NCBI GenBank assembly: GCA_009746045.1
Contig: RPFO01000165.1
Coordinates: forward strand, 3,302,641-3,366,640
DNA from: Mesostigma viride
Lineage: Eukaryota; Streptophyta; Mesostigmatophyceae; Mesostigmatales; Mesostigmataceae
DNA: 64,000 nt
Reading direction: 5' to 3'
Shown: piece after piece, positions 1 through 64,000 of the stretch
Position numbering within the stretch: the first letter of the stretch is position 1
Layout: every line of letters begins with the position of its first letter
Program-made: the position numbers and the translations under genes
The notes under the pieces: generated by a model
What the model was told of the DNA's origin: nothing
What the model saw: the letters and a program-made list of their open reading frames with translations, nothing else
Database searches by the model: none

Positions 1-1
1 T

Positions 2-1034
2 TGCCGGGCCTATTGCCGCCAGCAGCCTGTTGTAGCGGCAGCTGGCCCGGCCTCAGTCAGGGATGACTACAACACAAGTGGACCTTTCACAACAATTCAG
101 GCGGACAAGGTCGCGTTCCCCGCGCCGGGGGAGGGGGGCACCGTGGACGTGCTGGGGCTCTTGCCGCCCTCGGTGGCGGCCGTGTATGCCAGCGAGGAGA
201 CGCTGGTGCGACTGCTGACACCCGGCGAGCGGCGGGTGCGGTTCCGGGCCACCCGCGGGTGCGCCCCTGCGGAGTACATCAAGCTGTTGCTGCGCGCGTT
301 GGAGGCCGGGGTTGTCGGGGGGTTTTATGAGCAGGCGCCCCCAGCAGTAAATGGGGTGGCGGGGCGCACGAAGCCGGACGGCTCGATGTGACTCATCGTG
401 GACAACCGGCCTGGCAACTGGCTCCTGGTAGACCCCCCCGCGGCCCTTCTCCCCCACCTTGGGGTGATAGCCGAGCTGTGGGTGCGGGCTGGCTGCCCGG
501 TGTTCGGGGGCACTTCCGACCTCGAGGGCTACAACAATCGCCTGCGGCTCCCCGACTGGCTGCGCAAGAACTGCGCTTGGCCGGCTGTGGACTCCCGGGA
601 CGTCGGGCTGCCCGGGCCCGCCCGGCGGGTGTGGCCGTGGATGCGCTGCTGGCCCATGGGTAACAAGCACGCCGTGGTGGTGGCCCAGGTGATCCACATG
701 GCGGTGCTGTACCGCTCTGGGGATTTGGATCCCCGTCGGGGCGTCAGCATTAACATGGCCCAGCTCCTGCTGGTGGTGGACAAGGGACCCTTGGGCCAGA
801 CGGTGCGCCTCCGGTGGGAGGAGGACCAGGCCAACCCCTTGGCCCCCGCCGCCATCTTCGACCCGCCGCACGACGAGGAGGGCCTCCATGCCATCACCAT
901 CGACGACCTGCACGTCTCCCACTGTGCAACGGCGACGGGTGTCAACCAGCAGCTGGCGCGGGCCGCGGCAGCCTATGCAGCAGCGGGGCTGCCGCAGAAG
1001 GCGAGTAAGGTGGTGCCGGCCACTGAGCCCCGAC
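2..1034 (+). pseudogene. Reverse transcriptase of the YR element, 5' part (interrupted)
   Basis: The frame is open from the window edge to 1034 except for one TGA at 389-391. That stop falls inside the RT block KPDGSM*LIVDNRPGN, where the expected residue is Arg (CGA to TGA). Downstream are TSDLEGYN, the PMGNKHAV block and TIDDL, the catalytic (Y/x)xDD box near 898-912, followed by the thumb-proximal AGLPQKASKVVP. These match DIRS/PAT-type RT. The gene continues at 20033 after the Copia-1 insertion, with a 1-base frame offset at the CCCC run (1028-1031). The long open frame on the opposite strand (53-922) is a shadow of this GC-rich coding sequence. Confidence 0.8.
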
Positions 1035-1555
1035 AGTTATTCTAGGGCTTCAGGCCTAGACTATCAGTACACGTGGCGTTGTCCCCGTCTCCCAAGTGGG
1101 ATACGGACATGGACGGTGGTGTAGTACACTGGACATATCTCTACTAGGGTTTAGATCCGCACGTGCCATATTGGGCACGTGGGTGCTAGATATTAGCACT
1201 GAGATATGTAGGGCACACGCACGTGGGTATTCACGTGGTAGGGTTTATGAGCTGTGATGCAGACCACAAGGTGGCTGCAGTGCTAGTCCTGTACGGAGGT
1301 CCTAGGGGAGGTCCAGGACCGTCCACGTAGTGCTGCTAGGCAGTCGTTGCCTGTGGGCATCGTATCAGTCCTAGCTGGAGTAGATCTAGCTGGACGGAGT
1401 CAGCACCTCATTGGTTAGCACTAGTGCAGGACAGCTAGGTTACCCTAACCTACGTGCCCATGCAATCCAGCTTGGCAAGCTTGCATGGATTGATATTATG
1501 CCAGCCATTGCATAATCCAACACACGTTCGCTTTCATTGCACAAGTGCATTAACT
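1035..1555 (+). repeat. Copia-1 5' LTR
   Basis: The LTR begins AGTTATTCTAGG and ends GTGCATTAACT. It contains a short stem-loop built on CACGTGCC/GGCACGTG (about 1160-1181) and further CACGTG-like motifs, which may be transcriptional control sites. One extra G near 1150 distinguishes it from the 3' copy. The sequence following the LTR (TGCATTAATAAAAAC) is the candidate primer-binding region but does not match a tRNA I recognise. Confidence 0.93.
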
Positions 1556-1604
1556 TGCATTAATAAAAACTCTCACGGTTTTTATACTCCACTATCATCC
1601 TACA

Positions 1605-2923
1605 ATGTCGAACGTTTCCGATCACGATGGCTCTTCGGAGTCGAGCCTTTCGCCGTCGTCCGAGGATTTGGATTACCGGGCTGCAGTGAGGGGCCGACAG
1701 GCGAGGGGCGACCACGCTGGCAGCGATGCCGGCAGTGGTCGCTCGTCCTCGGACGAGGATCCGAGGTACATTGATCAACTGGCGTCGAGACCGCCGGTAT
1801 ACAATGTCTGGCGACCCAGTGCGCCACCGGCAGCAGGGCAGCCCACGGCACCAGAGTTGGTAACTGGGCCGGGGAGGATGGTGCCGATTTTGGGGGACAT
1901 CCCGTCGGATGGGTACGACGAGGATGAAGACCTTGTTGATCTCGAGCTTCCTGAGGACAAGGCGAAGCGAGAGGAGATGCTACGCCGGGAGGCAGAACGC
2001 CTTCGGCAGGAGGCTCAGCTGCGCCGGGAGCTGGAACAGCAGCGCGAGCTGGAGGCTCAGCGCGAGGTGCAGCTGCGCACGGAGCAAGAGATAGACAGGA
2101 TCGCCCGGGAGCTCGCGGAGAGGCAACGAGAGAGGGATCGGGTGGCTCGGGCAGGCTTGCGCGCGGGACCGACAGGTGCGCGCGAGGCGCCCCCCTATGT
2201 GCTGCGCAAGAAAAATGAGCTCTTTACCTTTGCTCACCGGCGCACCGCGCGCAACTTTCGGCGCATGGCAGGGGATGTCTTGCAGGAAACAGACTCCTCG
2301 GTCGAGATGCAGCCGGGGGAGCGGGGTGAGGAACTGGTCCTGATGGACCCGGCCATGGTAGAGGCGGAGAGACTGGCCAAGATTGACTACGCCCGGCATT
2401 GCCAGCGTAAGGCAAAGCGGGCGATGGCGAGGTCCATGGCAGAGAATAGCTTGGCTCGGGAGCGTGCGGCCAGGGAGGCACAGCATCGGGAGCTGCGCCG
2501 ACTTCGGGCGAAGGCGCACGACGCCACAGAGAAGACCCGGCGTCATCAGGCGCGCTTGGACGCAGCCATGAAGCGGTCGGAGGCGGCACTGGCGGCGATG
2601 GTGGGCCCGGCTAGGAGGGAGCAGGAGGCCAGGCTGGCGCGGAAGAGCAGGCGGAACGCACGCGCCCTGGACAGGCGCATGCGTAAGGAGGAGAGGGCAC
2701 TCCGCCGGTATCAGGAGGCGGCCAGGACCTGGGCTCTGCAGGGCGAGTTTGGAGACGCCATCCGCTTTGAGCGCGGTCTGGCGCCCCATGAGCCGGTGCC
2801 CGAAGACGCGGTACTGGACTTCATGCGCACACCGCAGCCAGCCCGGGCACGGCGAGGAGCAGCGTTGTTACACGCGCGTGAGCGCGTGCGGGCTGGCGCA
2901 GACACACCCTACCCCCCACCCCC
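1605..2923 (+). CDS. Copia-1 gag, N-terminal part (split by Copia-2)
   Basis: The ATG at 1605 lies 50 bp after the LTR. The protein opens with a Ser/Asp/Glu-rich acidic segment (residues 1-60), then a Pro-rich stretch, then a long Glu/Arg-rich helical region (about residues 115-400) with many EAERLR/RRELEQQ-type heptads that should form a coiled coil. The original frame continues across the Copia-2 insertion. Joining 2923 to 14156 keeps the same reading frame into a Pro/Thr linker, so the 28 codons read beyond 2923 are Copia-2 LTR. Copia-3 gag has the same plan. Role by position: capsid/nucleoprotein. I see no sequence match to a named gag family. Confidence 0.8.
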
Positions 2924-3380
2924 AGTTGGATGGAGACTAGGGACGACGAACAACTGCTGAAGCTGAAAGCGAATGATGATTGTATTACAATAATACAATG
3001 AGAGAGCAATGGAAGCTGAGGGCTCAGAATGGAACGTCTGGGCAAACTCGGGTGCTGCGGCACTCCCCAGTGCTACGCCTATATGCCTATGGCGGTGCTA
3101 CCTGCAGCACCTCACCAGTGGACAACTGTACACTGCAATGCCATGCGACCACGTCACTAGCATCAACTACACTCGGCCCGTCCAGAACCGGATAACCCGG
3201 GTCTGGCGGGTCGAGCTAGAGTCTAGGCACAGTCTGGCACTAACCGCACATCGGTCCACATGACACCTCAGTACCGTACACCCTGCCGTACTGTACTGAG
3301 GTGTCCCGCTCAGCCGCGGTAGGCAATACGCGGCGCGCAGGCCGGAAATCCGTGTGTCAGCCTAAGCATCTCATCTAACT
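2924..3380 (-). repeat. Copia-2 3' LTR
   Basis: This 457-bp copy reads identically to 13694-14150. It contains an inverted repeat, GACACCTCAGTAC paired with GTACTGAGGTGTC, near 3263-3306. CCTCAGTACC also occurs in the Copia-3 LTR, a possible shared control element. Confidence 0.93.
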
Positions 3381-4453
3381 CCCATTATGTTTTCCTTTCA
3401 GGTTGAAGGCTAGCGACTTCAAGCCTGACCCTGCCCAGCTAGGAGACTGACTCCAAGCTGACTGAGGTGCTGAGCAACTGACACCCATACTGCAACATCT
3501 GGACTGAAAAAGATGGGCCCCAGAACTCGTGCAATACTTGTGATGGCATCACGTTTAGCTCAACATGCCCGGGGAGTTCCTCCTCCTCGCGAGCCCACAA
3601 GGGAGATAGCTATGCCTGTCTGCCTATCCAGGGAGTGCATCACCAGCCAAGAGAGCCATTGTAAAAAAAATGCCAAGGTAACCGTTTAAGAGGTTCCATG
3701 TTGTTCCATCATCATCGCCCACTCAGAGAGAAAAGACCCAGCCAGGCTGGGTCAACTGTCAGAGCTCAGGTTACCTGCAACCTGAGTAGTGACAGTGGGC
3801 AGGTTTATTACACCCTGCACTGTCCATGTTGTACCTGGACAACATGTGAGGACCAGCCACCCCTGCCCTGCACAGAGGGTGCTGAAGTCCTAGTGACAGG
3901 TGACAGGACTATGACATCCTGGACCTGTCCACATGGCACCTGCACCACGTGTGAGACCAGCCACCCCTGCCCTGCACATGGGTGACTAAAGTCCTGGTGA
4001 CAGGTGACAGGAATATTTCATCCTGCACCTGTGCTGAGCACGTTGTACTAGACAACATGACAGCACCCATGCCTTTACTGCCACTGAACAGTAAGGCCAG
4101 GTGGCCCAGGATATCCGCAGTGAACTGGGGTCCTGGGTAACCACCTGTCAAGGGAGCTTTGACCCTCCACTTGAATGGGGGGCACCTGAGCCACTGAGCT
4201 CAAGGCCAATCCACCAAGGCATACGCCCTAGTGTATAAAGGTGTGAGATACATCCCATGCCCACCTATGAAGGTGTGCATAACGAAATTCCATGGTGTTG
4301 AAAAAATCAAAACAGATTTTATTGGGCATAGGGCACGCAGATGTATGAAAAACAGACTCCAACCAACCCCCCTTGCTGGAAGCCACAACCTACCCCTTGG
4401 ACCTGCCCAAGGGGTACTGGGTGACCTAGGCGGCCCTGGTGAACAGGACCCTG
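3381..4453 (-). other. Copia-2 3' untranslated region with internal direct repeats
   Basis: No open frame of note lies between the pol stop (4454) and the 3' LTR. A unit of about 104 bp occurs twice (around 3852-3955 and 3956-4059; shared blocks ACCAGCCACCCCTGCCCTGC and TGACAGGTGACAGGA), with a more diverged third copy upstream (from about 3780). The region carries several short stems around TGTTGTAC...GACAACATG. The function is unknown. Confidence 0.6.
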
Positions 4454-6836
4454 CTAGGCGTCCCCCCTATGGGGCAGGGTTGCCTGCTTGCCATAGGGGT
4501 TCATCAAGTGGTACAACAGCTGGTATTGGTCAGCTGCCTGCTGAGGCACTTTAGTGAGTGCATCAGCAGCGTTGTGTTTGTCCTCCACGTGACGGGTGGA
4601 CTCCCAGTAGGTGGACTCCTGTTTGAGGACCACCCAGTCAAGATCAGTGTGCACAGCATAGGGGTTAGCAAGGAAACTGAGGACTGACTGACTGTCAGTG
4701 AGCAAGTGTGCCACCACCCCAGCATTGCTGCCTGCTTGCATCTGCAACCAAACCAGCACATGATTCAAGTACCTGGCATGAAGCACTGCTGACACCACTG
4801 CCCTGCACTCAGCAGCATTGCTGCTGACAGCCTTGCGTCTATGCAACCGGCTGTACCACGAAATGAGAGACAAGGGTGCATCATCATTCTGCACAAAATA
4901 CAAGCCTGACTCCCTTGCCTGCAACTTGGTAATCTGCCTGGACTCCATGGAACTATCCATCATAGCTTGGATGTGAATGGTTTTGTGGAGATCCAAGGAG
5001 TGCAAGATAAGGGGAGGGCCTTCCTGAAGAGTTTTGGTGACGGCTTTGTGACCTACTTGCATCAAGACCTCATCATCAACTCTGCTAACCACAGCCAGGT
5101 GAGGTGCACACGTTGAGCACAACCACCCCAGCTTGCCTCTAATGGTAGGACAGGCTCCAGGTTTGATTTTTGTTTGCAAAACCTCCAAGCAGCTATGCAT
5201 GTAATCATTGGGAGAGTAGAGTGCACACACCCACTGGTTTTGATGCTGCTGGAGTTGTAACATTGTGCCACAAAATTTTATGGCAGTGGTACCCAGCTCT
5301 ACTTGCTTGCCAATCTCAAAATGCTGTGACACTTGTTGAATGAACTCATCCACAGCACGCCTTGGCCCAGCAATCAGCTGATCATCCCCATGCCACACAA
5401 AGGTAAGAATGCCATGAGGGTGTGGGACCACAAAGAAGCAGGGGTCTATGTCATCATATCTAGCCCCTAGCTTTTCAAACACAGCCTGAGCTGACATTCT
5501 GAAAATGCGAGGGGCTGATTGCAGCCCTTCAACACCTATGTTAGCTTTCAGATACTGCTGAGGAATGTGTTTTGCCCAAACTCTGGGAGTGGAGACTACA
5601 TACACCTGACCATGCCACACTTGTTGTGCTATCTCAGGTGAGCCTTTCAAGAAAGCCCTTTTAATGTCTGTAGCCTTACATACATAGTCATCCCCATCAT
5701 TGAGATGACCCACAAAGACAGACAGCAAGATTTTTAAGGATGTTTGCTGAATGCCTGGCGTGTACAGCTCTGCCTCTGTCAGATCAGTGGTGCCCTTGAA
5801 CTCTGTCACACAAGGTCTAGCATGAAAAATGACTGACCCATCTGCTGCTGGCTTATGTTTACACACAAACTTCATGCGCAAATGCTTGCACCCTGCAGGC
5901 TTTTTGTCAATAGGTGTGACAGGAGGAGTATGAGAAGGGCTAAGAGGATCTGGCACTACCCATTCTTCCCTGGCCTTGTTAAAGGCCTCCACCCATTTTA
6001 GGAATCCTATGTGTGTGCGACAGTCTTGCTCTATCTGTTCATAAGAAAGAGGAGACATTTTAGCCACATCATGCTTGCCCAATCCAAATGAGTTGGGATG
6101 AAGTTTTTGGTTATGAACCAAGTATGCCACACAGGGTTCTTGCCCTGGGGCATACTTGGGTGTAGCAAATTTTACAGAAGCAATGTTGGTGTTAAGAAGT
6201 TTTTCAAGAGAAATTTTGAAATGATTCAGATCAACACCACCCATGTCCTGGATGGATAGGCGATCACTGGAGATGAGGACACCAGGGTAACAGAGAAAAG
6301 GATCCCCCAATAAAGCATTCCCTTTATAACCTTCCAAGACCTGAAAAGGAGTAGGGATACCGAGTATAGTCAACATGACCTGACCTAATACCTTGAGGGA
6401 TGACTGCCCTGAGAAATCAGCCACATGGTGCCAGGGTGAAGGTTCCAAAGGCATATGAGGCACAGCCAGGGCACTAATAATGCTGACCTGGGCTTGTGTG
6501 TCCACTGCAACCATAAAGGGGCTATTGTCCTGCTGCCCAACCTTCCCCACCTTAGCTGATCCTGCAGCAGTTTGAGCTTTAGCTCTATGAGCTGCTTGTA
6601 AAATGCGAACAGCGTCTGCTAGGCTGCGTTTGGAAGGTGCAGCTAGTGGCTGAGCTGTGTTCACACTTGAAGAGGTGATAGGTTGCTGATCACCTGTTTT
6701 GCCAATGTGACCCTCTGCTGCAGGGGGCCAAGCCTGCAGTGACTGCTTACAATCATCAAGGGTGACCTGGGTGTCACAGTGGGTGTGGCTCTCACACTCA
6801 CCAGTGGGTGTTCCAAACAACCACTCACTGGGCAAC
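4454..6836 (-). CDS. Copia-2 pol, C-terminal part: retropepsin-like domain, RT, RNase H
   Basis: This is the 3' portion of pol, fused in frame to the integrase part (9541-11124) once the insert at 6842-9535 and one TSD are removed. The order is a linker; a retropepsin-like domain with AVDTQAQVSII (about 6486-6518) and the later ALLGDPF block; a Copia-type RT with KATDIKRAFLKG, GVEGLQSAPRIF and the catalytic VWHGDDQLI (HGDD at 5381-5392); then RNase H with MMDSSMESR, AECRAVV, LLTDSQS and DKHNAADALTK. The usual Copia catalytic box is YVDD, so HGDD is unusual but shared by all three families here. The protease triad reads DTQA where DTGA or DSGA is expected. The stop at 4454 is clean. Confidence 0.9.
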
Positions 6837-6841
6837 GCTGG

Positions 6842-7457
6842 TGTCAGGAATATGCCCCAATATGCCTGACAAGTCTAGCACTTACTAATCTAGATAAAGT
6901 TCGGGTAGTCCGTAGTTAAGTCAGAACAACCTACAACGCCAGTATGACTGCGTAGAGCTCATGTTTGGCTACAACTTTGCCACTAGAATCACCTTGATCT
7001 GAGCTCTAGGTAGAAAGTTATGAGTCTTTTCATATATATGTGCCTGGTCACTATACGGCACTGTAGTACAATCCATGTCGTGTCATGTGGCGCATGGCCC
7101 ATATAGGACAGGCGCCAATAATTCAATTCGTGGCACCTGGACCGTCAGCTAGGCGTACCTAATTCTGTCTGCCATGGTACAACCATGATTTGCCAGCAGG
7201 CAGCATCTAGCACTGGTTAAGTGTTGCCTAGCTGTCATGTTAAGTTAATTATGTTGTGGTCCTGCCGACCAGCCATATAGGTGGTGGCTGGGCTACACGC
7301 CAGATCATCTTTTCTGACCACCACTATTCTAGAAGATGGCACCTTTCAGCCATGGTGGTTGACAAAATATTTCCATCATGACAAAGTCGTAAATGAGGTC
7401 ATCATTATTAATGTAATATCAACAACCTCCCATGGTCATAGCATGACATTTTTGACA
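6842..7457 (+). repeat. LTR (left) of non-autonomous element copy 1
   Basis: 616 bp, TG...CA ends, matched by 8921-9535. A few bases such as ATCATCTTTTCTG versus CTTCTTTTCTG near 7303 differ between the two LTRs. Both share variants that distinguish them from copy 2, so the two copies inserted independently. Confidence 0.9.
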
Positions 7458-8920
7458 TGGCATCGGAATGAGGGGGGTTGTGATCTTTCCAAATCGGGCA
7501 AATTTTTGCCTGGGCAGCATTTCGGCAAGAACTTTCGGAATTCTAATCCGTTGGTGCCACTCAACATGTCCACGGAATCAGCATCAAATTGCGCATCTAT
7601 TGAACCAAGTCCGGCGTCATTCCGTGGAGTATTGCGTCGGCTACGAATTTTCTTGCGGCAGGCCCTGTTTGCTCCGAATTTCGACCTTAAACGACCTCTT
7701 GCATGAGCTTCACTAAACATTCAGATTTCTACATTGTCGGCACTTGGGCGCAGCGGTTCACGCTTTATTTTATTACCCTGGGTGACTACCGGTTGCCAGC
7801 CGTGACCAGCCTTGCAAAGCCCAAGACCCCTTTGTTCTTCTGAGAATACAACGAGCTTGATGGCGCCTATATAAAGCGACCACAAATGTTTTACACGGTG
7901 GGCCACCTTCCAGGCGACATGGGGTTTCTTTTTCCTAGTTCCAGCCAAGCATTATTCAGATTTTTTGCCAGTCGCCATGGTTTGGAAGCACCATCGTACA
8001 TGAGCAGCTATGCACGGACCACTACAACGGCATCAACTACAATGCTCCATCCCACGTCGGTGCGGGGAAATCTTGCAGCATCCACCTGGTTCTCCTCTCG
8101 CACCCTTGGCTTTTCTTCAATGGGAAACAGCTCGTTTAAATGCCGCTCGCCAGCCGCAGCAGCCGTCATTAGTTAAGTGGCCAGTGACAGCCAACTGCCG
8201 CACGCAGCCGTAGTGCAGTACCCAGCACGCGCCATACAGCATGATAGGAAATAGTAGCAGCAGTCAGCCACACACCACAGCCTGACTCGCTTGTGGTAGT
8301 TGTTGCAACCAGCTGCAGATACCTACCAGCACCCCATCAGCATGGCAGCACACAGTCGCAGCAGCCAGCAACACACAGCAGCCTGATCAGCTCTTAGTAG
8401 TAGTTGCAGCCAGCTGCACGTACCTGCCAGCCAAATCGCCACTTCAGACCAGCATCAATGCCACCAGCCAGCAGTACGCAGCCGTCTAGTCAGCGGTTAG
8501 TAGTCACTGCAGCTAGGTGCCTGTAGCTGCTCACACCCACTGCGGTCGTCGCCAGCTCCTGATAAATGATTCCAGAGCGACTCCTGCCATTACCAGCTTT
8601 TACGTCCACGATTCCAAGGGGGGCACCCTTCCAGGGGCATCTACACACGGGGCCGAGCTGGATCCAGTCCTTGTTTTTTCCCAGTATTTCTACGTGACCT
8701 GGGGCACCCTGTTCTTCACCTGGCGCACTCCCAGGGCCACTTGGGGGCCATGTGACCCTTAGCTCCAACTGCTACTCTTGCCTATTTCTCCTTTCAGCAT
8801 GACCGGGTTAGCCGTGTAAGGGGGGAGAGCTTGGGTTTCTTTATACCCGACTACCCTCACTATCCATGTGTTACTTGCCAGGGGGGGTGAGCTTGTATAC
8901 GGCATTTGGTGCAAGGGGCA
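7458..8920 (+). other. Interior of non-autonomous LTR element copy 1
   Basis: The interior is non-coding by all signs: frames are short (under about 100 codons) and show no motifs. The middle part (8170-8560) is rich in CAGCAG/CCAGC-type repeats. The same interior recurs at 53519-55001 with scattered differences and an 18-bp indel near 8605/54673. No tRNA gene or gag remnant was seen. Confidence 0.7.
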
Positions 8921-9535
8921 TGTCAGGAATATGCCCCAATATGCCTGACAAGTCTAGCACTTACTAATCTAGATAAAGTTCGGGTAGTCCGTAGTTAAGT
9001 CAGAACAACCTACAACGCCAGTATGACTGCGTAGAGCTCATGTTTGGCTACAACTTTGCCACTAGAATCACCTTGATCTGAGCTCTAGGTAGAAAGTTAT
9101 GAGTCTTTTCATATATATGTGCCTGGTCACTATACGGCACTGTAGTACAATCCATGTCGTGTCATGTGGCGCATGGCCCATATAGGACAGGCGCCAATAA
9201 TTCAATTCGTGGCACCTGGACCGTCAGCTAGGCGTACCTAATTCTGTCTGCCATGGTACAACCATGATTTGCCAGCAGGCAGCATCTAGCACTGGTTAAG
9301 TGTTGCCTAGCTGTCATGTTAAGTTAATTATGTTGTGGTCCTGCCGACCAGCCATATAGGTGGTGGCTGGGCTACACGCCAGACTTCTTTTCTGACCACC
9401 ACTATTCTAGAAGATGGCACCTTTCAGCCATGGTGGTTGACAAAATATTTCCATCATGACAAAGTCGTAAATGAGGTCATCATTATTAATGTAATATCAA
9501 CAACCTCCCATGGTCATAGCATGACATTTTTGACA
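8921..9535 (+). repeat. LTR (right) of non-autonomous element copy 1
   Basis: 615 bp, the partner of 6842-7457. It is preceded by GGTGCAAGGGGCA, a weak purine tract. Confidence 0.9.
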
Positions 9536-9540
9536 GCTGG

Positions 9541-10897
9541 GATGCCAGGCAACTGTACAGGGCTGTCGGCCAACAGCTCTTCCTCCTCTGCCACGTCTGA
9601 CACAGTTGGAAAATAAAATTTCATCCTGTGAGGTGAACACCTGTGAATCTTTCCCGTGTCATTGTGTTTAACTAACACTGTCCTGCCAGTGGTGTTAAAT
9701 TTTAGGATGGTGGCTGGCCCATGCCAGGTACCCACCTTGCCTAGTCCCGACTCCTTGTAGAATAGGACCTGATCCCCTTCTTTGAAGGTGGGACGTGGAT
9801 GCTTTGCATCCTTGACAGCTAACCTGCTAGCTGTCTGTGCTCGCTGTGCGTTGTATAGGGCTAATACCTCAGGTGGATAAATGCCTGCATGCAATCCATC
9901 TGGTGTAATGATCACCCCTTGTGGGGTTTTCATGAGTGGCCTCCTGTTGAGGACTTGGCACAACCTGGTGGACCACAGAGCTCTGTCAGCATATGACCCA
10001 CTGTCAGCCAGTAGATTACCATCTTCCTTGGCTACAAGGGTTTTAATGGACCTGATGGCCCTTTCAATAATGCCTTGCCTCTCATGATCTTCTAGCCCAG
10101 CCAGATCAATAGCCTCACACCCTGGTTCATTGGCAAGACACGTGAACTGTTGATCCAGTAACAATGCCTCCACAGGGTAGTACCTGGCCTGAGCAATCAA
10201 GAGAGCCCTGAGCAACTGTGTCTTGTCCATTCCAGGTAATGGTTCAATGGTTGTGTACCTTGACCATGCATCTTTAAGTGCCAAGTAAGATTGTCCTTTG
10301 ATATGAAAGACATCTCCTACCACCCTGCCCTTGCACTTAGGTGGGGTAGCTACATGCCACTTAGGGGGTTTGGGTGCATTAAACTGACAATGCTGGCAGT
10401 GGGATCGGACCACCTGGCATGCACGTCTGAGTGCTGCCCCCCCTATTGCTGCTGCCACCACCTCTGCACTCACTTCATGCCCATAAAGGAAATGCAACTG
10501 CAAAGCAAGCTCCTGAAAACTGATCTGAGCATCCTCTGCTGGGGACACTCTGCACACCTTGGGAACCATAGATGTGTATGTTGGTTTAGAGACATAATCT
10601 TCTGAAACCAGCTGTAGCACCTTTCCAGAACTGCTCACTGCTCTGACAGTGGGGCATGCAGATGAAAGAGGTGAAGCAGGCACACTCAAGCCAGCATGAG
10701 AGGGAGACTCACACTTCTTGCCGTAAGGAGGCCGCTTGCAGTCCTTGGGGTCACCGTGGGGCGGCCCGTGGCACTTGTGGCACAGGACGTCCAAATGCCC
10801 CAGCTCGTCCACGTTCTTGCGGCAGGTGGGCCGTTCGTGGTACTTCATGCCACAGCGGGTGCACCGCTGAGAAGACTTGTCCTCCTTGTCCTGCTTC

Positions 10898-10942
<45 letters not shown>

Positions 10943-11124
10943 TTGTTTTTGTTGTTGTTGTTGTTGTTGCTGTTGCTGTTGTTGTTGTTGTTGCTGGAGC
11001 TGCCCCCCTTGGAGGGAGACTGCCCCTTACCCTTGCCCTTGCCCCAGCCCCTGCCCTTGCCCTTGCCCTTGCCCTTTCCCTTTCCCTTAAACATTTGTCC
11101 CAGCAGGGACTTGACTTCTGCCAT
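9541..11124 (-). CDS. Copia-2 pol, N-terminal part: zinc knuckle and integrase
   Basis: The frame starts at the ATG at 11124 with a Lys-Gly repeat tail, an Asn-rich tract encoded by a (GTT)n/(AAC)n run (about 10906-10990), and a CX2CX4HX4C knuckle (CTRCGMKYHERPTC). Next is an integrase with the HHCC-like pre-integrase element (HFLYGH ... HCQHC), then the core with GDVFHIKG, LLLDQQFT and DHERQGIIER. Only 29 residues separate the second Asp from the ER glutamate, against 35 in typical DDE integrases. The C-terminal part (GDQVLFYKESG, WHGPATILKF) resembles the usual integrase tail. The gag frame upstream is offset by +1 within a G6 run near 11190. The pol frame then runs into the insert at 9540. 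Confidence 0.88.
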
Positions 11125-11158
11125 AGTGACAGGTCTCTTGCTCCTGTCTTCCCTCTCC

Positions 11159-13645
11159 CTATCCTCCTCCTCCCTGAGTCTCTTCCCCCCTGACCCTCTT
11201 TACAGAGGTGCCCATGGCCCCCTGGCTAAGGGGAGCCAAGGCCAGCTTGATATAATCCAATGCCTCCTTCATGTCCTCCCAGTACTTTGCCATTCCTGTG
11301 GCAAGCATAGCGTAGGTGTTTTTGTCAAGTTTGAGTTTCTCAAGGAAAGAACGCAGCAAGAACTTGTGATCTAGCTGCTGGACATCAGGACGTGCTTTGA
11401 TGGCTAGCTCATATTTCTTTGTCTCAGCCACATAGTCCACTGATGTGACCCTGTATTCCTCTACCCACCTGAATGCCCCATATATGTCCACAGATGAGGG
11501 GGTGGAGAGGAGGTCAGTTAGCTCCTTCATGAAAGCCTCCCAAACTGCCCTAGCCTGCGTGTCCTGCCACTTGGGATACCTACGCTGGAAGACAAGAATG
11601 AGATTCTGAATCTGGGAAGAGGACTGATGGTAGAAATCCCCCTGCATGAGAGATCCAAACCAATTCTTGACATTCAGTTCCTCCCTAGCCAGCTGAAGAG
11701 AGAGAAGTGCATGATTCCCCTGCTCCCTTGTATACCCCTCAGGCAGCCCCCTAACATTAATCCTATCCACAGGACGGTTTTCATTGTAAGTGGGCAACCT
11801 AGAGGGGGATGCAGGGGGAGAGGGAGAAGATGGTGTTGCTGCTGCAGCATTCACAGGAGAGACATGCTGAGAGGGAAGTGCTACTTGAGTGAGCTGAGCA
11901 GGATGGGCAAACATGGGCTGTGTAGGAGGGTTAGACAACATAGGGGAGGGCTGGGTGGGGGTGTGAGTGTGTGTCACTTCCCGCCTCCTGCTGCGGGCCT
12001 CCTCCCAATCATGGAAGGTGGGAGAGAGGGACACTTCATCGTCAGTAGGGTTAGTAAGATCATGATGCAGCCAGGTAGGCAGCCACCTACCCGCCCCTTT
12101 CAGGATGGCATTGTGCAGGAGCTCCAGCAGACGCACCAGACGAACCCTGCTGCCCTGCACCCTCCTCCCTGAGAGGAGAGCCTGCAGGGCAGGCAGCAGG
12201 TCATCGCACACCCTACGTGTGCCCGCTTGGAGGTTGGGCAGGCCCAGGATGTGCGTGATGATTGCACACACCAGGCTGCCCGCCTCCGCGACGTGCATCT
12301 GCTGGCTCCGGTCGGCCAGCCCACGGAAGGAGGCTGTGGCTGTCTGTATGGCACGCCACACGGCCTCATCACCCAGGGTGATGAAGTCCCGACCTTCCAG
12401 GTCGCCCTCCAGCAGTGCTGGTTGCTGCCCAGCTGCGGTGGGACCCTGAGGCCCCTCCGGCCCTGCCAGGGCCTTGTCCTTGTTGCGGCTAGAGGGGGCC
12501 TGCCCCCCAGAGCCGCTGGAGGTGCCCGTGACACCCTCCATGGGGGCTGCATCCCCCGCCAGCGCCGGAGGCGCCGGCGTCGCTGCCGGGGTCCCTGCGA
12601 CCCCGGGCGCTTGTGTCGCCGCCGGGGTCCCTGCGACCCCGGTGGCCTCCTCAGCCACCTGGCCCCCCACGCTGGGCGGGGGAGCCTGCGGCTGAGGTTG
12701 GACCCTCTGACCTGCCAGAGGGTCCTGGGTGGCTTCACCACCCATGGGCGTGTTGGGGGCGTCTGCCGCCCCGCGCTCCGTCGCAGGCGGCATCGCAGCC
12801 GCCTCACGCCTATCCGGGCCCCAGCCAACTGGCGTGACTTGGGGCCACGGCCCCAACGGAGTCAGCGCGATCTCCGGTCTGGCGACCACGCGCAGCGCCT
12901 CTCTCTGACGCTGCCTGGACGCCCACTGATCAACAGTGCCGGGGTTGTGCCTCGGCCGATTGGCGTAACACCACAGCCAAACTGCCACCTGAACCAGTGG
13001 GATCTGCATCCTAAGACGCCCCTCGATCAGCGTGTGCACCCGATGAACCTCTATCGCATGGATCTGCTCATCTGGAAGCAGCTGAAAACGTTGGTGCATG
13101 ATCCGGCCGTTCACCGAAATGAACGCCGGGATGTCGTCCTCCCCAAGGGGGAGAAAATGGGGTGGGCGCCCGAACGCGACCGGGGGCGGAACATGTTCCC
13201 CATACCGGTCAATGTCCATGGTGGCCATCTGTCGGCCCACGGAAAGGTTACCAGACGTCGCAGGCGTCTGTGTCGAAATCTCGAGCGAAGGCCGTGACCT
13301 CGCAGGCTGCACCTCCCCATCCTCCTCTGAGGAATCACTCCGCTCACGACCCCCGTCACCTGCGACGGGGGAATTACGTGCCCGGGGGACCTGCCCCCCA
13401 GGTGCCATGGCGGACGAACCGCCAGTGGCAAACGGCCGACCGCTCGCCATCCCCCGGGCGCCGGGCCCCACCTGCGGGGTCCGACGCCTGGGGTGGTCAG
13501 CGACCACCGTGCGGAAGGTGACGTTGGGCGTCACCCTCGCATCGTTGGTGGAGGGCGTGCCCTCAGGCGAAAGTCGGGGTGAGGTGCGCCTGGCAGGCGC
13601 CTTCCCCTTGTTGTTGTTGCCGTTGTTGCCGTTGTTGGAAGCCAT
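11159..13645 (-). CDS. Copia-2 gag
   Basis: The start is ATG 13645-13643, just downstream of an A/T run after the 5' LTR. The product is about 828 residues: a basic Asn/Gly/Lys N-terminus, a long Pro/Gly/Ala-rich low-complexity middle (residues about 60-490) and a C-terminal conserved segment shared with Copia-1 and Copia-3 gag (RINVRGLPEGYTRE; VNVKNWFGSL; later YVAETKKYELAIKA, FLEKLKLDKNTYAML). That segment is the probable capsid core. The stop lies at 11159. Moving to the +1 frame at the G6 run just before it leads straight into pol, so gag and pol are either joined by a +1 shift or separated by an indel. Plus-strand open frames across this region are shadows. Confidence 0.85.
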   Translation of the reverse strand: MASNNGNNGNNNKGKAPARRTSPRLSPEGTPSTNDARVTPNVTFRTVVADHPRRRTPQVGPGARGMASGRPFATGGSSAMAPGGQVPRARNSPVAGDGGRERSDSSEEDGEVQPARSRPSLEISTQTPATSGNLSVGRQMATMDIDRYGEHVPPPVAFGRPPHFLPLGEDDIPAFISVNGRIMHQRFQLLPDEQIHAIEVHRVHTLIEGRLRMQIPLVQVAVWLWCYANRPRHNPGTVDQWASRQRQREALRVVARPEIALTPLGPWPQVTPVGWGPDRREAAAMPPATERGAADAPNTPMGGEATQDPLAGQRVQPQPQAPPPSVGGQVAEEATGVAGTPAATQAPGVAGTPAATPAPPALAGDAAPMEGVTGTSSGSGGQAPSSRNKDKALAGPEGPQGPTAAGQQPALLEGDLEGRDFITLGDEAVWRAIQTATASFRGLADRSQQMHVAEAGSLVCAIITHILGLPNLQAGTRRVCDDLLPALQALLSGRRVQGSRVRLVRLLELLHNAILKGAGRWLPTWLHHDLTNPTDDEVSLSPTFHDWEEARSRRREVTHTHTPTQPSPMLSNPPTQPMFAHPAQLTQVALPSQHVSPVNAAAATPSSPSPPASPSRLPTYNENRPVDRINVRGLPEGYTREQGNHALLSLQLAREELNVKNWFGSLMQGDFYHQSSSQIQNLILVFQRRYPKWQDTQARAVWEAFMKELTDLLSTPSSVDIYGAFRWVEEYRVTSVDYVAETKKYELAIKARPDVQQLDHKFLLRSFLEKLKLDKNTYAMLATGMAKYWEDMKEALDYIKLALAPLSQGAMGTSVKRVRGEETQGGGG

Positions 13646-13693
13646 ATCTTTTTTTTTTTGCTTGTAAAAAAAAATATCGAACTTTTCAGTCCA

Positions 13694-14150
13694 AGTTGGA
13701 TGGAGACTAGGGACGACGAACAACTGCTGAAGCTGAAAGCGAATGATGATTGTATTACAATAATACAATGAGAGAGCAATGGAAGCTGAGGGCTCAGAAT
13801 GGAACGTCTGGGCAAACTCGGGTGCTGCGGCACTCCCCAGTGCTACGCCTATATGCCTATGGCGGTGCTACCTGCAGCACCTCACCAGTGGACAACTGTA
13901 CACTGCAATGCCATGCGACCACGTCACTAGCATCAACTACACTCGGCCCGTCCAGAACCGGATAACCCGGGTCTGGCGGGTCGAGCTAGAGTCTAGGCAC
14001 AGTCTGGCACTAACCGCACATCGGTCCACATGACACCTCAGTACCGTACACCCTGCCGTACTGTACTGAGGTGTCCCGCTCAGCCGCGGTAGGCAATACG
14101 CGGCGCGCAGGCCGGAAATCCGTGTGTCAGCCTAAGCATCTCATCTAACT
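13694..14150 (-). repeat. Copia-2 5' LTR
   Basis: 457 bp, reading identically to 2924-3380. In element sense it is followed by TGGACTGAAAAGTTCG, the best primer-binding candidate (it starts with TGG, complementary to a tRNA CCA end). Confidence 0.93.
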
Positions 14151-14155
14151 CCCCC

Positions 14156-15430
14156 CACACCCACAACCACTTTGCAGACCGACACGGACCTAGAGCTGGA
14201 CCGCATCGCTGCACTACTCCACCAGGAGCTGGACGCAGCGCGGGGGGCCAACCCGACCAAGCGAGTGCGGGCAGCAGAAGCAGTCGAGCAACTGCTGAGG
14301 GCCGCCAAGAGGGTTCGCCAAGGAAACTGGCAGGAGGGGTGTGGACCATCGTCTACGCCCCAGCGGTCGCATCCAGAGGAGGATGGTGACGAGGGGAAGG
14401 ACGGGGGAGCACCAGGGGGAGGGGCACCCTCCAGCACCGGGGGTATGGCGGGCGGCACCAACGCTGGAGCGACAACCCAGCAGCAGCAGCAGCCACAGCA
14501 ACAGCAACAGCAACAGCAGCAGCAGCAGCAGCAGCGGCAGCAACAGCAACAGCAACCCGGCAGCAGCAGCAGCAGCAGCAGCAACCCCAACCACAAGCGA
14601 CTGTCGCTGTACCACAGCGACCCAGGTTTGATGCATCACGCAGGGAGGATAGGATTACCTTCCCAGGTCTAGCTGAGGGGTTTGTGCAGGAGGATGCACT
14701 TGAGTTCCTTTTCAAGATAGAACATTCCTGGTCCCATGACAACATCCGTGATTGGTTTCCTGCTCTTATTAGGGTGTCTAACACGGTACACCAATCTGCA
14801 CCTAGCATAAAGCAAATGGTACAGATGTATGAGAGGAAAGCCAGCACACCTGGGGCAGGGGAGGTGCAAGTCTTCACAGAATTCATAGCAGACCTAAAAG
14901 GGCTGTTGACCAAGGGGGAACACCTGCAGGCTCTCAAGGGGTTCAACTGGTTGGCCTCGTACAAAGTCAACAAGTCTGACTACGTACGTGACAACAAACA
15001 GTATGTCCTGTACATAGACAGGGACGAGGAGTTGAAGAAATTCAACTCTAAGTACCTGATCCATCAGTGGCTCACCAAAGCTGAGCTGGACAAGAACACC
15101 AATGCAGTTCTGCTGGCTGGCCTTAAAGACAAGTGGGATGATTTTAGGGGGGCCATGTTGTTCATTCAGCAGAGCCTAGAACCCTTTCCACTGTCAAGGA
15201 ACCCAAGGTTAACAAGGTCCAAGGGGGGGGTCAGGACGGTGCAGGTCCTAGCAGGAAGAAGCTCATCAAGGAGGTGGTAGCTCAGGTCAAGGCGGTGTTC
15301 AAGGGTCCCCAGCAGGTAAGAAGGCAGGGGGGTCATCCAAGCAGCAGGGAAATCAGACAAGGGGGGAAAGGGGAACCCAGGCAGTAAGGCAGGGTCCTCC
15401 CAGGGGCCTAGTCAGAAAGGTAAGCCTCAT
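14156..15430 (+). pseudogene. Copia-1 gag, C-terminal part (frameshifted)
   Basis: This continues the gag frame from 2923. It has a helical segment (about residues 5-60 of this part), then a CAG/CAA-encoded Gln tract (about 14477-14580), then the conserved capsid-like core (ITFPGLAEGFVQEDALEFLF; DNIRDWFPAL; VNKSDYVRDNKQYVLYI; FNSKYLIHQW; VLLAGLKDKWDDF). The core lies in another frame than the segment before the Gln tract, so the CAG run has slipped by a non-multiple of three. A second 1-base shift is near 15185, after which VVAQVKAVFKGPQQ matches the Copia-3 gag-pol junction. A third lies in the G/A run near 15362-15375. Confidence 0.8.
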
Positions 15431-15439
15431 GACTCCACC

Positions 15440-16892
15440 CTGTACTGCACCAGGTGCTCATGCAAGGGGCATGAAGGGATGATTGCTGGAAGGGCAAACC
15501 CGAACTTGGATCTGATGTGGATGTGTGCCCAGGTTGCTGGGAGCCCCGCCACCCGTTACCTGCAGGGGGACGCTGCAACAAGCCCAGGAAGGGAGCCTCA
15601 ACGGGGCGCCCCCAAACAAGCCAGCACTCAGGACGACTGTAAGTCTCCTGTACCCTGGTTTCTCAATGGCCGTGTACCTTCTATTTGCTCTGTGTTGCCT
15701 GACAGTGAGGAAGTGGACTGGGACCTGGCTTATGACATGACGTTAGCACAGGTGGCCCAAGATCCCACTATAGCCTCCTTAGACGCAGCAGCAGATAAGG
15801 TTATATCCTATGCCAGGTTAGCCCAACAGCTACACAAGGCAATGGGGCATGAGGCAGTGGCAGAAAGGCTGGCCAACAAAATTGATGGCCGTGACCTGGA
15901 ACAGATGTGCAGGCATGTCAGGAAGCACTGTGAAGCGTGCCAACTGCATGCACCTAAACCCAAGAGATGGCATGTGGCCACCCCACCACTGGCTAGAGGA
16001 AAGCTAGTAGGGGATGTGATACACGTGGTGAAGGACACGGTGTATTACTTGGTCCTAAAAGATGCCTGGTCTAGGTTTGTGGTGATAGAACCCTTGCCAG
16101 GCATGGCCAATGAACAACTGCACAGAGCCCTGCTGATTGCACTAGCACGGTATCATCCTCAGGAAAAATTAATGCTGGATCAGCAGTTCACGTGGATACA
16201 AGATTATCCTGATCTGCCCAAGATAGACATTGCTGGGGCTCAAGATCATGAACGCCAGGGGATGATTGAACGTACCATGCGTGCTATCAGGGACCTCATA
16301 AAGAAAAATGAGTCCAGGACAGCAGAGTCTGGGAGCTATGCTGATAGGACAGCGTGGGCAGCTGAGGTGTGCAGAACTCTGAACACCAAACCCCTCATGT
16401 CTTCTCCTTTTGGTGAAATCACATCAATTGGCCTGCAATCAGGTAGCTACTCTCAGGAGGTACTAGACCACTACAACACGCAAAGGCAACACTTGGCCAA
16501 GTTGCTGGCAAAAAAGGATAAAAGTAATGCCAGGCCTGTGTTTGAAGTGGGGGATCAGGTACTCTACTATAGGGAGGGGAAGGGAACAAAGCCCACTCTG
16601 GTAGATGGCATGGTCCAGCTGAAATCATCAGGTTGTCAGAAACAGGTGACACGGTGACTATTCAGCATCACAGAGAGCGAATGGTTGGCAAGCATAGACT
16701 GAAGCTTTATTACCCTCCTTTGGCAGACGTGTCAGGGGTAGAATTCTTGGACATGGATTCAGAGCCTCAGTCTGGTGGGTTGGTCTCACCCAGTGAACTG
16801 GCCAGGGACATAGCTGATGCAAGCAACACAACCATAGACGCTCCTGTGTTCCTCAGTGGTGCAGCCCCACCACAGCCCACTGGTCCACTGGG
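15440..16892 (+). pseudogene. Copia-1 pol, N-terminal part: zinc knuckle and integrase (frameshifted)
   Basis: A knuckle CTRCSCKGH begins at 15446, with a shift near 15475 in its second half. The integrase frame 15479-16600 is long and intact: LHKAMGH and HCEAC (HHCC-like), GDVIHVVKD, LMLDQQFT (about 16169) and DHERQGMIER (about 16255). The second Asp and the Glu are again 29 residues apart. Frame changes near 16585 and 16893 follow by comparison with Copia-3, where the same segments (EGTAVTIQ; VSKHRLKLYYPPLADVSG) are in one frame. Between the knuckle and the integrase there are only about 110 residues and no DTGA/DSGA-type protease site. Confidence 0.85.
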
Positions 16893-19168
16893 CAGGAGGA
16901 ACGTGCACTGGATGAGCAGCAGGTCGCTCCTCCCTCATCTCAGGAACAGCCACACGAAGCAGCAGATCCTGTTGTCCCCAGGAATAAATTTGCTGAGGCT
17001 CTAAAAGCTCTACATAGAGCACACACTGCCAAGGCACAAATGGCAGCAGGTGCAGCACAAGTCAATGCTGTGGGTGAATCTAACCAGGATCCCAGTATTC
17101 TGGCAGTAGACACACAGGCACAGGTGAGCATCATCAGTGCACAAGCTGTATCTGGCCTAAGTCTGCAACGCTCGCCCTGGGCTAGAGTGTCAGATTTTTC
17201 AGGCAAAACAAAAATGGCAGTCAAAGGCCAAGTGCTAATTCCCATTCTGGGTGTGCCCACTCCCTTCCAGGTAGTAGAGGGCTACAAGGGGAATGCACTG
17301 CTGGGGGAACCATTTGTCTCATACCCTGGAGTAGTCATCTCAGCTGGGAGGTTGAGTGTGACTGGGGTGGGGCAGGTCACCCTGGACCATTTCAAAATTC
17401 CTTTAACACAGATCAGTGATGGCCTGGAAGCAGCCATCAATGCTGTCAACATAAAATACCTCCCAGGTCAGGAACCCTGTGTTGATTCCCTCATTCATTC
17501 TCAGAAGCTACACCCCTCTGCGTTTGGGCTTGGTAGATGGGACATTGCGTCCATGTCTCCCTTGTCCTATGATGATGTGGTCAAAGACTGTCAAACGCAG
17601 ATTGGTTTTCTGAAATGGATGGAAGCCTTTAACAGGGCTAGAGAGGAATGGGTTTGTCCTGATCCACGTAGTAAGTCCCAGGTACCACCTGTAACACCGA
17701 TTGAGGCACTGCCACAAGGGGCCAGAAAGCTCAGACTGAAGTTTGTCTGCAAGCATAAACCCCAGGCAGATGGGACACCTCCCATTTTTCATGCCAGACC
17801 TTGTGTCACGGAGTTCAGGGGCTCCACTGAGCTAACAGAGGCTGAACTGTATACCCCTGGTATTCAGCAGACGTCTCTTAAGGTCCTGTTGGCCACTTTC
17901 CTTCACCATCTGAATGCTGGTAAGGACTACGTGTGTAAAGCCACTGACATTAAACGAGCCTTCCTTAAAGGCAACCCTGACATAGCCCAAAAGGTGTGGA
18001 GGGGTCAAGTCTATGTGGTAAACACTCCCAAAGTCTGGTCTGGGGACATCAAGGAACCTCATCTAAGGCCTAACTTGGGGGTAGAAGGGCTTCAGTCAGC
18101 ACCTAAAATTTTTAGGCTGTCTGCCCAAGAGGTCTTCCTGAAGCTGGGGGCCCAGTATGATGATATTGACCCTTGTTTCTTCACCATCCCTCATCCTGCT
18201 GGTATGATGATGTTTGTGTGGCATGGGGATGATCAGCTCATTACTGGTCCCAGGGCAGCTGTGGAGGATTTCATTGCTCAAGTGTCTGCTAGCTTTGAAT
18301 TAGGCAAGCAGCTGGAGCTGGGGAAAGATCCTGTCAAGTTCTGTGGCATCATTCTGAACCTGTTTAAGGAGCAGAAGGAGTGGGTGTGTTCTCTCAAAGC
18401 ATCCCCTGAGTATGTCATGTCTTGCAAAGATGTTCTCCCTCTGACATCACTCCTGATCTCTGTCCCACTATTAGGGGTAAGCTAGGTTGGCTGTGTGCCA
18501 CTTGTGCTCCTCATCTGGCAGTGGTCAGCAGAGTGGATGATGATGTCCTCATGGAGGTAGGGTCTAGGGCTATTAAACAGGTGTTGCATGATGGCCCTCC
18601 CCTTATTCTTCATGCCTTGGATCTGTTCCAACCCATCCACATCACATGCATGATGGACAGTTCCATGGAGTCACGGGTAGTCACTAAGGTACAAGCCAGA
18701 GAGGCAGGTCTATTTATGTTGTCTAACCCCACTGGCAAGCAATCTTTGGTTTCCTGGTTCAGCAGACTCCACAAGCGCAAGGCAGTCAGCAGCAATGTAG
18801 CTGAATGCCGTGCTGTGGTCTCATCTGTGTTGCATGCCAGGTACTTGAACCATCTGCTGGTGTGGTTGCAGCATCAGGCTGGTAGTTATGCTGGTGTCAA
18901 ATCCCATCTGCTGACTGACAGTCAATCCCTTCTCTCTTTCCTGGACAACCCCTTGGCTGTGCACACCGATTTGGACTGGATTGTCCTCAAGCAGGAGTGT
19001 ACCTATCTGGAGTCCAAGACTCACATCCGAGACCCTGACAATGCAGCAGATGCACTCACAAAAGTGCCACAGGCTGCAGGGCCTCAGTACAGAGTCCTAT
19101 ACACGCTGATGAACCCTATAACGGCAGAGGGTGAAGTGCCTCAGCCTAGGGCTGTTAGCACCAGATAG
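16893..19168 (+). pseudogene. Copia-1 pol, C-terminal part: retropepsin-like domain, RT, RNase H
   Basis: The frame 17040-18440 holds AVDTQAQVSIISAQAV (protease-like, about 17104-17150) and ALLGEPFVSYPG. RT follows with KATDIKRAFLKG, GVEGLQSAPKIF and VWHGDDQLITG (HGDD at 18222-18233). One frame change near 18440 leads to the connection and RNase H (18450-19168) with MMDSSMESR, NVAECRAVV, LLTDSQS and DPDNAADALTK. The domain order and the unusual DTQA and HGDD boxes match Copia-2 and Copia-3, so they are family traits and not decay. Confidence 0.88.
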
Positions 19169-19507
19169 GAGGGTGGTCATGGGGTGGCAGGGTCTGAAGT
19201 GTCCCACCCGTAAGACTCTCTTTGCGTCATTAAAGATTGAGGTCAGAAGGGTCCTCCTTTATTGATGGCTTGTTCTTTGTCAATAAAACGTGTGGTCATT
19301 TTTTCTGACAATGGTTTTCCCAACACAGGCACCCAACCAGTGGGATGTTGTATCCAACACGGAGGAGCTATGGGCGCTTTTATAAATGCATCTCTTTCAG
19401 TGTCCTGGTTGTCCCTGTGGGGAACCTTGCTTATCAGTAGTGGTTGGCATCTGAGTGGGTTGTGGGAAGAGTCTTCCCCTCACTCCCCAAAGAAAAGTAA
19501 TAATGGG
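19169..19507 (+). other. Copia-1 3' untranslated region and polypurine tract
   Basis: Non-coding. It ends in AAAGAAAAGTAATAATGGG immediately before the LTR, the probable polypurine tract. The last bases (ATGGG|AGTT) are shared with Copia-2; Copia-3 has AAAGTGGG|AGTT. Confidence 0.7.
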
Positions 19508-20027
19508 AGTTATTCTAGGGCTTCAGGCCTAGACTATCAGTACACGTGGCGTTGTCCCCGTCTCCCAAGTGGGATACGGACATGGACGGTGGTGTAGTAC
19601 ACTGGACATATCTCTACTAGGTTTAGATCCGCACGTGCCATATTGGGCACGTGGGTGCTAGATATTAGCACTGAGATATGTAGGGCACACGCACGTGGGT
19701 ATTCACGTGGTAGGGTTTATGAGCTGTGATGCAGACCACAAGGTGGCTGCAGTGCTAGTCCTGTACGGAGGTCCTAGGGGAGGTCCAGGACCGTCCACGT
19801 AGTGCTGCTAGGCAGTCGTTGCCTGTGGGCATCGTATCAGTCCTAGCTGGAGTAGATCTAGCTGGACGGAGTCAGCACCTCATTGGTTAGCACTAGTGCA
19901 GGACAGCTAGGTTACCCTAACCTACGTGCCCATGCAATCCAGCTTGGCAAGCTTGCATGGATTGATATTATGCCAGCCATTGCATAATCCAACACACGTT
20001 CGCTTTCATTGCACAAGTGCATTAACT
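19508..20027 (+). repeat. Copia-1 3' LTR
   Basis: 520 bp, the partner of 1035-1555, missing one G. TSD CCGAC follows at 20028-20032. Confidence 0.93.
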
Positions 20028-20032
20028 CCGAC

Positions 20033-20920
20033 CAGCGGGACGTGGTGGCCTTGGGTGTCGTGCACCGGCGCGACGGAAGCATCGTCCCGACCGCGGAGCG
20101 GCTGGCTGGGGTCGTTGCCGCCACCCAGGCCGTCTTGCGGCGCGGGTTCACCTACCAGCGGGAGCTCGAGTCCCTCGTCGGCAAGTGGGTGTGGATCCAG
20201 CTGCTGTGCCGGCCGCTGCTCTCTCTCTGGGGGGAGACGTACCGCTTGCTGCACGTCATGCGGGCAGACCCGTGGGACTGGTACGCGCGGCGCCGCCGCT
20301 GGCAGTTGTGGCAAAGCGTGCGGGAGGAGCTCACGGCGGCTGTCGCCACGGCGCCCTTCCTACGGGCGCCGCGGGCAGCCCCCCTCGCGGGCCGGGTGGT
20401 GGTGACAGACGCCAGCACGGAGGGGGCCGGGATCGTGTACGCCGACCTACCGGCTGCACAGGTGCAGTCCTTGGCCCAGGGCCGGGAGGCTCGGGGGTGG
20501 GCCACGGTGGCGCTGGGGGCCTCGGATACGCCTTGGACCGTTGAGCGGCTGACGGAGGCGGACTACCAGGTGATCGCCACCGCGCCGTGGCGGACGGCGG
20601 TGTCCTACCGCTGGGGCAACCCGCGGGAGCATATCAACATCAAGGAGGCGCGCGTGGCTGCCCAGGGTCTGGAATGGTCGTGTCGCTCCCTGGCCGTCCG
20701 CGGGACGCGCGTTGTGCGGATGGTGGACTCCAGCGCGGTCCTCGGCTGCATGGTCAAGGGCCGGTCGTCTTCTTACCGGCTCAACCAAGTGGCCCGGCGC
20801 GTAGCGGCCCTGTCCTTGGCGGCGGACACCCGGTCTCATTGGGTGTATGTGCGTACCTGAGTCGAGTAACCCTGAGGATGGACCCAGCCGAGCGCGCAGT
20901 GCCCCGGTGGCGGGTGGCTG
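20033..20920 (+). pseudogene. YR element RT C-terminus and RNase H
   Basis: This resumes the interrupted RT (VVALGVVHRRDG, the LGxxxd block after the thumb) and runs into RNase H: VVVTDASTEGAGIVY (first catalytic Asp), HINIKEARVAAQGLEW (Glu), RMVDSSAVL (Asp) and SNPEDGPSR (final Asp region). The main frame ends at a TGA near 20858. The C-terminal SNPEDGPSR block lies in the next frame, which points to one extra base (probably the T of ACCTGAG). The recombinase ORF starts at 20878 and overlaps this end in a different frame, as is common in DIRS-type elements. Confidence 0.85.
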
Positions 20921-21900
20921 GTGCCGGGACCTCAGTGACCTCCGACGGCGACGTGGAGGCCAATCCGGGGCCGCGGCTGCGCAACGCCCGTCACCGGCTC
21001 TTGGAGGGCACGGTCAACCCCCGTTCCACCCTGCCCCGCTACCACCGCGCCGTGTCGGTCTTTCTGGCGTGGCTTCCACCCGGGGAGCACGACCCCACCG
21101 AGGCCGAGGCACTGTTCTGCGAGTGGGTCTCGGCGGTGTACGAGAGTGGTGGGGGCAGGGGGCGGACTCTTTGTCAGCAGGCGAAGCAGGGGCTCCGTTT
21201 GTACCAGCCCTCGGTGGTCGACTCGTGGCAGATGGCTGACCGCATGCTGCGCGGCTGGGGTCGGCTGGTCCCCTGCCAGAGTCCCCCCCCGGTCCCATGG
21301 CGACTGTGCTACCTCGCGGCTGTCCTGCTACTCTCCCGCCATCAGACCGCCATGGCTGCGCTGGTGCTGGTGGCTTTCCAGCAGTATCTGCGCATCAGCG
21401 AGGCGTTGGGCCTGCACGTTGGGGACGTGGCGTTCCCAGGGGACCCCCGCCTGGGGCCGGCGCGTGGTTAGGGGGCACTCCTGCTCCGGGACCCCAAGAC
21501 AGCCCACGGTGGTACCCAGCATGTCCTCGTGGAAGACCCTCTCTCGTTGGGCCTCTTGTCCGCGCTGTGCCGCGGCCGGGCACCGGGGGCGCTGGTCTTC
21601 GGCGGGCTCACGTATGCGCAGGCGCGGTCACAGTGGGTCAGTGTCTGGACCCAGCTCCAGCTCCCGGGCCAGTTCACGCTGCACTCGCTGCGGCATGGTG
21701 GGGCCACCCACGACGCCTTGCGCAACATCCCGACGGCGGACATCCAGCGGCGCGGCCGTTGGCGCGCGGCTGACTCGGTGCAGCGCTACGTGGGACTCCA
21801 CCGGGCCCTGCTGCTGGACCTCCCCCCGCGCCTCTGGGCCCTGGCGCATTCCTGGGACCCGGCGTACTGGCGCGCCCACTTCCGGGGCCATCTACTGTGA
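20878..21900 (+). CDS. Tyrosine recombinase of the YR element, with N-terminal 2A motif
   Basis: The ATG at 20878 opens a frame of 340 codons broken only by TAG at 21469-21471. Residues about 24-31 read DVEANPGP, an exact fit to the 2A StopGo consensus D(V/I)ExNPGP; the pause would fall between Gly and the final Pro. The rest is a tyrosine recombinase: an N-terminal SAM-like helical region, LRISEALGLHVGDV (catalytic Arg), LHSLRHGGATH (HxxR) and DSVQRYVGLH (Tyr nucleophile near the C-terminus). The enzyme integrates the circular cDNA. The in-frame stop lies between the Arg and HxxR boxes, so this copy is inactive unless read through. Confidence 0.85.
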
Positions 21901-21986
21901 CCCGACCCGCACCCACTGCCGGCGCCCGCCTGGGTTGTGAGCCTACTTGTGTCTACTACGGCCTGAGGGGCCAGAATGGAGATGTG

Positions 21987-22144
21987 GGACGGGCAGTTTA
22001 GGTGATTATACTGCCGTCTCAAATTTTGTGTGTTATCCCGCTTAGAGTCTAGACCTAGCGCTGGTGTGTTATTTCACTAATTTGTAATAAACATGAGGTG
22101 TCTGGCGTGTAACCCGAAACCAATCACTATGTAAACACTGGATT
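21987..22144 (+). repeat. Split direct repeat, B1 copy
   Basis: 158 bp starting GGGACGGGCAGTTTAGG and ending AACACTGGATT. It is repeated at 22359-22516 with few differences (for example AAATTTTG versus AAACTTTG, AAACATG versus AAAATG). It contains TTTGTAATAAA, a plausible polyadenylation signal. Confidence 0.85.
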
Positions 22145-22358
22145 TTGTGAGCTAATGCTCGTATTATCTTGTGCTACATGGTGCATTAGGGTCAGGGTAC
22201 TCGCCGCTAGCTTCTAGAAAGAATTTGTAAAAATATATTTCTGGCACAGGTCACCCCCCCCCCCCTTGCTAGGGAGGTTTTCCTATAAAGGGAGAGGGGG
22301 ATGGCGGTGAGCCTACCCGTTTTTCTTGACTCCCCACCCACCCACCCTTGGGGGACGG
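22145..22358 (+). repeat. A2 segment between the split direct repeats
   Basis: 214 bp lying between B1 and B2. In the PAT/Kangaroo arrangement this segment repeats the element's left end (A1), which is outside the window. It contains a poly-C run (about 22253-22264) and CCTATAAAGGG, a TATA-like box consistent with a promoter in A1. Confidence 0.65.
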
Positions 22359-22516
22359 GGACGGGCAGTTTAGGTGATTATACTGCCGTCTCAAACTTTG
22401 TGTGTCATCCCGCTTAGAGTCTAGACCTAGCGCTGGTGTGTTATTTCACTAATTTGTAATAAAAATGAGGTGTCTGGCGTGTAACCCGAAACCAATCACT
22501 ATGTAAACACTGGATT
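22359..22516 (+). repeat. Split direct repeat, B2 copy; right end of YR element
   Basis: Second 158-bp copy. Homology stops after ACTGGATT; Helitron sequence resumes at 22517. Confidence 0.8.
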
Positions 22517-22561
22517 GCGCTGTGCGGATACAATGCTTGGTTGTCCATGCTTGTGTGTGCA

Positions 22562-24441
22562 GGTTCGATCCTCAGCTGCCACCCACTGCCAACTTGTTGG
22601 AACAGCTTGAGGACTACTTCCATGAGTATAATGAGTTGCTGAAGAATTACGTGCACCAGGCAGAGCAAGTGCTGAAAGACATAAAGCGGGGCAACATGGA
22701 CTTTGATCAGAAGGACAAGCCTGACGTGGAAGCACCGGAAGCATTTCTTTTTCCTGCGTAAGTCATGCGCTACTTGCTTGGACGTCTATTCTGACATATG
22801 TGTGCTTCGTTGAAAACGCCAAGAGTGGAAATTTTAGCAAGTATGACGAGATCAGCATGGTCCACACAGTACACTTGGACCTGCTTGACGCCTTGTTGAA
22901 AGACTTGATGAACAACCAGGAGCCGTTTGGAGGCAAAGTCATGGTGTTTGCTGGTGACTTTCGCCAAGTGGCCCCGCCCGTGGGATCGAGACAGCACGCG
23001 CGCGTGCGCGGCCAGCGTGGTACGGTCGAGTTTGTGGGTGGGCGTGCGAAAGCTTGCCCTGACGTGCAATTTCCGGAGCGTCAATGACAACGAGTACAGC
23101 AAGATGCTATTGCAAGTGGGAACGGATCGCATGCGTCGCGTGAAGGTGGAGGACAAGCGAACGGGTAGGCTGGAGGCCATGGTGAAGCTCGATTTGGTGG
23201 AAAAGGTGGTGAACGAAGATGCATTGATCGACTTCACTTTTCCCGACGTGACGGATGTCAGGGCGTGCATTCGGTCAGCCATCTTGACAGGTACGAACGC
23301 CGCACGCCACGCTATGAACGCGGCGGTCTTGTCAAGGTTGCCGGGGCGGACTTTCACTGAGACCAGTCACGACACGACGAACGATCCAAACAACAAAACG
23401 CGCATCCCGCAAGAGCATCTTAACGCGGCGTGGGAGAGTGGCGTTCCCCCCCACGAGTTGCAGTGGAAGCCGGGCGCCATTGGCATCATAACCCGTAACC
23501 TATCCCACAAGGATGGCCTTCTCAATGGCACGCGCGTAGTGATTATCGGAACGGAAAAGGACAAGTATATGGTGGTGGAGACATTGGATGGGAAGGAGCA
23601 CTTGATTCCGCGCATCAACTTCTTCCTCAAGGGCTACCCTGTGCGGCGGCGCATGTTGTATCCATTACAGGTGCGTGCACTCTATAGTGATTTTTTCTGC
23701 AATCCATCATCAAACATTGGGATGCAATATCAAAACCTACTTTGAACAAATTGTTTGTGTGTGTGTGTGCGTGTGTATTTGCGTGGTAATTGCAGCTGGC
23801 ATACGCAGTCACGGTGCACAAGTGCCAGGGTCAAACGCTCGAGCGTGTAGGGATGGATTTGCGCACAGACATGTTCGGCCACGGCATGCTGTACACGGCC
23901 CTGAGCCGCGGTGGTGGGAGGAACTTCATTCGCGGATTGTTACTTGTTCGCACACCACCTTGACGGCGTTGGTTGTAGCCCGAACATTGTGCATCGCACC
24001 ATCTTGGCCGGCGCGCACATGTTTCAGAGCGACGACACGCCTGACCCTCTGTTCGCCGAGCTCGAAGCCTTGTATGCGCAGACGGAAGTTGACGCGGCCG
24101 TCCAAGGAACCGAGGGTGACAATGAGGCCCAGGACGACTATACAACGTTTGTGGACGAGCGCGATGACTACGGGGTTCTGCCGCCTGAAGGTGAATTGGC
24201 AACCGACCATGGTCACGATGGTGAAGACGAGAAGTGGCGCGCCAAGATCTGGTTTGAACAATACGAAGACCCAATGTGGGTGAATTACATGCGTGAAATA
24301 CACCCGGACGATTACCAAGATGGTGACGGCAGCGACTGGGCGGGGTCCGACCACGAGTGCGATCGCGACGACGAGGGAGCGTCAGGGTCAGAAGCGGATT
24401 TGGACAAACTGGAGGTTCGTTGCGCACAAGCACACGCTTAA
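22562..24441 (+). CDS. Helitron PIF1-like helicase (C-terminal part, with introns)
   Basis: The segment 22562-22757 follows an acceptor-like TGTGTGCAG and ends at a GTAAGT donor. From about 22842 come [15 protein letters not shown] (Walker B), [16 protein letters not shown] (motif III), [36 protein letters not shown] and, after an intron (23671-23796, GT...AG, holding a (GT)n run), [19 protein letters not shown] and LYTALSRG. These are the canonical Helitron PIF1 motifs. No Walker A (GxxGxGKT) lies between the first exon and Walker B, so a central part is lost or lies in an undetected exon. A frame change sits in a CCCC/CCC run near 22975. After ALSRG the frame closes, while another frame (23911-24441) continues with an acidic tail. 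Confidence 0.8.
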
Positions 24442-24471
24442 ATGAATTTTTATTTACGTTGTGTACTTAAT

Positions 24472-24880
24472 GATAATGCCTAAGCATCCACACGTTTGCA
24501 ACAATATTTGTTATTGCTACGTAATGCCGGGCGCGCTCCATGTGCAAGAGTGCGTCATCGCGCTCGGCTGGCTTCGATTACTCTCCTACTCCACGTATCT
24601 CAATGTTATCGTTGTGTACGTAACAGTTTTGTGACATGCCAAAACATGCACACGCTTGCAAATATTTGTGGTTGCTACGTAATTGCAGGCACGCTCCATG
24701 TGCAGGAGTGCGTCATCGCGCTCGGCTGGCTTCGATTACTCTCCTACTCCACGTATCTCAATGTTGTCGTTGTGTATGTAACAGTTTTGTGACATGCCAA
24801 AACATGCACACGCTTGCAACAATATTTGTGGTTGCTACGTAATTGCAGGCACGCTCCATGTGCAGGAGTGCGTCGTCGGG
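24472..24880 (+). repeat. 158-160-bp tandem repeat, about 2.5 copies
   Basis: The common block CGCTCCATGTGCA begins at 24534, 24692 and 24852, giving periods of 158 and 160 bp. Each unit carries ACACGYTTGCAA...GTTGCTACGTAATTGCAG, which looks like an intron 3' end, followed by an exon-like GC-richer stretch. The array may be a duplicated intron-exon unit between the helicase and the protease exons. Confidence 0.8.
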
Positions 24881-25105
24881 GTCACTGAGCTACGGTTACC
24901 CAGCGAGTTCACACCGTCGTCTCAGAAGAGCTTGGTGACGCGGCATATTCACCGAACGACATGGTACGTAGTCGCCGCGTAAATGTTTTGTTTGTTTGTT
25001 TCTTTCAGTCACATTGCAACCACTATTTCTATGGTAACCGGTCGGCTTGCACTCAGTTCACACATTTGCCTTGTGCATGTTGTAATTACCTTGTTGGCAT
25101 TGCAG

Positions 25106-25489
25106 TTTGATGCGCGCAGCGACTTCGAATCCAACTTTAGCGATGGTCCATCGGTGTCTCTTGGCGGTCCGTTCATCGACGAATCAAAGTTGTATGATGC
25201 CAAAGATTGTCGAAAGATGCACCAAGATATGGGACTTGACGATGTGACTTCATGTGTCGCAACGCCGTCCCCCACGCCACCATCAAGCTTGCCGTCACGA
25301 GTGCCAAGTTCAACATCAATGCCTCCTGAGACAGCGGCCAAACGGAATGGTGCACGGACCGCAGGGGACCCTTCGCCGCACACACAAGCCGGCGCAACGA
25401 CCACTACTGCACATACGCCTGCCACGCAACATTCGGCTACTACCGCCACACGCGACAACCGACGTGGGCTGCATGGCGCGTCCGACTAG
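25106..25489 (+). CDS. Exon upstream of the C19-like domain (Helitron ORF, unrecognised)
   Basis: A GT...TTGCAG intron end precedes 25106. The exon reads FDARSDFESNFSDG, then a Ser/Thr/Pro-rich linker, and closes at 25489. The next protease frame is already open just upstream of 25495, so the two are probably one protein separated by a frame change, or they are joined by splicing. There is no recognisable fold; the composition suggests a flexible linker. Confidence 0.5.
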   Translation, partial: FDARSDFESNFSDGPSVSLGGPFIDESKLYDAKDCRKMHQDMGLDDVTSCVATPSPTPPSSLPSRVPSSTSMPPETAAKRNGARTAGDPSPHTQAGATTTTAHTPATQHSATTATRDNRRGLHGASD

Positions 25490-25494
25490 CTCGC

Positions 25495-26740
25495 GTGTGC
25501 ACAACACCGGTGCACATTATTACCGTGCCTGGTGCGCACCAAACAGCGACTGCCCCACAAGACGTCCCTATTGCGCGTGCGCGCCCTACCAGCTCCCAAC
25601 CCACGACTGCACCTGACACTCCTGCCACGCCGTTTCGTGATGATGGCGCAGCGAGTTCATGCGTCTGCACAGACTGCCACATTTTCGCGAACCTAATGGA
25701 CGCGAGCGGCGATTTGCCCCTGCCTACAGGCCGCCAAGTCACCTTCACGTGGGCGCGCAACAGCTGCCACTACCACGCTGCCCTCGAGTTTTTGTACGTG
25801 GTATTGCTTGCAACGCAAACCGCCACACGCTCGTGGTTGCGCTCTTTGCTGTCGCGTCCGGCGGGTGTTGCCCACGGTGCGGCATGCAAAGTCGGGGTCG
25901 AGCTCTTCAAGGCGATGGCTGCCGCCGCGCGCCAGGATAGCATTGGGATGACGCATGCGAGGGAGGACTTGCGCAGGCTCCTTGATCCAAGTATGGCTCG
26001 TCAAGCGGGGTCCATGCAATGCGCCCTAGAGGACGTGGAGCACATGATGGGTTACGTGTCCCGAGGCCATGATTCCACGGCTGGGGGAGCGTTCGTGCCA
26101 TGTCCCACCGTTCTTCGACTTCGGCGCCGTGACGCTGCCATTGATGCTTTATGACCGCGACGATCACACAACCTTGGCTGCGCATATGGCATCTGCGTAC
26201 CAGGAGGTTAAGATCGTAAGGTGCCCTGAGGTTGATTGCACAGCCAGGTCCGGCTGCAAACAGAAGGTGTATCTTCCCGAAGTGCCCCCGTTCCTTGCAT
26301 TCGGTGGCATTTGGCAGATGCATTTGGATCGGGGGCGCAACGCATCGCCAGGGTTGCCGGAATCTCTACAAATGGTCATCTCGGTCGGCGACGCGCGTGA
26401 ACAGGTTCGCGTGAATGCGTGGCTCAGCGGGGTGTTGCGTAGGTCCGGCGGGGCCCATTTTCAACTGCTACGTCAGGCCGGCGTGGATACCCCGTGGGCA
26501 CTGGTGGACGGCAACAAGCGCAATGACTGCGTCTTGCCTTGTTCTGCAAAAGACATGCAGCACTTGGCGTGGGACACCATTGCGTGCTGTTACGTTGTAT
26601 CCGCAGTTCCGAGGTCATCACATGACTCACGCCAGGCCGCACAAGCGGTGGGTGACGACCACGTGCACGATACAGATGATTCTTGCGTTCCTAACCCAAC
26701 CGCGTCATGGGTGTATACTCCAGCGCGCGCCGGGTCGGCT
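25495..26740 (+). pseudogene. First C19/USP-like cysteine protease domain of the Helitron
   Basis: A Cys box WARNSCHYHAALEFLYVV (about 25750-25803) and a distal His box GAHFQLLRQAG...PWALVDGN (about 26451-26514) frame a region of about 230 residues with a Cys pair segment (CPEVDCTARSGC). The layout matches deubiquitinase-like C19 domains (NxC near the start, HF...W..vDG at the end). The two boxes are in different frames, with one shift in the GTTCGTGCC region near 26090. The C-terminal DMQHLAWDTIACCYVV aligns by eye with the end of the second domain (SLAKSTVACLYRV), so the two are tandem paralogues. Copia-3 inserted after 26745 in the linker; the frame continues at 34592 to a stop at 34679. 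Confidence 0.65.
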
Positions 26741-26745
26741 GCGAG

Positions 26746-27121
26746 AGTTAGTCTAAGTCTCCCGCCTGTAGCCTAAGTGGACACGTGCCAGCACCGCCGG
26801 CGCCCAATTGGGTACTGGGACGGTGCTGGACTAGAGCAGTCGTGGCATGGACACGTGGCTGTACTCAGTATGTGATGAGCCGGTACCTCAGTACCGGGAC
26901 TGTAGTTGTCATGTTAGGACTGACTAGATCAGGTTGTAACTGATAGGCTAGTCCGTCCAGGATCAGTAAGTTAGTTTAACTTACGCAAAGTCTGGCCAGC
27001 CATCGTTGACGGCTGGCCAGCGGTATATGTGCCACATTATCCTAATGCCAAGGTGTCTCGTCGTTCACACACACGTCATTTGGCAGTGCCCAAGCATTCC
27101 AAGCTCAGTGTGTCCATAACT
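26746..27121 (+). repeat. Copia-3 5' LTR
   Basis: 376 bp. It contains GGTACCTCAGTACC (a near-palindrome that shares CCTCAGTACC with the Copia-2 LTR), CTGGCCAGCC...GGCTGGCCAG stems and CACGTG motifs. It is followed by GGCATTAAAAAACTCC, which resembles the post-LTR sequence of Copia-1. Confidence 0.93.
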
Positions 27122-27225
27122 GGCATTAAAAAACTCCGTAAACAATACACACGTGAGAAACGACGAGCGTTCACAGCGTTCATTTCGCGAAAACCCATTC
27201 CATTTTTACCTACTTTTTGTACCAA

Positions 27226-29609
27226 ATGGCTCCCAAGACTCCCAACAACAAGGGCAAGGCCCTGATGGGCGCGACTTCCTCGGAGGAGGAGTCGCCATCA
27301 GTGACGAAGTACCAGTCGTCTTCGTCGTCCCCTCTGTCTGATGACTCGGGGACGTCCGATTCTGACTTGGCGAGCCTGCGCCAGGAAATTCTGGACCGGC
27401 AGACCCGGGACGAGACGCACCCGGACGACATCGAGGAGGACGACCCGTCATACAGGGATGTCGTGCAGGAGGTGGTGCGCATTCCATTAATGCGTAGGGT
27501 GAGGGGTTCGACGCCGGTAGTGGCTCGTGCACCCCGGGGCCCGCCATATGCACCATGTGGTGCGGGTCCGGGTGTCACCTCCTCGGGGGAGCAGTCGGGC
27601 GGGGAGTCCGACTCGAGCTCTCTCGGGTTGTTCGGGATGCAGCCCTCATCGGCGGATGAGGCACGCTCGGCTCAGGTGGAGGCCGACGCGGCACTGGCAC
27701 GTCGCATGGCTGAGCAGGAGTCAGCTGAGGAGAGGAGGCTGGACGTGAGGTCACGTGAGCGGGCAGCTCAGATGGAGGATGCTGCGAGGGTCCAAGCGGC
27801 CCTGAGGAGGCCGGCCTTGCCGACCTACGAGGTGGTCAGGCGGGGCGACCTGGCCTGTTTTCAACGTCTTCGCAGGTCCGAGACCATCCCGCGGGAGATC
27901 GACGGGGTGCTACAAGAGTCAGAGTTTTCTCTGACGGGCCCGTCGGCTTCGGACGCTGACGACATGGTGGAGATGACTCCAGCTATGCAGGCGCGCGAGA
28001 AGGAGGCCAAGAGGAGGCTGGAGGTCTTCCAGGCGGAGAGGGCGAAGAAGCAGCGCAGGCGCGAGGCGATTGCGCAGAGGAAGCTGCGCGAGCAGCAAGA
28101 GCGCGACAGGGCGGAGGCGCTCGCGGCCAGGATTCGGGTGAAGATGTCTCACACCAAGGTGCGGTGTGAGCGTCTCACCCGCGACATGAAGTCCTGGAAA
28201 TACAGGAAGGTCGCCGAGTTGGCACCACTGCAGGGGCCGGCTCGTCGGGAAGCCGAGGAGCGCTACCGCAGGAAGCTGGCCATCTGGGAGGCCAGCGTAG
28301 GCCGACTGGAGAGGCGTATGCTGAAGCAGCGACGCCGTATGTCGAAGAACATCAAGAAGGCTGCGGTGAGGGGATGCATGGGGGAGGCGGTAAGAGCTGA
28401 ATTTGGTTTGATGCCGGATGAGCGCATTTCCACCGAGCAACTGTACCATTTCTTGTCGCAGCCCACGCATACCATTTCAAACCGAGACGGCACAGCGGCA
28501 AGGACCAGGGTGACGCACCGGGGCGAACCCGGTCCAGCGACCTTGTCGCACCGGGAGGACATCCGGAGGCAACTCCAACTGGCCCAGCAGATGCTGGACG
28601 AGGGGCGGGAGCTCACCCCGGCGGAGCATGGCCGCCTAGCAGACACGGTGGCGAGGCTGGTGGCCTCGCTGAAGCCAGCAAAGCGAAGGGCACCGGAGGA
28701 GGCGTGCCAGCCACAGCAGAAACGCAGGAGGGACGAGAGGGACGAGGGGGAGGATGACGGAGAGAGGGGGGGCAACCAGGGCGGGGGAGGACACGGCACC
28801 CAGGAGTCTGCACCAACACGGCACGAGGGCGGGGAGCGGCAGCAGCAGCAGCAGCAACAGCAACAGCAGCAGCAGCAGCAGCCACCACCAGCAGGAACGA
28901 CCACAACCTCCAACATGGCCTTGAATAGGCCCAGGTTTGATCCAAAAAAGAAAGAGGATAAGCTAGTGTTTCCGGGTTTGCCAGAGGGCCGTACCCAGGA
29001 CGAAGCTAGGGAGTGGTTGTTTAAGTTGTCACATGCATACGCTAGTGATAATGTCCGTGATTGGTTTGCATCCCTACGTGCGTCCACACCCATCCATCAA
29101 TCTGCCAAGCCTATCCAGCAGTTGGTACAATTGTACCAAAAGCGTGCCAGCAGCGGGGTAGACGTGGCAGAAAATGTGTTGTGGGCGCAGTTCATGGTTG
29201 ATCTTAGGGCACTTGTTACCACGGGGGAGCACTTAGAAGTGCTTAAGGGCTTCCAGTGGATAGAAGCGTATAAGGTCAATAAGCGTGACTATGTAAGTGA
29301 CAACAAAAAGTATGTCATGTACATAGAGGGGGATGAGGAGCTGAAGAAGCTCAATGCCAAGTACCTAGTACACCTATGGCTACAAAAGGCAGAACTGGAC
29401 CCTACCACCCTGTCAGTCATACTGGCAGGTCTGAAGGATAAGTGGGAGGATTTCAGGAAGGCAATGGCCTATGTGCAGCAATGCCTAGAGCCGTTTGCTG
29501 CTGCAGCCAAGGATGTAAAGGTGAAGCAGGTAAAGGGGGAGGAAGCCTCAGGTACGGGGCTCTCCAAGAAGCAGATGCAGTCGCTGGTAGCCCAGGTAAA
29601 GGCGGTAAT
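27226..29609 (+). CDS. Copia-3 gag (continuous with pol before the insert)
   Basis: The ATG is at 27226. The N-terminus is acidic/Ser-rich, followed by a Glu/Arg-rich coiled-coil region (about residues 140-400), a basic linker, a Gln tract encoded by CAG/CAA (28841-28882) and the conserved capsid-like core (LVFPGLPEGRTQDEAREWL; DNVRDWFASL; VNKRDYVSDNKKYVMYI; LNAKYLVHLWL; VILAGLKDKWEDF). The current stop (TAA after 29609) comes from the inserted retroposon. Without it, AQVKAV would run directly into MGGDKNKNNK of pol in the same frame, so this family makes a single Gag-Pol reading frame. Confidence 0.87.
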
Positions 29610-29941
29610 TAATTAATTAATTAATAGACACGTGACTGCGTCACGTGAGCATAAGTCCTCAGTGGGAGGGGAACATGGGATGGAATGGATGGTATAAGCT
29701 ATCTAGGTCCTAGTTACAGGGGTGTGGGCACCGCGGCCCGAATCGCTATGAATGCCATACTTGGTCACACGCGGAGCCCCCACAGGCTTGGGGGTGGTCT
29801 CCTTCATCACTACTTGCCATCTATCCTTGCGCACCATCTGCCTCCATATTACAGACAAACCAGGAGGCTGCCCGGGGGTGAGCCCGTCACGTCTAGTGTA
29901 GCACATGTCCATGCCGAGTCTATCACGAAAAGTCCACGGGA
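29610..29941 (-). mobile_element. 332-bp retroposon fragment with (TTAA)n tail at the gag-pol junction
   Basis: The direct repeat GGCGGTAAT at 29601-29609 and 29942-29950 is a 9-bp TSD. On the minus strand the insert begins at 29941 in an open frame of about 79 codons (GLSVIWRQMVRKDRWQVV, VTKYGIHSDSGRGA) that stops at 29703. A 3' untranslated segment with a CACGTGAC/GTCACGTG hairpin follows, then a (TAAT)n tail at 29610-29626. It looks like a 5'-truncated LINE-type element. The encoded family is not recognised. It breaks Copia-3 gag-pol by adding 341 bases and stop codons. Confidence 0.72.
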
Positions 29942-29948
29942 GGCGGTA

Positions 29949-32900
29949 ATGGGGGGGGATAAAAACAAAAACAACAAAAGTGGGGGAGGTGGAAACAAGG
30001 GGGGGGGAAAGAACAATAACAATAAAAACAGAAAACAAAGTGGGGGAGCTAGCAAGCCAGGGGGCGCTAAGCCAGCAGGGGGGGACAAGAGGTTGCCTCA
30101 TGACCCCACCAAACATTGCACTAGGTGCCTTTGTAAGGGGCACCTCAAAGATGATTGCTGGAAGGGCAAACCCGACTATGGTTCTGACGTTGATGTTTGT
30201 CCTGGATGCTGGAAAACACGTCACCCCATTGCAGCAGGAGCGCGCTGCACGGCTCCCAGGCACAACAAGAACACGCCAGGGCGCTACAACCGCGCGGGGG
30301 CGGCAGACCAGGGAGACTCCTGTAAGCTACCCTCACCATTTTTCACAAATGGTTTCCTGTTACCTTCTGTCTGCCAAGTGTTGCCTGAGTGTGATGATGT
30401 GGATTGGGAAGTGGCATATGACATGACACTGTCACACATGATGCGTGACCCCACCATAGCTTCCCTTAGTGCAGCAGCAGAAAAGGTAATCACGTATGGT
30501 GCTCTAGCAGAGCAACTGCACAAGGTTATGGGCCATGAGGCTGTGGCTGAAAGGCTAGCCAATAAAATACAAGGCCATGATCTGGAACAGATGTGCAGGC
30601 ACGTACGTAAGCACTGTGAGCAATGTCAGCTATATGCTCCTAAGCCCAGAAAATGGCATGTGGCCACACCACCACTGGCTAGAGGCAAACTGGTTGGGGA
30701 TGTTATACACGTGGTGAAGGACACGGTATACTACCTAGTCATAAAGGATGCCTGGTCAAGGTTTGTGGTAGTGGAGCCCCTGCCTGGGATGGATAAAGAG
30801 CAGCTGCACAGAGCTTTACAGATAGCCTTGGCACGTTTTCACCCCATTGAAAAAGTAATGCTGGATCAGCAGTTTCTCTGCATCCAGGACAGGAATGACC
30901 TGCCCAAGATAGAAGTGTCTGGGGCTCAAGATCATGAACGTCAGGGGTTGGTAGAACGTACCATGAGAGCCATCAGGGATGTGATAAGAAAAATGCCATC
31001 CAGGTTGGCTGACTCTGGTAGCTATGCTGACAGGGCATCTTGGGCAGCAGGGGTGACTACCCAGCTAAACGCCAAACCAATAATGTCCTCACCTTTTGGG
31101 GAAATCACCCCAACTGGCCTTCAGTCAGGCAGCTATGCTTCAGAGGTACACACTCACTACAACACACAAAGGCAGCACTTAGCCAAGTTGCTGGCAAAGA
31201 AAGACAAAAATAATGCCAGGCCTGTGTTTGAAGTGGGGGACCATGTGTTGTTTTTCAGAGAGGGTGACAGAGGAAGAGCACACTCTGCCAGATGGCACGG
31301 TCCAGCTGTAGTCACCAAAATTCATGAAGAAGGGACTGCAGTCACTATACAACATGACAGAGAGCGTGTGGTCAGCAAGCATAGACTCAAGCTTTATTAC
31401 CCACCACTGGCAGACGTGTCAGGGGTAGAATTCTTGGACATGGATTCAGAGCAGGAGTCTGGTGGATTGATCTCACCCAATGAATTGGCTAAGGACGTCA
31501 TTGATGCAAGCACTAGTACCACAGTAGAAGCTCCTGTGTTCCTCAGTAGTGCAGCCCCACTACAACCCAATAGTCCACCTGGGCAGGAGGACGGTGCACA
31601 GGGTGAGCAGCAGGTAGCACCTCCCTCACACCTGGAGGAGTCACAAAATAGAGCAGATCCTGTCGTTCCCAGGAAGTCATTTGCTGAGATTCTTAAGGCC
31701 TTGCACAAGGCACACAACACTAAAGCAGTTGTGGCAACAGGTACAGCACAAGTCAATGCTGTAGGGGATGCAGGTCAAGATCCTAGTATTTTGGCTGTAG
31801 ACACCCAAGCACAGGTGAGTATCATCAGTGCAGCAGCTGTATCTGGTCTGAAAATGAAGGCCTCACCATGGGCTAGAGTGTCAGATTTTTCAGGCAAAAC
31901 CAAAATGCAGGTCAAAGGTCAGGTGAGCATTCAAATCTTGGGTATGCCCACTCCATTTCAGGTGGTTGAGGGTTACTCAGGGAATGCCCTGTTAGGGGAA
32001 CCTTTTGTATCTTACCCTGGTGTTGTCATCTCAGCTGGGAGGTTGAGTGTGGCAGGGGTAGGACAGGTGCCTCTAGATCATTTTAAAATCCCTTTGAGCC
32101 AGATTAGCACTGGGTTGGATGCTGCCATCAATGCAGTTAAGCCCAAGTACCTCCCAGGTCAGGAACCGTGTGTGGAGGACCTCATACACTCTCAAAAGCT
32201 ACACCCTTCAGCGTTTGGGCTTGGTAGATGGGATGTTGCATCCATGTCTCCCCTGTCCTATGATGATATTGTACGGGACTGCCAGACGCAGATTGGGTTT
32301 CTTAAGTGGCTGGAGGCTTTTACCAAAGCCAGGGAGGAGTGGGTTGTTCCAGATGCACGTAGTCCCACACACACACCACCTGTGACTCCTCTTGATGCTA
32401 TGCCAGCTGGAGCCAAGAAGCTAAGGTTAAAGTTTGTGTGCAAGCATAAACCTCAGGCTGATGGGGGACCACCCATTTTCCATGCTAGGCCATGTGTTAC
32501 TGAGTTCAGGGGCTCTACAGAGCTGACAGAGGCTGAGCTTTATACTCCTGGTATTCAGCAAACGTCTCTCAAGGTGTTGCTTTCCTTGTTTTTGCATCAG
32601 CTTAATACAGGGAAGGATTATGTGTGTAAAGCCACAGATATCAAAAGAGCCTTTCTAAAGGGGGACCCTGCCATAGCACAGCAGGTCTGGAGAGGTCAGG
32701 TATACGTGGTGAATACTCCTAAGGTGTGGCACAGGGATATTGTTCAACCCTTGTTGAGGCCAAACCTGGGGGTTGAAGGGTTGCAGTCAGCTCCAAAAAT
32801 TTTTAGGCTGTCTGCACAGGAGGTATTCATGAAGCTAGGGGCCACCTATGATGACATTGACCCTTGCTGTTTGTCATCCCACACCCTGATGGAATGATGA

Positions 32901-33826
32901 TGTTTGTCTGGCATGGGGATGATCAGTTAATCTCAGGTCCTAGAGCTGCAGTGGATGCTTTCATAGCTCAGGTGTCTGCCAGTTTTGAGATTGGCAAGCA
33001 GCTAGAGCTGGGCAAGGAGCCAGTCAAGTTCTGTGGCATGATGCTTGAGTTGCTGCAGCAGCAGGGCAGCTGGGTTTGTTCCATGCAGGCCTCTGCTGAA
33101 TACATTAAGTCTTGTCTGGATGTCCTGCCTGTTCACATCACCCCTGACATGTGCCCTACCATTAGAGGCAAGCTTGGTTGGCTATGTGCTACATGTGCAC
33201 CCCACCTGGCTTTTGTGAGCAGGGTAGATGATGAGGTACTACAGGAGGTAGGAGCACGGGCAATCAAGCAGTTGTTGCATGATGGTCCACCTTTGATGCT
33301 TCACTCACTGGACCTGTTTACTCCCATTCACATCACGTGCATGATGGATAGTTCAATGGAGTCCAGGGTAGTTACCAAGGTTCAAGCCAGAGAGGCTGGA
33401 TTGTTTTTCCTGCATAACCAAGGTGGGAAGAAGTCACTAGTCTCCTGGTTCAGTAGATTGCACAAGAGGAAAGCTGTGAGTAGCAATGTAGCTGAATGCA
33501 GGGCTGTGGTATCTTCTGTCTTGCATGCAAGGTATCTCAATCACTTGCTGGTCTGGCTTCAACACCAGGCTGGTAGCTCTGCAGGAGTGAAAGCACATTT
33601 GCTGACTGACTCTCAATCTATCATCTCTTTCCTTGCCAATCCTTTGGCTGTACACTCGGACCTGGATTGGATTGTGCTAAAACAGGAATGCAAGTACCTG
33701 GAGTCTAAAGCCCACGTCAGGGACAAAGACAATGCTGCAGATGCACTGACCAAGGTGCCACAAGCAGCAGGACCACAATACCAGGTCTTGTATGGGTTGA
33801 TGAACCCTGGTTACAGTCTGAAGTGA
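29949..33826 (+). CDS. Copia-3 pol: zinc knuckle, integrase, retropepsin-like, RT, RNase H
   Basis: From MGGDKNKNNK (29949) a basic Asn/Gly/Lys stretch leads to CTRCLCKGHLKDDC (CX2CX4HX4C, about 30118). The integrase follows (LHKVMGH, HCEQC; GDVIHVVKD; VMLDQQF; DHERQGLVER, with 29 residues between Asp and Glu) and its tail (GDHVLFFREGD; RWHGPAVV). Then come AVDTQAQVSIIS (about 31795) with ALLGEPF, and RT with KATDIKRAFLKG, GVEGLQSAPKIF and VWHGDDQLISG (HGDD at 32912-32923). RNase H has MMDSSMESR, NVAECRAVV, LLTDSQS and DKDNAADALTK, ending at 33826. A single deleted base near 32868 splits RT just ahead of the catalytic box. The protease-like domain lies after the integrase. Confidence 0.9.
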
Positions 33827-34210
33827 CTGGCACATTGTACATGTTAGCCCATGACCCCCTGCCTAATACTGCAGCTGAAAGGCTGCAGTGGCAGCTGGGT
33901 AGTTTTCTGACAGTGAGAAGCACTGGTCTAGAAAGTTGGGACATGATGAATGTGTTATTTATTGAATAAAATTTTGTGAGACACTTGTTTGGATGACCAT
34001 GACATGCTGGGGCCTGGAGCACCCATCTCACTCAGTTAAGAAACCATGCTTGAGACATGGGGCCTTTTTAATGCATCTCTTGTACATGTGTGAGGTGACC
34101 TTTGGGTCCTAGTAGGTTATCTGACAGTTTTTTTAAGGCATTGGGAATGGCTGCGTCCATTTGATGGCTATGCGTGTTTCTGTTGAAACCCAAAGAAAAC
34201 TTAAAGTGGG
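33827..34210 (+). other. Copia-3 3' untranslated region
   Basis: Non-coding; AATAAAATTTTG near 33965 is a possible polyadenylation signal. It ends in AACTTAAAGTGGG, a short purine tract, directly before the LTR. Confidence 0.65.
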
Positions 34211-34586
34211 AGTTAGTCTAAGTCTCCCGCCTGTAGCCTAAGTGGACACGTGCCAGCACCGCCGGCGCCCAATTGGGTACTGGGACGGTGCTGGACTAGA
34301 GCAGTCGTGGCATGGACACGTGGCTGTACTCAGTATGTGATGAGCCGGTACCTCAGTACCGGGACTGTAGTTGTCATGTTAGGACTGACTAGATCAGGTT
34401 GTAACTGATAGGCTAGTCCGTCCAGGATCAGTAAGTTAGTTTAACTTACGCAAAGTCTGGCCAGCCATCGTTGACGGCTGGCCAGCGGTATATGTGCCAC
34501 ATTATCCTAATGCCAAGGTGTCTCGTCGTTCACACACACGTCATTTGGCAGTGCCCAAGCATTCCAAGCTCAGTGTGTCCATAACT
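34211..34586 (+). repeat. Copia-3 3' LTR
   Basis: 376 bp, reading identically to the 5' copy; followed by TSD GCGAG. Confidence 0.93.
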
Positions 34587-34650
34587 GCGAGTACGACGCA
34601 TTGCAACCGCTTCCAAGATTTAGTTAGGGGCTTTCGCTCTGACAGGGCTG

Positions 34651-35559
34651 TTGCCCATGCGACGTCTTCTCATGGCTGATTGGGTCGGAAATAGTTGCCA
34701 TGTCGATGCCGCTTGGCATCTTTTCTATGATAGCGTGGCCTTAACACTTCTAGTTGGCACGCTCGTGTTATTAGATTTTCTGCAGTGCAATTGCCTGAAT
34801 AGCAGGCATAGAGCCTCGTGTGCCATCGGTGTGCGCATTGTTGACTACATCCATGCGCATGCTTTTGGCAATGTTTCTGACATGAACGCTGCGAGGTACC
34901 TCTTACGTACACCATTAGATGCCACGGCGGACCGCGCTCACCTTGCGGTTGGAGACCCGCGCCATAATCTATACCATTTCATGCAGCGATTCAAGTATGC
35001 GCGATTGCGCCAAGGCGATGTCACGTGCCGCCAACCTTTTGGTACTGACGGAGAACTAGTGCACCCAATATCCATAGCGTCGCAATTGGGTGAACACGTA
35101 GATATCAAAGAACGCATGATCATAGCGTGTACACGCCGGCCCAACCACGCCCCTTGTCCATATAACTGTGGCAGCGTCGGTTGCACACCTTTGCGTTACT
35201 TTGATGACGTGCCCCGTGTGCTGGTGTTTGGGAATGTACATGGCAATACCCCTTTGCCTGTTCGTAATTACGCCGGTGAAGGGCTACCGACCACCTTCCG
35301 GATGTCCATCTGGGTGGGTCGCGCTTGCCGGCCGGTCACAATCGTAGCACCCTTGTACGGGGTTCTTGAGCATCGTCCCAACCACTTTGTGTATCTCCGT
35401 AGGTTTCATGGTGATGATGATTGGGAAGAGGTTGACCCCTACAAGGCGCTTACCCACCCCAACCATCCCAAACAATATCCATATGGTCAGAGAATGGACC
35501 TAGTGAGCTTGGCAAAGAGCACAGTGGCATGCTTGTACCGCGTGACGATTGATGAGTGA
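34651..35559 (+). CDS. Second C19/USP-like cysteine protease domain of the Helitron
   Basis: This frame has about 300 codons. A Cys box ADWVGNSCHVDAAWHLFY lies near 34675-34728 and a His box NHFVYLRRFHG...WEEVDP near 35380-35445, with Cys-rich HAPCPYNCGSVGC between (about 35150). The spacing fits a C19/USP-like fold with all boxes in one frame, so this copy is intact. The first domain's frame runs into the same region and stops at 34679, overlapping this start in another frame. One fused polyprotein with a frameshift and two separate ORFs are both possible. In a Helitron a protease or deubiquitinase could process the Rep-helicase or protect element proteins; this is inference. Confidence 0.65.
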   Translation: MPMRRLLMADWVGNSCHVDAAWHLFYDSVALTLLVGTLVLLDFLQCNCLNSRHRASCAIGVRIVDYIHAHAFGNVSDMNAARYLLRTPLDATADRAHLAVGDPRHNLYHFMQRFKYARLRQGDVTCRQPFGTDGELVHPISIASQLGEHVDIKERMIIACTRRPNHAPCPYNCGSVGCTPLRYFDDVPRVLVFGNVHGNTPLPVRNYAGEGLPTTFRMSIWVGRACRPVTIVAPLYGVLEHRPNHFVYLRRFHGDDDWEEVDPYKALTHPNHPKQYPYGQRMDLVSLAKSTVACLYRVTIDE

Positions 35560-35600
35560 TACTTGTATATATTTATATTTATATTTATACTGTATATATA

Positions 35601-38002
35601 TTGGTCATTGCCCTCCTGAAAGACGACGTCCCCCCGCCTGCTGGCCGCGTTCGTCCCATTGCTTGCGGCGAGGTCCTACGCAAGCTGGTGAGTAAGGTCA
35701 TTTGTCGCCAAAAGGCCCCCGAGTTTCGCGCCTACTTCTGCCCCAACCGGAGTGATACTGAGGAGTCCGTCGCGGCCCAGCTTGGCGTCGCCACCAAAGG
35801 GGGCAGCGACATCATCGTGCACACAGTTCAGGCCTACCTCGAGACGCATCCGACCCATGTGGCGCTGAAGGTGGATTGCCACAATGCGTTCAATGCTGTC
35901 ACCAAGGCTAGCATCTTTGAGGCCGTCGGCGAGGCGTTCCCTGACCTTCTTGCGTGGACAGCAGCCTGCTACGGCGAACCCACTCAACTCTCCTTCCTCA
36001 TGGAGGATGGGACGTTCGCCGACATCGCTTCCCGCACGGGAACCCAGCAAGGTGACCCCCTCGGCCCCTTTTACCTGTCTGCCCCGCTGCACAAGGCTCT
36101 CCAAGGTGTCCACGCTGCGCACCCGGATGTCGTGCTCCTCGCCTATATGGACGATATCCATGCCCTTGGCCCGGCCGACGCTGTGGTTGCCGCCCTGGCT
36201 GCCCTTGAAGTGGCCATGGCGGCCATCAACCTTCGGCTCACCCTCCCCAAGTGTGCAGTCTTTTCGCCCCAGGGGGACTGCTCTGGCTTCCCCGCGGCTA
36301 TCCCGGGGGCATTGGCGCGGGCGCGTGGTTTCTCGTGCCTGGGCGTCCCTGTGGGTGACCCTGACTACGTCGAAGAGGAGCTCCGGGCCACCGTGGAACA
36401 GCGCACCCATGTCCTCGAGACTTGGGCGCGCCTCAAGGACCCCCAGACCAAAGGGCTCCTCCTGTGGTTTTGCGCCCACCCGCGGGTGGTTCACTGGCTC
36501 CGTGGCGCTCCCCCCCACTTGGTGCGGCTTGCCGCGGAAGGCCATGACGAGCGCATTCAGGCCGCCTTGCAGGTGCTCCTCCCCGGCCCTAGCCTGCCAG
36601 CTCACTCCATGCGCTTGGCCACCCTCCCCTGCCGCATGGGCGGGTGTGGGCTCACCCGCGCCGCCCGCCTCGCCCCCGCCGCCTTCCTTGGCTCTGTTGC
36701 TCAGGCCTGGGCGGAGATCCGCCGGTTGGTCCCCAGCGCCGTCAGCGCCATTCCCGACTTGGTCACCCCATCCCCCTTCCCCTTTGTGCAGGCTGTGCAG
36801 GATTCTTACCTCGGGATCCAGCAGGCTTGCGACCTCGTCCGCCCCGCTCAGGCCGTCCACCGTCGCCTGCCCCGGGGCACGCCCGGCGTGTCCACTGTCG
36901 TCAGTCCTAGTGTCTTCCCTGCCTGCGTTCATGAAAAACAACAAAAGACCTACGCGGGTATACTACACTGTGCCGACTGGATGGGTCTGCATGCGAGCTT
37001 GAACGATCAGGGGAAGGCTTGGCTTCACTCCGTTTCCCTTGAGGGGAGCGTGGGGTCCGCATTCCTGCGCGCCCTCCCCATGAGCCCTTTGTTCACACTG
37101 GTTCCGGCCCTTTACGCCATCGCTCTCCGCCACCAGCTCTTTGCCCCGCAACCTCTCATCACGGCGGGTGCGTCCTGCGGCAGCTGCGGGCTTGCTCTGG
37201 ATACTACTGGGACGCACTACATCGCGTGCATGGGTGGCCAGCAGAACCAGAACTGGTTCCTCTATCTCCATACCGCTCTCCTCCGGGTGGTGTGTGCCAT
37301 GGTTCGGTCGGTCTTTCCCCACTCCACCATCAAGTGCGAGGACGCGGATGGGGCCGCCCTCTACTCACCCAACCATCGCCCCGACATTACCGTGCTTGAC
37401 TACGACGGGCAGGGTTGCCACCTGCTCATCGATGTCTCCGTGGCTCGGCCGCTTTCCGGTCGCCACATCCTCCGGGCGGCTGTGGATGCCGGCGCTGCTG
37501 CCGCTGTGGCTGAGCGCGACAAGTTTGCCTCCTACGGCAATGTGGGGCCCCACCGGGTCATCCCCTTTGTCCTTGAGGAGTTCGGGGCCATGGGCCCCAA
37601 GACAGCGGAGTTTTTCCACGAGTGCTGCCAGCGCCGTGAAGACCGCCTCGACCTCGAGGGTCAGACCGCCCCGTGGTCGGCCCGCACGTGGTCCTCGTAT
37701 TGGCGGCAGCGTCTGTCACTCGCCCTCACTCGCACCGTGGCTGATGTGTTATTCCGCCGCACCCGGGCCGACTTTGTCGCGACCCATGCGGTCTAGATCC
37801 CTTCCAGGCCTGCATGGTGGGCCGGCAGCGCTGTTGCTGCGTGTAGTTTTGTGATGTATAGTTAGTTGTACCTTGTGCCGCTGGCGTGATCCTTGGATGT
37901 CTGTGTCAGATTACTATTAATTTCTTCAGGGTTATTCTCCCAGTTATCGGGTTTTTCCTTATGTTGCATGCCTATCTCACCTCCGTAATCTATCATTCTC
38001 AA
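35601..38002 (+). mobile_element. LINE-A, 5'-truncated REL-type non-LTR retrotransposon
   Basis: The element is truncated at its 5' end inside the RT domain and ends in a 3' UTR finishing ATCATTCTCAATGAATATA. The flanking direct repeat TATATATTGG (about 35591-35600 and 38003-38012) is a TSD in TA-rich DNA. A second, shorter copy lies inverted at 45141-46881. The insertion sits just after the stop of the second Helitron protease ORF. Confidence 0.85.
35620..37796 (+). CDS. LINE-A reverse transcriptase and restriction-like endonuclease
   Basis: The open frame begins within RT (GRVRPIACGEVLRKL), with VDCHNAFNAV, GTQQGDPLGP and the catalytic AYMDDI (36144). A thumb and linker follow, then the CCHC motif CGSCGLALDTTGTHYIAC (about 37177-37230) and a PD-(D/E)xK endonuclease (NHRPDITVLD; HLLIDVSVARPL). 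This is the layout of REL-type LINEs (R2, R4, NeSL and relatives), which nick a specific target. The stop is at 37796. The frame is undamaged downstream of the truncation, so insertion is young. Confidence 0.9.
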
Positions 38003-38020
38003 TGAATATATATTGGCCCC

Positions 38021-38870
38021 ACGGCAGGCGGTACCACCACTCCGTGGCAGCTTGGCCCAGTTTGCTACCGGCTGGCACACGTTTTCAGTGAATTTTGGGC
38101 TCCAGATTTAAATGCAACGTGCGGTTTGAGGCAGGGGAAAACATGCGTGGACGATAGGAATTATAGCACCGGCGGGCTTCAAAGTGCCGGACGGCAGGCG
38201 GTACCACCACTCCGTGGCAGCTTGGCCCAGTTTGCTACCGGCTGGCACACGTTTTCAGTGAATTTTGGGCTCCAGATTTAAATGCAACGTGCGGTTTGAG
38301 GCAGGGGAAAACATGCGTGGACGATAGGAATTATAGCACCGGCGGGCTTCAAAGTGCCGGACGGCAGGCGGTACCACCACTCCGTGGCAGCTTGGCCCAG
38401 TTTGCTACCGGCTGGCACACGTTTTCAGTGAATTTTGGGCTCCAGATTTAAATGCAACGTGCGGTTTGAGGCAGGGGAAAACATGCGTGGACGATAGGAA
38501 TTATAGCACCGGCGGGCTTCAAAGTGCCGGACGGCAGGCGGTACCACCACTCCGTGGCAGCTTGGCCCAGTTTGCTACCGGCTGGCACACGTTTTCAGTG
38601 AATTTTGGGCTCCAGATTTAAATGCAACGTGCGGTTTGAGGCAGGGGAAGACATGCGTGGACGATAGGAATTATAGCACCGGCGGGCTTCAAAGTGCCGG
38701 ACGGCAGGCGGTACCACCACTCCGTGGCAGCTTGGCCCAGTTTGCTACCGGCTGGCACACGTTTTCAGTGAATTTTGGGCTCCAGATTTAAATGCAACGT
38801 GCGGTTTGACGCAGGGGAAAACATGCGTGGACGATAGGAATTATAGCACCGGCGGGCTTCAAAGTGCCGG
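38021..38870 (+). repeat. Five 170-bp monomers at the 5' end of LINE-B
   Basis: The units start ACGGCAGGCGGTACC at 38021, 38191, 38361, 38531 and 38701, so the period is exactly 170 bp. Copies are almost identical (one A/G near 38650, one G/C near 38810). The array lies between the left TSD of LINE-B and its ORF, so it is probably the element's tandem 5' promoter, as in mouse L1 monomers. Each unit holds GATTTAAATGC and a CACTCCGTGGCAG stem. Confidence 0.85.
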
Positions 38871-38978
38871 ACCGCAGCGCGTTGGGGGCTGCCGCCCCCC
38901 AAACCCCCGCGTGGGGGCTCCGCCCCCCACACCCCCCCGCCCCCCCCTCGGTGGCTGCCACGCCTGCCCTGATTGTTC

Positions 38979-39400
38979 ATGGACGACCCACGACCCCCTT
39001 CGCCCAACGGCTCCCCCACTCCCCGGTTGGCACCTCGGCGGGCCTCTCGGCTTTCGGCCCTTCTTGCGGATGTGGGCGACCCGGCTGCGGGGGGCTCGGG
39101 CGCCCCGGTCTCCCCCTCCTTGGTCTGCGAGGTCTGCCGGAGTGGGCACCGCGGGCACCACATGTTAGTTTGTGATGCTTGCAATTCCGGGTGGCACTTG
39201 CAGTGTCTTACTCCCCGGCTCTACCGGGTCCCGCCAGGCTCCTGGACGTGCCCGCGCTGTCCCCCCCCGCGGGCCCCCGGGCTGCCCTCCCCGCCGGGTG
39301 CTCCGGCCCCCTGCCCCGTGCGCCCCCCTGCCGAGGCCCTCGGGGCGGGCCGTGGCCTGCCCGATGGGGCCGCCGTTGCTCGGGCCCAGCTGGCGCCCTC
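38979..39400 (+). CDS. LINE-B ORF, N-terminal part with PHD finger
   Basis: The ATG is at 38979. After a Pro/Arg-rich leader, a C4HC3 PHD finger occupies about residues 50-95: CEVC, CDACNSGWH, C and CPRC with PPGSW before the last pair. PHD fingers bind histone H3 tails, so this could steer the integration complex to chromatin. A Pro-rich linker follows. The ORF is split at 39400 by the foldback insert (TSD CCCTC) and continues at 40275. Confidence 0.85.
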
Positions 39401-40269
39401 AGTTACGTTAAATAGTGTCGGAACCTTTTGCCGCCTGAGGCAAATCGGGCCGGAACACTATTTTGCCCGGAATAACCACTTCCGAGCACCCAAGTTAATT
39501 CGGCCGAATTAACTTGGGTGCTCGGAAGTGGTTATTCCGGGCAAAATAGTGTGACGGCCCGATTTGCCTCAGGCGGCAAAAGGTTCCGACACTATTTAAC
39601 GTAACTAAAACCTGGCCTCGTGGAGGGGGACGAAGAGCCCGAGACATCCGCCTAGGCCGCTGAGCACGCACCACTAAATGCGCCGGAGCTGTCCGGATTC
39701 GAACCCCTGACCTCCAAGGTGCACAGGTTTTAGTTACGTTAAATAGTGCCGGAACCTTTTGCCGCCTGAGGCAAATCGGGCCGGAACACTATTTTGCCCG
39801 GAATAACCACTTCCGAGCACCCAAGTTAATTCGGCCGAATTAACTTGGGTGCTCGGAAGTGGTTATTCCGGGCAAAATAGTGTGACGGACCGATTTGCCT
39901 CAGGCGGCAAAAGGTTCCGGCACTATTTAACGTAACTAAAACCTGTGCACCTTGGAGGTCAGGGGTTCGAATCCGGACAGCTCCGGCGCATTTAGTGGTG
40001 CGTGCTCAGCGGCCTAGGCGGATGTCTCGGGCTCTTCGTCCCCCCTCCACGAGGCCAGGTTTTAGTTACGTTAAATAGTGCCGGAACCTTTTGCCGCCTG
40101 AGGCAAATCGGGCCGTCACACTATTTTGCCCGGAATAACCACTTCCGAGCACCCAAGTTAATTCGGCCGAATTAACTTGGGTGCTCGGAAGTGGTTATTC
40201 CGGGCAAAATAGTGTGACGGCCCGATTTGCCTCAGGCGGCAAAAGGTTCCGGCACTATTTAACGTAACT
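39401..40269. mobile_element. Composite foldback element: three 206-bp palindromes with inverted spacers
   Basis: Three copies (39401-39606, 39732-39937, 40064-40269) of a near-perfect 206-bp palindrome with ends AGTTACG...CGTAACT and centre AATTCGGCCGAATT. They are separated by two spacers (39607-39731 and 39938-40063) that are reverse complements of each other, so the whole 869 bp is one giant palindrome. TSD CCCTC occurs at 39396-39400 and 40270-40274. The spacer contains an exact GGTTCGAATCC (tRNA B-box-like). No coding capacity. The termini AGTTA/TAACT and the 5-bp TSD match the Copia-like LTR elements here. Confidence 0.9.
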
Positions 40270-40274
40270 CCCTC

Positions 40275-41800
40275 GGCCCCGGGGCCCCACCCGTCGCCTG
40301 GCCCCGCCGACGGGGGCGCGGCGCTGCCGCTGGCCGACCCCCGGCGGGCCTGGCGACCCCGGCCCGCCCCCGGCCCCTCGCTCCCCGACGCTCTGGCCTC
40401 CCTTCCCCCGGCCGCGGTTGGCCACCCAGCCGCCACCCCCGTCCTTGCCGCGTGGGACGGCGGCCCCCGGGCCCACGCGTTCACCTCGTGGCCGCCCTCG
40501 CACATTGTCGGCGTGGTGGGCCGCGCCACCTTTTCTTGGGCGTACTGCCCTTTGTTGCTGGACGCGGTCGGGTTGCAGGCCGCCTTCCCCTCGCTCCCTA
40601 GGCCCCCGGCCTTCCTGGCCCTAGTTGCGCGGTGCGGGCGACATTTCTTTCCGCCGCCCCCCGGTGACGGCCTCGACTCTTTGGGGGTATGTCTTGGAAG
40701 GATATCACGCCGGCTGCCGGCTGCCGTGGCATCTCCCGGCCGCCCGGCAGGAAGAGCTGCTTTCCCTGGACGAGCGGGTGGGTCAGGAGGTGGTCGAGTT
40801 CGTCACGGCGGTGGCTCGAGACGCACAGGTCTCGGTGCGGGCGGCCTACCTCGCGGGCGGCGCCGACCTGGGCCTCATGTCCCCGCGGCAGCTTCGCCTC
40901 TTCTTGGACGCCCAGGCCCCGCCTCCCGGCCCGGTTGCCAGTGGGGGCTTTCTCATCACCTCCCTCAGCCTGGCGCAGGCCGCCATGCTGCGTGTGGAGT
41001 TCGGGGCCCCCATCGCGGTTCAGGGCGGCCAGGCCATCTTGGTGGACTCGGCCGGGCGCGCCCAGCCCCTAACCGCGGGGACGCCTGTTTCTGCCTTCCT
41101 CCACGACATCCTGGAGTTGGCAGGCATCCCGCACGAATGGCACCCCGCGGCTGACCAACCGGTCGGCATCCTCTCGCGCGCCCAGATTGCTGCTCTCCCG
41201 GGTTGCTGGGAGGCCGGCTGGGACCCGCCCCCCCTCATGTCCGGTCCCTTCTGGAGGGGGACGACCCCGAGTCGGGCTCCTGTGCCATCTGCCTTGAGCC
41301 CTTCCGGCCGGGGGATGGCTTGTGTCGCCTGCCCGCGTGCGGCCACACATTCCATCAAGCGTGCATCGCGCGCAGCTTGCTCCACTCCGTGCCGCGCTGC
41401 CCGTTGTGCCGGGCTGTTGTGCCGCCCCCTGGGACTGCGCTTCCTCTCGGCCCGCCCCCGGTCTCGCTGGGTCCCCTGCCGGGTCCCCACCGGGCCCCGG
41501 GGCCAGCTGCCTCCCCGACCCCTCGGCCGCCGCCCCCGGCCTCGTTGCCGGGGCCTGGGGTGGTCGCGGGCGCGCTGGCGAGTCCCCCTGGGAGGGGCGC
41601 CGGCGTTCTCGATCCCCCTCCGCTGGGGGTCTCCCCGGTGGGCACTGCCTCCTCCGTGGCCCCGGCGGGCTGCCGGGCGCTGGTCGGGTCGTGGTGCGCG
41701 CGCCTGCCGGCCCGGCTGGGGAGACGCCGCAGGCCCCACGTCCTGCCTTTGCTGGCGCCGCTCCCCGCCACTCAGCGCCCGCCGACGGCCTTCACCGGTG
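40275..41800 (+). pseudogene. LINE-B ORF, middle part with RING-H2 finger (frameshifted)
   Basis: This resumes after the foldback insert. A region starting HIVGVVGRATFSWAYCPLLL (about 40504) has no match I recognise. It changes frame near 40690 and continues as LEGYHAGCRLPWHLPAARQE ... LLSLDERVGQEVVEFV to about 41260. A second frame change leads to a C3H2C3 RING-H2 finger at about 41275-41410: CAIC, CGHTFHQAC and CPLCR. RING-H2 domains act as ubiquitin E3 ligases. A long Pro-rich linker follows. Frame changes lie beside C or G runs and may be sequencing indels. Confidence 0.78.
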
Positions 41801-43460
41801 TGCCGTGCTGCTTCCCACGGGGTCCCCGTGTGCTGGTGTGTTCCACAACCGTAACCTCCTCTGCCAGCACCTTCGCGCTGTGCACCCCGATCTCGGCGCG
41901 GCGGATCTGCAGGCCATGAGCTGTTACCGGTGCCCGGAAGCTCACTGCCAGCGGGTGTACTCCATTCACGGGCGCGCTCAGCACGCGCGCGCCTGTGTTG
42001 CTCAACGGCCCCTCAACCGGCCAGCAGTCCCGGCCCCCTCCCCCCCTCCCGCCTCGGCTCCCACCGGCTCCCAGCCCCCGCCGCCCGACTACTCGGCCAG
42101 TTGGCGTTGGCTTGACACGGTTCCCTGGGATGCATGCGCCATCAACCCGACGTCTACCCTGACCGACCTCCCCCACCGCGCGCGTAGCCTTTTCGCGCAA
42201 TGTGCAATCGTTTCTCTCCGGCGCATGCACGCCGCTCCGGACGACCCGCTGGGCTTTAAACTGCACATGGTGACCCCCCGCCTGCTCCTCACCCCTCTCG
42301 GGCGTGGTGTGCGCGGCCTCCAGGGTGCGGTTATTGCCCGTTGCCGACGCTTTCTGCAGGGGGACTGGGAGGGGCTGTTTGGCGTGCCGCCCCCGCGCAC
42401 GGCCCGGCTGTCGGGGGAGGTCAACTTCGAGCGGGTGGCCGCCGACGTCATCCGCCTCGTCCGCGAGGGGCAGCTCAGCCGGGCCATGACCCGCTTGGAA
42501 ATGGCCAAGCTGGCCCCCGCCAATGCGGCTACCCTGGCGGCCTTGGAGGCTCTTCACCCTGCGGAGCCCGGATTCCAGCTGCCCGTGCCGGACCCCCTGC
42601 CGGCCCCCCTCCGGCTGGACCGCGACTGCTTCCTGGAGGTGATGCGTGCGGTCCCGCGGGCTTCCTCTACCGGGCCGTCGGGCTGGCGCTACGAGCACTT
42701 GGAGGTCCTGGTGGGGCATGGGGGCGAGGACATTCTCTTTGACACCCTCATTGACCTGGCGGCTGGTCGCGTTCCTCCCGCTGCGCGCGAGTGGTTAGCG
42801 GGCGCTCGCCTCCTCGCTCTGCTCAAGGGTGTCTTGCCCCCCCCGAGGGCAAGGTGCGCCCGATCGCCTGCGGTGAGGTGCTCCGCAAGCTCGTGGGCAA
42901 AGTGATCTGCCGCCAAAAGGCGCCCGAGCTCCGTGCCTTTTTCTGCCCGCCCCTCGCAGCGGGTGAGACCTCGGTGGCGGCCCAGCTGGGGGTGACGACT
43001 CCAGGCGGGGCGGATATCCTCATCCATTCGGTGCAGGCCTACCTCGAGGCCCACCCCACCCACGCTGTCGTCAAGGTCGACTGCCACAACGCGTTCAACA
43101 GTCTGTCCCGCGCCAGCATGTTTGCGGCCGTCATGGAGTCCTTCGAGGACTTGTACGCTTGGACAGCCGTGTGCTACGGCCAGCCCGGCCAACTGGTTCA
43201 CATCATGGAGGACGGCACTCGCGGCGGCCTGCTGTCGCGGTCGGGCACCCAGCAAGGGGACCCCCTGGGACCCCTGTACTTTGCCGCCCCCCTCCAGGGT
43301 TGCCTCCAAGCGGTCCATGCTGCCCACCCGGCGGTCGCTATTCAGGCCTACTTGGATGATATCTACCTTCTGGGCCCTGTGCCGGACACCACCGCGGCTC
43401 TGCTGGCACTGCAGACCGCGGTGGCCGACATCAACCTCCAGTTGACCCTGCCAAGTGCGC
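41800..43460 (+). pseudogene. LINE-B ORF: C2H2-like fingers and reverse transcriptase (frameshifted)
   Basis: Two C2H2-like fingers (CAGVFHNRNLLCQHLRAVH and YRCPEAHCQRVYSIHGRAQH, about 41830-41990) precede RT, as in R2/NeSL proteins, where such fingers bind target DNA. The pre-RT segment contains STGPSGWRYEHLEVLVGHG. RT then follows in the next frame (shift at the C8 run near 42840): GKVRPIACGEVLRKL, VDCHNAFNSL, GTQQGDPLGP and AYLDDI (43346-43363). A missing G near 43449 shifts the frame again; fragment 58621-60826 has the full base there. Confidence 0.85.
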
Positions 43461-45000
43461 GGTGTACTCGCCCCAAGGTGATTGCTCCGGCTTTCCGCCC
43501 CAGCTCTTGGGCCGGGACGAGCGCCTCCATGGGTTGGATGTCCTCGGCGTTCCGGTTGGCGACCCCGCGTTTGTCATCGATGCTCTGCGGGCCGCCCTCG
43601 AGGCACGCACTGAGGTACTGCCCTTGATTGCGCGCCTTCATGATTCGCAGACCAAGGGTCTGCTTCTGTGGTTTTGCGCTCACCCTCGCGTCGTTCACTG
43701 GCTCCGGGGCGCTCTTCCGGCTCAGGTCCGGCTGGCCGCCGAGGGCCACGACGAACGCATCCAGTCGGCCTTGGCGCAGCTGGTCCCGGGCCCCGACCTC
43801 CCGCCACATGCTATTCGCATTGCCTCCCTGCCTGCACGGATGGGTGGCTGCGGTCTGACTCGTGCCGCCCGGCTGGCCCCAGCAGCATTTTTGGGCTCCG
43901 TCGCTCAGTCGTGGGCGGAAAGCTGCCGGCTCCTGCCCCTTTTGGCAACGGCAGCGCCTGACCTCCTGGACCCCAGCAGCCCTTTGCCCTTCGTCACCGC
44001 CATCCAGGAGGCCTATGCTGAGATCCAGCAGGCCTGTTCTCCCGTCCGTGCCGCTCAGGCGGTACAGCGCCACCTCCCTCGCGGCACTCCCTCGGTCGCC
44101 TCCGTTCAATCTCCCGCCGCATTCCCTGCTCGCGTCATCGATAAACACCAGAAAACCTACGCGGGTATTCTGCACACGGCTGATTGGATTGCTCTTTTCG
44201 CGGACCTCAACGCCCAGGGACGTGCGTGGCTGTTCTCGCTTTCCTTGCGGAGTGTGGGCTCGGCGTACCTTCGTGCTCTTCCCATGGCCCCCCCATTCGC
44301 CTTGGCTCCCAGCCACTACTCGGTGGCGCTCCGGCACCAGCTATTTGCCCCGCAGCCTCTTGTTCCGGCCGGGCGGCCTTGTGGTAGCTGTGGGCAGCCG
44401 CTGGATCCCACGGGGACTCACTACCTTGCCTGCATGGGGGGCCAACAGAATCAGAATTGGTATTTGTATTTGCACACTGTCCTCCTGACGGTGGTGCTCG
44501 CCATGATTCGGTCGGTTTTCCCCCACGCGAACATCCGGTCCGAGGATGCGGATGGCGCTGCCTTCTATTCCCCCAACCACCGGCCTGACATCGTGGTGCT
44601 GGACTTTGAGGGGGGTGGCCGGCATCTGCTTATTGACGTTTCGGTGGCGCGGCCCTTGGCTCTTAGCCACGTGGCTGGGGCCTCCCTCACGGCAGGTTAC
44701 ACGGCGGACCGGGCGGAGCGGGCCAAGCTCCTGGCCTACGGCGACGTCGGGCACCATCGTGTGGTGCCCTTTGTCCTGGAGGAGTTTGGGGCCATGGGGC
44801 CCCTGACCTCCGCCTTCTTCAAGGAGTGTTGCCGGCTCCGGGAGGACCGGCTGGACCTGGAGGGCCAGCGGGCCCCATGGTCGGCGCGGACCTGGACGTC
44901 ATATTGGCGTCAGCGCTTGTCGGTGGCGCTGACTCGGGCCATGGCTGACATCATGCTCCGCCGTACGCGGGCTGATTTTGCGGTGCAGCAGGGCTATTAG
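43450..45000 (+). CDS. LINE-B ORF, C-terminal part: RT thumb, CCHC and REL endonuclease
   Basis: From YSPQGDCSGF an intact frame runs to the stop at 45000. It carries the RT thumb region (GLLLWFCAHPRVVHWLRGAL), CGSCGQPLDPTGTHYLAC (CCHC knuckle, about 44381-44434) and the PD-(D/E)xK nuclease core NHRPDIVVLD...LLIDVSVARPL (about 44575-44660). It is similar throughout to LINE-A, a sister family. A 3' UTR of about 130 bp follows, ending in GTAAGTAATTATATTATT. Confidence 0.88.
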   Translation, partial: AKCAVYSPQGDCSGFPPQLLGRDERLHGLDVLGVPVGDPAFVIDALRAALEARTEVLPLIARLHDSQTKGLLLWFCAHPRVVHWLRGALPAQVRLAAEGHDERIQSALAQLVPGPDLPPHAIRIASLPARMGGCGLTRAARLAPAAFLGSVAQSWAESCRLLPLLATAAPDLLDPSSPLPFVTAIQEAYAEIQQACSPVRAAQAVQRHLPRGTPSVASVQSPAAFPARVIDKHQKTYAGILHTADWIALFADLNAQGRAWLFSLSLRSVGSAYLRALPMAPPFALAPSHYSVALRHQLFAPQPLVPAGRPCGSCGQPLDPTGTHYLACMGGQQNQNWYLYLHTVLLTVVLAMIRSVFPHANIRSEDADGAAFYSPNHRPDIVVLDFEGGGRHLLIDVSVARPLALSHVAGASLTAGYTADRAERAKLLAYGDVGHHRVVPFVLEEFGAMGPLTSAFFKECCRLREDRLDLEGQRAPWSARTWTSYWRQRLSVALTRAMADIMLRRTRADFAVQQGY

Positions 45001-45140
45001 GTTCCTCCCGTTAGGCGTTTCCATTGGTCTTATCGTAGTATAGAGCTTTGACATGGCTCTGTATATAGGTTTATAGCTGGGCGTTTGCTTTGGTTTGAGT
45101 GATTTCACTCTGCTGTAAGTAATTATATTATTATAATATA

Positions 45141-46881
45141 TTCATTGAGAATGATAGATTACGGAGGTGAGATAGGCATGCAACATAAGGAAAAACCCGA
45201 TAACTGGGAGAATAACCCTGAAGAAATTAATAGTAATCTGACACAGACATCCAAGGATCACGCCAGCGGCACAAGGTACAACTAACTATACATCACAAAA
45301 CTACACGCAGCAACAGCGCTGCCGGCCCACCATGCAGGCCTGGAAGGAATCTAGACCGCATGGGTCGCGACAAAGTCGGCCCGGGTGCGGCGGAATAACA
45401 CATCAGCCACGGTGCGAGTGAGGGCGAGTGACAGACGCTGCCGCCAATACGAGGACCACGTGCGGGCCGACCACGGGGCGGTCTGACCCTCGAGGTCGAG
45501 GCGGTCTTCACGGCGCTGGCAGCACTCGTGGAAAAACTCCGCTGTCTTGGGGCCCATGGCCCCGAACTCCTCAAGGACAAAGGGGATGACCCGGTGGGGC
45601 CCCACATTGCCGTAGGAGGCAAACTTGTCGCGCTCAGCCACAGCGGCAGCAGCGCCGGCATCCACAGCCGCCCGGAGGATGTGGCGACCGGAAAGCGGCC
45701 GAGCCACGGAGACATCGATGAGCAGGTGGCAACCCTGCCCGTCGTAGTCAAGCACGGTAATGTCGGGGCGGTGGTTGGGTGAGTAGAGGGCGGCCCCATC
45801 CGCGTCCTCGCACTTAATGGTGGAGTGGGGAAAGACCGACCGAACCATGGCACACACCACCCGGAGGAGAGCGGTATGGAGATAGAGGAACCAGTTCTGG
45901 TTCTGCTGGCCACCCATGCACGCGATGTAGTGCGTCCCAGTAGTATCCAGAGCAAGCCCGCAGCTGCCGCAGGACGCACCCGCCGTGATGAGAGGTTGCG
46001 GGGCAAAGAGCTGGTGGCGGAGAGCGATGGCGTAAAGGGCCGGAACCAGTGTGAACAAAGGGCTCATGGGGAGGGCGCGCAGGAATGCGGACCCCACGCT
46101 CCCCTCAAGGGAAACGGAGTGAAGCCAAGCCTTCCCCTGATCGTTCAAGCTCGCATGCAGACCCATCCAGTCGGCACAGTGTAGTATACCCGCGTAGGTC
46201 TTTTGTTGTTTTTCATGAACGCAGGCAGGGAAGACACTAGGACTGACGACAGTGGACACGCCGGGCGTGCCCCGGGGCAGGCGACGGTGGACGGCCTGAG
46301 CGGGGCGGACGAGGTCGCAAGCCTGCTGGATCCCGAGGTAAGAATCCTGCACAGCCTGCACAAAGGGAAAGGGGGATGGGGTGACCAAGTCGGGAATGGC
46401 GCTGACGGCGCTGGGGACCAACCGGCGGATCTCCGCCCAGGCCTGAGCAACAGAGCCAAGGAAGGCGGCGGGGGCGAGGCGGGCGGCGCGGGTGAGCCCA
46501 CACCCGCCCATGCGGCAGGGGAGGGTGGCCAAGCGCATGGAGTGAGCTGGCAGGCTAGGGCCGGGGAGGAGCACCTGCAAGGCGGCCTGAATGCGCTCGT
46601 CATGGCCTTCCGCGGCAAGCCGCACCAAGTGGGGGGGAGCGCCACGGAGCCAGTGAACCACCCGCGGGTGGGCGCAAAACCACAGGAGAAGCCCTTTGGT
46701 CTGGGGGTCCTTGAGGCGCGCCCAAGTCTCAAGGACATGGGTGCGCTGTTCCACGGTGGCCCGGAGCTCCTCTTCGACGTAGGCAGGGTCACCCACAGGG
46801 ACGCCCAGGCACGAGAAACCGCGCGCCCGCGCCAATGCCCCCGGGATAGCCGCGGGGAAGCCAGAGCAGTCCCCCTGGGGC
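45141..46881 (-). mobile_element. LINE-A, second copy, 5'-truncated, inserted tail-to-tail in the LINE-B 3' end
   Basis: In element sense the copy starts at CCCCAGGGGGACTGC within the RT region and ends in the family 3' UTR. The flanking 12-bp repeat TATTATAATATA (45129-45140 and 46882-46893) is the TSD. It is nearly identical to 36270-38002. Confidence 0.88.
45351..46880 (-). CDS. LINE-A RT C-terminus and REL endonuclease (truncated copy)
   Basis: The open frame from the truncation (GDCSGFPAAIPGALARARGF) to the stop at 45351 matches the first LINE-A over its thumb, CCHC (CGSCGLALDTTGTHYIAC) and endonuclease (NHRPDITVLD; LLIDVSVARPL). The catalytic DD of RT is absent, so this is a dead-on-arrival copy with an intact C-terminal frame. 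Confidence 0.87.
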   Translation of the reverse strand, partial: PQGDCSGFPAAIPGALARARGFSCLGVPVGDPAYVEEELRATVEQRTHVLETWARLKDPQTKGLLLWFCAHPRVVHWLRGAPPHLVRLAAEGHDERIQAALQVLLPGPSLPAHSMRLATLPCRMGGCGLTRAARLAPAAFLGSVAQAWAEIRRLVPSAVSAIPDLVTPSPFPFVQAVQDSYLGIQQACDLVRPAQAVHRRLPRGTPGVSTVVSPSVFPACVHEKQQKTYAGILHCADWMGLHASLNDQGKAWLHSVSLEGSVGSAFLRALPMSPLFTLVPALYAIALRHQLFAPQPLITAGASCGSCGLALDTTGTHYIACMGGQQNQNWFLYLHTALLRVVCAMVRSVFPHSTIKCEDADGAALYSPNHRPDITVLDYDGQGCHLLIDVSVARPLSGRHILRAAVDAGAAAAVAERDKFASYGNVGPHRVIPFVLEEFGAMGPKTAEFFHECCQRREDRLDLEGQTAPWSARTWSSYWRQRLSLALTRTVADVLFRRTRADFVATHAV

Positions 46882-46887
46882 TATTAT

Positions 46888-47939
46888 AATATATACTGGC
46901 CCCATCCTCCTTGTCCAACTCGGGCCAGTAATAGTCCTTGGACACGAGGACATACTTTGGCGCGTCCAATCCTGGCTGACGCGGTCGCACGCGCACGTGG
47001 GCCATCGTCCACCGGTTCGAAGACAAAAAGGCGTTCCACAGCGGCCACAGGTCCTTCACGTCCAGCTTCACCCACTCGGCCGCGGAAATGGGAGGGACCG
47101 TCGCGCAACATCGCGGGCATTGTGTCCGGGACGAACCCGAGATCGATGATGTTGCGCTGGTCCTGCCCGATGCACCCACCCCAAAAGAAATACTGCCCGG
47201 CCTGCGTGACAGAGGCATGGTCCGGACACGCACCATCCTGCAATGCCTTCCGGCACGTGCGCGTAGCATTCCGCGCCTTTTGCGTACACCCCAAGTACGC
47301 AATTTTGCGAGGATCGGCGAAATTCTTCGCGGCCAGCAGCTGAAGCTCCATCGTGACGTAATATGAAGTTTTCTCATCACGCATGGGTGTGGCGTCCTTC
47401 ACCACCTTGGCAGTGTCTTGCAAAGGACTTTCGTCCACAATTTCTAACCCCGCAAACATATTCTCCTTCTGCTTCATCGCGGTCTCCGCGTCCGCACGCA
47501 ACGTCGTTGGCGCGCCAGGGACCGCCTGCACAGTCACATACGACGTGTTGCCCGCCATCATAGTGACATTCCCCTGGTAGTTTGACGCCTTTGACGTCTT
47601 GACGACCAGCACAATCAGTTCCCCCGCCTTCGCCACCTCCAACAACGCCGTCCTCGCGTCATCGAACAATACCATGCTCACAGCGCTGGCACCGCCAGGG
47701 ACAGCAGAGTCCACGAGTGTGACGCGCGTGCGCACTGTGGCCGACTCCCTTGTCGAGGTGTACATGGTCTTGACGATCCCGCATACATCCACGTACGCCT
47801 TAGCACGTGGCCCAGCCGTCAATTTGGCCGGCAACGCCTTCAACGTCGTGAAGTAGAACGGGACCGGGTGAGAAGCATCATCCCCTTTCATGGTGGGATG
47901 CACGTGCATGTTCTTCACATTCGTGAGCATGTACGCAAA
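46888..47939 (-). pseudogene. Helitron RPA-like single-strand DNA-binding protein (3' exon)
   Basis: A splice-acceptor-like TATGCTACAG precedes the exon start near 47939. The product has an OB-fold segment of RPA70 type (AYVDVCGIVKTM; TRVTLVDS; VSMVLFDDA; ASNYQGNVTMM). A zinc-ribbon-like part follows, IAYLGCTQKARNATRTC...CPDHA...YFFWG (about 47210-47310), as in RPA DBD-C. A single frame change near 47095 joins this to the C-terminal AEWVKLDVKDLWPLWN and VSKDYYWPELDKEDGA. The native C-terminus ends a few codons beyond 46888 in the TA-rich site now occupied by LINEs. RPA-like genes are typical of plant and algal Helitrons and would coat single-stranded DNA during rolling-circle transposition. 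Confidence 0.8.
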
Positions 47940-48385
47940 CCTGTAGCATAACATATCCAAACCATAAGTAACGCAAGGCATATGCAACATACAAAGAGAC
48001 ACAAATTTTAGTGCATGGCAAAATCATAAAAGCAAGTGGGCTTCGTGATTGTAGGAATTTCGCCATGCGCAAATTGTCACCATCAAACAAGCACATGTGC
48101 ACTAGTGCGAAACCACAACAACATATTAAGGCCTTGCTTTATATGCATGCAATGTCATACGTGACACCATGTACACAACCTTGGATATAAAGGAAATTAT
48201 TATTTTGTACACACTACTTAAAGTGCCATTCGTTGGGATATATATATCGATGGATTTGTGTCCGATGGCATAACGTAACGATGGTTACCACGAACATGGT
48301 TAGCTCTAGGTCGATCAGCCCTAATTGCATCAACTAACTACTCAGGCAACGAAATGCAAAACAAGAAAACAAACCTCCGATTCCA
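47940..48385. other. Non-coding segment 5' of the RPA exon, with repeat P and its TA-rich site
   Basis: This is probable RPA intron or leader. 48238-48325 (repeat P) recurs inverted at 57366-57452. Within it, TTGGGATATATATATCGATGG (about 48234-48254) corresponds to the filled LINE-B target at 57452/60827, so it serves as the empty-site reference. Confidence 0.6.
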
Positions 48386-48822
48386 GTGTAACGTGCCAAA
48401 CCCATCGGCCAGGCACGTTGAGAAAGATCGTTTCTATCTACGGGACTATCGTCCCGGTTTGTTGCCTGCCTGAGTAGGAAGGGGGATCACTATTCTATGG
48501 GGTACTTGCTGTCATCACAGCGTAGGCCCAGAGGCATTATATTAATTACCTTCTTGTATTCTTGCAATTGCAGTTGTAGAAGGTTGTGTGTCGAACACGA
48601 TTGTATTAAAAGGAATAGATTCGTAGCTCAGATTACAGTAACTGAGGTGGGTGAGTCGGCGGATTGGAGGACGACTGTCTTGTCCATCGTCCTCGCACAC
48701 CTTTATGCCAAGCAGTGCCACTAGGTCGGCACTGCTGTTCCAACCCGTGTGGCCCGGAGCATTCCATGCGAATATTCCACGCTTAATTTCCGTTACTGTA
48801 GTGGGCCGAACTACGGGTCGAA
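48386..48822. repeat. Repeat Q, copy 1 (about 437 bp)
   Basis: It matches 56929-57365 with few differences. It begins TGTAACGTGCC...GGCACGTT (a hairpin) and includes CGGGACTATCGTCCCG (a second hairpin). On the minus strand both copies keep an open frame (RGIFAWN; GWNSSADLVALLGIKVCEDD; YESIPFNTIVFDTQ), so it may be an exon of an unrecognised gene. The flanks differ: here P lies on its left in direct orientation. Confidence 0.75.
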
Positions 48823-49500
48823 CATTAATGACTCATCTGGAACTGATGACCAGGAAAGTCATATTTTCCTACCTGTATTTTCCTAACCCTATAAATCTGG
48901 CGGTGCCTGACCTACGAAAATCATGCGTCGTCATTCTGAGCAACATTCTGAACCGTTTCAAGCCGTGAGACGCACAAATTTCGTGACAGCGGCACGTTGG
49001 CAGCCATATCTCATTACGCGCGCACGAGCGAAAATTTCCCGCCAAAGTCACGTGATACATTCTCAATGCACGTTGTAATTACCAGGCTATGGCGAATATT
49101 ACCCCCAAACCTATGCATCACCTTCGTCCCTAAGTGTTCCCGGACCCACCGGACCACTGACATCCGTCACAGATGGCGCGGCGCTCACGGCGCGGCGCGA
49201 AATTCGACCGTTAGTCAAACTACCCGACAGGTCGGGTAGTTTACGGACTATGGGTTAATCCCAAAAACGAGAAACGAGAAAAATACGCCTCGAGCCAACA
49301 GTAGAAATAGTCGCCTAAGTTCCTAGCTTTTCTGCGAGCCATTTTACAACGTCGTGCCGCGTCGTGTACCCGTGAGATGTACCCGTGAGATGCAAAATCC
49401 GCTTGCCAGACCGGGAACTCCGTCCAATATTGTCGTGCAGTACCACCAATGCACCACAGGTCGGACAAAAAAAAAAAATAAAAAATTTAAATACTTTTGG
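48823..49500. other. Non-coding region with a perfect 12-bp hairpin
   Basis: No coding frame of note. 49217-49242 is AAACTACCCGAC-AG-GTCGGGTAGTTT, a perfect 12-bp inverted repeat with a 2-base loop. Confidence 0.5.
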
Positions 49501-49521
49501 CTGCTTACCGGTCGCCGTCAG

Positions 49522-49700
49522 ATTAATCTAAATATTTTGGTCAAAGCCGGTTTCACGTACCGTCATGAATTAATCTAAATATTTTGGTCAAAGCCGGTTT
49601 CACCATCAAATTAATCTAAATATTTTGGTCAAAGCCGGTTTTACCGTCAATTTTATCTAAATATTTTGGTTAAAGCCGGTTTCACCGTCAAATTAATTTA
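49522..49700. repeat. Tandem repeat of 41-47 bp, four copies
   Basis: The unit core ATTAATCTAAATATTTTGGT(C/T)AAAGCCGGTTT(C/T)AC recurs at about 49522, 49569, 49610 and 49654, with small length changes between copies. Confidence 0.8.
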
Positions 49701-50130
49701 GATTAATTTTTGCCGAACGGGGTTCACTGTCGGATTGCCCTTTATATTCTAATTTTAGACAGCGAAAAGTTTGCGCAAACCCTGAAAGCAAACTGTTGCC
49801 GCGTGCGAGTAGCGTTCCGCGGCGACATGATTGGGGGGTCGACCGTAGGGGTTCCCTTACATGCGTAAAGTTGGCTTGGTTGCGTCCAATGGTTGCGCGG
49901 CAAAGTTTGGCCCATTTGTGCCACCATTGCGGCCAAACTCTTGTGGGACAGCAAACCGTGCGATTTTGGCGGGCGTGCTGAAAGTAGTTTGCCAAAACTC
50001 TTGCCAAAAGTGTCGCGCAAACTCTTCCGTATTCGAGTAGCGTGGCCTATTGACCACAGAATTGCGGCGTTGCGACCGATTCAAGCGGTATGTGGGTGAG
50101 AAACGTGGTTGGGTTGTTGCCGGGTTATTG
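49701..50130. other. Non-coding region
   Basis: Only short frames are present, with no motif or repeat that I can assign. Confidence 0.4.
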
Positions 50131-50139
50131 GCTGTCTCA

Positions 50140-50910
50140 TTCAGTTGTAACCCACGCCCCTCGAGTAAGGAACCAATAAATGATTGGTTTGAAACTGACC
50201 ACGGGTTTTTATTAGGCGATACTATATATGTTTGTTCCCAAGGTTAATTACCGGTGGAAACATCTCTTTGTCAAAAACGATTACCGCGTTGGCACTTGGC
50301 TCCCACGTTGGCAGTTGTAACCCACGCCCCCCGAGTAAGTGACCAATAAATGATCGGTTTGAAACTGACCACGGGTTTTTATTAGGCGATAGTCTATGTG
50401 TTAAAACAGCTGAGTCCAGCCGTTGAGTTGAGGTGAGGTGTGCGCAGGATGGTGGGATCACACAACTATACTGTACTGTGCGAGCCCGCTGAGTTCAGCA
50501 GTGGGCAGGATGGTGGGGTCACACAACTATACCGTACGAGCTTTCTGTAGTACAACAACGGGTCGCTGCGTACCTGTCGAGTAAGGGACCAATTAATGAT
50601 TGGTTTGAAACTGACCACGGGTTCTTATTCGGCGATACTTTTGTGTTTGCCTTCAACACTTGACGAGTCATGTGTCGCTGTGAACACTTGCACTGTGGCA
50701 AAACAGGTTCCAAATGCCGAAATGCTCAAGTCCAGGTCGAGCATCTATGCTACACGTTGCACTTGGCTGTCTGAGTCTTGCAGCCACGTTGTAACACACG
50801 CAAGTTGTAACCCACGGGCCATTTGTAACCAACGCCTTTCGAGTAAGGACCCAATGAATGATCGGTTTGAAACTGACCACGGGTGTTTATTAGGCGATAG
50901 TGTACGTGTT
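50140..50910. repeat. Four dispersed copies of a repeat with a conserved 45-bp core
   Basis: The core ACCAATAAATGATTGGTTTG followed by AAACTGACCACGGGTTTTTATTAGGCGAT occurs at about 50172, 50342, 50588 and 50849, with spacing of 170, about 246 and about 261 bp. Flanking GTTGTAACCCACGCC...CGAGTAAGG and CGTTGGCACTTGGCT blocks are also repeated. It is non-coding; ACCAATAAATGATTGGT is itself an inverted repeat. Confidence 0.75.
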
Positions 50911-51285
50911 TGATACCAAGGTTTATGACTGGTCGAAACATCACTTTGCACAAACGACCACACGTTGGCACTTGGCTGTCTCATTGAGTTATAGCCTCAC
51001 GTTGCTGTAAGCGGAACCACAGACAGTAAACGTAAGTCGCGTGCACGACGGGGCACGTTGAGTCGTGGACGAGCAATTTCAGCGTTAGCTACCTACGGCG
51101 TTAGCCTACCTATGGCGTCAGCTACCATCCGCTTCTTCATTTCAGGTAAAAAGGAGGCGCCTGGTTAAAATGGGCGTTGAGGATGTAGGCACACTTCTCA
51201 CGTATGGTAAACGTATGGGAGTCTAGCTACGTCATCATGGCGTTGCATCATGACGGTTTTGCATCATGGCGACCTTGCGTCATTG

Positions 51286-51650
51286 TAATAAACAGCATCG
51301 TTGCAACGTTGATGAATGAAATATTATTGCGGCATCGTGGAGTACACGACTTTGCTGCAACGTTGTCATGCCCGACTGGTTGACCATGATATTGTGATAC
51401 AACAGGCGATGCTGTTTCAAGAATCGTAATACGAAATTCGGGTTTATGAGGCTGACCGGTTCTTGTGATACTGTAAACGTCGATGAATGCATGATCATGA
51501 TTGCGGCATTATGGAGTACACGACTTTGCTGCAACGTTTTCATGCCCAACTGGCTACTGTGATACAACCAACGATGTTGTCTGAAACATTGTAGTTCGAA
51601 ATTTGGGTTTATGAGGCTGAGCGGTTCTTGTGAGATAGTCAACGAGATGA
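51286..51650. repeat. Direct repeat of about 175 bp, two copies
   Basis: Shared blocks GAGTACACGACTTTGCTGCA (about 51340 and 51514) and GGTTTATGAGGCTGA (about 51440 and 51605), with roughly 80-85 percent identity by eye. Non-coding. Confidence 0.7.
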
Positions 51651-51786
51651 TACAACGTCAAGGACTTTACGCTTGCAACTAGTGTTGCTGATACATAGAA
51701 CCTGAATGTAACTTGCAGTTTGACATGCATGCTTTCATTGCAACGCTTGAATATTTAATTCCAACTAAATGTTTAATTAAGTAAAT

Positions 51787-52120
51787 TGCTGAGCTTCGCT
51801 CATTTTATATATGACGCGTGGACGGGCTCAAAGGGGACCGACCTGCCGTAGGTAGCGTAAGACTAGCGCTTGTCACGAGGGTACTGCACCGGGCGGCCCT
51901 TTTTGTGCCTAGGCTGAGTGTGGTTCCGGAGTGCAGGCCTAGGTAGCTTCTAACGTACGTCACTAGACCTTGTTACCTGCGCCAGCCGCCAGGCGTGGCG
52001 CAACTGTGATTGGCAGTCAGTACACCTTGTACCTGCGCCAGCCGGCAGGCCTGCGTGGCGCAATGTGAATGATAGTCAGTACTTAGAGTGGTGTAGGGGA
52101 CGTAGGGAGGCCTCTTTTCA
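51787..52120. repeat. LTR-like 334-bp repeat, left copy
   Basis: It starts TGCTGAGCTTCGC, ends CCTCTTTTCA (TG...CA) and is repeated at 56076-56409 in the same orientation. It contains paired CCTGCGCCAGCCG..GGC blocks. No TSD flanks the outer ends (TAAAT versus GCTCC), so the pair may be an old or rearranged LTR element. Confidence 0.6.
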
Positions 52121-52902
52121 GCTTCGCAACTTGATCCCAGCATTTGCTGGCAAGGTCGGCTGGCCGCTATGGCGGCTGCGCTGAATGTAAGACGATGCTA
52201 TCGGCCTCTCCGGGCGTGGAGAGGCCTGGAATAAAGGTCTTTATGTTCGCCACCCACCGTTACAGGCCACGGTAATGGTTGTTGGGTGGGGGCTCTACGT
52301 TTTGAGTAAAATGGTGTGATTTCCGGCGCTGGGCCCACTGACGATTCCCCTCTACCCCTGGGTGCGGCAAGCGGCTTCCTGACACTGGGGAAGCTGCGAT
52401 TTTAGTCGGACAACGTCAGGGAAGGAGCCATACAGGCCAGGGCCAGCGGCTACGGTGGAAAGAATCACAGGTGGAGGCGAATCTGCCTTAAACGTGGAGA
52501 TGGCTAGCGCGGGGTGCCAGGGTAGCCCATAACTGCCAGGAGCCTGCCAGCGGACCCGATCTTTCGGCCTGTGGCGAGACGGGAGTTTCGAGGAGGATGC
52601 GGGGCTGGAGCGAATCTTGGTGGGAGGAGCGCGCTCTTCATCATTGCCCAGTTTTTCAGCAAAGAATGTTCGCCTGGCGGGGCTGAAATTCTTGCTGTTT
52701 TATCGCCTTGTTTTTATCCTGTATGATGCATTATAGGAAAAGCGATAAAGAGTTCGGTTCAGCCAGGGGGGCATATCTATGCCATAAAAAATTTCCTACA
52801 ACAACACAAGCCCTGGTCAGGGCCTTGGCTAAGCAGTTTCCAAGCCAAGGCCTTGGTAGGGTAGAGGGCCTATCGCCACAAAGGTTTCAATGCCGGGAAA
52901 TC
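52121..52902. other. Structured non-coding interior next to the left LTR-like repeat
   Basis: There is no gag or pol. Strong stems are present: GGCCTCTCC...GGAGAGGCC (about 52202-52225) and CCACCCA/TGGGTGG enclosing GTTAC/GTAAT (about 52251-52290), an arrangement like a leader or packaging hairpin. TSD AAATC (52898-52902) marks the next insertion. Confidence 0.45.
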
Positions 52903-53518
52903 TGTCAGGAATATGCCCCAATATGCCTGACAAGTCTAGCACTTACTAATCTAGATAAAGTTCGGGTAGTCCGTAGTTAAGTCAGAACAACCTACAACGC
53001 CAGTATGACTGCGTAGAGCTCATGTTTGGCTACAACTTTGCCACTAGAATCACCTTGATCTGAGCTCTAGGTAGAAAGTTATGAGTCTTTTCATATATAT
53101 GTGCCTGGTCACTATACGGCACTGTAGTACAATCCATGTCGTGTCATGTGGCGCATGGCCCATATAGGACAGGCGCCAATAATTCAATTCGTGGTACCTG
53201 GACCGTCAGCTAGGCGTACCTAATTCTGTCTGCCATGGTACAACCATGATTTGCCAGCAGGCAGCATCTAGCACTGGTTAAGTGTTGCCTAGCTGTCATG
53301 TTAAGTTAATTATGTTGTGGTCCTGCCGACCAGCCATATAGGTGGTGGCTGGGCTACACGCCAGATCATCTTTTCTGACCACCACTATTCTAGAAAATGG
53401 CACCTTTCAGCCATGGTGGTTGACAAAATATTTCCATCATGACAAAGTCGTAAATGAGGTCATCATTATTAATGTAATACCAACAACCTCCCATGGTCAC
53501 AGCATGACATTTTTGACA
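52903..53518 (+). repeat. LTR (left) of non-autonomous element copy 2
   Basis: 616 bp, TGTCAGG...TTTTTGACA; partner at 55002-55618. Confidence 0.9.
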
Positions 53519-55001
53519 TGGCATCGGAATGAGGGGGGTTGTGATCTTTCCAAATCGGGCAAATTTTTGCCTGGGCAGCATTTCGGCAAGAACTTTCGGA
53601 ATTCTAATCCGTTGGTGCCACTCAACATGTCCACGGAATCAGCATCAAATTGCGCATCTATTGAACCAAGTCCGGCGTCATTCCGTGGAGTATTGCGTCG
53701 GCTACGAATTTTCTTGCGGCAGGCCCTGTTTGCTCCGAATTTCGACCTTAAACGACCTCTTGCATGAGCTTCACTAAACATTCAGATTTCTACATTGTCG
53801 GCACTTGGGCGCAGCGGTTCACGCTTTATTTTATTACCCTGGGTGACTACCGGTTGCCAGCCGTGACCAGCCTTGCAAAGCCCAAGACCCCTTTGTTCTT
53901 CTGAGAATACAACGAGCTTGATGGCGCCTATATAAAGCGACCACAAATGTTTTAAACGGTGGGCCACCTTCCAGGCGACATGGGGTTTCTTTTTCCTAGT
54001 TCCAGCCAAGCATTATTCAGATTTTTTGCCAGTCGCCATGGTTTGGAAGCACCATCGTACATGAGCAGCTATGCACGGACCACTACAACGGCATCAACTA
54101 CAATGCTCCATCCCACGTCGGTGCGGGGAAATCTTGCAGCATCCACCTGGTTCTCCTCTCGCACCCTTGGCTTTTCTTCAATGGGAAACAGCTCGTTTAA
54201 ATGCCGCTCGCCAGCCGCAGCAGCCGTCATTAGTTAAGTGGCCAGTGACAGCCAACTGCCGCACGCAGCCGTAGTGCAGTACCCAGCACGCGCCATACAG
54301 CATGATAGGATATAGTAGCAGCAGTCAGCCACACACCACAGCCTGACTCGCTTGTGGTAGTTGTTGCAACCAGCTGCAGATACCTACCAGCACCCCATCA
54401 GCATGGCAGCACACAGTCGCAGCAGCCAGCAACACACAGCAGCCTGATCAGCTCTTAGTAGTAGTTGCAGCCAGCTGCACGTACCTGCCAGCCAAATCGC
54501 CACTTCAGACCAGCATCAATGCCACCAGCCAGCAGTACGCAGCCGTCTAGTCAGCGGTTAGTAGTCACTGCAGCTAGGTGCCTGTAGCTGCTCACACCCA
54601 CTGCGGTCGTCGCCAGCTCCTGATAAATGATTCCAGAGCGACTCCTGCCATTACCAGCTTTTACGTCCACGATTTCTGCTGATTATTACTCCAAGGGGGG
54701 CACCCTTCCAGGGGCATCTACACACGGGGCCGAGCTGGATCCAGTCCTTGTTTTTTTTTCCCAGTATTTCTACGTGACCTGGGGCACCCTGTTCTTCACC
54801 TGGCGCACTCCCAGGGCCACTTGGGGGCCATGTGACCCTTAGCTCCAACTGCTACTCTTGCCTATTTCTCCTTTCAGCATGACCGGGTTAGCCGTGTAAG
54901 GGGGGGAGAGCTTGGGTTTCTTTATACCCGACTACCCTCACTATCCATGTGTTACTTGCCAGGGGGGGTGAGCTTGTATACGGCATTTGGTGCAAGGGGC
55001 A

Positions 55002-55618
55002 TGTCAGGAATATGCCCCAATATGCCTGACAAGTCTAGCACTTACTAATCTAGATAAAGTTCGGGTAGTCCGTAGTTAAGTCAGAACAACCTACAACGCC
55101 AGTATGACTGCGTAGAGCTCATGTTTGGCTACAACTTTGCCACTAGAATCACCTTGATCTGAGCTCTAGGTAGAAAGTTATGAGTCTTTTCATATATATG
55201 TGCCTGGTCACTATACGGCACTGTAGTACAATCCATGTCGTGTCATGTGGCGCATGGCCCATATAGGACAGGCGCCAATAATTCAATTCGTGGTACCTGG
55301 ACCGTCAGCTAGGCGTACCTAATTCTGTCTGCCATGGTACAACCATGATTTGCCAGCAGGCAGCATCTAGCACTGGTTAAGTGTTGCCTAGCTGTCATGT
55401 TAAGTTAATTATGTTGTGGTCCTGCCGACCAGCCATATAGGTGGTGGCTGGGCTACACGCCAGATCATCTTTTCTGACCACCACTATTCTAGAAAATGGC
55501 ACCTTTCAGCCATGGTGGTTGACAAAGATATTTCCATCATGACAAAGTCGTAAATGAGGTCATCATTATTAATGTAATACCAACAACCTCCCATGGTCAC
55601 AGCATGACATTTTTGACA
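55002..55618 (+). repeat. LTR (right) of non-autonomous element copy 2
   Basis: 617 bp. It has one extra G (GACAAAGATAT) relative to the left copy; followed by TSD AAATC. Confidence 0.9.
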
Positions 55619-55885
55619 AAATCCCAGCCTCGGGGGTGGGGCTGGTGATGGGTCCTGGGCTTGTGAGAGACGGTCCGGGGGCGTAAGGCCTAATGAGCAG
55701 CCGCTGGAAACCGCCCCCCTAACGGGGGGAACGACATGGGTGCCGCCCTGCGTCCGCCGGGAAACCGTAGCGGCCACACGGGGGCGGCAGTACAGCCGTG
55801 GCAGCGTGCAGGAGGGGGGCCATGGGCGGAAAGAAAATCGGCACCAAGGTTGGCGACAGCCTTGGTGGCCAGGAAGGAGGTGTGG
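55619..55885. other. GC-rich interior segment between copy 2 and repeat R
   Basis: Non-coding and G-rich on the plus strand, probably the downstream half of the element flanked by the 334-bp repeats. No feature assigned. Confidence 0.4.
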
Positions 55886-56073
55886 GGGCAACACCTTGTG
55901 TTCGAGTATGCTGGGCCCCCAGCATGGTGCTACAATAACCAACTTGATAATGATGTGCACTGAGTTTGAAGGTGTGGTATAGGCTGTCCGTATAAAGCCT
56001 AGCACACAAAAATGTAAAATAAATGTTTCTCTTGGTGGGAAGGAACTCCAATGGACCAAAAACAAGAAATGTA
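55886..56073. repeat. Repeat R, copy 1
   Basis: About 187 bp, GGCAACACCTTGTG...ACAAGAAATGTA, repeated at 56441-56628. It contains GGGCCCCCAGC and AAAATAAATG (polyadenylation-like). The two copies flank the right 334-bp LTR-like repeat. Confidence 0.75.
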
Positions 56074-56075
56074 TT

Positions 56076-56409
56076 TGCTGAGCTTCGCTCATTTTATATA
56101 TGACGCGTGGACGGGCTCAAAGGGGACCGACCTGCCGTAGGTAGCGTAAGACTAGCACTTGTCACGAGGGTACTGCACCGGCCGGCCCTTTTTGTGCCTA
56201 GGCTGAATGTGGTTCCGGAGTGCAGGCCTAGGTAGCTTCTAACGTACGTCACTAGACCTTGTTACCTGCGCCAGCCGCTAGGCGTGGCGCAACTGTGATT
56301 GGCAGTCAGTACACCTTGTACCTGCGCCAGCCGGCAGGCCTGCGTGGCGCAATGTGAATGATAGTCAGTACTTAGAGTGGTGTAGGGGACGTAGGGAGGC
56401 CTCTTTTCA
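56076..56409. repeat. LTR-like 334-bp repeat, right copy
   Basis: Partner of 51787-52120 with scattered substitutions (for example GGGCGGCC versus GGCCGGCC). It is followed by a CCCACCCACCCACCCA run. Confidence 0.6.
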
Positions 56410-56440
56410 GCTCCCACCCACCCACCCACGCTGCTAAGAG

Positions 56441-56628
56441 GGGCAACACCTTGTGTTCGAGTATGCTGGGCCCCCAGCATGGTGCTACAATAACCAACTT
56501 GATAATGATGTGCACTGAGTTTGAAGGTGTGGTATAGGCTGTCCGTATAAAGCCTAGCACACAAAAATGTAAAATAAATGTTTCTCTTGGTGGGAAGGAA
56601 CTCCAATGGACCAAAAACAAGAAATGTA
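56441..56628. repeat. Repeat R, copy 2
   Basis: Nearly identical to 55886-56073; after ATGTA the flanks diverge. Confidence 0.75.
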
Positions 56629-56928
56629 TGTGTGTTTTTATTTGTTGCATGGCTAACCACACAATTGCCACATGTAGTTAGAGTGTAACGAAGAGTATTT
56701 CGAAATTGTATAGTGAATGATATAGCAATCGTTCAGGCGTGCATAATTGCAGTTAGGAATTGTGAGTGTTTTTCGATTTGCAAAATTGAGTTTTTTTTAA
56801 TACTGACATAGCATAAGTGAAAACCAAATAGGTGTAGAGAGATATGCATTGTAGTTTGTCATAGCGTGGGAAGCTTATCTTGCAATTGTTGCTTTGTGTT
56901 TCAATGGAAATTCAGATGGACCCAAATG
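56629..56928. other. AT-rich non-coding segment
   Basis: No coding frame or repeat seen. Confidence 0.4.
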
Positions 56929-57365
56929 TAACGTGCCAAACCCATCGGCCAGGCACGTTGGGAAAGATCGTTTCTATCTACGGGACTATCGTCCCGGTTT
57001 GTTGCCTGCCTGAGTAGGAAGGGGGATCACTATTCTATGGGGTACTTGCTGTCATCACAGCGTAGGCCCAGAGGCATTATATTAATTACCTTCTTGTATT
57101 CTTGCAATTGCAGTTGTACAAGGTTGTGTGTCGAACACGATTGTATTAAAAGGAATAGATTCGTAGCTCAGATTACAGTAACTGAGGTGGGTGAGTCGGC
57201 GGATTGGAGGACGACTGTCTTGTCCATCGTCCTCGCACACCTTTATGCCAAGCAGTGCCACTAGGTCGGCACTGCTGTTCCAACCCGTGTGGCCCAGAAC
57301 ATTCCATGCGAATATTCCACGCTTAATTTCCGTCACTGTAGTGGGCCGAATTACGGGTCGAACAT
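56929..57365. repeat. Repeat Q, copy 2
   Basis: Matches 48386-48822. Here it is followed directly by repeat P in inverted orientation (57366-57452), unlike copy 1. Confidence 0.75.
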
Positions 57366-57452
57366 AGGGCTGATCGACCTCTAACCATGTCCGTGGTAAC
57401 CATCGTTACGTTATATGCCATCGGACACACATCCATCGATATATATTTTAAA
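57366..57452. repeat. Repeat P, inverted copy
   Basis: Reverse complement of 48238-48325 (GGGCTGATCGACC...CATCCATCGATATATA). It ends at the TA run into which the LINE-B fragments inserted; the other half of the site (ATATATCCCAA) resumes at about 60827. Confidence 0.75.
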
Positions 57453-58126
57453 AATATAATTACTTACAGCAGAGTGAAATCACTCAAACCAAAGCAAACG
57501 CCCAGCTATAAACCTATATACAGAGCCATTGTATTACAAACCCATAGATGCCCCTTTCTCAGGGCTATGTGTTACATATGCTCCCAACGGAGCTATGATT
57601 TTAATTAATTAATTAATTAATACAGAGCCATGTCAAAGCTCTATACTACGATAAGACCAATGGAAACGCCTAACGGGAGGAACCTAATAGCCCTGCTGCA
57701 CCGCAAAATCAGCCCGCGTACGGCGGAGCATGATGTCAGCCATGGCCCGAGTCAGCGCCACCGACAAGCGCTGACGCCAATATGACGTCCAGGTCCGCGC
57801 CGACCATGGGGCCCGCTGGCCCTCCAGGTCCAGCCGGTCCTCCCGGAGCCGGCAACACTCCTTGAAGAAGGCGGAGGTCAGGGGCCCCATGGCCCCAAAC
57901 TCCTCCAGGACAAAGGGCACCACACGATGGTGCCCGACGTCGCCGTAGGCCAGGAGCTTGGCCCGCTCCGCCCGGTCCGCCGTGTATATAACCTGCCGTA
58001 CGTGCACGTGTCATGAGGGAGGCCCCAGCCACGTGGCTAAGAGCCAAGGGCCGCGCCACCGAAACGTCAATAAGCAGATGCCGGCCACCCCCCTCAAAGT
58101 CCAGCACCACGATGTCAGGCCGGTGG
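57453..58126 (-). mobile_element. LINE-B fragment 1 (3' end, 5'-truncated)
   Basis: In element sense it begins at CACCGGCCTGAC in the endonuclease domain and ends in the family 3' tail. Relative to 44580-45133 it has two small insertions (TATA and a 15-base ACGTGCACGTGTCAT near 57985-58012) that break the frame, and an 82-bp retroposon at 57539-57620. The remaining coding part is the C-terminus (VVPFVLEEFGAMGPL, ILRRTRADFAV...). Confidence 0.85.
57539..57620 (+). mobile_element. 82-bp retroposon with (TTAA)n tail
   Basis: Direct repeat ATACAGAGCCA (57528-57538 and 57620-57630) flanks a short insert ending TTTTAATTAATTAATTAATT. The tail resembles that of the 332-bp insert at 29610-29941, which suggests the same mobilising LINE machinery. 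No tRNA-like boxes were recognised. Confidence 0.65.
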
Positions 58127-58190
58127 TATATATATCCCAAGTAAGTAATTATATTTTTAATATATGTAAGTAATTATATTTTTAATATAT
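58127..58190 (+). repeat. Target duplicate plus two 25-bp LINE-B tail copies
   Basis: TATATATATCCCAA (58127-58140) is a duplicate of the target. GTAAGTAATTATATTTTTAATATAT then appears twice (58141-58165, 58166-58190) and is the plus-oriented 3' terminus of LINE-B without any body. These look like extremely truncated insertions. Confidence 0.7.
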
Positions 58191-58601
58191 ATTAAAAATA
58201 TAATTACTTACAGCAGAGTGAAATCACTCAAACCAAAGCAAACGCCCAGCTATAAACCTATATACAGAGCCATGTCAAAGCTCTATACTACGATAAGACC
58301 AATGGAAACGCCTAACGGGAGGAACCTAATAGCCCTGCTGCACCGCAAAATCAGCCCGCGTACGGCGGAGCATGATGTCCGCCATGGCCCGAGTCAGCGC
58401 CACCGACAAGCGCTGACGCCAATATGACGTCCAGGTCCGCGCCGACCATGGGGCCCGCTGGCCCTCCAGGTCCAGCCGGTCCTCCCGGAGCCGGCAACAC
58501 TCCTTGAAGAAGGCGGAGGTCAGGGGCCCCATGGCCCCAAACTCCTCCAGGACAAAGGGCACCACACGATGGTGCCCGACGTCGCCGTAGGCCAGGAGCT
58601 T
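58191..58601 (-). mobile_element. LINE-B fragment 2 (3' end, 5'-truncated)
   Basis: Inverted copy of the last ~410 bp of LINE-B, truncated in element sense at AAGCTCCTGGCC and bounded on the right by TTAATATATATCCCAAG, another target duplicate. The C-terminal frame is intact to its stop at 58326. Confidence 0.85.
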
Positions 58602-58620
58602 TTAATATATATCCCAAGAG

Positions 58621-60826
58621 GCTCCGTGCCTTTTTCTGCCCGCCCCTCGCAGCGGGTGAGACCTCGGTGGCGGCCCAGCTGGGGGTGACGACTCCAGGCG
58701 GGGCGGATATCCTCATCCATTCGGTGCAGGCCTACCTCGAGGCCCACCCCACCCACGCTGTCGTCAAGGTCGACTGCCACAACGCGTTCAACAGTCTGTC
58801 CCGCGCCAGCATGTTTGCGGCCGTCATGGAGTCCTTCGAGGACTTGTACGCTTGGACAGCCGTGTGCTACGGCCAGCCCGGCCAACTGGTTCACATCATG
58901 GAGGACGGCACTCGCGGCGGCCTGCTGTCGCGGTCGGGCACCCAGCAAGGGGACCCCCTGGGACCCCTGTACTTTGCCGCCCCCCTCCAGGGTTGCCTCC
59001 AAGCGGTCCATGCTGCCCACCCGGCGGTCGCTATGCAGGCCTACTTGGATGATATCTACCTTCTGGGCCCTGTGCCGGACACCACCGCGGCTCTGCTGGC
59101 ACTGCAGACCGCGGTGGCCGACATCAACCTCCAGTTGACCCTGGCCAAGTGCGCGGTGTACTCGCCCCAAGGTGATTGCTCCGGCTTCCCGCCCCAGCTC
59201 TTGGGCCGGGACGAGCGCCTCCATGGGTTGGATGTCCTCGGCGTTCCGGTTGGCGACCCCGCGTTTGTCATCGATGCTCTGCGGGCCGCCCTCGAGGCAC
59301 GCACTGAGGTACTGCCCTTGATTGCGCGCCTTCATGATTCGCAGACCAAGGGTCTGCTTCTGTGGTTTTGCGCTCACCCTCGCGTCGTTCACTGGCTCCG
59401 GGGCGCTCTTCCGGCTCAGGTCCGGCTGGCCGCCGAGGGCCACGACGAACGCATCCAGTCGGCCTTGGCGCAGCTGGTCCCGGGCCCCGACCTCCCGCCA
59501 CATGCTATTCGCATTGCCTCCCTGCCTGCACGGATGGGTGGCTGTGGTCTGACTCGTGCCGCCCGGCTGGCCCCAGCAGCATTTTTGGGCTCCGTCGCTC
59601 AGTCGTGGGCGGAAAGCTGCCGGCTCCTGCCCCTTTTGGCAACGGCAGCGCCTGACCTCCTGGACCCCAGCAGCCCTTTGCCCTTCGTCACCGCCATCCA
59701 GGAGGCCTATGCTGAGATCCAGCAGGCCTGTTCTCCCGTCCGTGCCGCTCAGGCGGTACAGCGCCACCTCCCTCGATCGCGGCACTCCCTCGGTCGCCTC
59801 CGTTCAATCTCCCGCCGCATTCCCTGCTCGCGTCATCGATAAACACCAGAAAACCTACGCGGGTATTCTGCACACGGCTGATTGGATTGCTCTTTTCGCG
59901 GACCTCAACGCCCAGGGACGTGCGTGGCTGTTCTCGCTTTCCTTGCGGAGTGTGGGCTCGGCGTACCTTCGTGCTCTTCCCATGGCCCCCCATTCGCCTT
60001 GGCTCCCAGCCACTACTCGGTGGCGCTCCGGCACCAGCTATTTGCCCCGCAGCCTCTTGTTCCGGCCGGGCGGCCTTGTGGTAGCTGTGGGCAGCCGCTG
60101 GATCCCACGGGGACTCACTACCTTGCCTGCATGGGGGGCCAACAGAATCAGAATTGGTATTTGTATTTGCACACTGTCCTCCTGACGGTGGTGCTCGCCA
60201 TGATTCGGTCGGTTTTCCCCCACGCGAACATCCGGTCCGAGGATGCGGATGGCGCTGCCTTCTATTCCCCCAACCACCGGCCTGACATCGTGGTGCTGGA
60301 CTTTGAGGGGGGTGGCCGGCATCTGCTTATCGACGTTTCGGTGGCGCGGCCCTTGGCTCTTAGCCACGTGGCTGGGGCCTCCCTCACGGCAGGTTACACG
60401 GCGGACCGGGCGGAGCGGGCCAAGCTCCTGGCCTACGGCGACGTCGGGCACCATCGTGTGGTGCCCTTTGTCCTGGAGGAGTTTGGGGCCATGGGGCCCC
60501 TGACCTCCGCCTTCTTCAAGGAGTGTTGCCGGCTCCGGGAGGACCGGCTGGACCTGGAGGGCCAGCGGGCCCCATGGTCGGCGCGGACCTGGACGTCATA
60601 TTGGCGTCAGCGCTTGTCGGTGGCGCTGACTCGGGCCATGGCTGACATCATGCTCCGCCGTACGCGGGCTGATTTTGCGGTGCAGCAGGGCTATTAGGTT
60701 CCTCCCGTTAGGAGTTTCCATTGGTCTTATCGTAGTATAGAGATTTGACATGGCTCTGTATAGAGGTTTATAGCTGGGCGTTTGCTTTGGTTTGAGTGAT
60801 TTCACTCTGCTGTAAGTAATTATATT
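58621..60826 (+). mobile_element. LINE-B fragment 3 (RT to 3' end)
   Basis: 5'-truncated at GCTCCGTGCC in RT (equivalent to 42931) and almost identical to the main copy thereafter. It ends in GTAAGTAATTATATTATT against the right half of the TA target. Confidence 0.88.
58625..60697 (+). pseudogene. LINE-B RT and REL endonuclease, fragment 3
   Basis: The RT core is in one frame (VDCHNAFNSL, GTQQGDPLGP, AYLDDI near 59040, LAKCAVYSPQGD). It retains the G missing from the main copy, so that copy's shift at 43449 is a private change. A 4-base insertion near 59776 and a 1-base loss in a C run near 59989 break and then restore the frame (net +3). The CCHC and endonuclease (NHRPDIVVLD, LLIDVSVARPL) then run to the stop at 60697. 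Confidence 0.85.
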
Positions 60827-60829
60827 ATT

Positions 60830-62600
60830 AATATATATCCCAATGTCACCAGTATTACTCTAGATCTCAACTGTCGGCACCCTCGTATACACAAGCAGAG
60901 GTGTGCCGGAAGGTATGGACTTCAAACCACCTTAGGTATCTATCTCTTTTTGCACGTATCTTTTTATACCATAATTCTTTTGCCAAACTTTCTCGTGCTC
61001 ACTAGGTTCGACCCTAGTCGGCACGCTACACTCCTCCCCCCCCTATCGGGGAAGGGAGCCCACTCCCTTCAAGCCAAGGGTTCAAATAGTTTGGCTCATG
61101 CGCTCATCCAGACCTTAGCCTCGTTGCCTTCTCCCTAGGCTTCCCTTAGTCACGCATCAAGCCGGGTATCCGCTGGAGCCCACCCTATATAGTGATTCGA
61201 GGCGGGCGCGCACGATCGGGGGCACGATCGGACGGCAGGCGCGCACGATCCTAGCCACAGCGATCGGGGGCACGATCCTGGGCACTAACGATCGGAGGGG
61301 GGCCGCGCTCGAATAGGGACTCTCCCCACGGATAGACCTGTCCCGGCAGGATTTGTTTCCTTAGGTCGCCCAAGTGTCCAGCTCTAAGACCTTGGTCCCT
61401 AACTATCTACCGGGCCGAAGAACCCGGGCGGGCGTAAGGCCCTCCTATACTACCGAGGAAGCCCTCGGTCGGGCCTAGAGCCCTAAGATGGAACACAGGG
61501 CTATAGAAGTGTTCATGAGCTGGTCCCGCCACTGAGGCCTTAATAAGCTTCAGCCTATATGATTTCAGGCATCCGCCCTGGGTTACACCAGTTTCATGAA
61601 CAATCCTATACCCGTTCCTTGAGAGCAGCTTATATCCGCTCAACATTCATAGAGGGTGGATCCGGCAAGCCTATAATAGCTGTTGATCGTGCCGGTCCAT
61701 TTGGTGGATTGAAGACATCCATTGTGATGTCAGGCACTTGTGAGGCTGCCAGGTAGTCCTGACCGCTGCTGGGATGTCTGGCCATGCGCCAGACTAGCTT
61801 GATCAGTTACTTGACGTAAATATCGAAATCGTGACGATACGTATCAAAGTTGCTTGGGGTTGTTGTCGTCTGAGTTGTCGACTGAATCAGGAGAAGCCGT
61901 ACGTGAACCGGTGGCTGACAGTGTTGCTAGCGCAGCTCGGTCATATCGGAGAAGAACCGCATGTTGATGGTGCAGTCAGACCGTGCACCGCTGAATTGAT
62001 TACTTGATGTAGCGTCCCGTGTTCAGCGACGGGGAAATCAGCGTTCAGCAACGAAGAGTGCGTGATGGGCGCCACTCAAGCCTGCAAGATTGTGTGCATG
62101 GGTTGGTTGCGCTTGTTGTCGTGCAGAAGCATGGCATACAAACAAAAGTCGGGCTGACTCTCGAGGTGGCAAGAAGCCAGCCCCAAGAGAAAAAGACAAT
62201 AAGACTCCACACATAGAAACCTCTGGAATGATGCCAACTGTTGAGGGCAGCCATCGCTGGCCAGCAGCCGTGCAGGGAAAAGGAAAAGACGACTAATAAG
62301 TACCAGACTGATCTGTCAAGTACTATATTCTGACACTATACTAAATATTCTGAAGGCCCTGCACTTGTTGTCGTTTCATCATAACCTTGTCAGACTCCTC
62401 CCCCCCCTAAATGGATCTGGAGACAGTACTATGATGTCGACAGATTTGTCGCGCCTACGCGACACACTAGGGATGAGTCAATCAGTCAATGCGCTATTAT
62501 CATATAGGCATTAGCAGCAATACCAAAGTTGCGGCAAGCCATTGTGCATGCCACACGAAGGATCCTCGACTTCACGGCCAAACACAACATTGATTGAGCA
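60830..62600. other. Non-coding region
   Basis: Only short frames without codon structure. 61195-61300 is rich in GGCACGATC/CGATCG repeats. ACTAGGTTCGACCCTAGT (about 61001-61018) is a small hairpin. 61020-61070 has a C-rich run and CCCACTCCCTTC. No gene, LTR or tandem array was found. Confidence 0.4.
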
Positions 62601-62613
62601 GAGGCTGCCACTG

Positions 62614-63664
62614 CTATAAGAAGGAACGGGGATGTGGTCGGCACTGAGCCATCTCCTGTTGTGGCCCTCGCTGCCCAGCTGGTGCCTGCACCGTGGCCTC
62701 GACAGGTCGCACAATAACTCCCTCATGAGGCTGGTCCAGAAAACCAAGCAGCGGCGGGACCACCTCAGCGACTGGTTGCACCGGCATCGGCTGGGGCCCA
62801 ACATGGGGCATGTGCATTGACGCCGATCCACCGTAGACGGGTGCGTACTGCGCTTCGGCTGGCGGCGGGGCCATCACGGGCCCTGGGAGCGTCAACGCGG
62901 GAGCCACATCGACGGGAAGGAGCGGGGGATGTGGGACGGGGTATGGCACCGCACATGGCACGTGGGGAGCGAGTGCAGGCCCATTCCCATCCATCGCCCG
63001 CGGAGGACACTGGTTGACAGTCGGCCCGTCGCTGTGACTTGACGCATCGGGCTGACTTTGGTGGGGAGGTGGGACCTCAAACCCAGGAGGCGTCGTCGGA
63101 GAATCTGGCACCGACGGTCGTGCGATCGCCTGAGCCGCCGATGCGTTGTGAACCGGAACCCGGGTGTCTGCTGGGGGGCGATGCCGTGCGCATGGTGGGA
63201 TATCCAAAGGCGCAAAGGCCTCGGCGAAGTTAATCTTGAGGTCCTCACAGGTGCGCTCCCCAGGCCCTAACTAAGAACTCGTCCCGCCTCCACTGGAGGT
63301 CGCGTTCCTCTTGTCCAGCCATCCATAGGAGAGCCGATAAAATGGAATATCGACACTCCTGGGAACCTGGAGGGCCACGAACCGCGGTGTCGTCGGGCAG
63401 CCGAGTAACGCCGAACGCCCTTCGCACACCATCCCGTCCCGCCTCGTCAGAGAGGTACGGGAAAACCAGTGGGTATTCCAGCACCACCCGTATGCTGAGG
63501 CGGCAGAAGACACAGCGACAGCCCCGGTTGTGTGCGACCAAAGGCAGCTGGCTGACACTTGCTGCCGCAATGGTGGAACCCAGAGGAGGGCCGAAGAACG
63601 AAACGTTGTTTCTCATGTAGTCCTTCAGGTCCCAAGCCAAGTCGTCTGGCAGGGGCGGCCACTC
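62614..63664 (-). pseudogene. Unrecognised gene fragment with Pro-rich C-terminus
   Basis: An acceptor-like CTACATAG precedes the start of an open frame (EWPPLPDDLAWDLKDYMRNN) that continues through a compact, Cys-containing segment (GCRCVFCRL; EYPLVFPYLSDEAGRDG; YSILSALLWMAGQEERDLQW). Near 63265 one frame change leads from LVRAWG into ERTCEDLKINFAEAFAPLD and then a Pro/Ala/Val-rich tail of about 190 residues ending at 62614. The folded-then-disordered layout is gag-like, but I recognise no family, and a host exon is equally possible. Confidence 0.45.
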
Positions 63665-64000
63665 CTATGTAGTGAGGAGATATGCCTTGACCTTAATTGG
63701 ACATGTGTTAGAAATTTGGTTGATTCCTTGGTCGTCAAGACTGCTTGAGACAATTGATAGACGATTTATTCATTTCATATTTAGGTTACGGACTGCCACC
63801 GTTTGACCGCCAAAGCCATGGTGCGGTTCCCGGGTGGGGACCATTATCGTCCATAGCTGACAGCTAGGACAGGTAAGGTGAAGGCATCGAGCACAAACAT
63901 CGTGCCTATATCCACCAAAGGTGGCGGCTATGATGCGCAAGACAATAACTTAACGACTTAACTTCAGAGTCGTACATTCTAGAAGTCTTGCTAACATGCC
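63665..64000. other. Non-coding end of window
   Basis: No frame or repeat seen; this may be intron upstream of the minus-strand fragment. Confidence 0.35.

Follow-up and report, generated by a model that had tools for sequence, protein, structure and literature searches.

Among the main characters by which LTR retroelements are sorted is the position of the integrase (IN) relative to the protease (PR) and the reverse transcriptase (RT). The 2021 ICTV profile, in the part cited here, gives the Pseudoviridae order as PR, INT, RT-RH (PMC8515867), and the cited sections of a 2009 paper state that every Ty1/Copia genome then known has int downstream of pr (PMC2774666). The same sections assign an LLS motif to Copia PRs, with ILG predominant in the others, and describe the GPY/F module as absent from Copia INTs (PMC2774666). 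An abundant, recently inserted lineage of elements in the genome of Mesostigma viride breaks the constancy of IN position that was stated for Copia in 2009.

The window, a stretch of 64,000 nucleotides of this genome, holds the elements Copia-1, Copia-2 and Copia-3. Copia-1 spans 26746-34586 on the plus strand and is delimited by an LTR pair and a target duplication. The 5' LTR (26746..27121, ends AGTT..AACT) is preceded by the 5-bp duplication GCGAG at 26741-26745, and the 3' LTR (34211..34586) is followed by GCGAG at 34587-34591. The two LTRs are 100% identical over 378 aligned bases, a count that includes one shared flanking base per end. Copia-2 (1035-20027, plus strand) has LTRs at 1035..1555 and 19508-20027 with 99.8% identity and a 5-bp duplication, CCGAC. 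Copia-3 (2921-14153, minus strand) sits nested within Copia-2, and its LTRs at 2921..3383 and 13691-14153 (ends approximate) are also 99.8% identical. The LTR termini of all three are AGTT..AACT, not TG..CA. The sequence adjoining the LTRs, the primer-site region, differs among the three elements. Judged by LTR identities of 99.8-100%, the window elements are recent insertions.

The Copia-1 gag open frame runs from stop to stop at 27157..29616 on the plus strand. Downstream, translation yields a zinc knuckle of the form C-X2-C-X4-H-X4-C at 30117..30158 (CTRC at 30117), followed by the integrase at 30516..31419 (end approximate), which has a zinc-binding N-terminal part, a DDE core (GDV, LDQQF, QGLVE) and a C-terminal GPA stretch; the motifs LHK..HC..GDV..LDQQF..HERQG..GPA lie at 30516-31307. 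The retropepsin-like domain comes next at 31773..32084, with VDTQA at 31797-31811 and ALLG at 31986-31997. The N-terminal part of RT occupies 32300..32897 (start approximate; CKATD at 32625) and runs to a frame break, and the C-terminal part of RT with RNase H (RH) follows in another frame at 32861..33826 (WHGDD 32909, TDSQS 33605, NAADALTK 33731), all on the plus strand. Copia-2 has the knuckle and integrase at 15320..16657 (knuckle 15446; IN motifs 15830-16261), the PR-like domain and RT at 16818..18485 (VDTQA 17106; ALLG 17295; RT motifs 17934 and 18219) and part of RNase H at 18410..19168 (motifs 18914 and 19040), again on the plus strand. On the minus strand, Copia-3 has the knuckle and integrase at 9514..11199 (knuckle 10863; IN motifs 10497-9712) and the PR-like domain, RT and RNase H at 4454..6874 (VDTQA 6491-6505; ALLG 6316; RT 5680 and 5395; RH 4699 and 4573). 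The order knuckle, integrase, PR-like domain, RT and RNase H, which an earlier note on this DNA had claimed for the three elements, is thus confirmed by motif positions three times and on both strands. None of the three has PR upstream of IN (PR-IN-RT-RH, as in Pseudoviridae) or IN downstream of RH (as in Metaviridae).

The domain order is no product of damage to the window copies. A 331-bp insert at 29610-29940 splits gag from pol in Copia-1, and the gag frame ends within it. The insert is bordered by a 10-base repeat, AGGCGGTAAT, at 29600-29609 and 29941-29950; it is private to the window Copia-1 among the copies compared, and no second copy of it was found in the window or the fetched loci. 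A spliced intron was considered for this stretch and rejected, since the 10-base repeat flanks it and copies L040, L043 and L045, which lack the stretch, have the repeat once, as fits an insertion. Copia-1 also has a frame break within RT near 32861-32897. In Copia-3, a 2.7-kb LTR-like element at 6842-9535, missing from copy L039, lies between IN and PR and splits them apart.

The genome searched comprises 440 Mb in 2,243 contigs. Of the first-look candidates in it, 99 of 6,499 were scored for Copia-1 and 96 of 6,750 for Copia-3. The 46 loci examined include the window's own copies (L007 and L009), and 42 of them fall in the families of Copia-1 and Copia-3. DTQA occurs in 46/46 loci, which were found by PR-RT queries that include or adjoin it. 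IN lies in frame upstream of DTQA in at least 40 of the 46, and IN, RT and RH share the DTQA frame in at least 25; these counts are lower bounds because 38 of the loci were trimmed about 1,500 bases to each side of the match. Five of the eight longer loci contain a single open frame of 1,265-1,506 residues with IN, PR, RT and RH motifs, and in L040 no stop interrupts the frame from gag through knuckle, IN and PR to RT. The order also recurs in a fourth family (L041, L044 and L046), which has 80% identity to Copia-3 across the query. An assembly error or a single rearranged copy might be suspected from the broken and nested state of the window copies; recurrence of the order in four families and at least 40 loci on many contigs refutes this explanation, and the assertion of the earlier note that the order does not come from a rearranged copy holds. 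A canonical Copia element of the same genome served as a control. In one frame, it shows in succession a knuckle (recognized by eye), a protease matching Pol_BBD (1.8e-14) and a match to gag_pre-integrase (0.0026, below cut-off), with IN and RT coming after them.

The RT of the Copia-1, Copia-2 and Copia-3 families is Copia-type by its profile matches. RVT_2 scores 38.4 bits in Copia-3 (E 1.3e-9), 41.6 in the fourth family and 35.1 in Copia-2 against a cut-off of 31.6; an open copy of Copia-1 falls just below it at 30.9 bits, and the broken window copy of Copia-1 gave no RVT_2 match. No RVT_1 match, as would characterize a Metaviridae RT, was listed in Pfam up to an E of 1 or 5. Canonical Copia elements in this genome reach about 148-178 bits with RVT_2 (150 scored matches), and the new RTs are therefore far from the usual ones. 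Compared with the RT of one canonical Copia of this genome, the new RT gives a profile match with E 1.9e-5 over 161 columns and pairwise z values of 15.3 and 11.9 (0/300 shuffles each). RNase H compared with the same canonical element gives z values of 5.5 (0/300 shuffles) and 3.4 (1/300), with no match in the profile comparison.

The integrase has residues conserved across six sequences, and the Copia-1 domain matches rve with E 6.9e-6 and 26.7 bits, below the cut-off of 32.6. Its pairwise z values against the host canonical Copia IN, 4.9 and 2.8 (1/300 and 4/300 shuffles), fit a Copia IN or any other, and the profile comparison with canonical Copia IN scored inside the range of reversed slices. 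A C-terminal stretch, F.xGD.VLF..GPA..HR.K.Y, is present in four copies. By eye, this stretch resembles a GPY/F module; no GPY/F profile match was found for the IN tail. PDB sequence searches with alignments of the IN and IN tail of the new elements returned no useful match.

The region upstream of the integrase was examined for a protease. No Pfam match was found in gag or in the linker between knuckle and IN (for Copia-1 gag, none up to E 1), no Pol_BBD match was listed for the proteins of the new elements, and neither gag nor the linker contains a conserved D[ST]G[AS]. The earlier note had stated that no DTGA or DSGA lies between knuckle and integrase, and the linker has no such site; the canonical upstream protease that it had named as evidence against its reading was looked for by Pfam and a pairwise test and was not found. 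Those two methods were used because the retropepsin profile is blind to Copia-type PR: it gave the canonical control a score of 12.2, below the maximum of 14.6 for reversed slices. In the pairwise test, neither gag nor the linker resembled the protease of the host's canonical Copia (z -1.2 to 1.3). Three motif matches elsewhere were set aside or noted. A DSGS occurs in 4/4 pol frames inside the integrase, about 26 residues past HERQG and behind the catalytic Glu, and was rejected as a protease site. In the L039 frame, a DTQA at residue 40 falls within Copia-3 gag; it is lacking in Copia-1 gag and was rejected as an upstream protease. The other match to the loose pattern D[ST][GAQ][ASC] is DSQS in RH, in three of four pol frames, the fourth of which ends early. 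A canonical protease might still be hidden ahead of IN, too diverged to recognize, with the DTQA domain a second or unrelated one. Gag and the linker evolve fast and belong to no Pfam family, and the insensitivity of the retropepsin profile to Copia-type PR would help such an enzyme escape. The pairwise z values, the lack of Pol_BBD and of a conserved D[ST]G[AS], and a linker with just 18% identity between Copia-1 and Copia-3, which is unlike an enzyme, make a hidden protease very unlikely.

The DTQA segment shows several features of a retropepsin. In all four PR segments tested the best Pfam match is gag-asp_proteas, each time below cut-off (E 0.011, 0.071, 0.032 and 0.012). When slices of gag and pol were scanned with a retropepsin profile, those holding DTQA scored 18.4-20.8, compared with 16.3 for the best slice outside the domain (in IN) and 14.6 for the best of 209 reversed slices. 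The alignment to retropepsins spans the whole domain, about 90 columns, with DTxA, LLG and the C-terminal strand in register. The clan AA active-site motif D-[ST]-G reads DTQ here, and the hydrophobic-hydrophobic-Gly motif (ILG type) is present as an invariant LLG. Statistical scores for the domain as a whole are low. Profile-profile comparison of the whole domain with retropepsins gave E 0.032 and a probability of 1.6% (controls 0.45 and 0.48), and a reciprocal HMMER search with the PR domain was near noise (best E 0.13). The domain was not among the top matches of a retropepsin HMM run forward, and PDB sequence searches with the new PR sequences alone found no retropepsin. A PDB search with a profile that included 25 bacterial proteins returned 31 sequences, with the ApRick protease of Rickettsia and Ddi1 at the top; these matches confirm only the identity of the bacterial proteins in the profile.

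Structure models of the domain depend on the alignment supplied. A 28-row alignment produced a model with pLDDT 81.6, and retropepsins were found throughout the matches listed, 50 in each of two fold searches. This model is partly circular because 25 bacterial retropepsins sat in the alignment. The model from the window's own three sequences alone had a pLDDT of 41.7, and its fold search matched nothing at E 0.001. The structural comparison proposed in the earlier note therefore returns a retropepsin fold with retropepsins aligned and not without them; its identification of the segment as retropepsin-like is supported by the motif and the fold model, with sequence statistics that are weak and a model that leans on the aligned retropepsins. 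The weak statistics and poor stand-alone model would also suit some other small beta domain in which the motif arose by chance. Motif, LLG spacing and C-terminal strand in register over about 90 columns, the same aspartyl protease family as best Pfam match in every segment, and the slice controls argue against such a coincidence, which we regard as highly improbable.

Judged by substitution rates, the PR domain is under selection. Its dN/dS of 0.07-0.14 equals that of RT (0.07-0.14), and the linker between IN and PR has values of 0.31-0.79. The active-site Gly is replaced by Gln in 46/46 loci, and the Gln codon is CAA in all 46, with silent variation in the adjoining codons. The domain might be a retropepsin by descent that has ceased to cut, a pseudo-protease retained for folding, dimerization or the spacing of IN and RT, with processing left to a host protease or not needed at all. 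The uniform Gly-to-Gln change at the third active-site residue speaks for loss of cutting, as does the lack of any other protease among those looked for in the element. Against it, the active-site loop AVDTQAQVSIISA, with Asp and Thr kept, shows no variation between families that have about 60-66% of the domain as a whole in common, and the host canonical Copia protease also deviates from DSG, reading DSAAS with Ala where DTG/DSG enzymes have Gly. A non-cutting domain is the less likely reading, though one that deserves weight.

Taken together, the data make it probable that these LTR retrotransposons combine a Copia-type RT with a pol order of NC-IN-PR-RT-RH and a retropepsin-fold aspartic protease domain with a variant site (DTQA for DTGA), and that they have no Copia-type protease between knuckle and IN. 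The domain order, reading frames, conserved IN and RT residues, LTRs and duplications are read directly from the DNA. Such an element would be transcribed from LTR to LTR and its gag-pol translated as one frame, and gag would package the RNA. The PR domain may then dimerize and cleave the polyprotein, including its own borders with IN and RT, and would in this way mature the particle. RT-RH would synthesize DNA, and IN would integrate it with 5-bp duplications. The order most likely arose in one of two ways: the Copia protease was lost and a retropepsin acquired ahead of RT, or IN moved ahead of PR.

Relatives outside this genome did not appear in the searches made. In the protein database, Copia-1 PR-RT had none at E 0.001 among the 7,994 scored candidates sharing most words, and Copia-3 PR-RT had none at E 1 among 6,672 candidates. 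Neither viral contigs, scanned with the PR-RT alignment and with canonical Copia RT, nor genome contigs of bacteria and archaea yielded relatives in scans that used a small number of short peptide patterns. An IN-PR-RT order was not found in the openly accessible papers searched (titles and abstract starts among the matches listed), nor was a DTQA active site among the matches listed.

Because the RT is that of Pseudoviridae and the domain order and protease are not, Copia-1, Copia-2 and Copia-3 are not filed as ordinary Pseudoviridae. Tentatively, they may represent a distinct branch that splits off at the base of the Copia group or close to it, combining IN before PR, a Copia-type RT, possibly an integrase of the GPY/F kind, and a Gypsy-like retropepsin with a DTQ site. 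Circular permutation of the Gypsy/BEL order PR-RT-RH-IN, with IN coming first, gives IN-PR-RT-RH. If a separate basal branch is correct, it represents a further solution for the placement of IN and deserves its own rank beside Pseudoviridae. The lineage may provide an intermediate that relates the Copia and Gypsy orders, and it indicates that reshuffling of pol domains has been more frequent than the standard scheme admits. Its PR further provides a natural example of a retropepsin-like domain that lacks the active-site glycine.

The new elements resemble Pseudoviridae in having an RVT_2-type RT followed by RH, IN upstream of RT, a CCHC knuckle, 5-bp duplications and the possibility of a single gag-pol frame. 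They differ in having PR after IN, a DTQA site and LTR ends of AGTT..AACT. Their PR is also not of the Pol_BBD kind and carries LLG in place of the Copia LLS, and by eye the GPA stretch of their IN resembles the GPY/F module, which Copia IN lacks; both Copia features are as described in the cited sections (PMC2774666). The earlier note did not mention the Gln at the active site, the LLG in place of LLS or the GPY/F-like end of IN. With Metaviridae (Ty3/Gypsy) they share a retropepsin directly before RT, an LLG-type motif and possibly a GPY/F-like IN tail; in contrast, their IN is ahead of PR and not last, and their RT matches RVT_2 with no RVT_1 listed. The Gmr1-like Gypsy elements, according to the same sections, likewise have IN moved upstream of RT, but they are Ty3/Gypsy elements and keep IN downstream of PR (PMC2774666). 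Ddi1 and the bacterial TIGR02281 retropepsin-like proteases share the predicted fold of the new PR domain, whereas they have a DTG active site and are cellular proteins outside pol.

The Copia-1 element of the window carries a frame break within RT (32861-32897). A genome search with the Copia-1 query gave 6,499 first-look candidates, and 13 of the 99 Copia-1 copies scored from these match through query residue 422, with query residues 1-422 covered in 10 of the 13. Judged by match extent, the break in the window copy is common to these 13 copies. The presence of the same RT frame break at different loci suggests that a broken Copia-1 subfamily spread with proteins from other copies. A 331-bp insert (29610-29940), flanked by the 10-base repeat AGGCGGTAAT, separates gag from pol in the window Copia-1, and no second copy of this insert was found elsewhere in the window or among the other genomic loci examined.

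Copia-3 is split by a 2.7-kb element (6842-9535) with LTR-like ends of ~616 bp. The other window copy (52903-55618) likewise has LTR-like ends of ~616 bp, and the two copies are 98.8% identical. Related long frames that are non-LTR RT-like by eye are located at 35556-37796, 41298-45000, 45136-46881 and 58508-60697, and some of these are inverted copies. Tandem repeats with a 170-bp unit, along with clustered repeats of ~214 bp in direct and inverted orientation, occur at 38016-38995 and 39401-40277.

Elsewhere in the genome, a locus with a Copia-3-like pol (L042, G000:C335:446000-453500) has a run of ~600 residues, mostly (GQ)n, fused in-frame ahead of the knuckle. A retropepsin gene (L068, G000:C2011:489701-489949) lies on a 1.49-Mb contig that is possibly a bacterial symbiont contig within the assembly. 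Its product is 82% identical to metagenome protein P0001, and P0008, at 64% identity, is labeled Rickettsiaceae.

The sequences 3' of the 5' LTR are not alike in Copia-1, -2 and -3 of the window. The LTR termini of all three elements are AGTT..AACT, as opposed to TG..CA.
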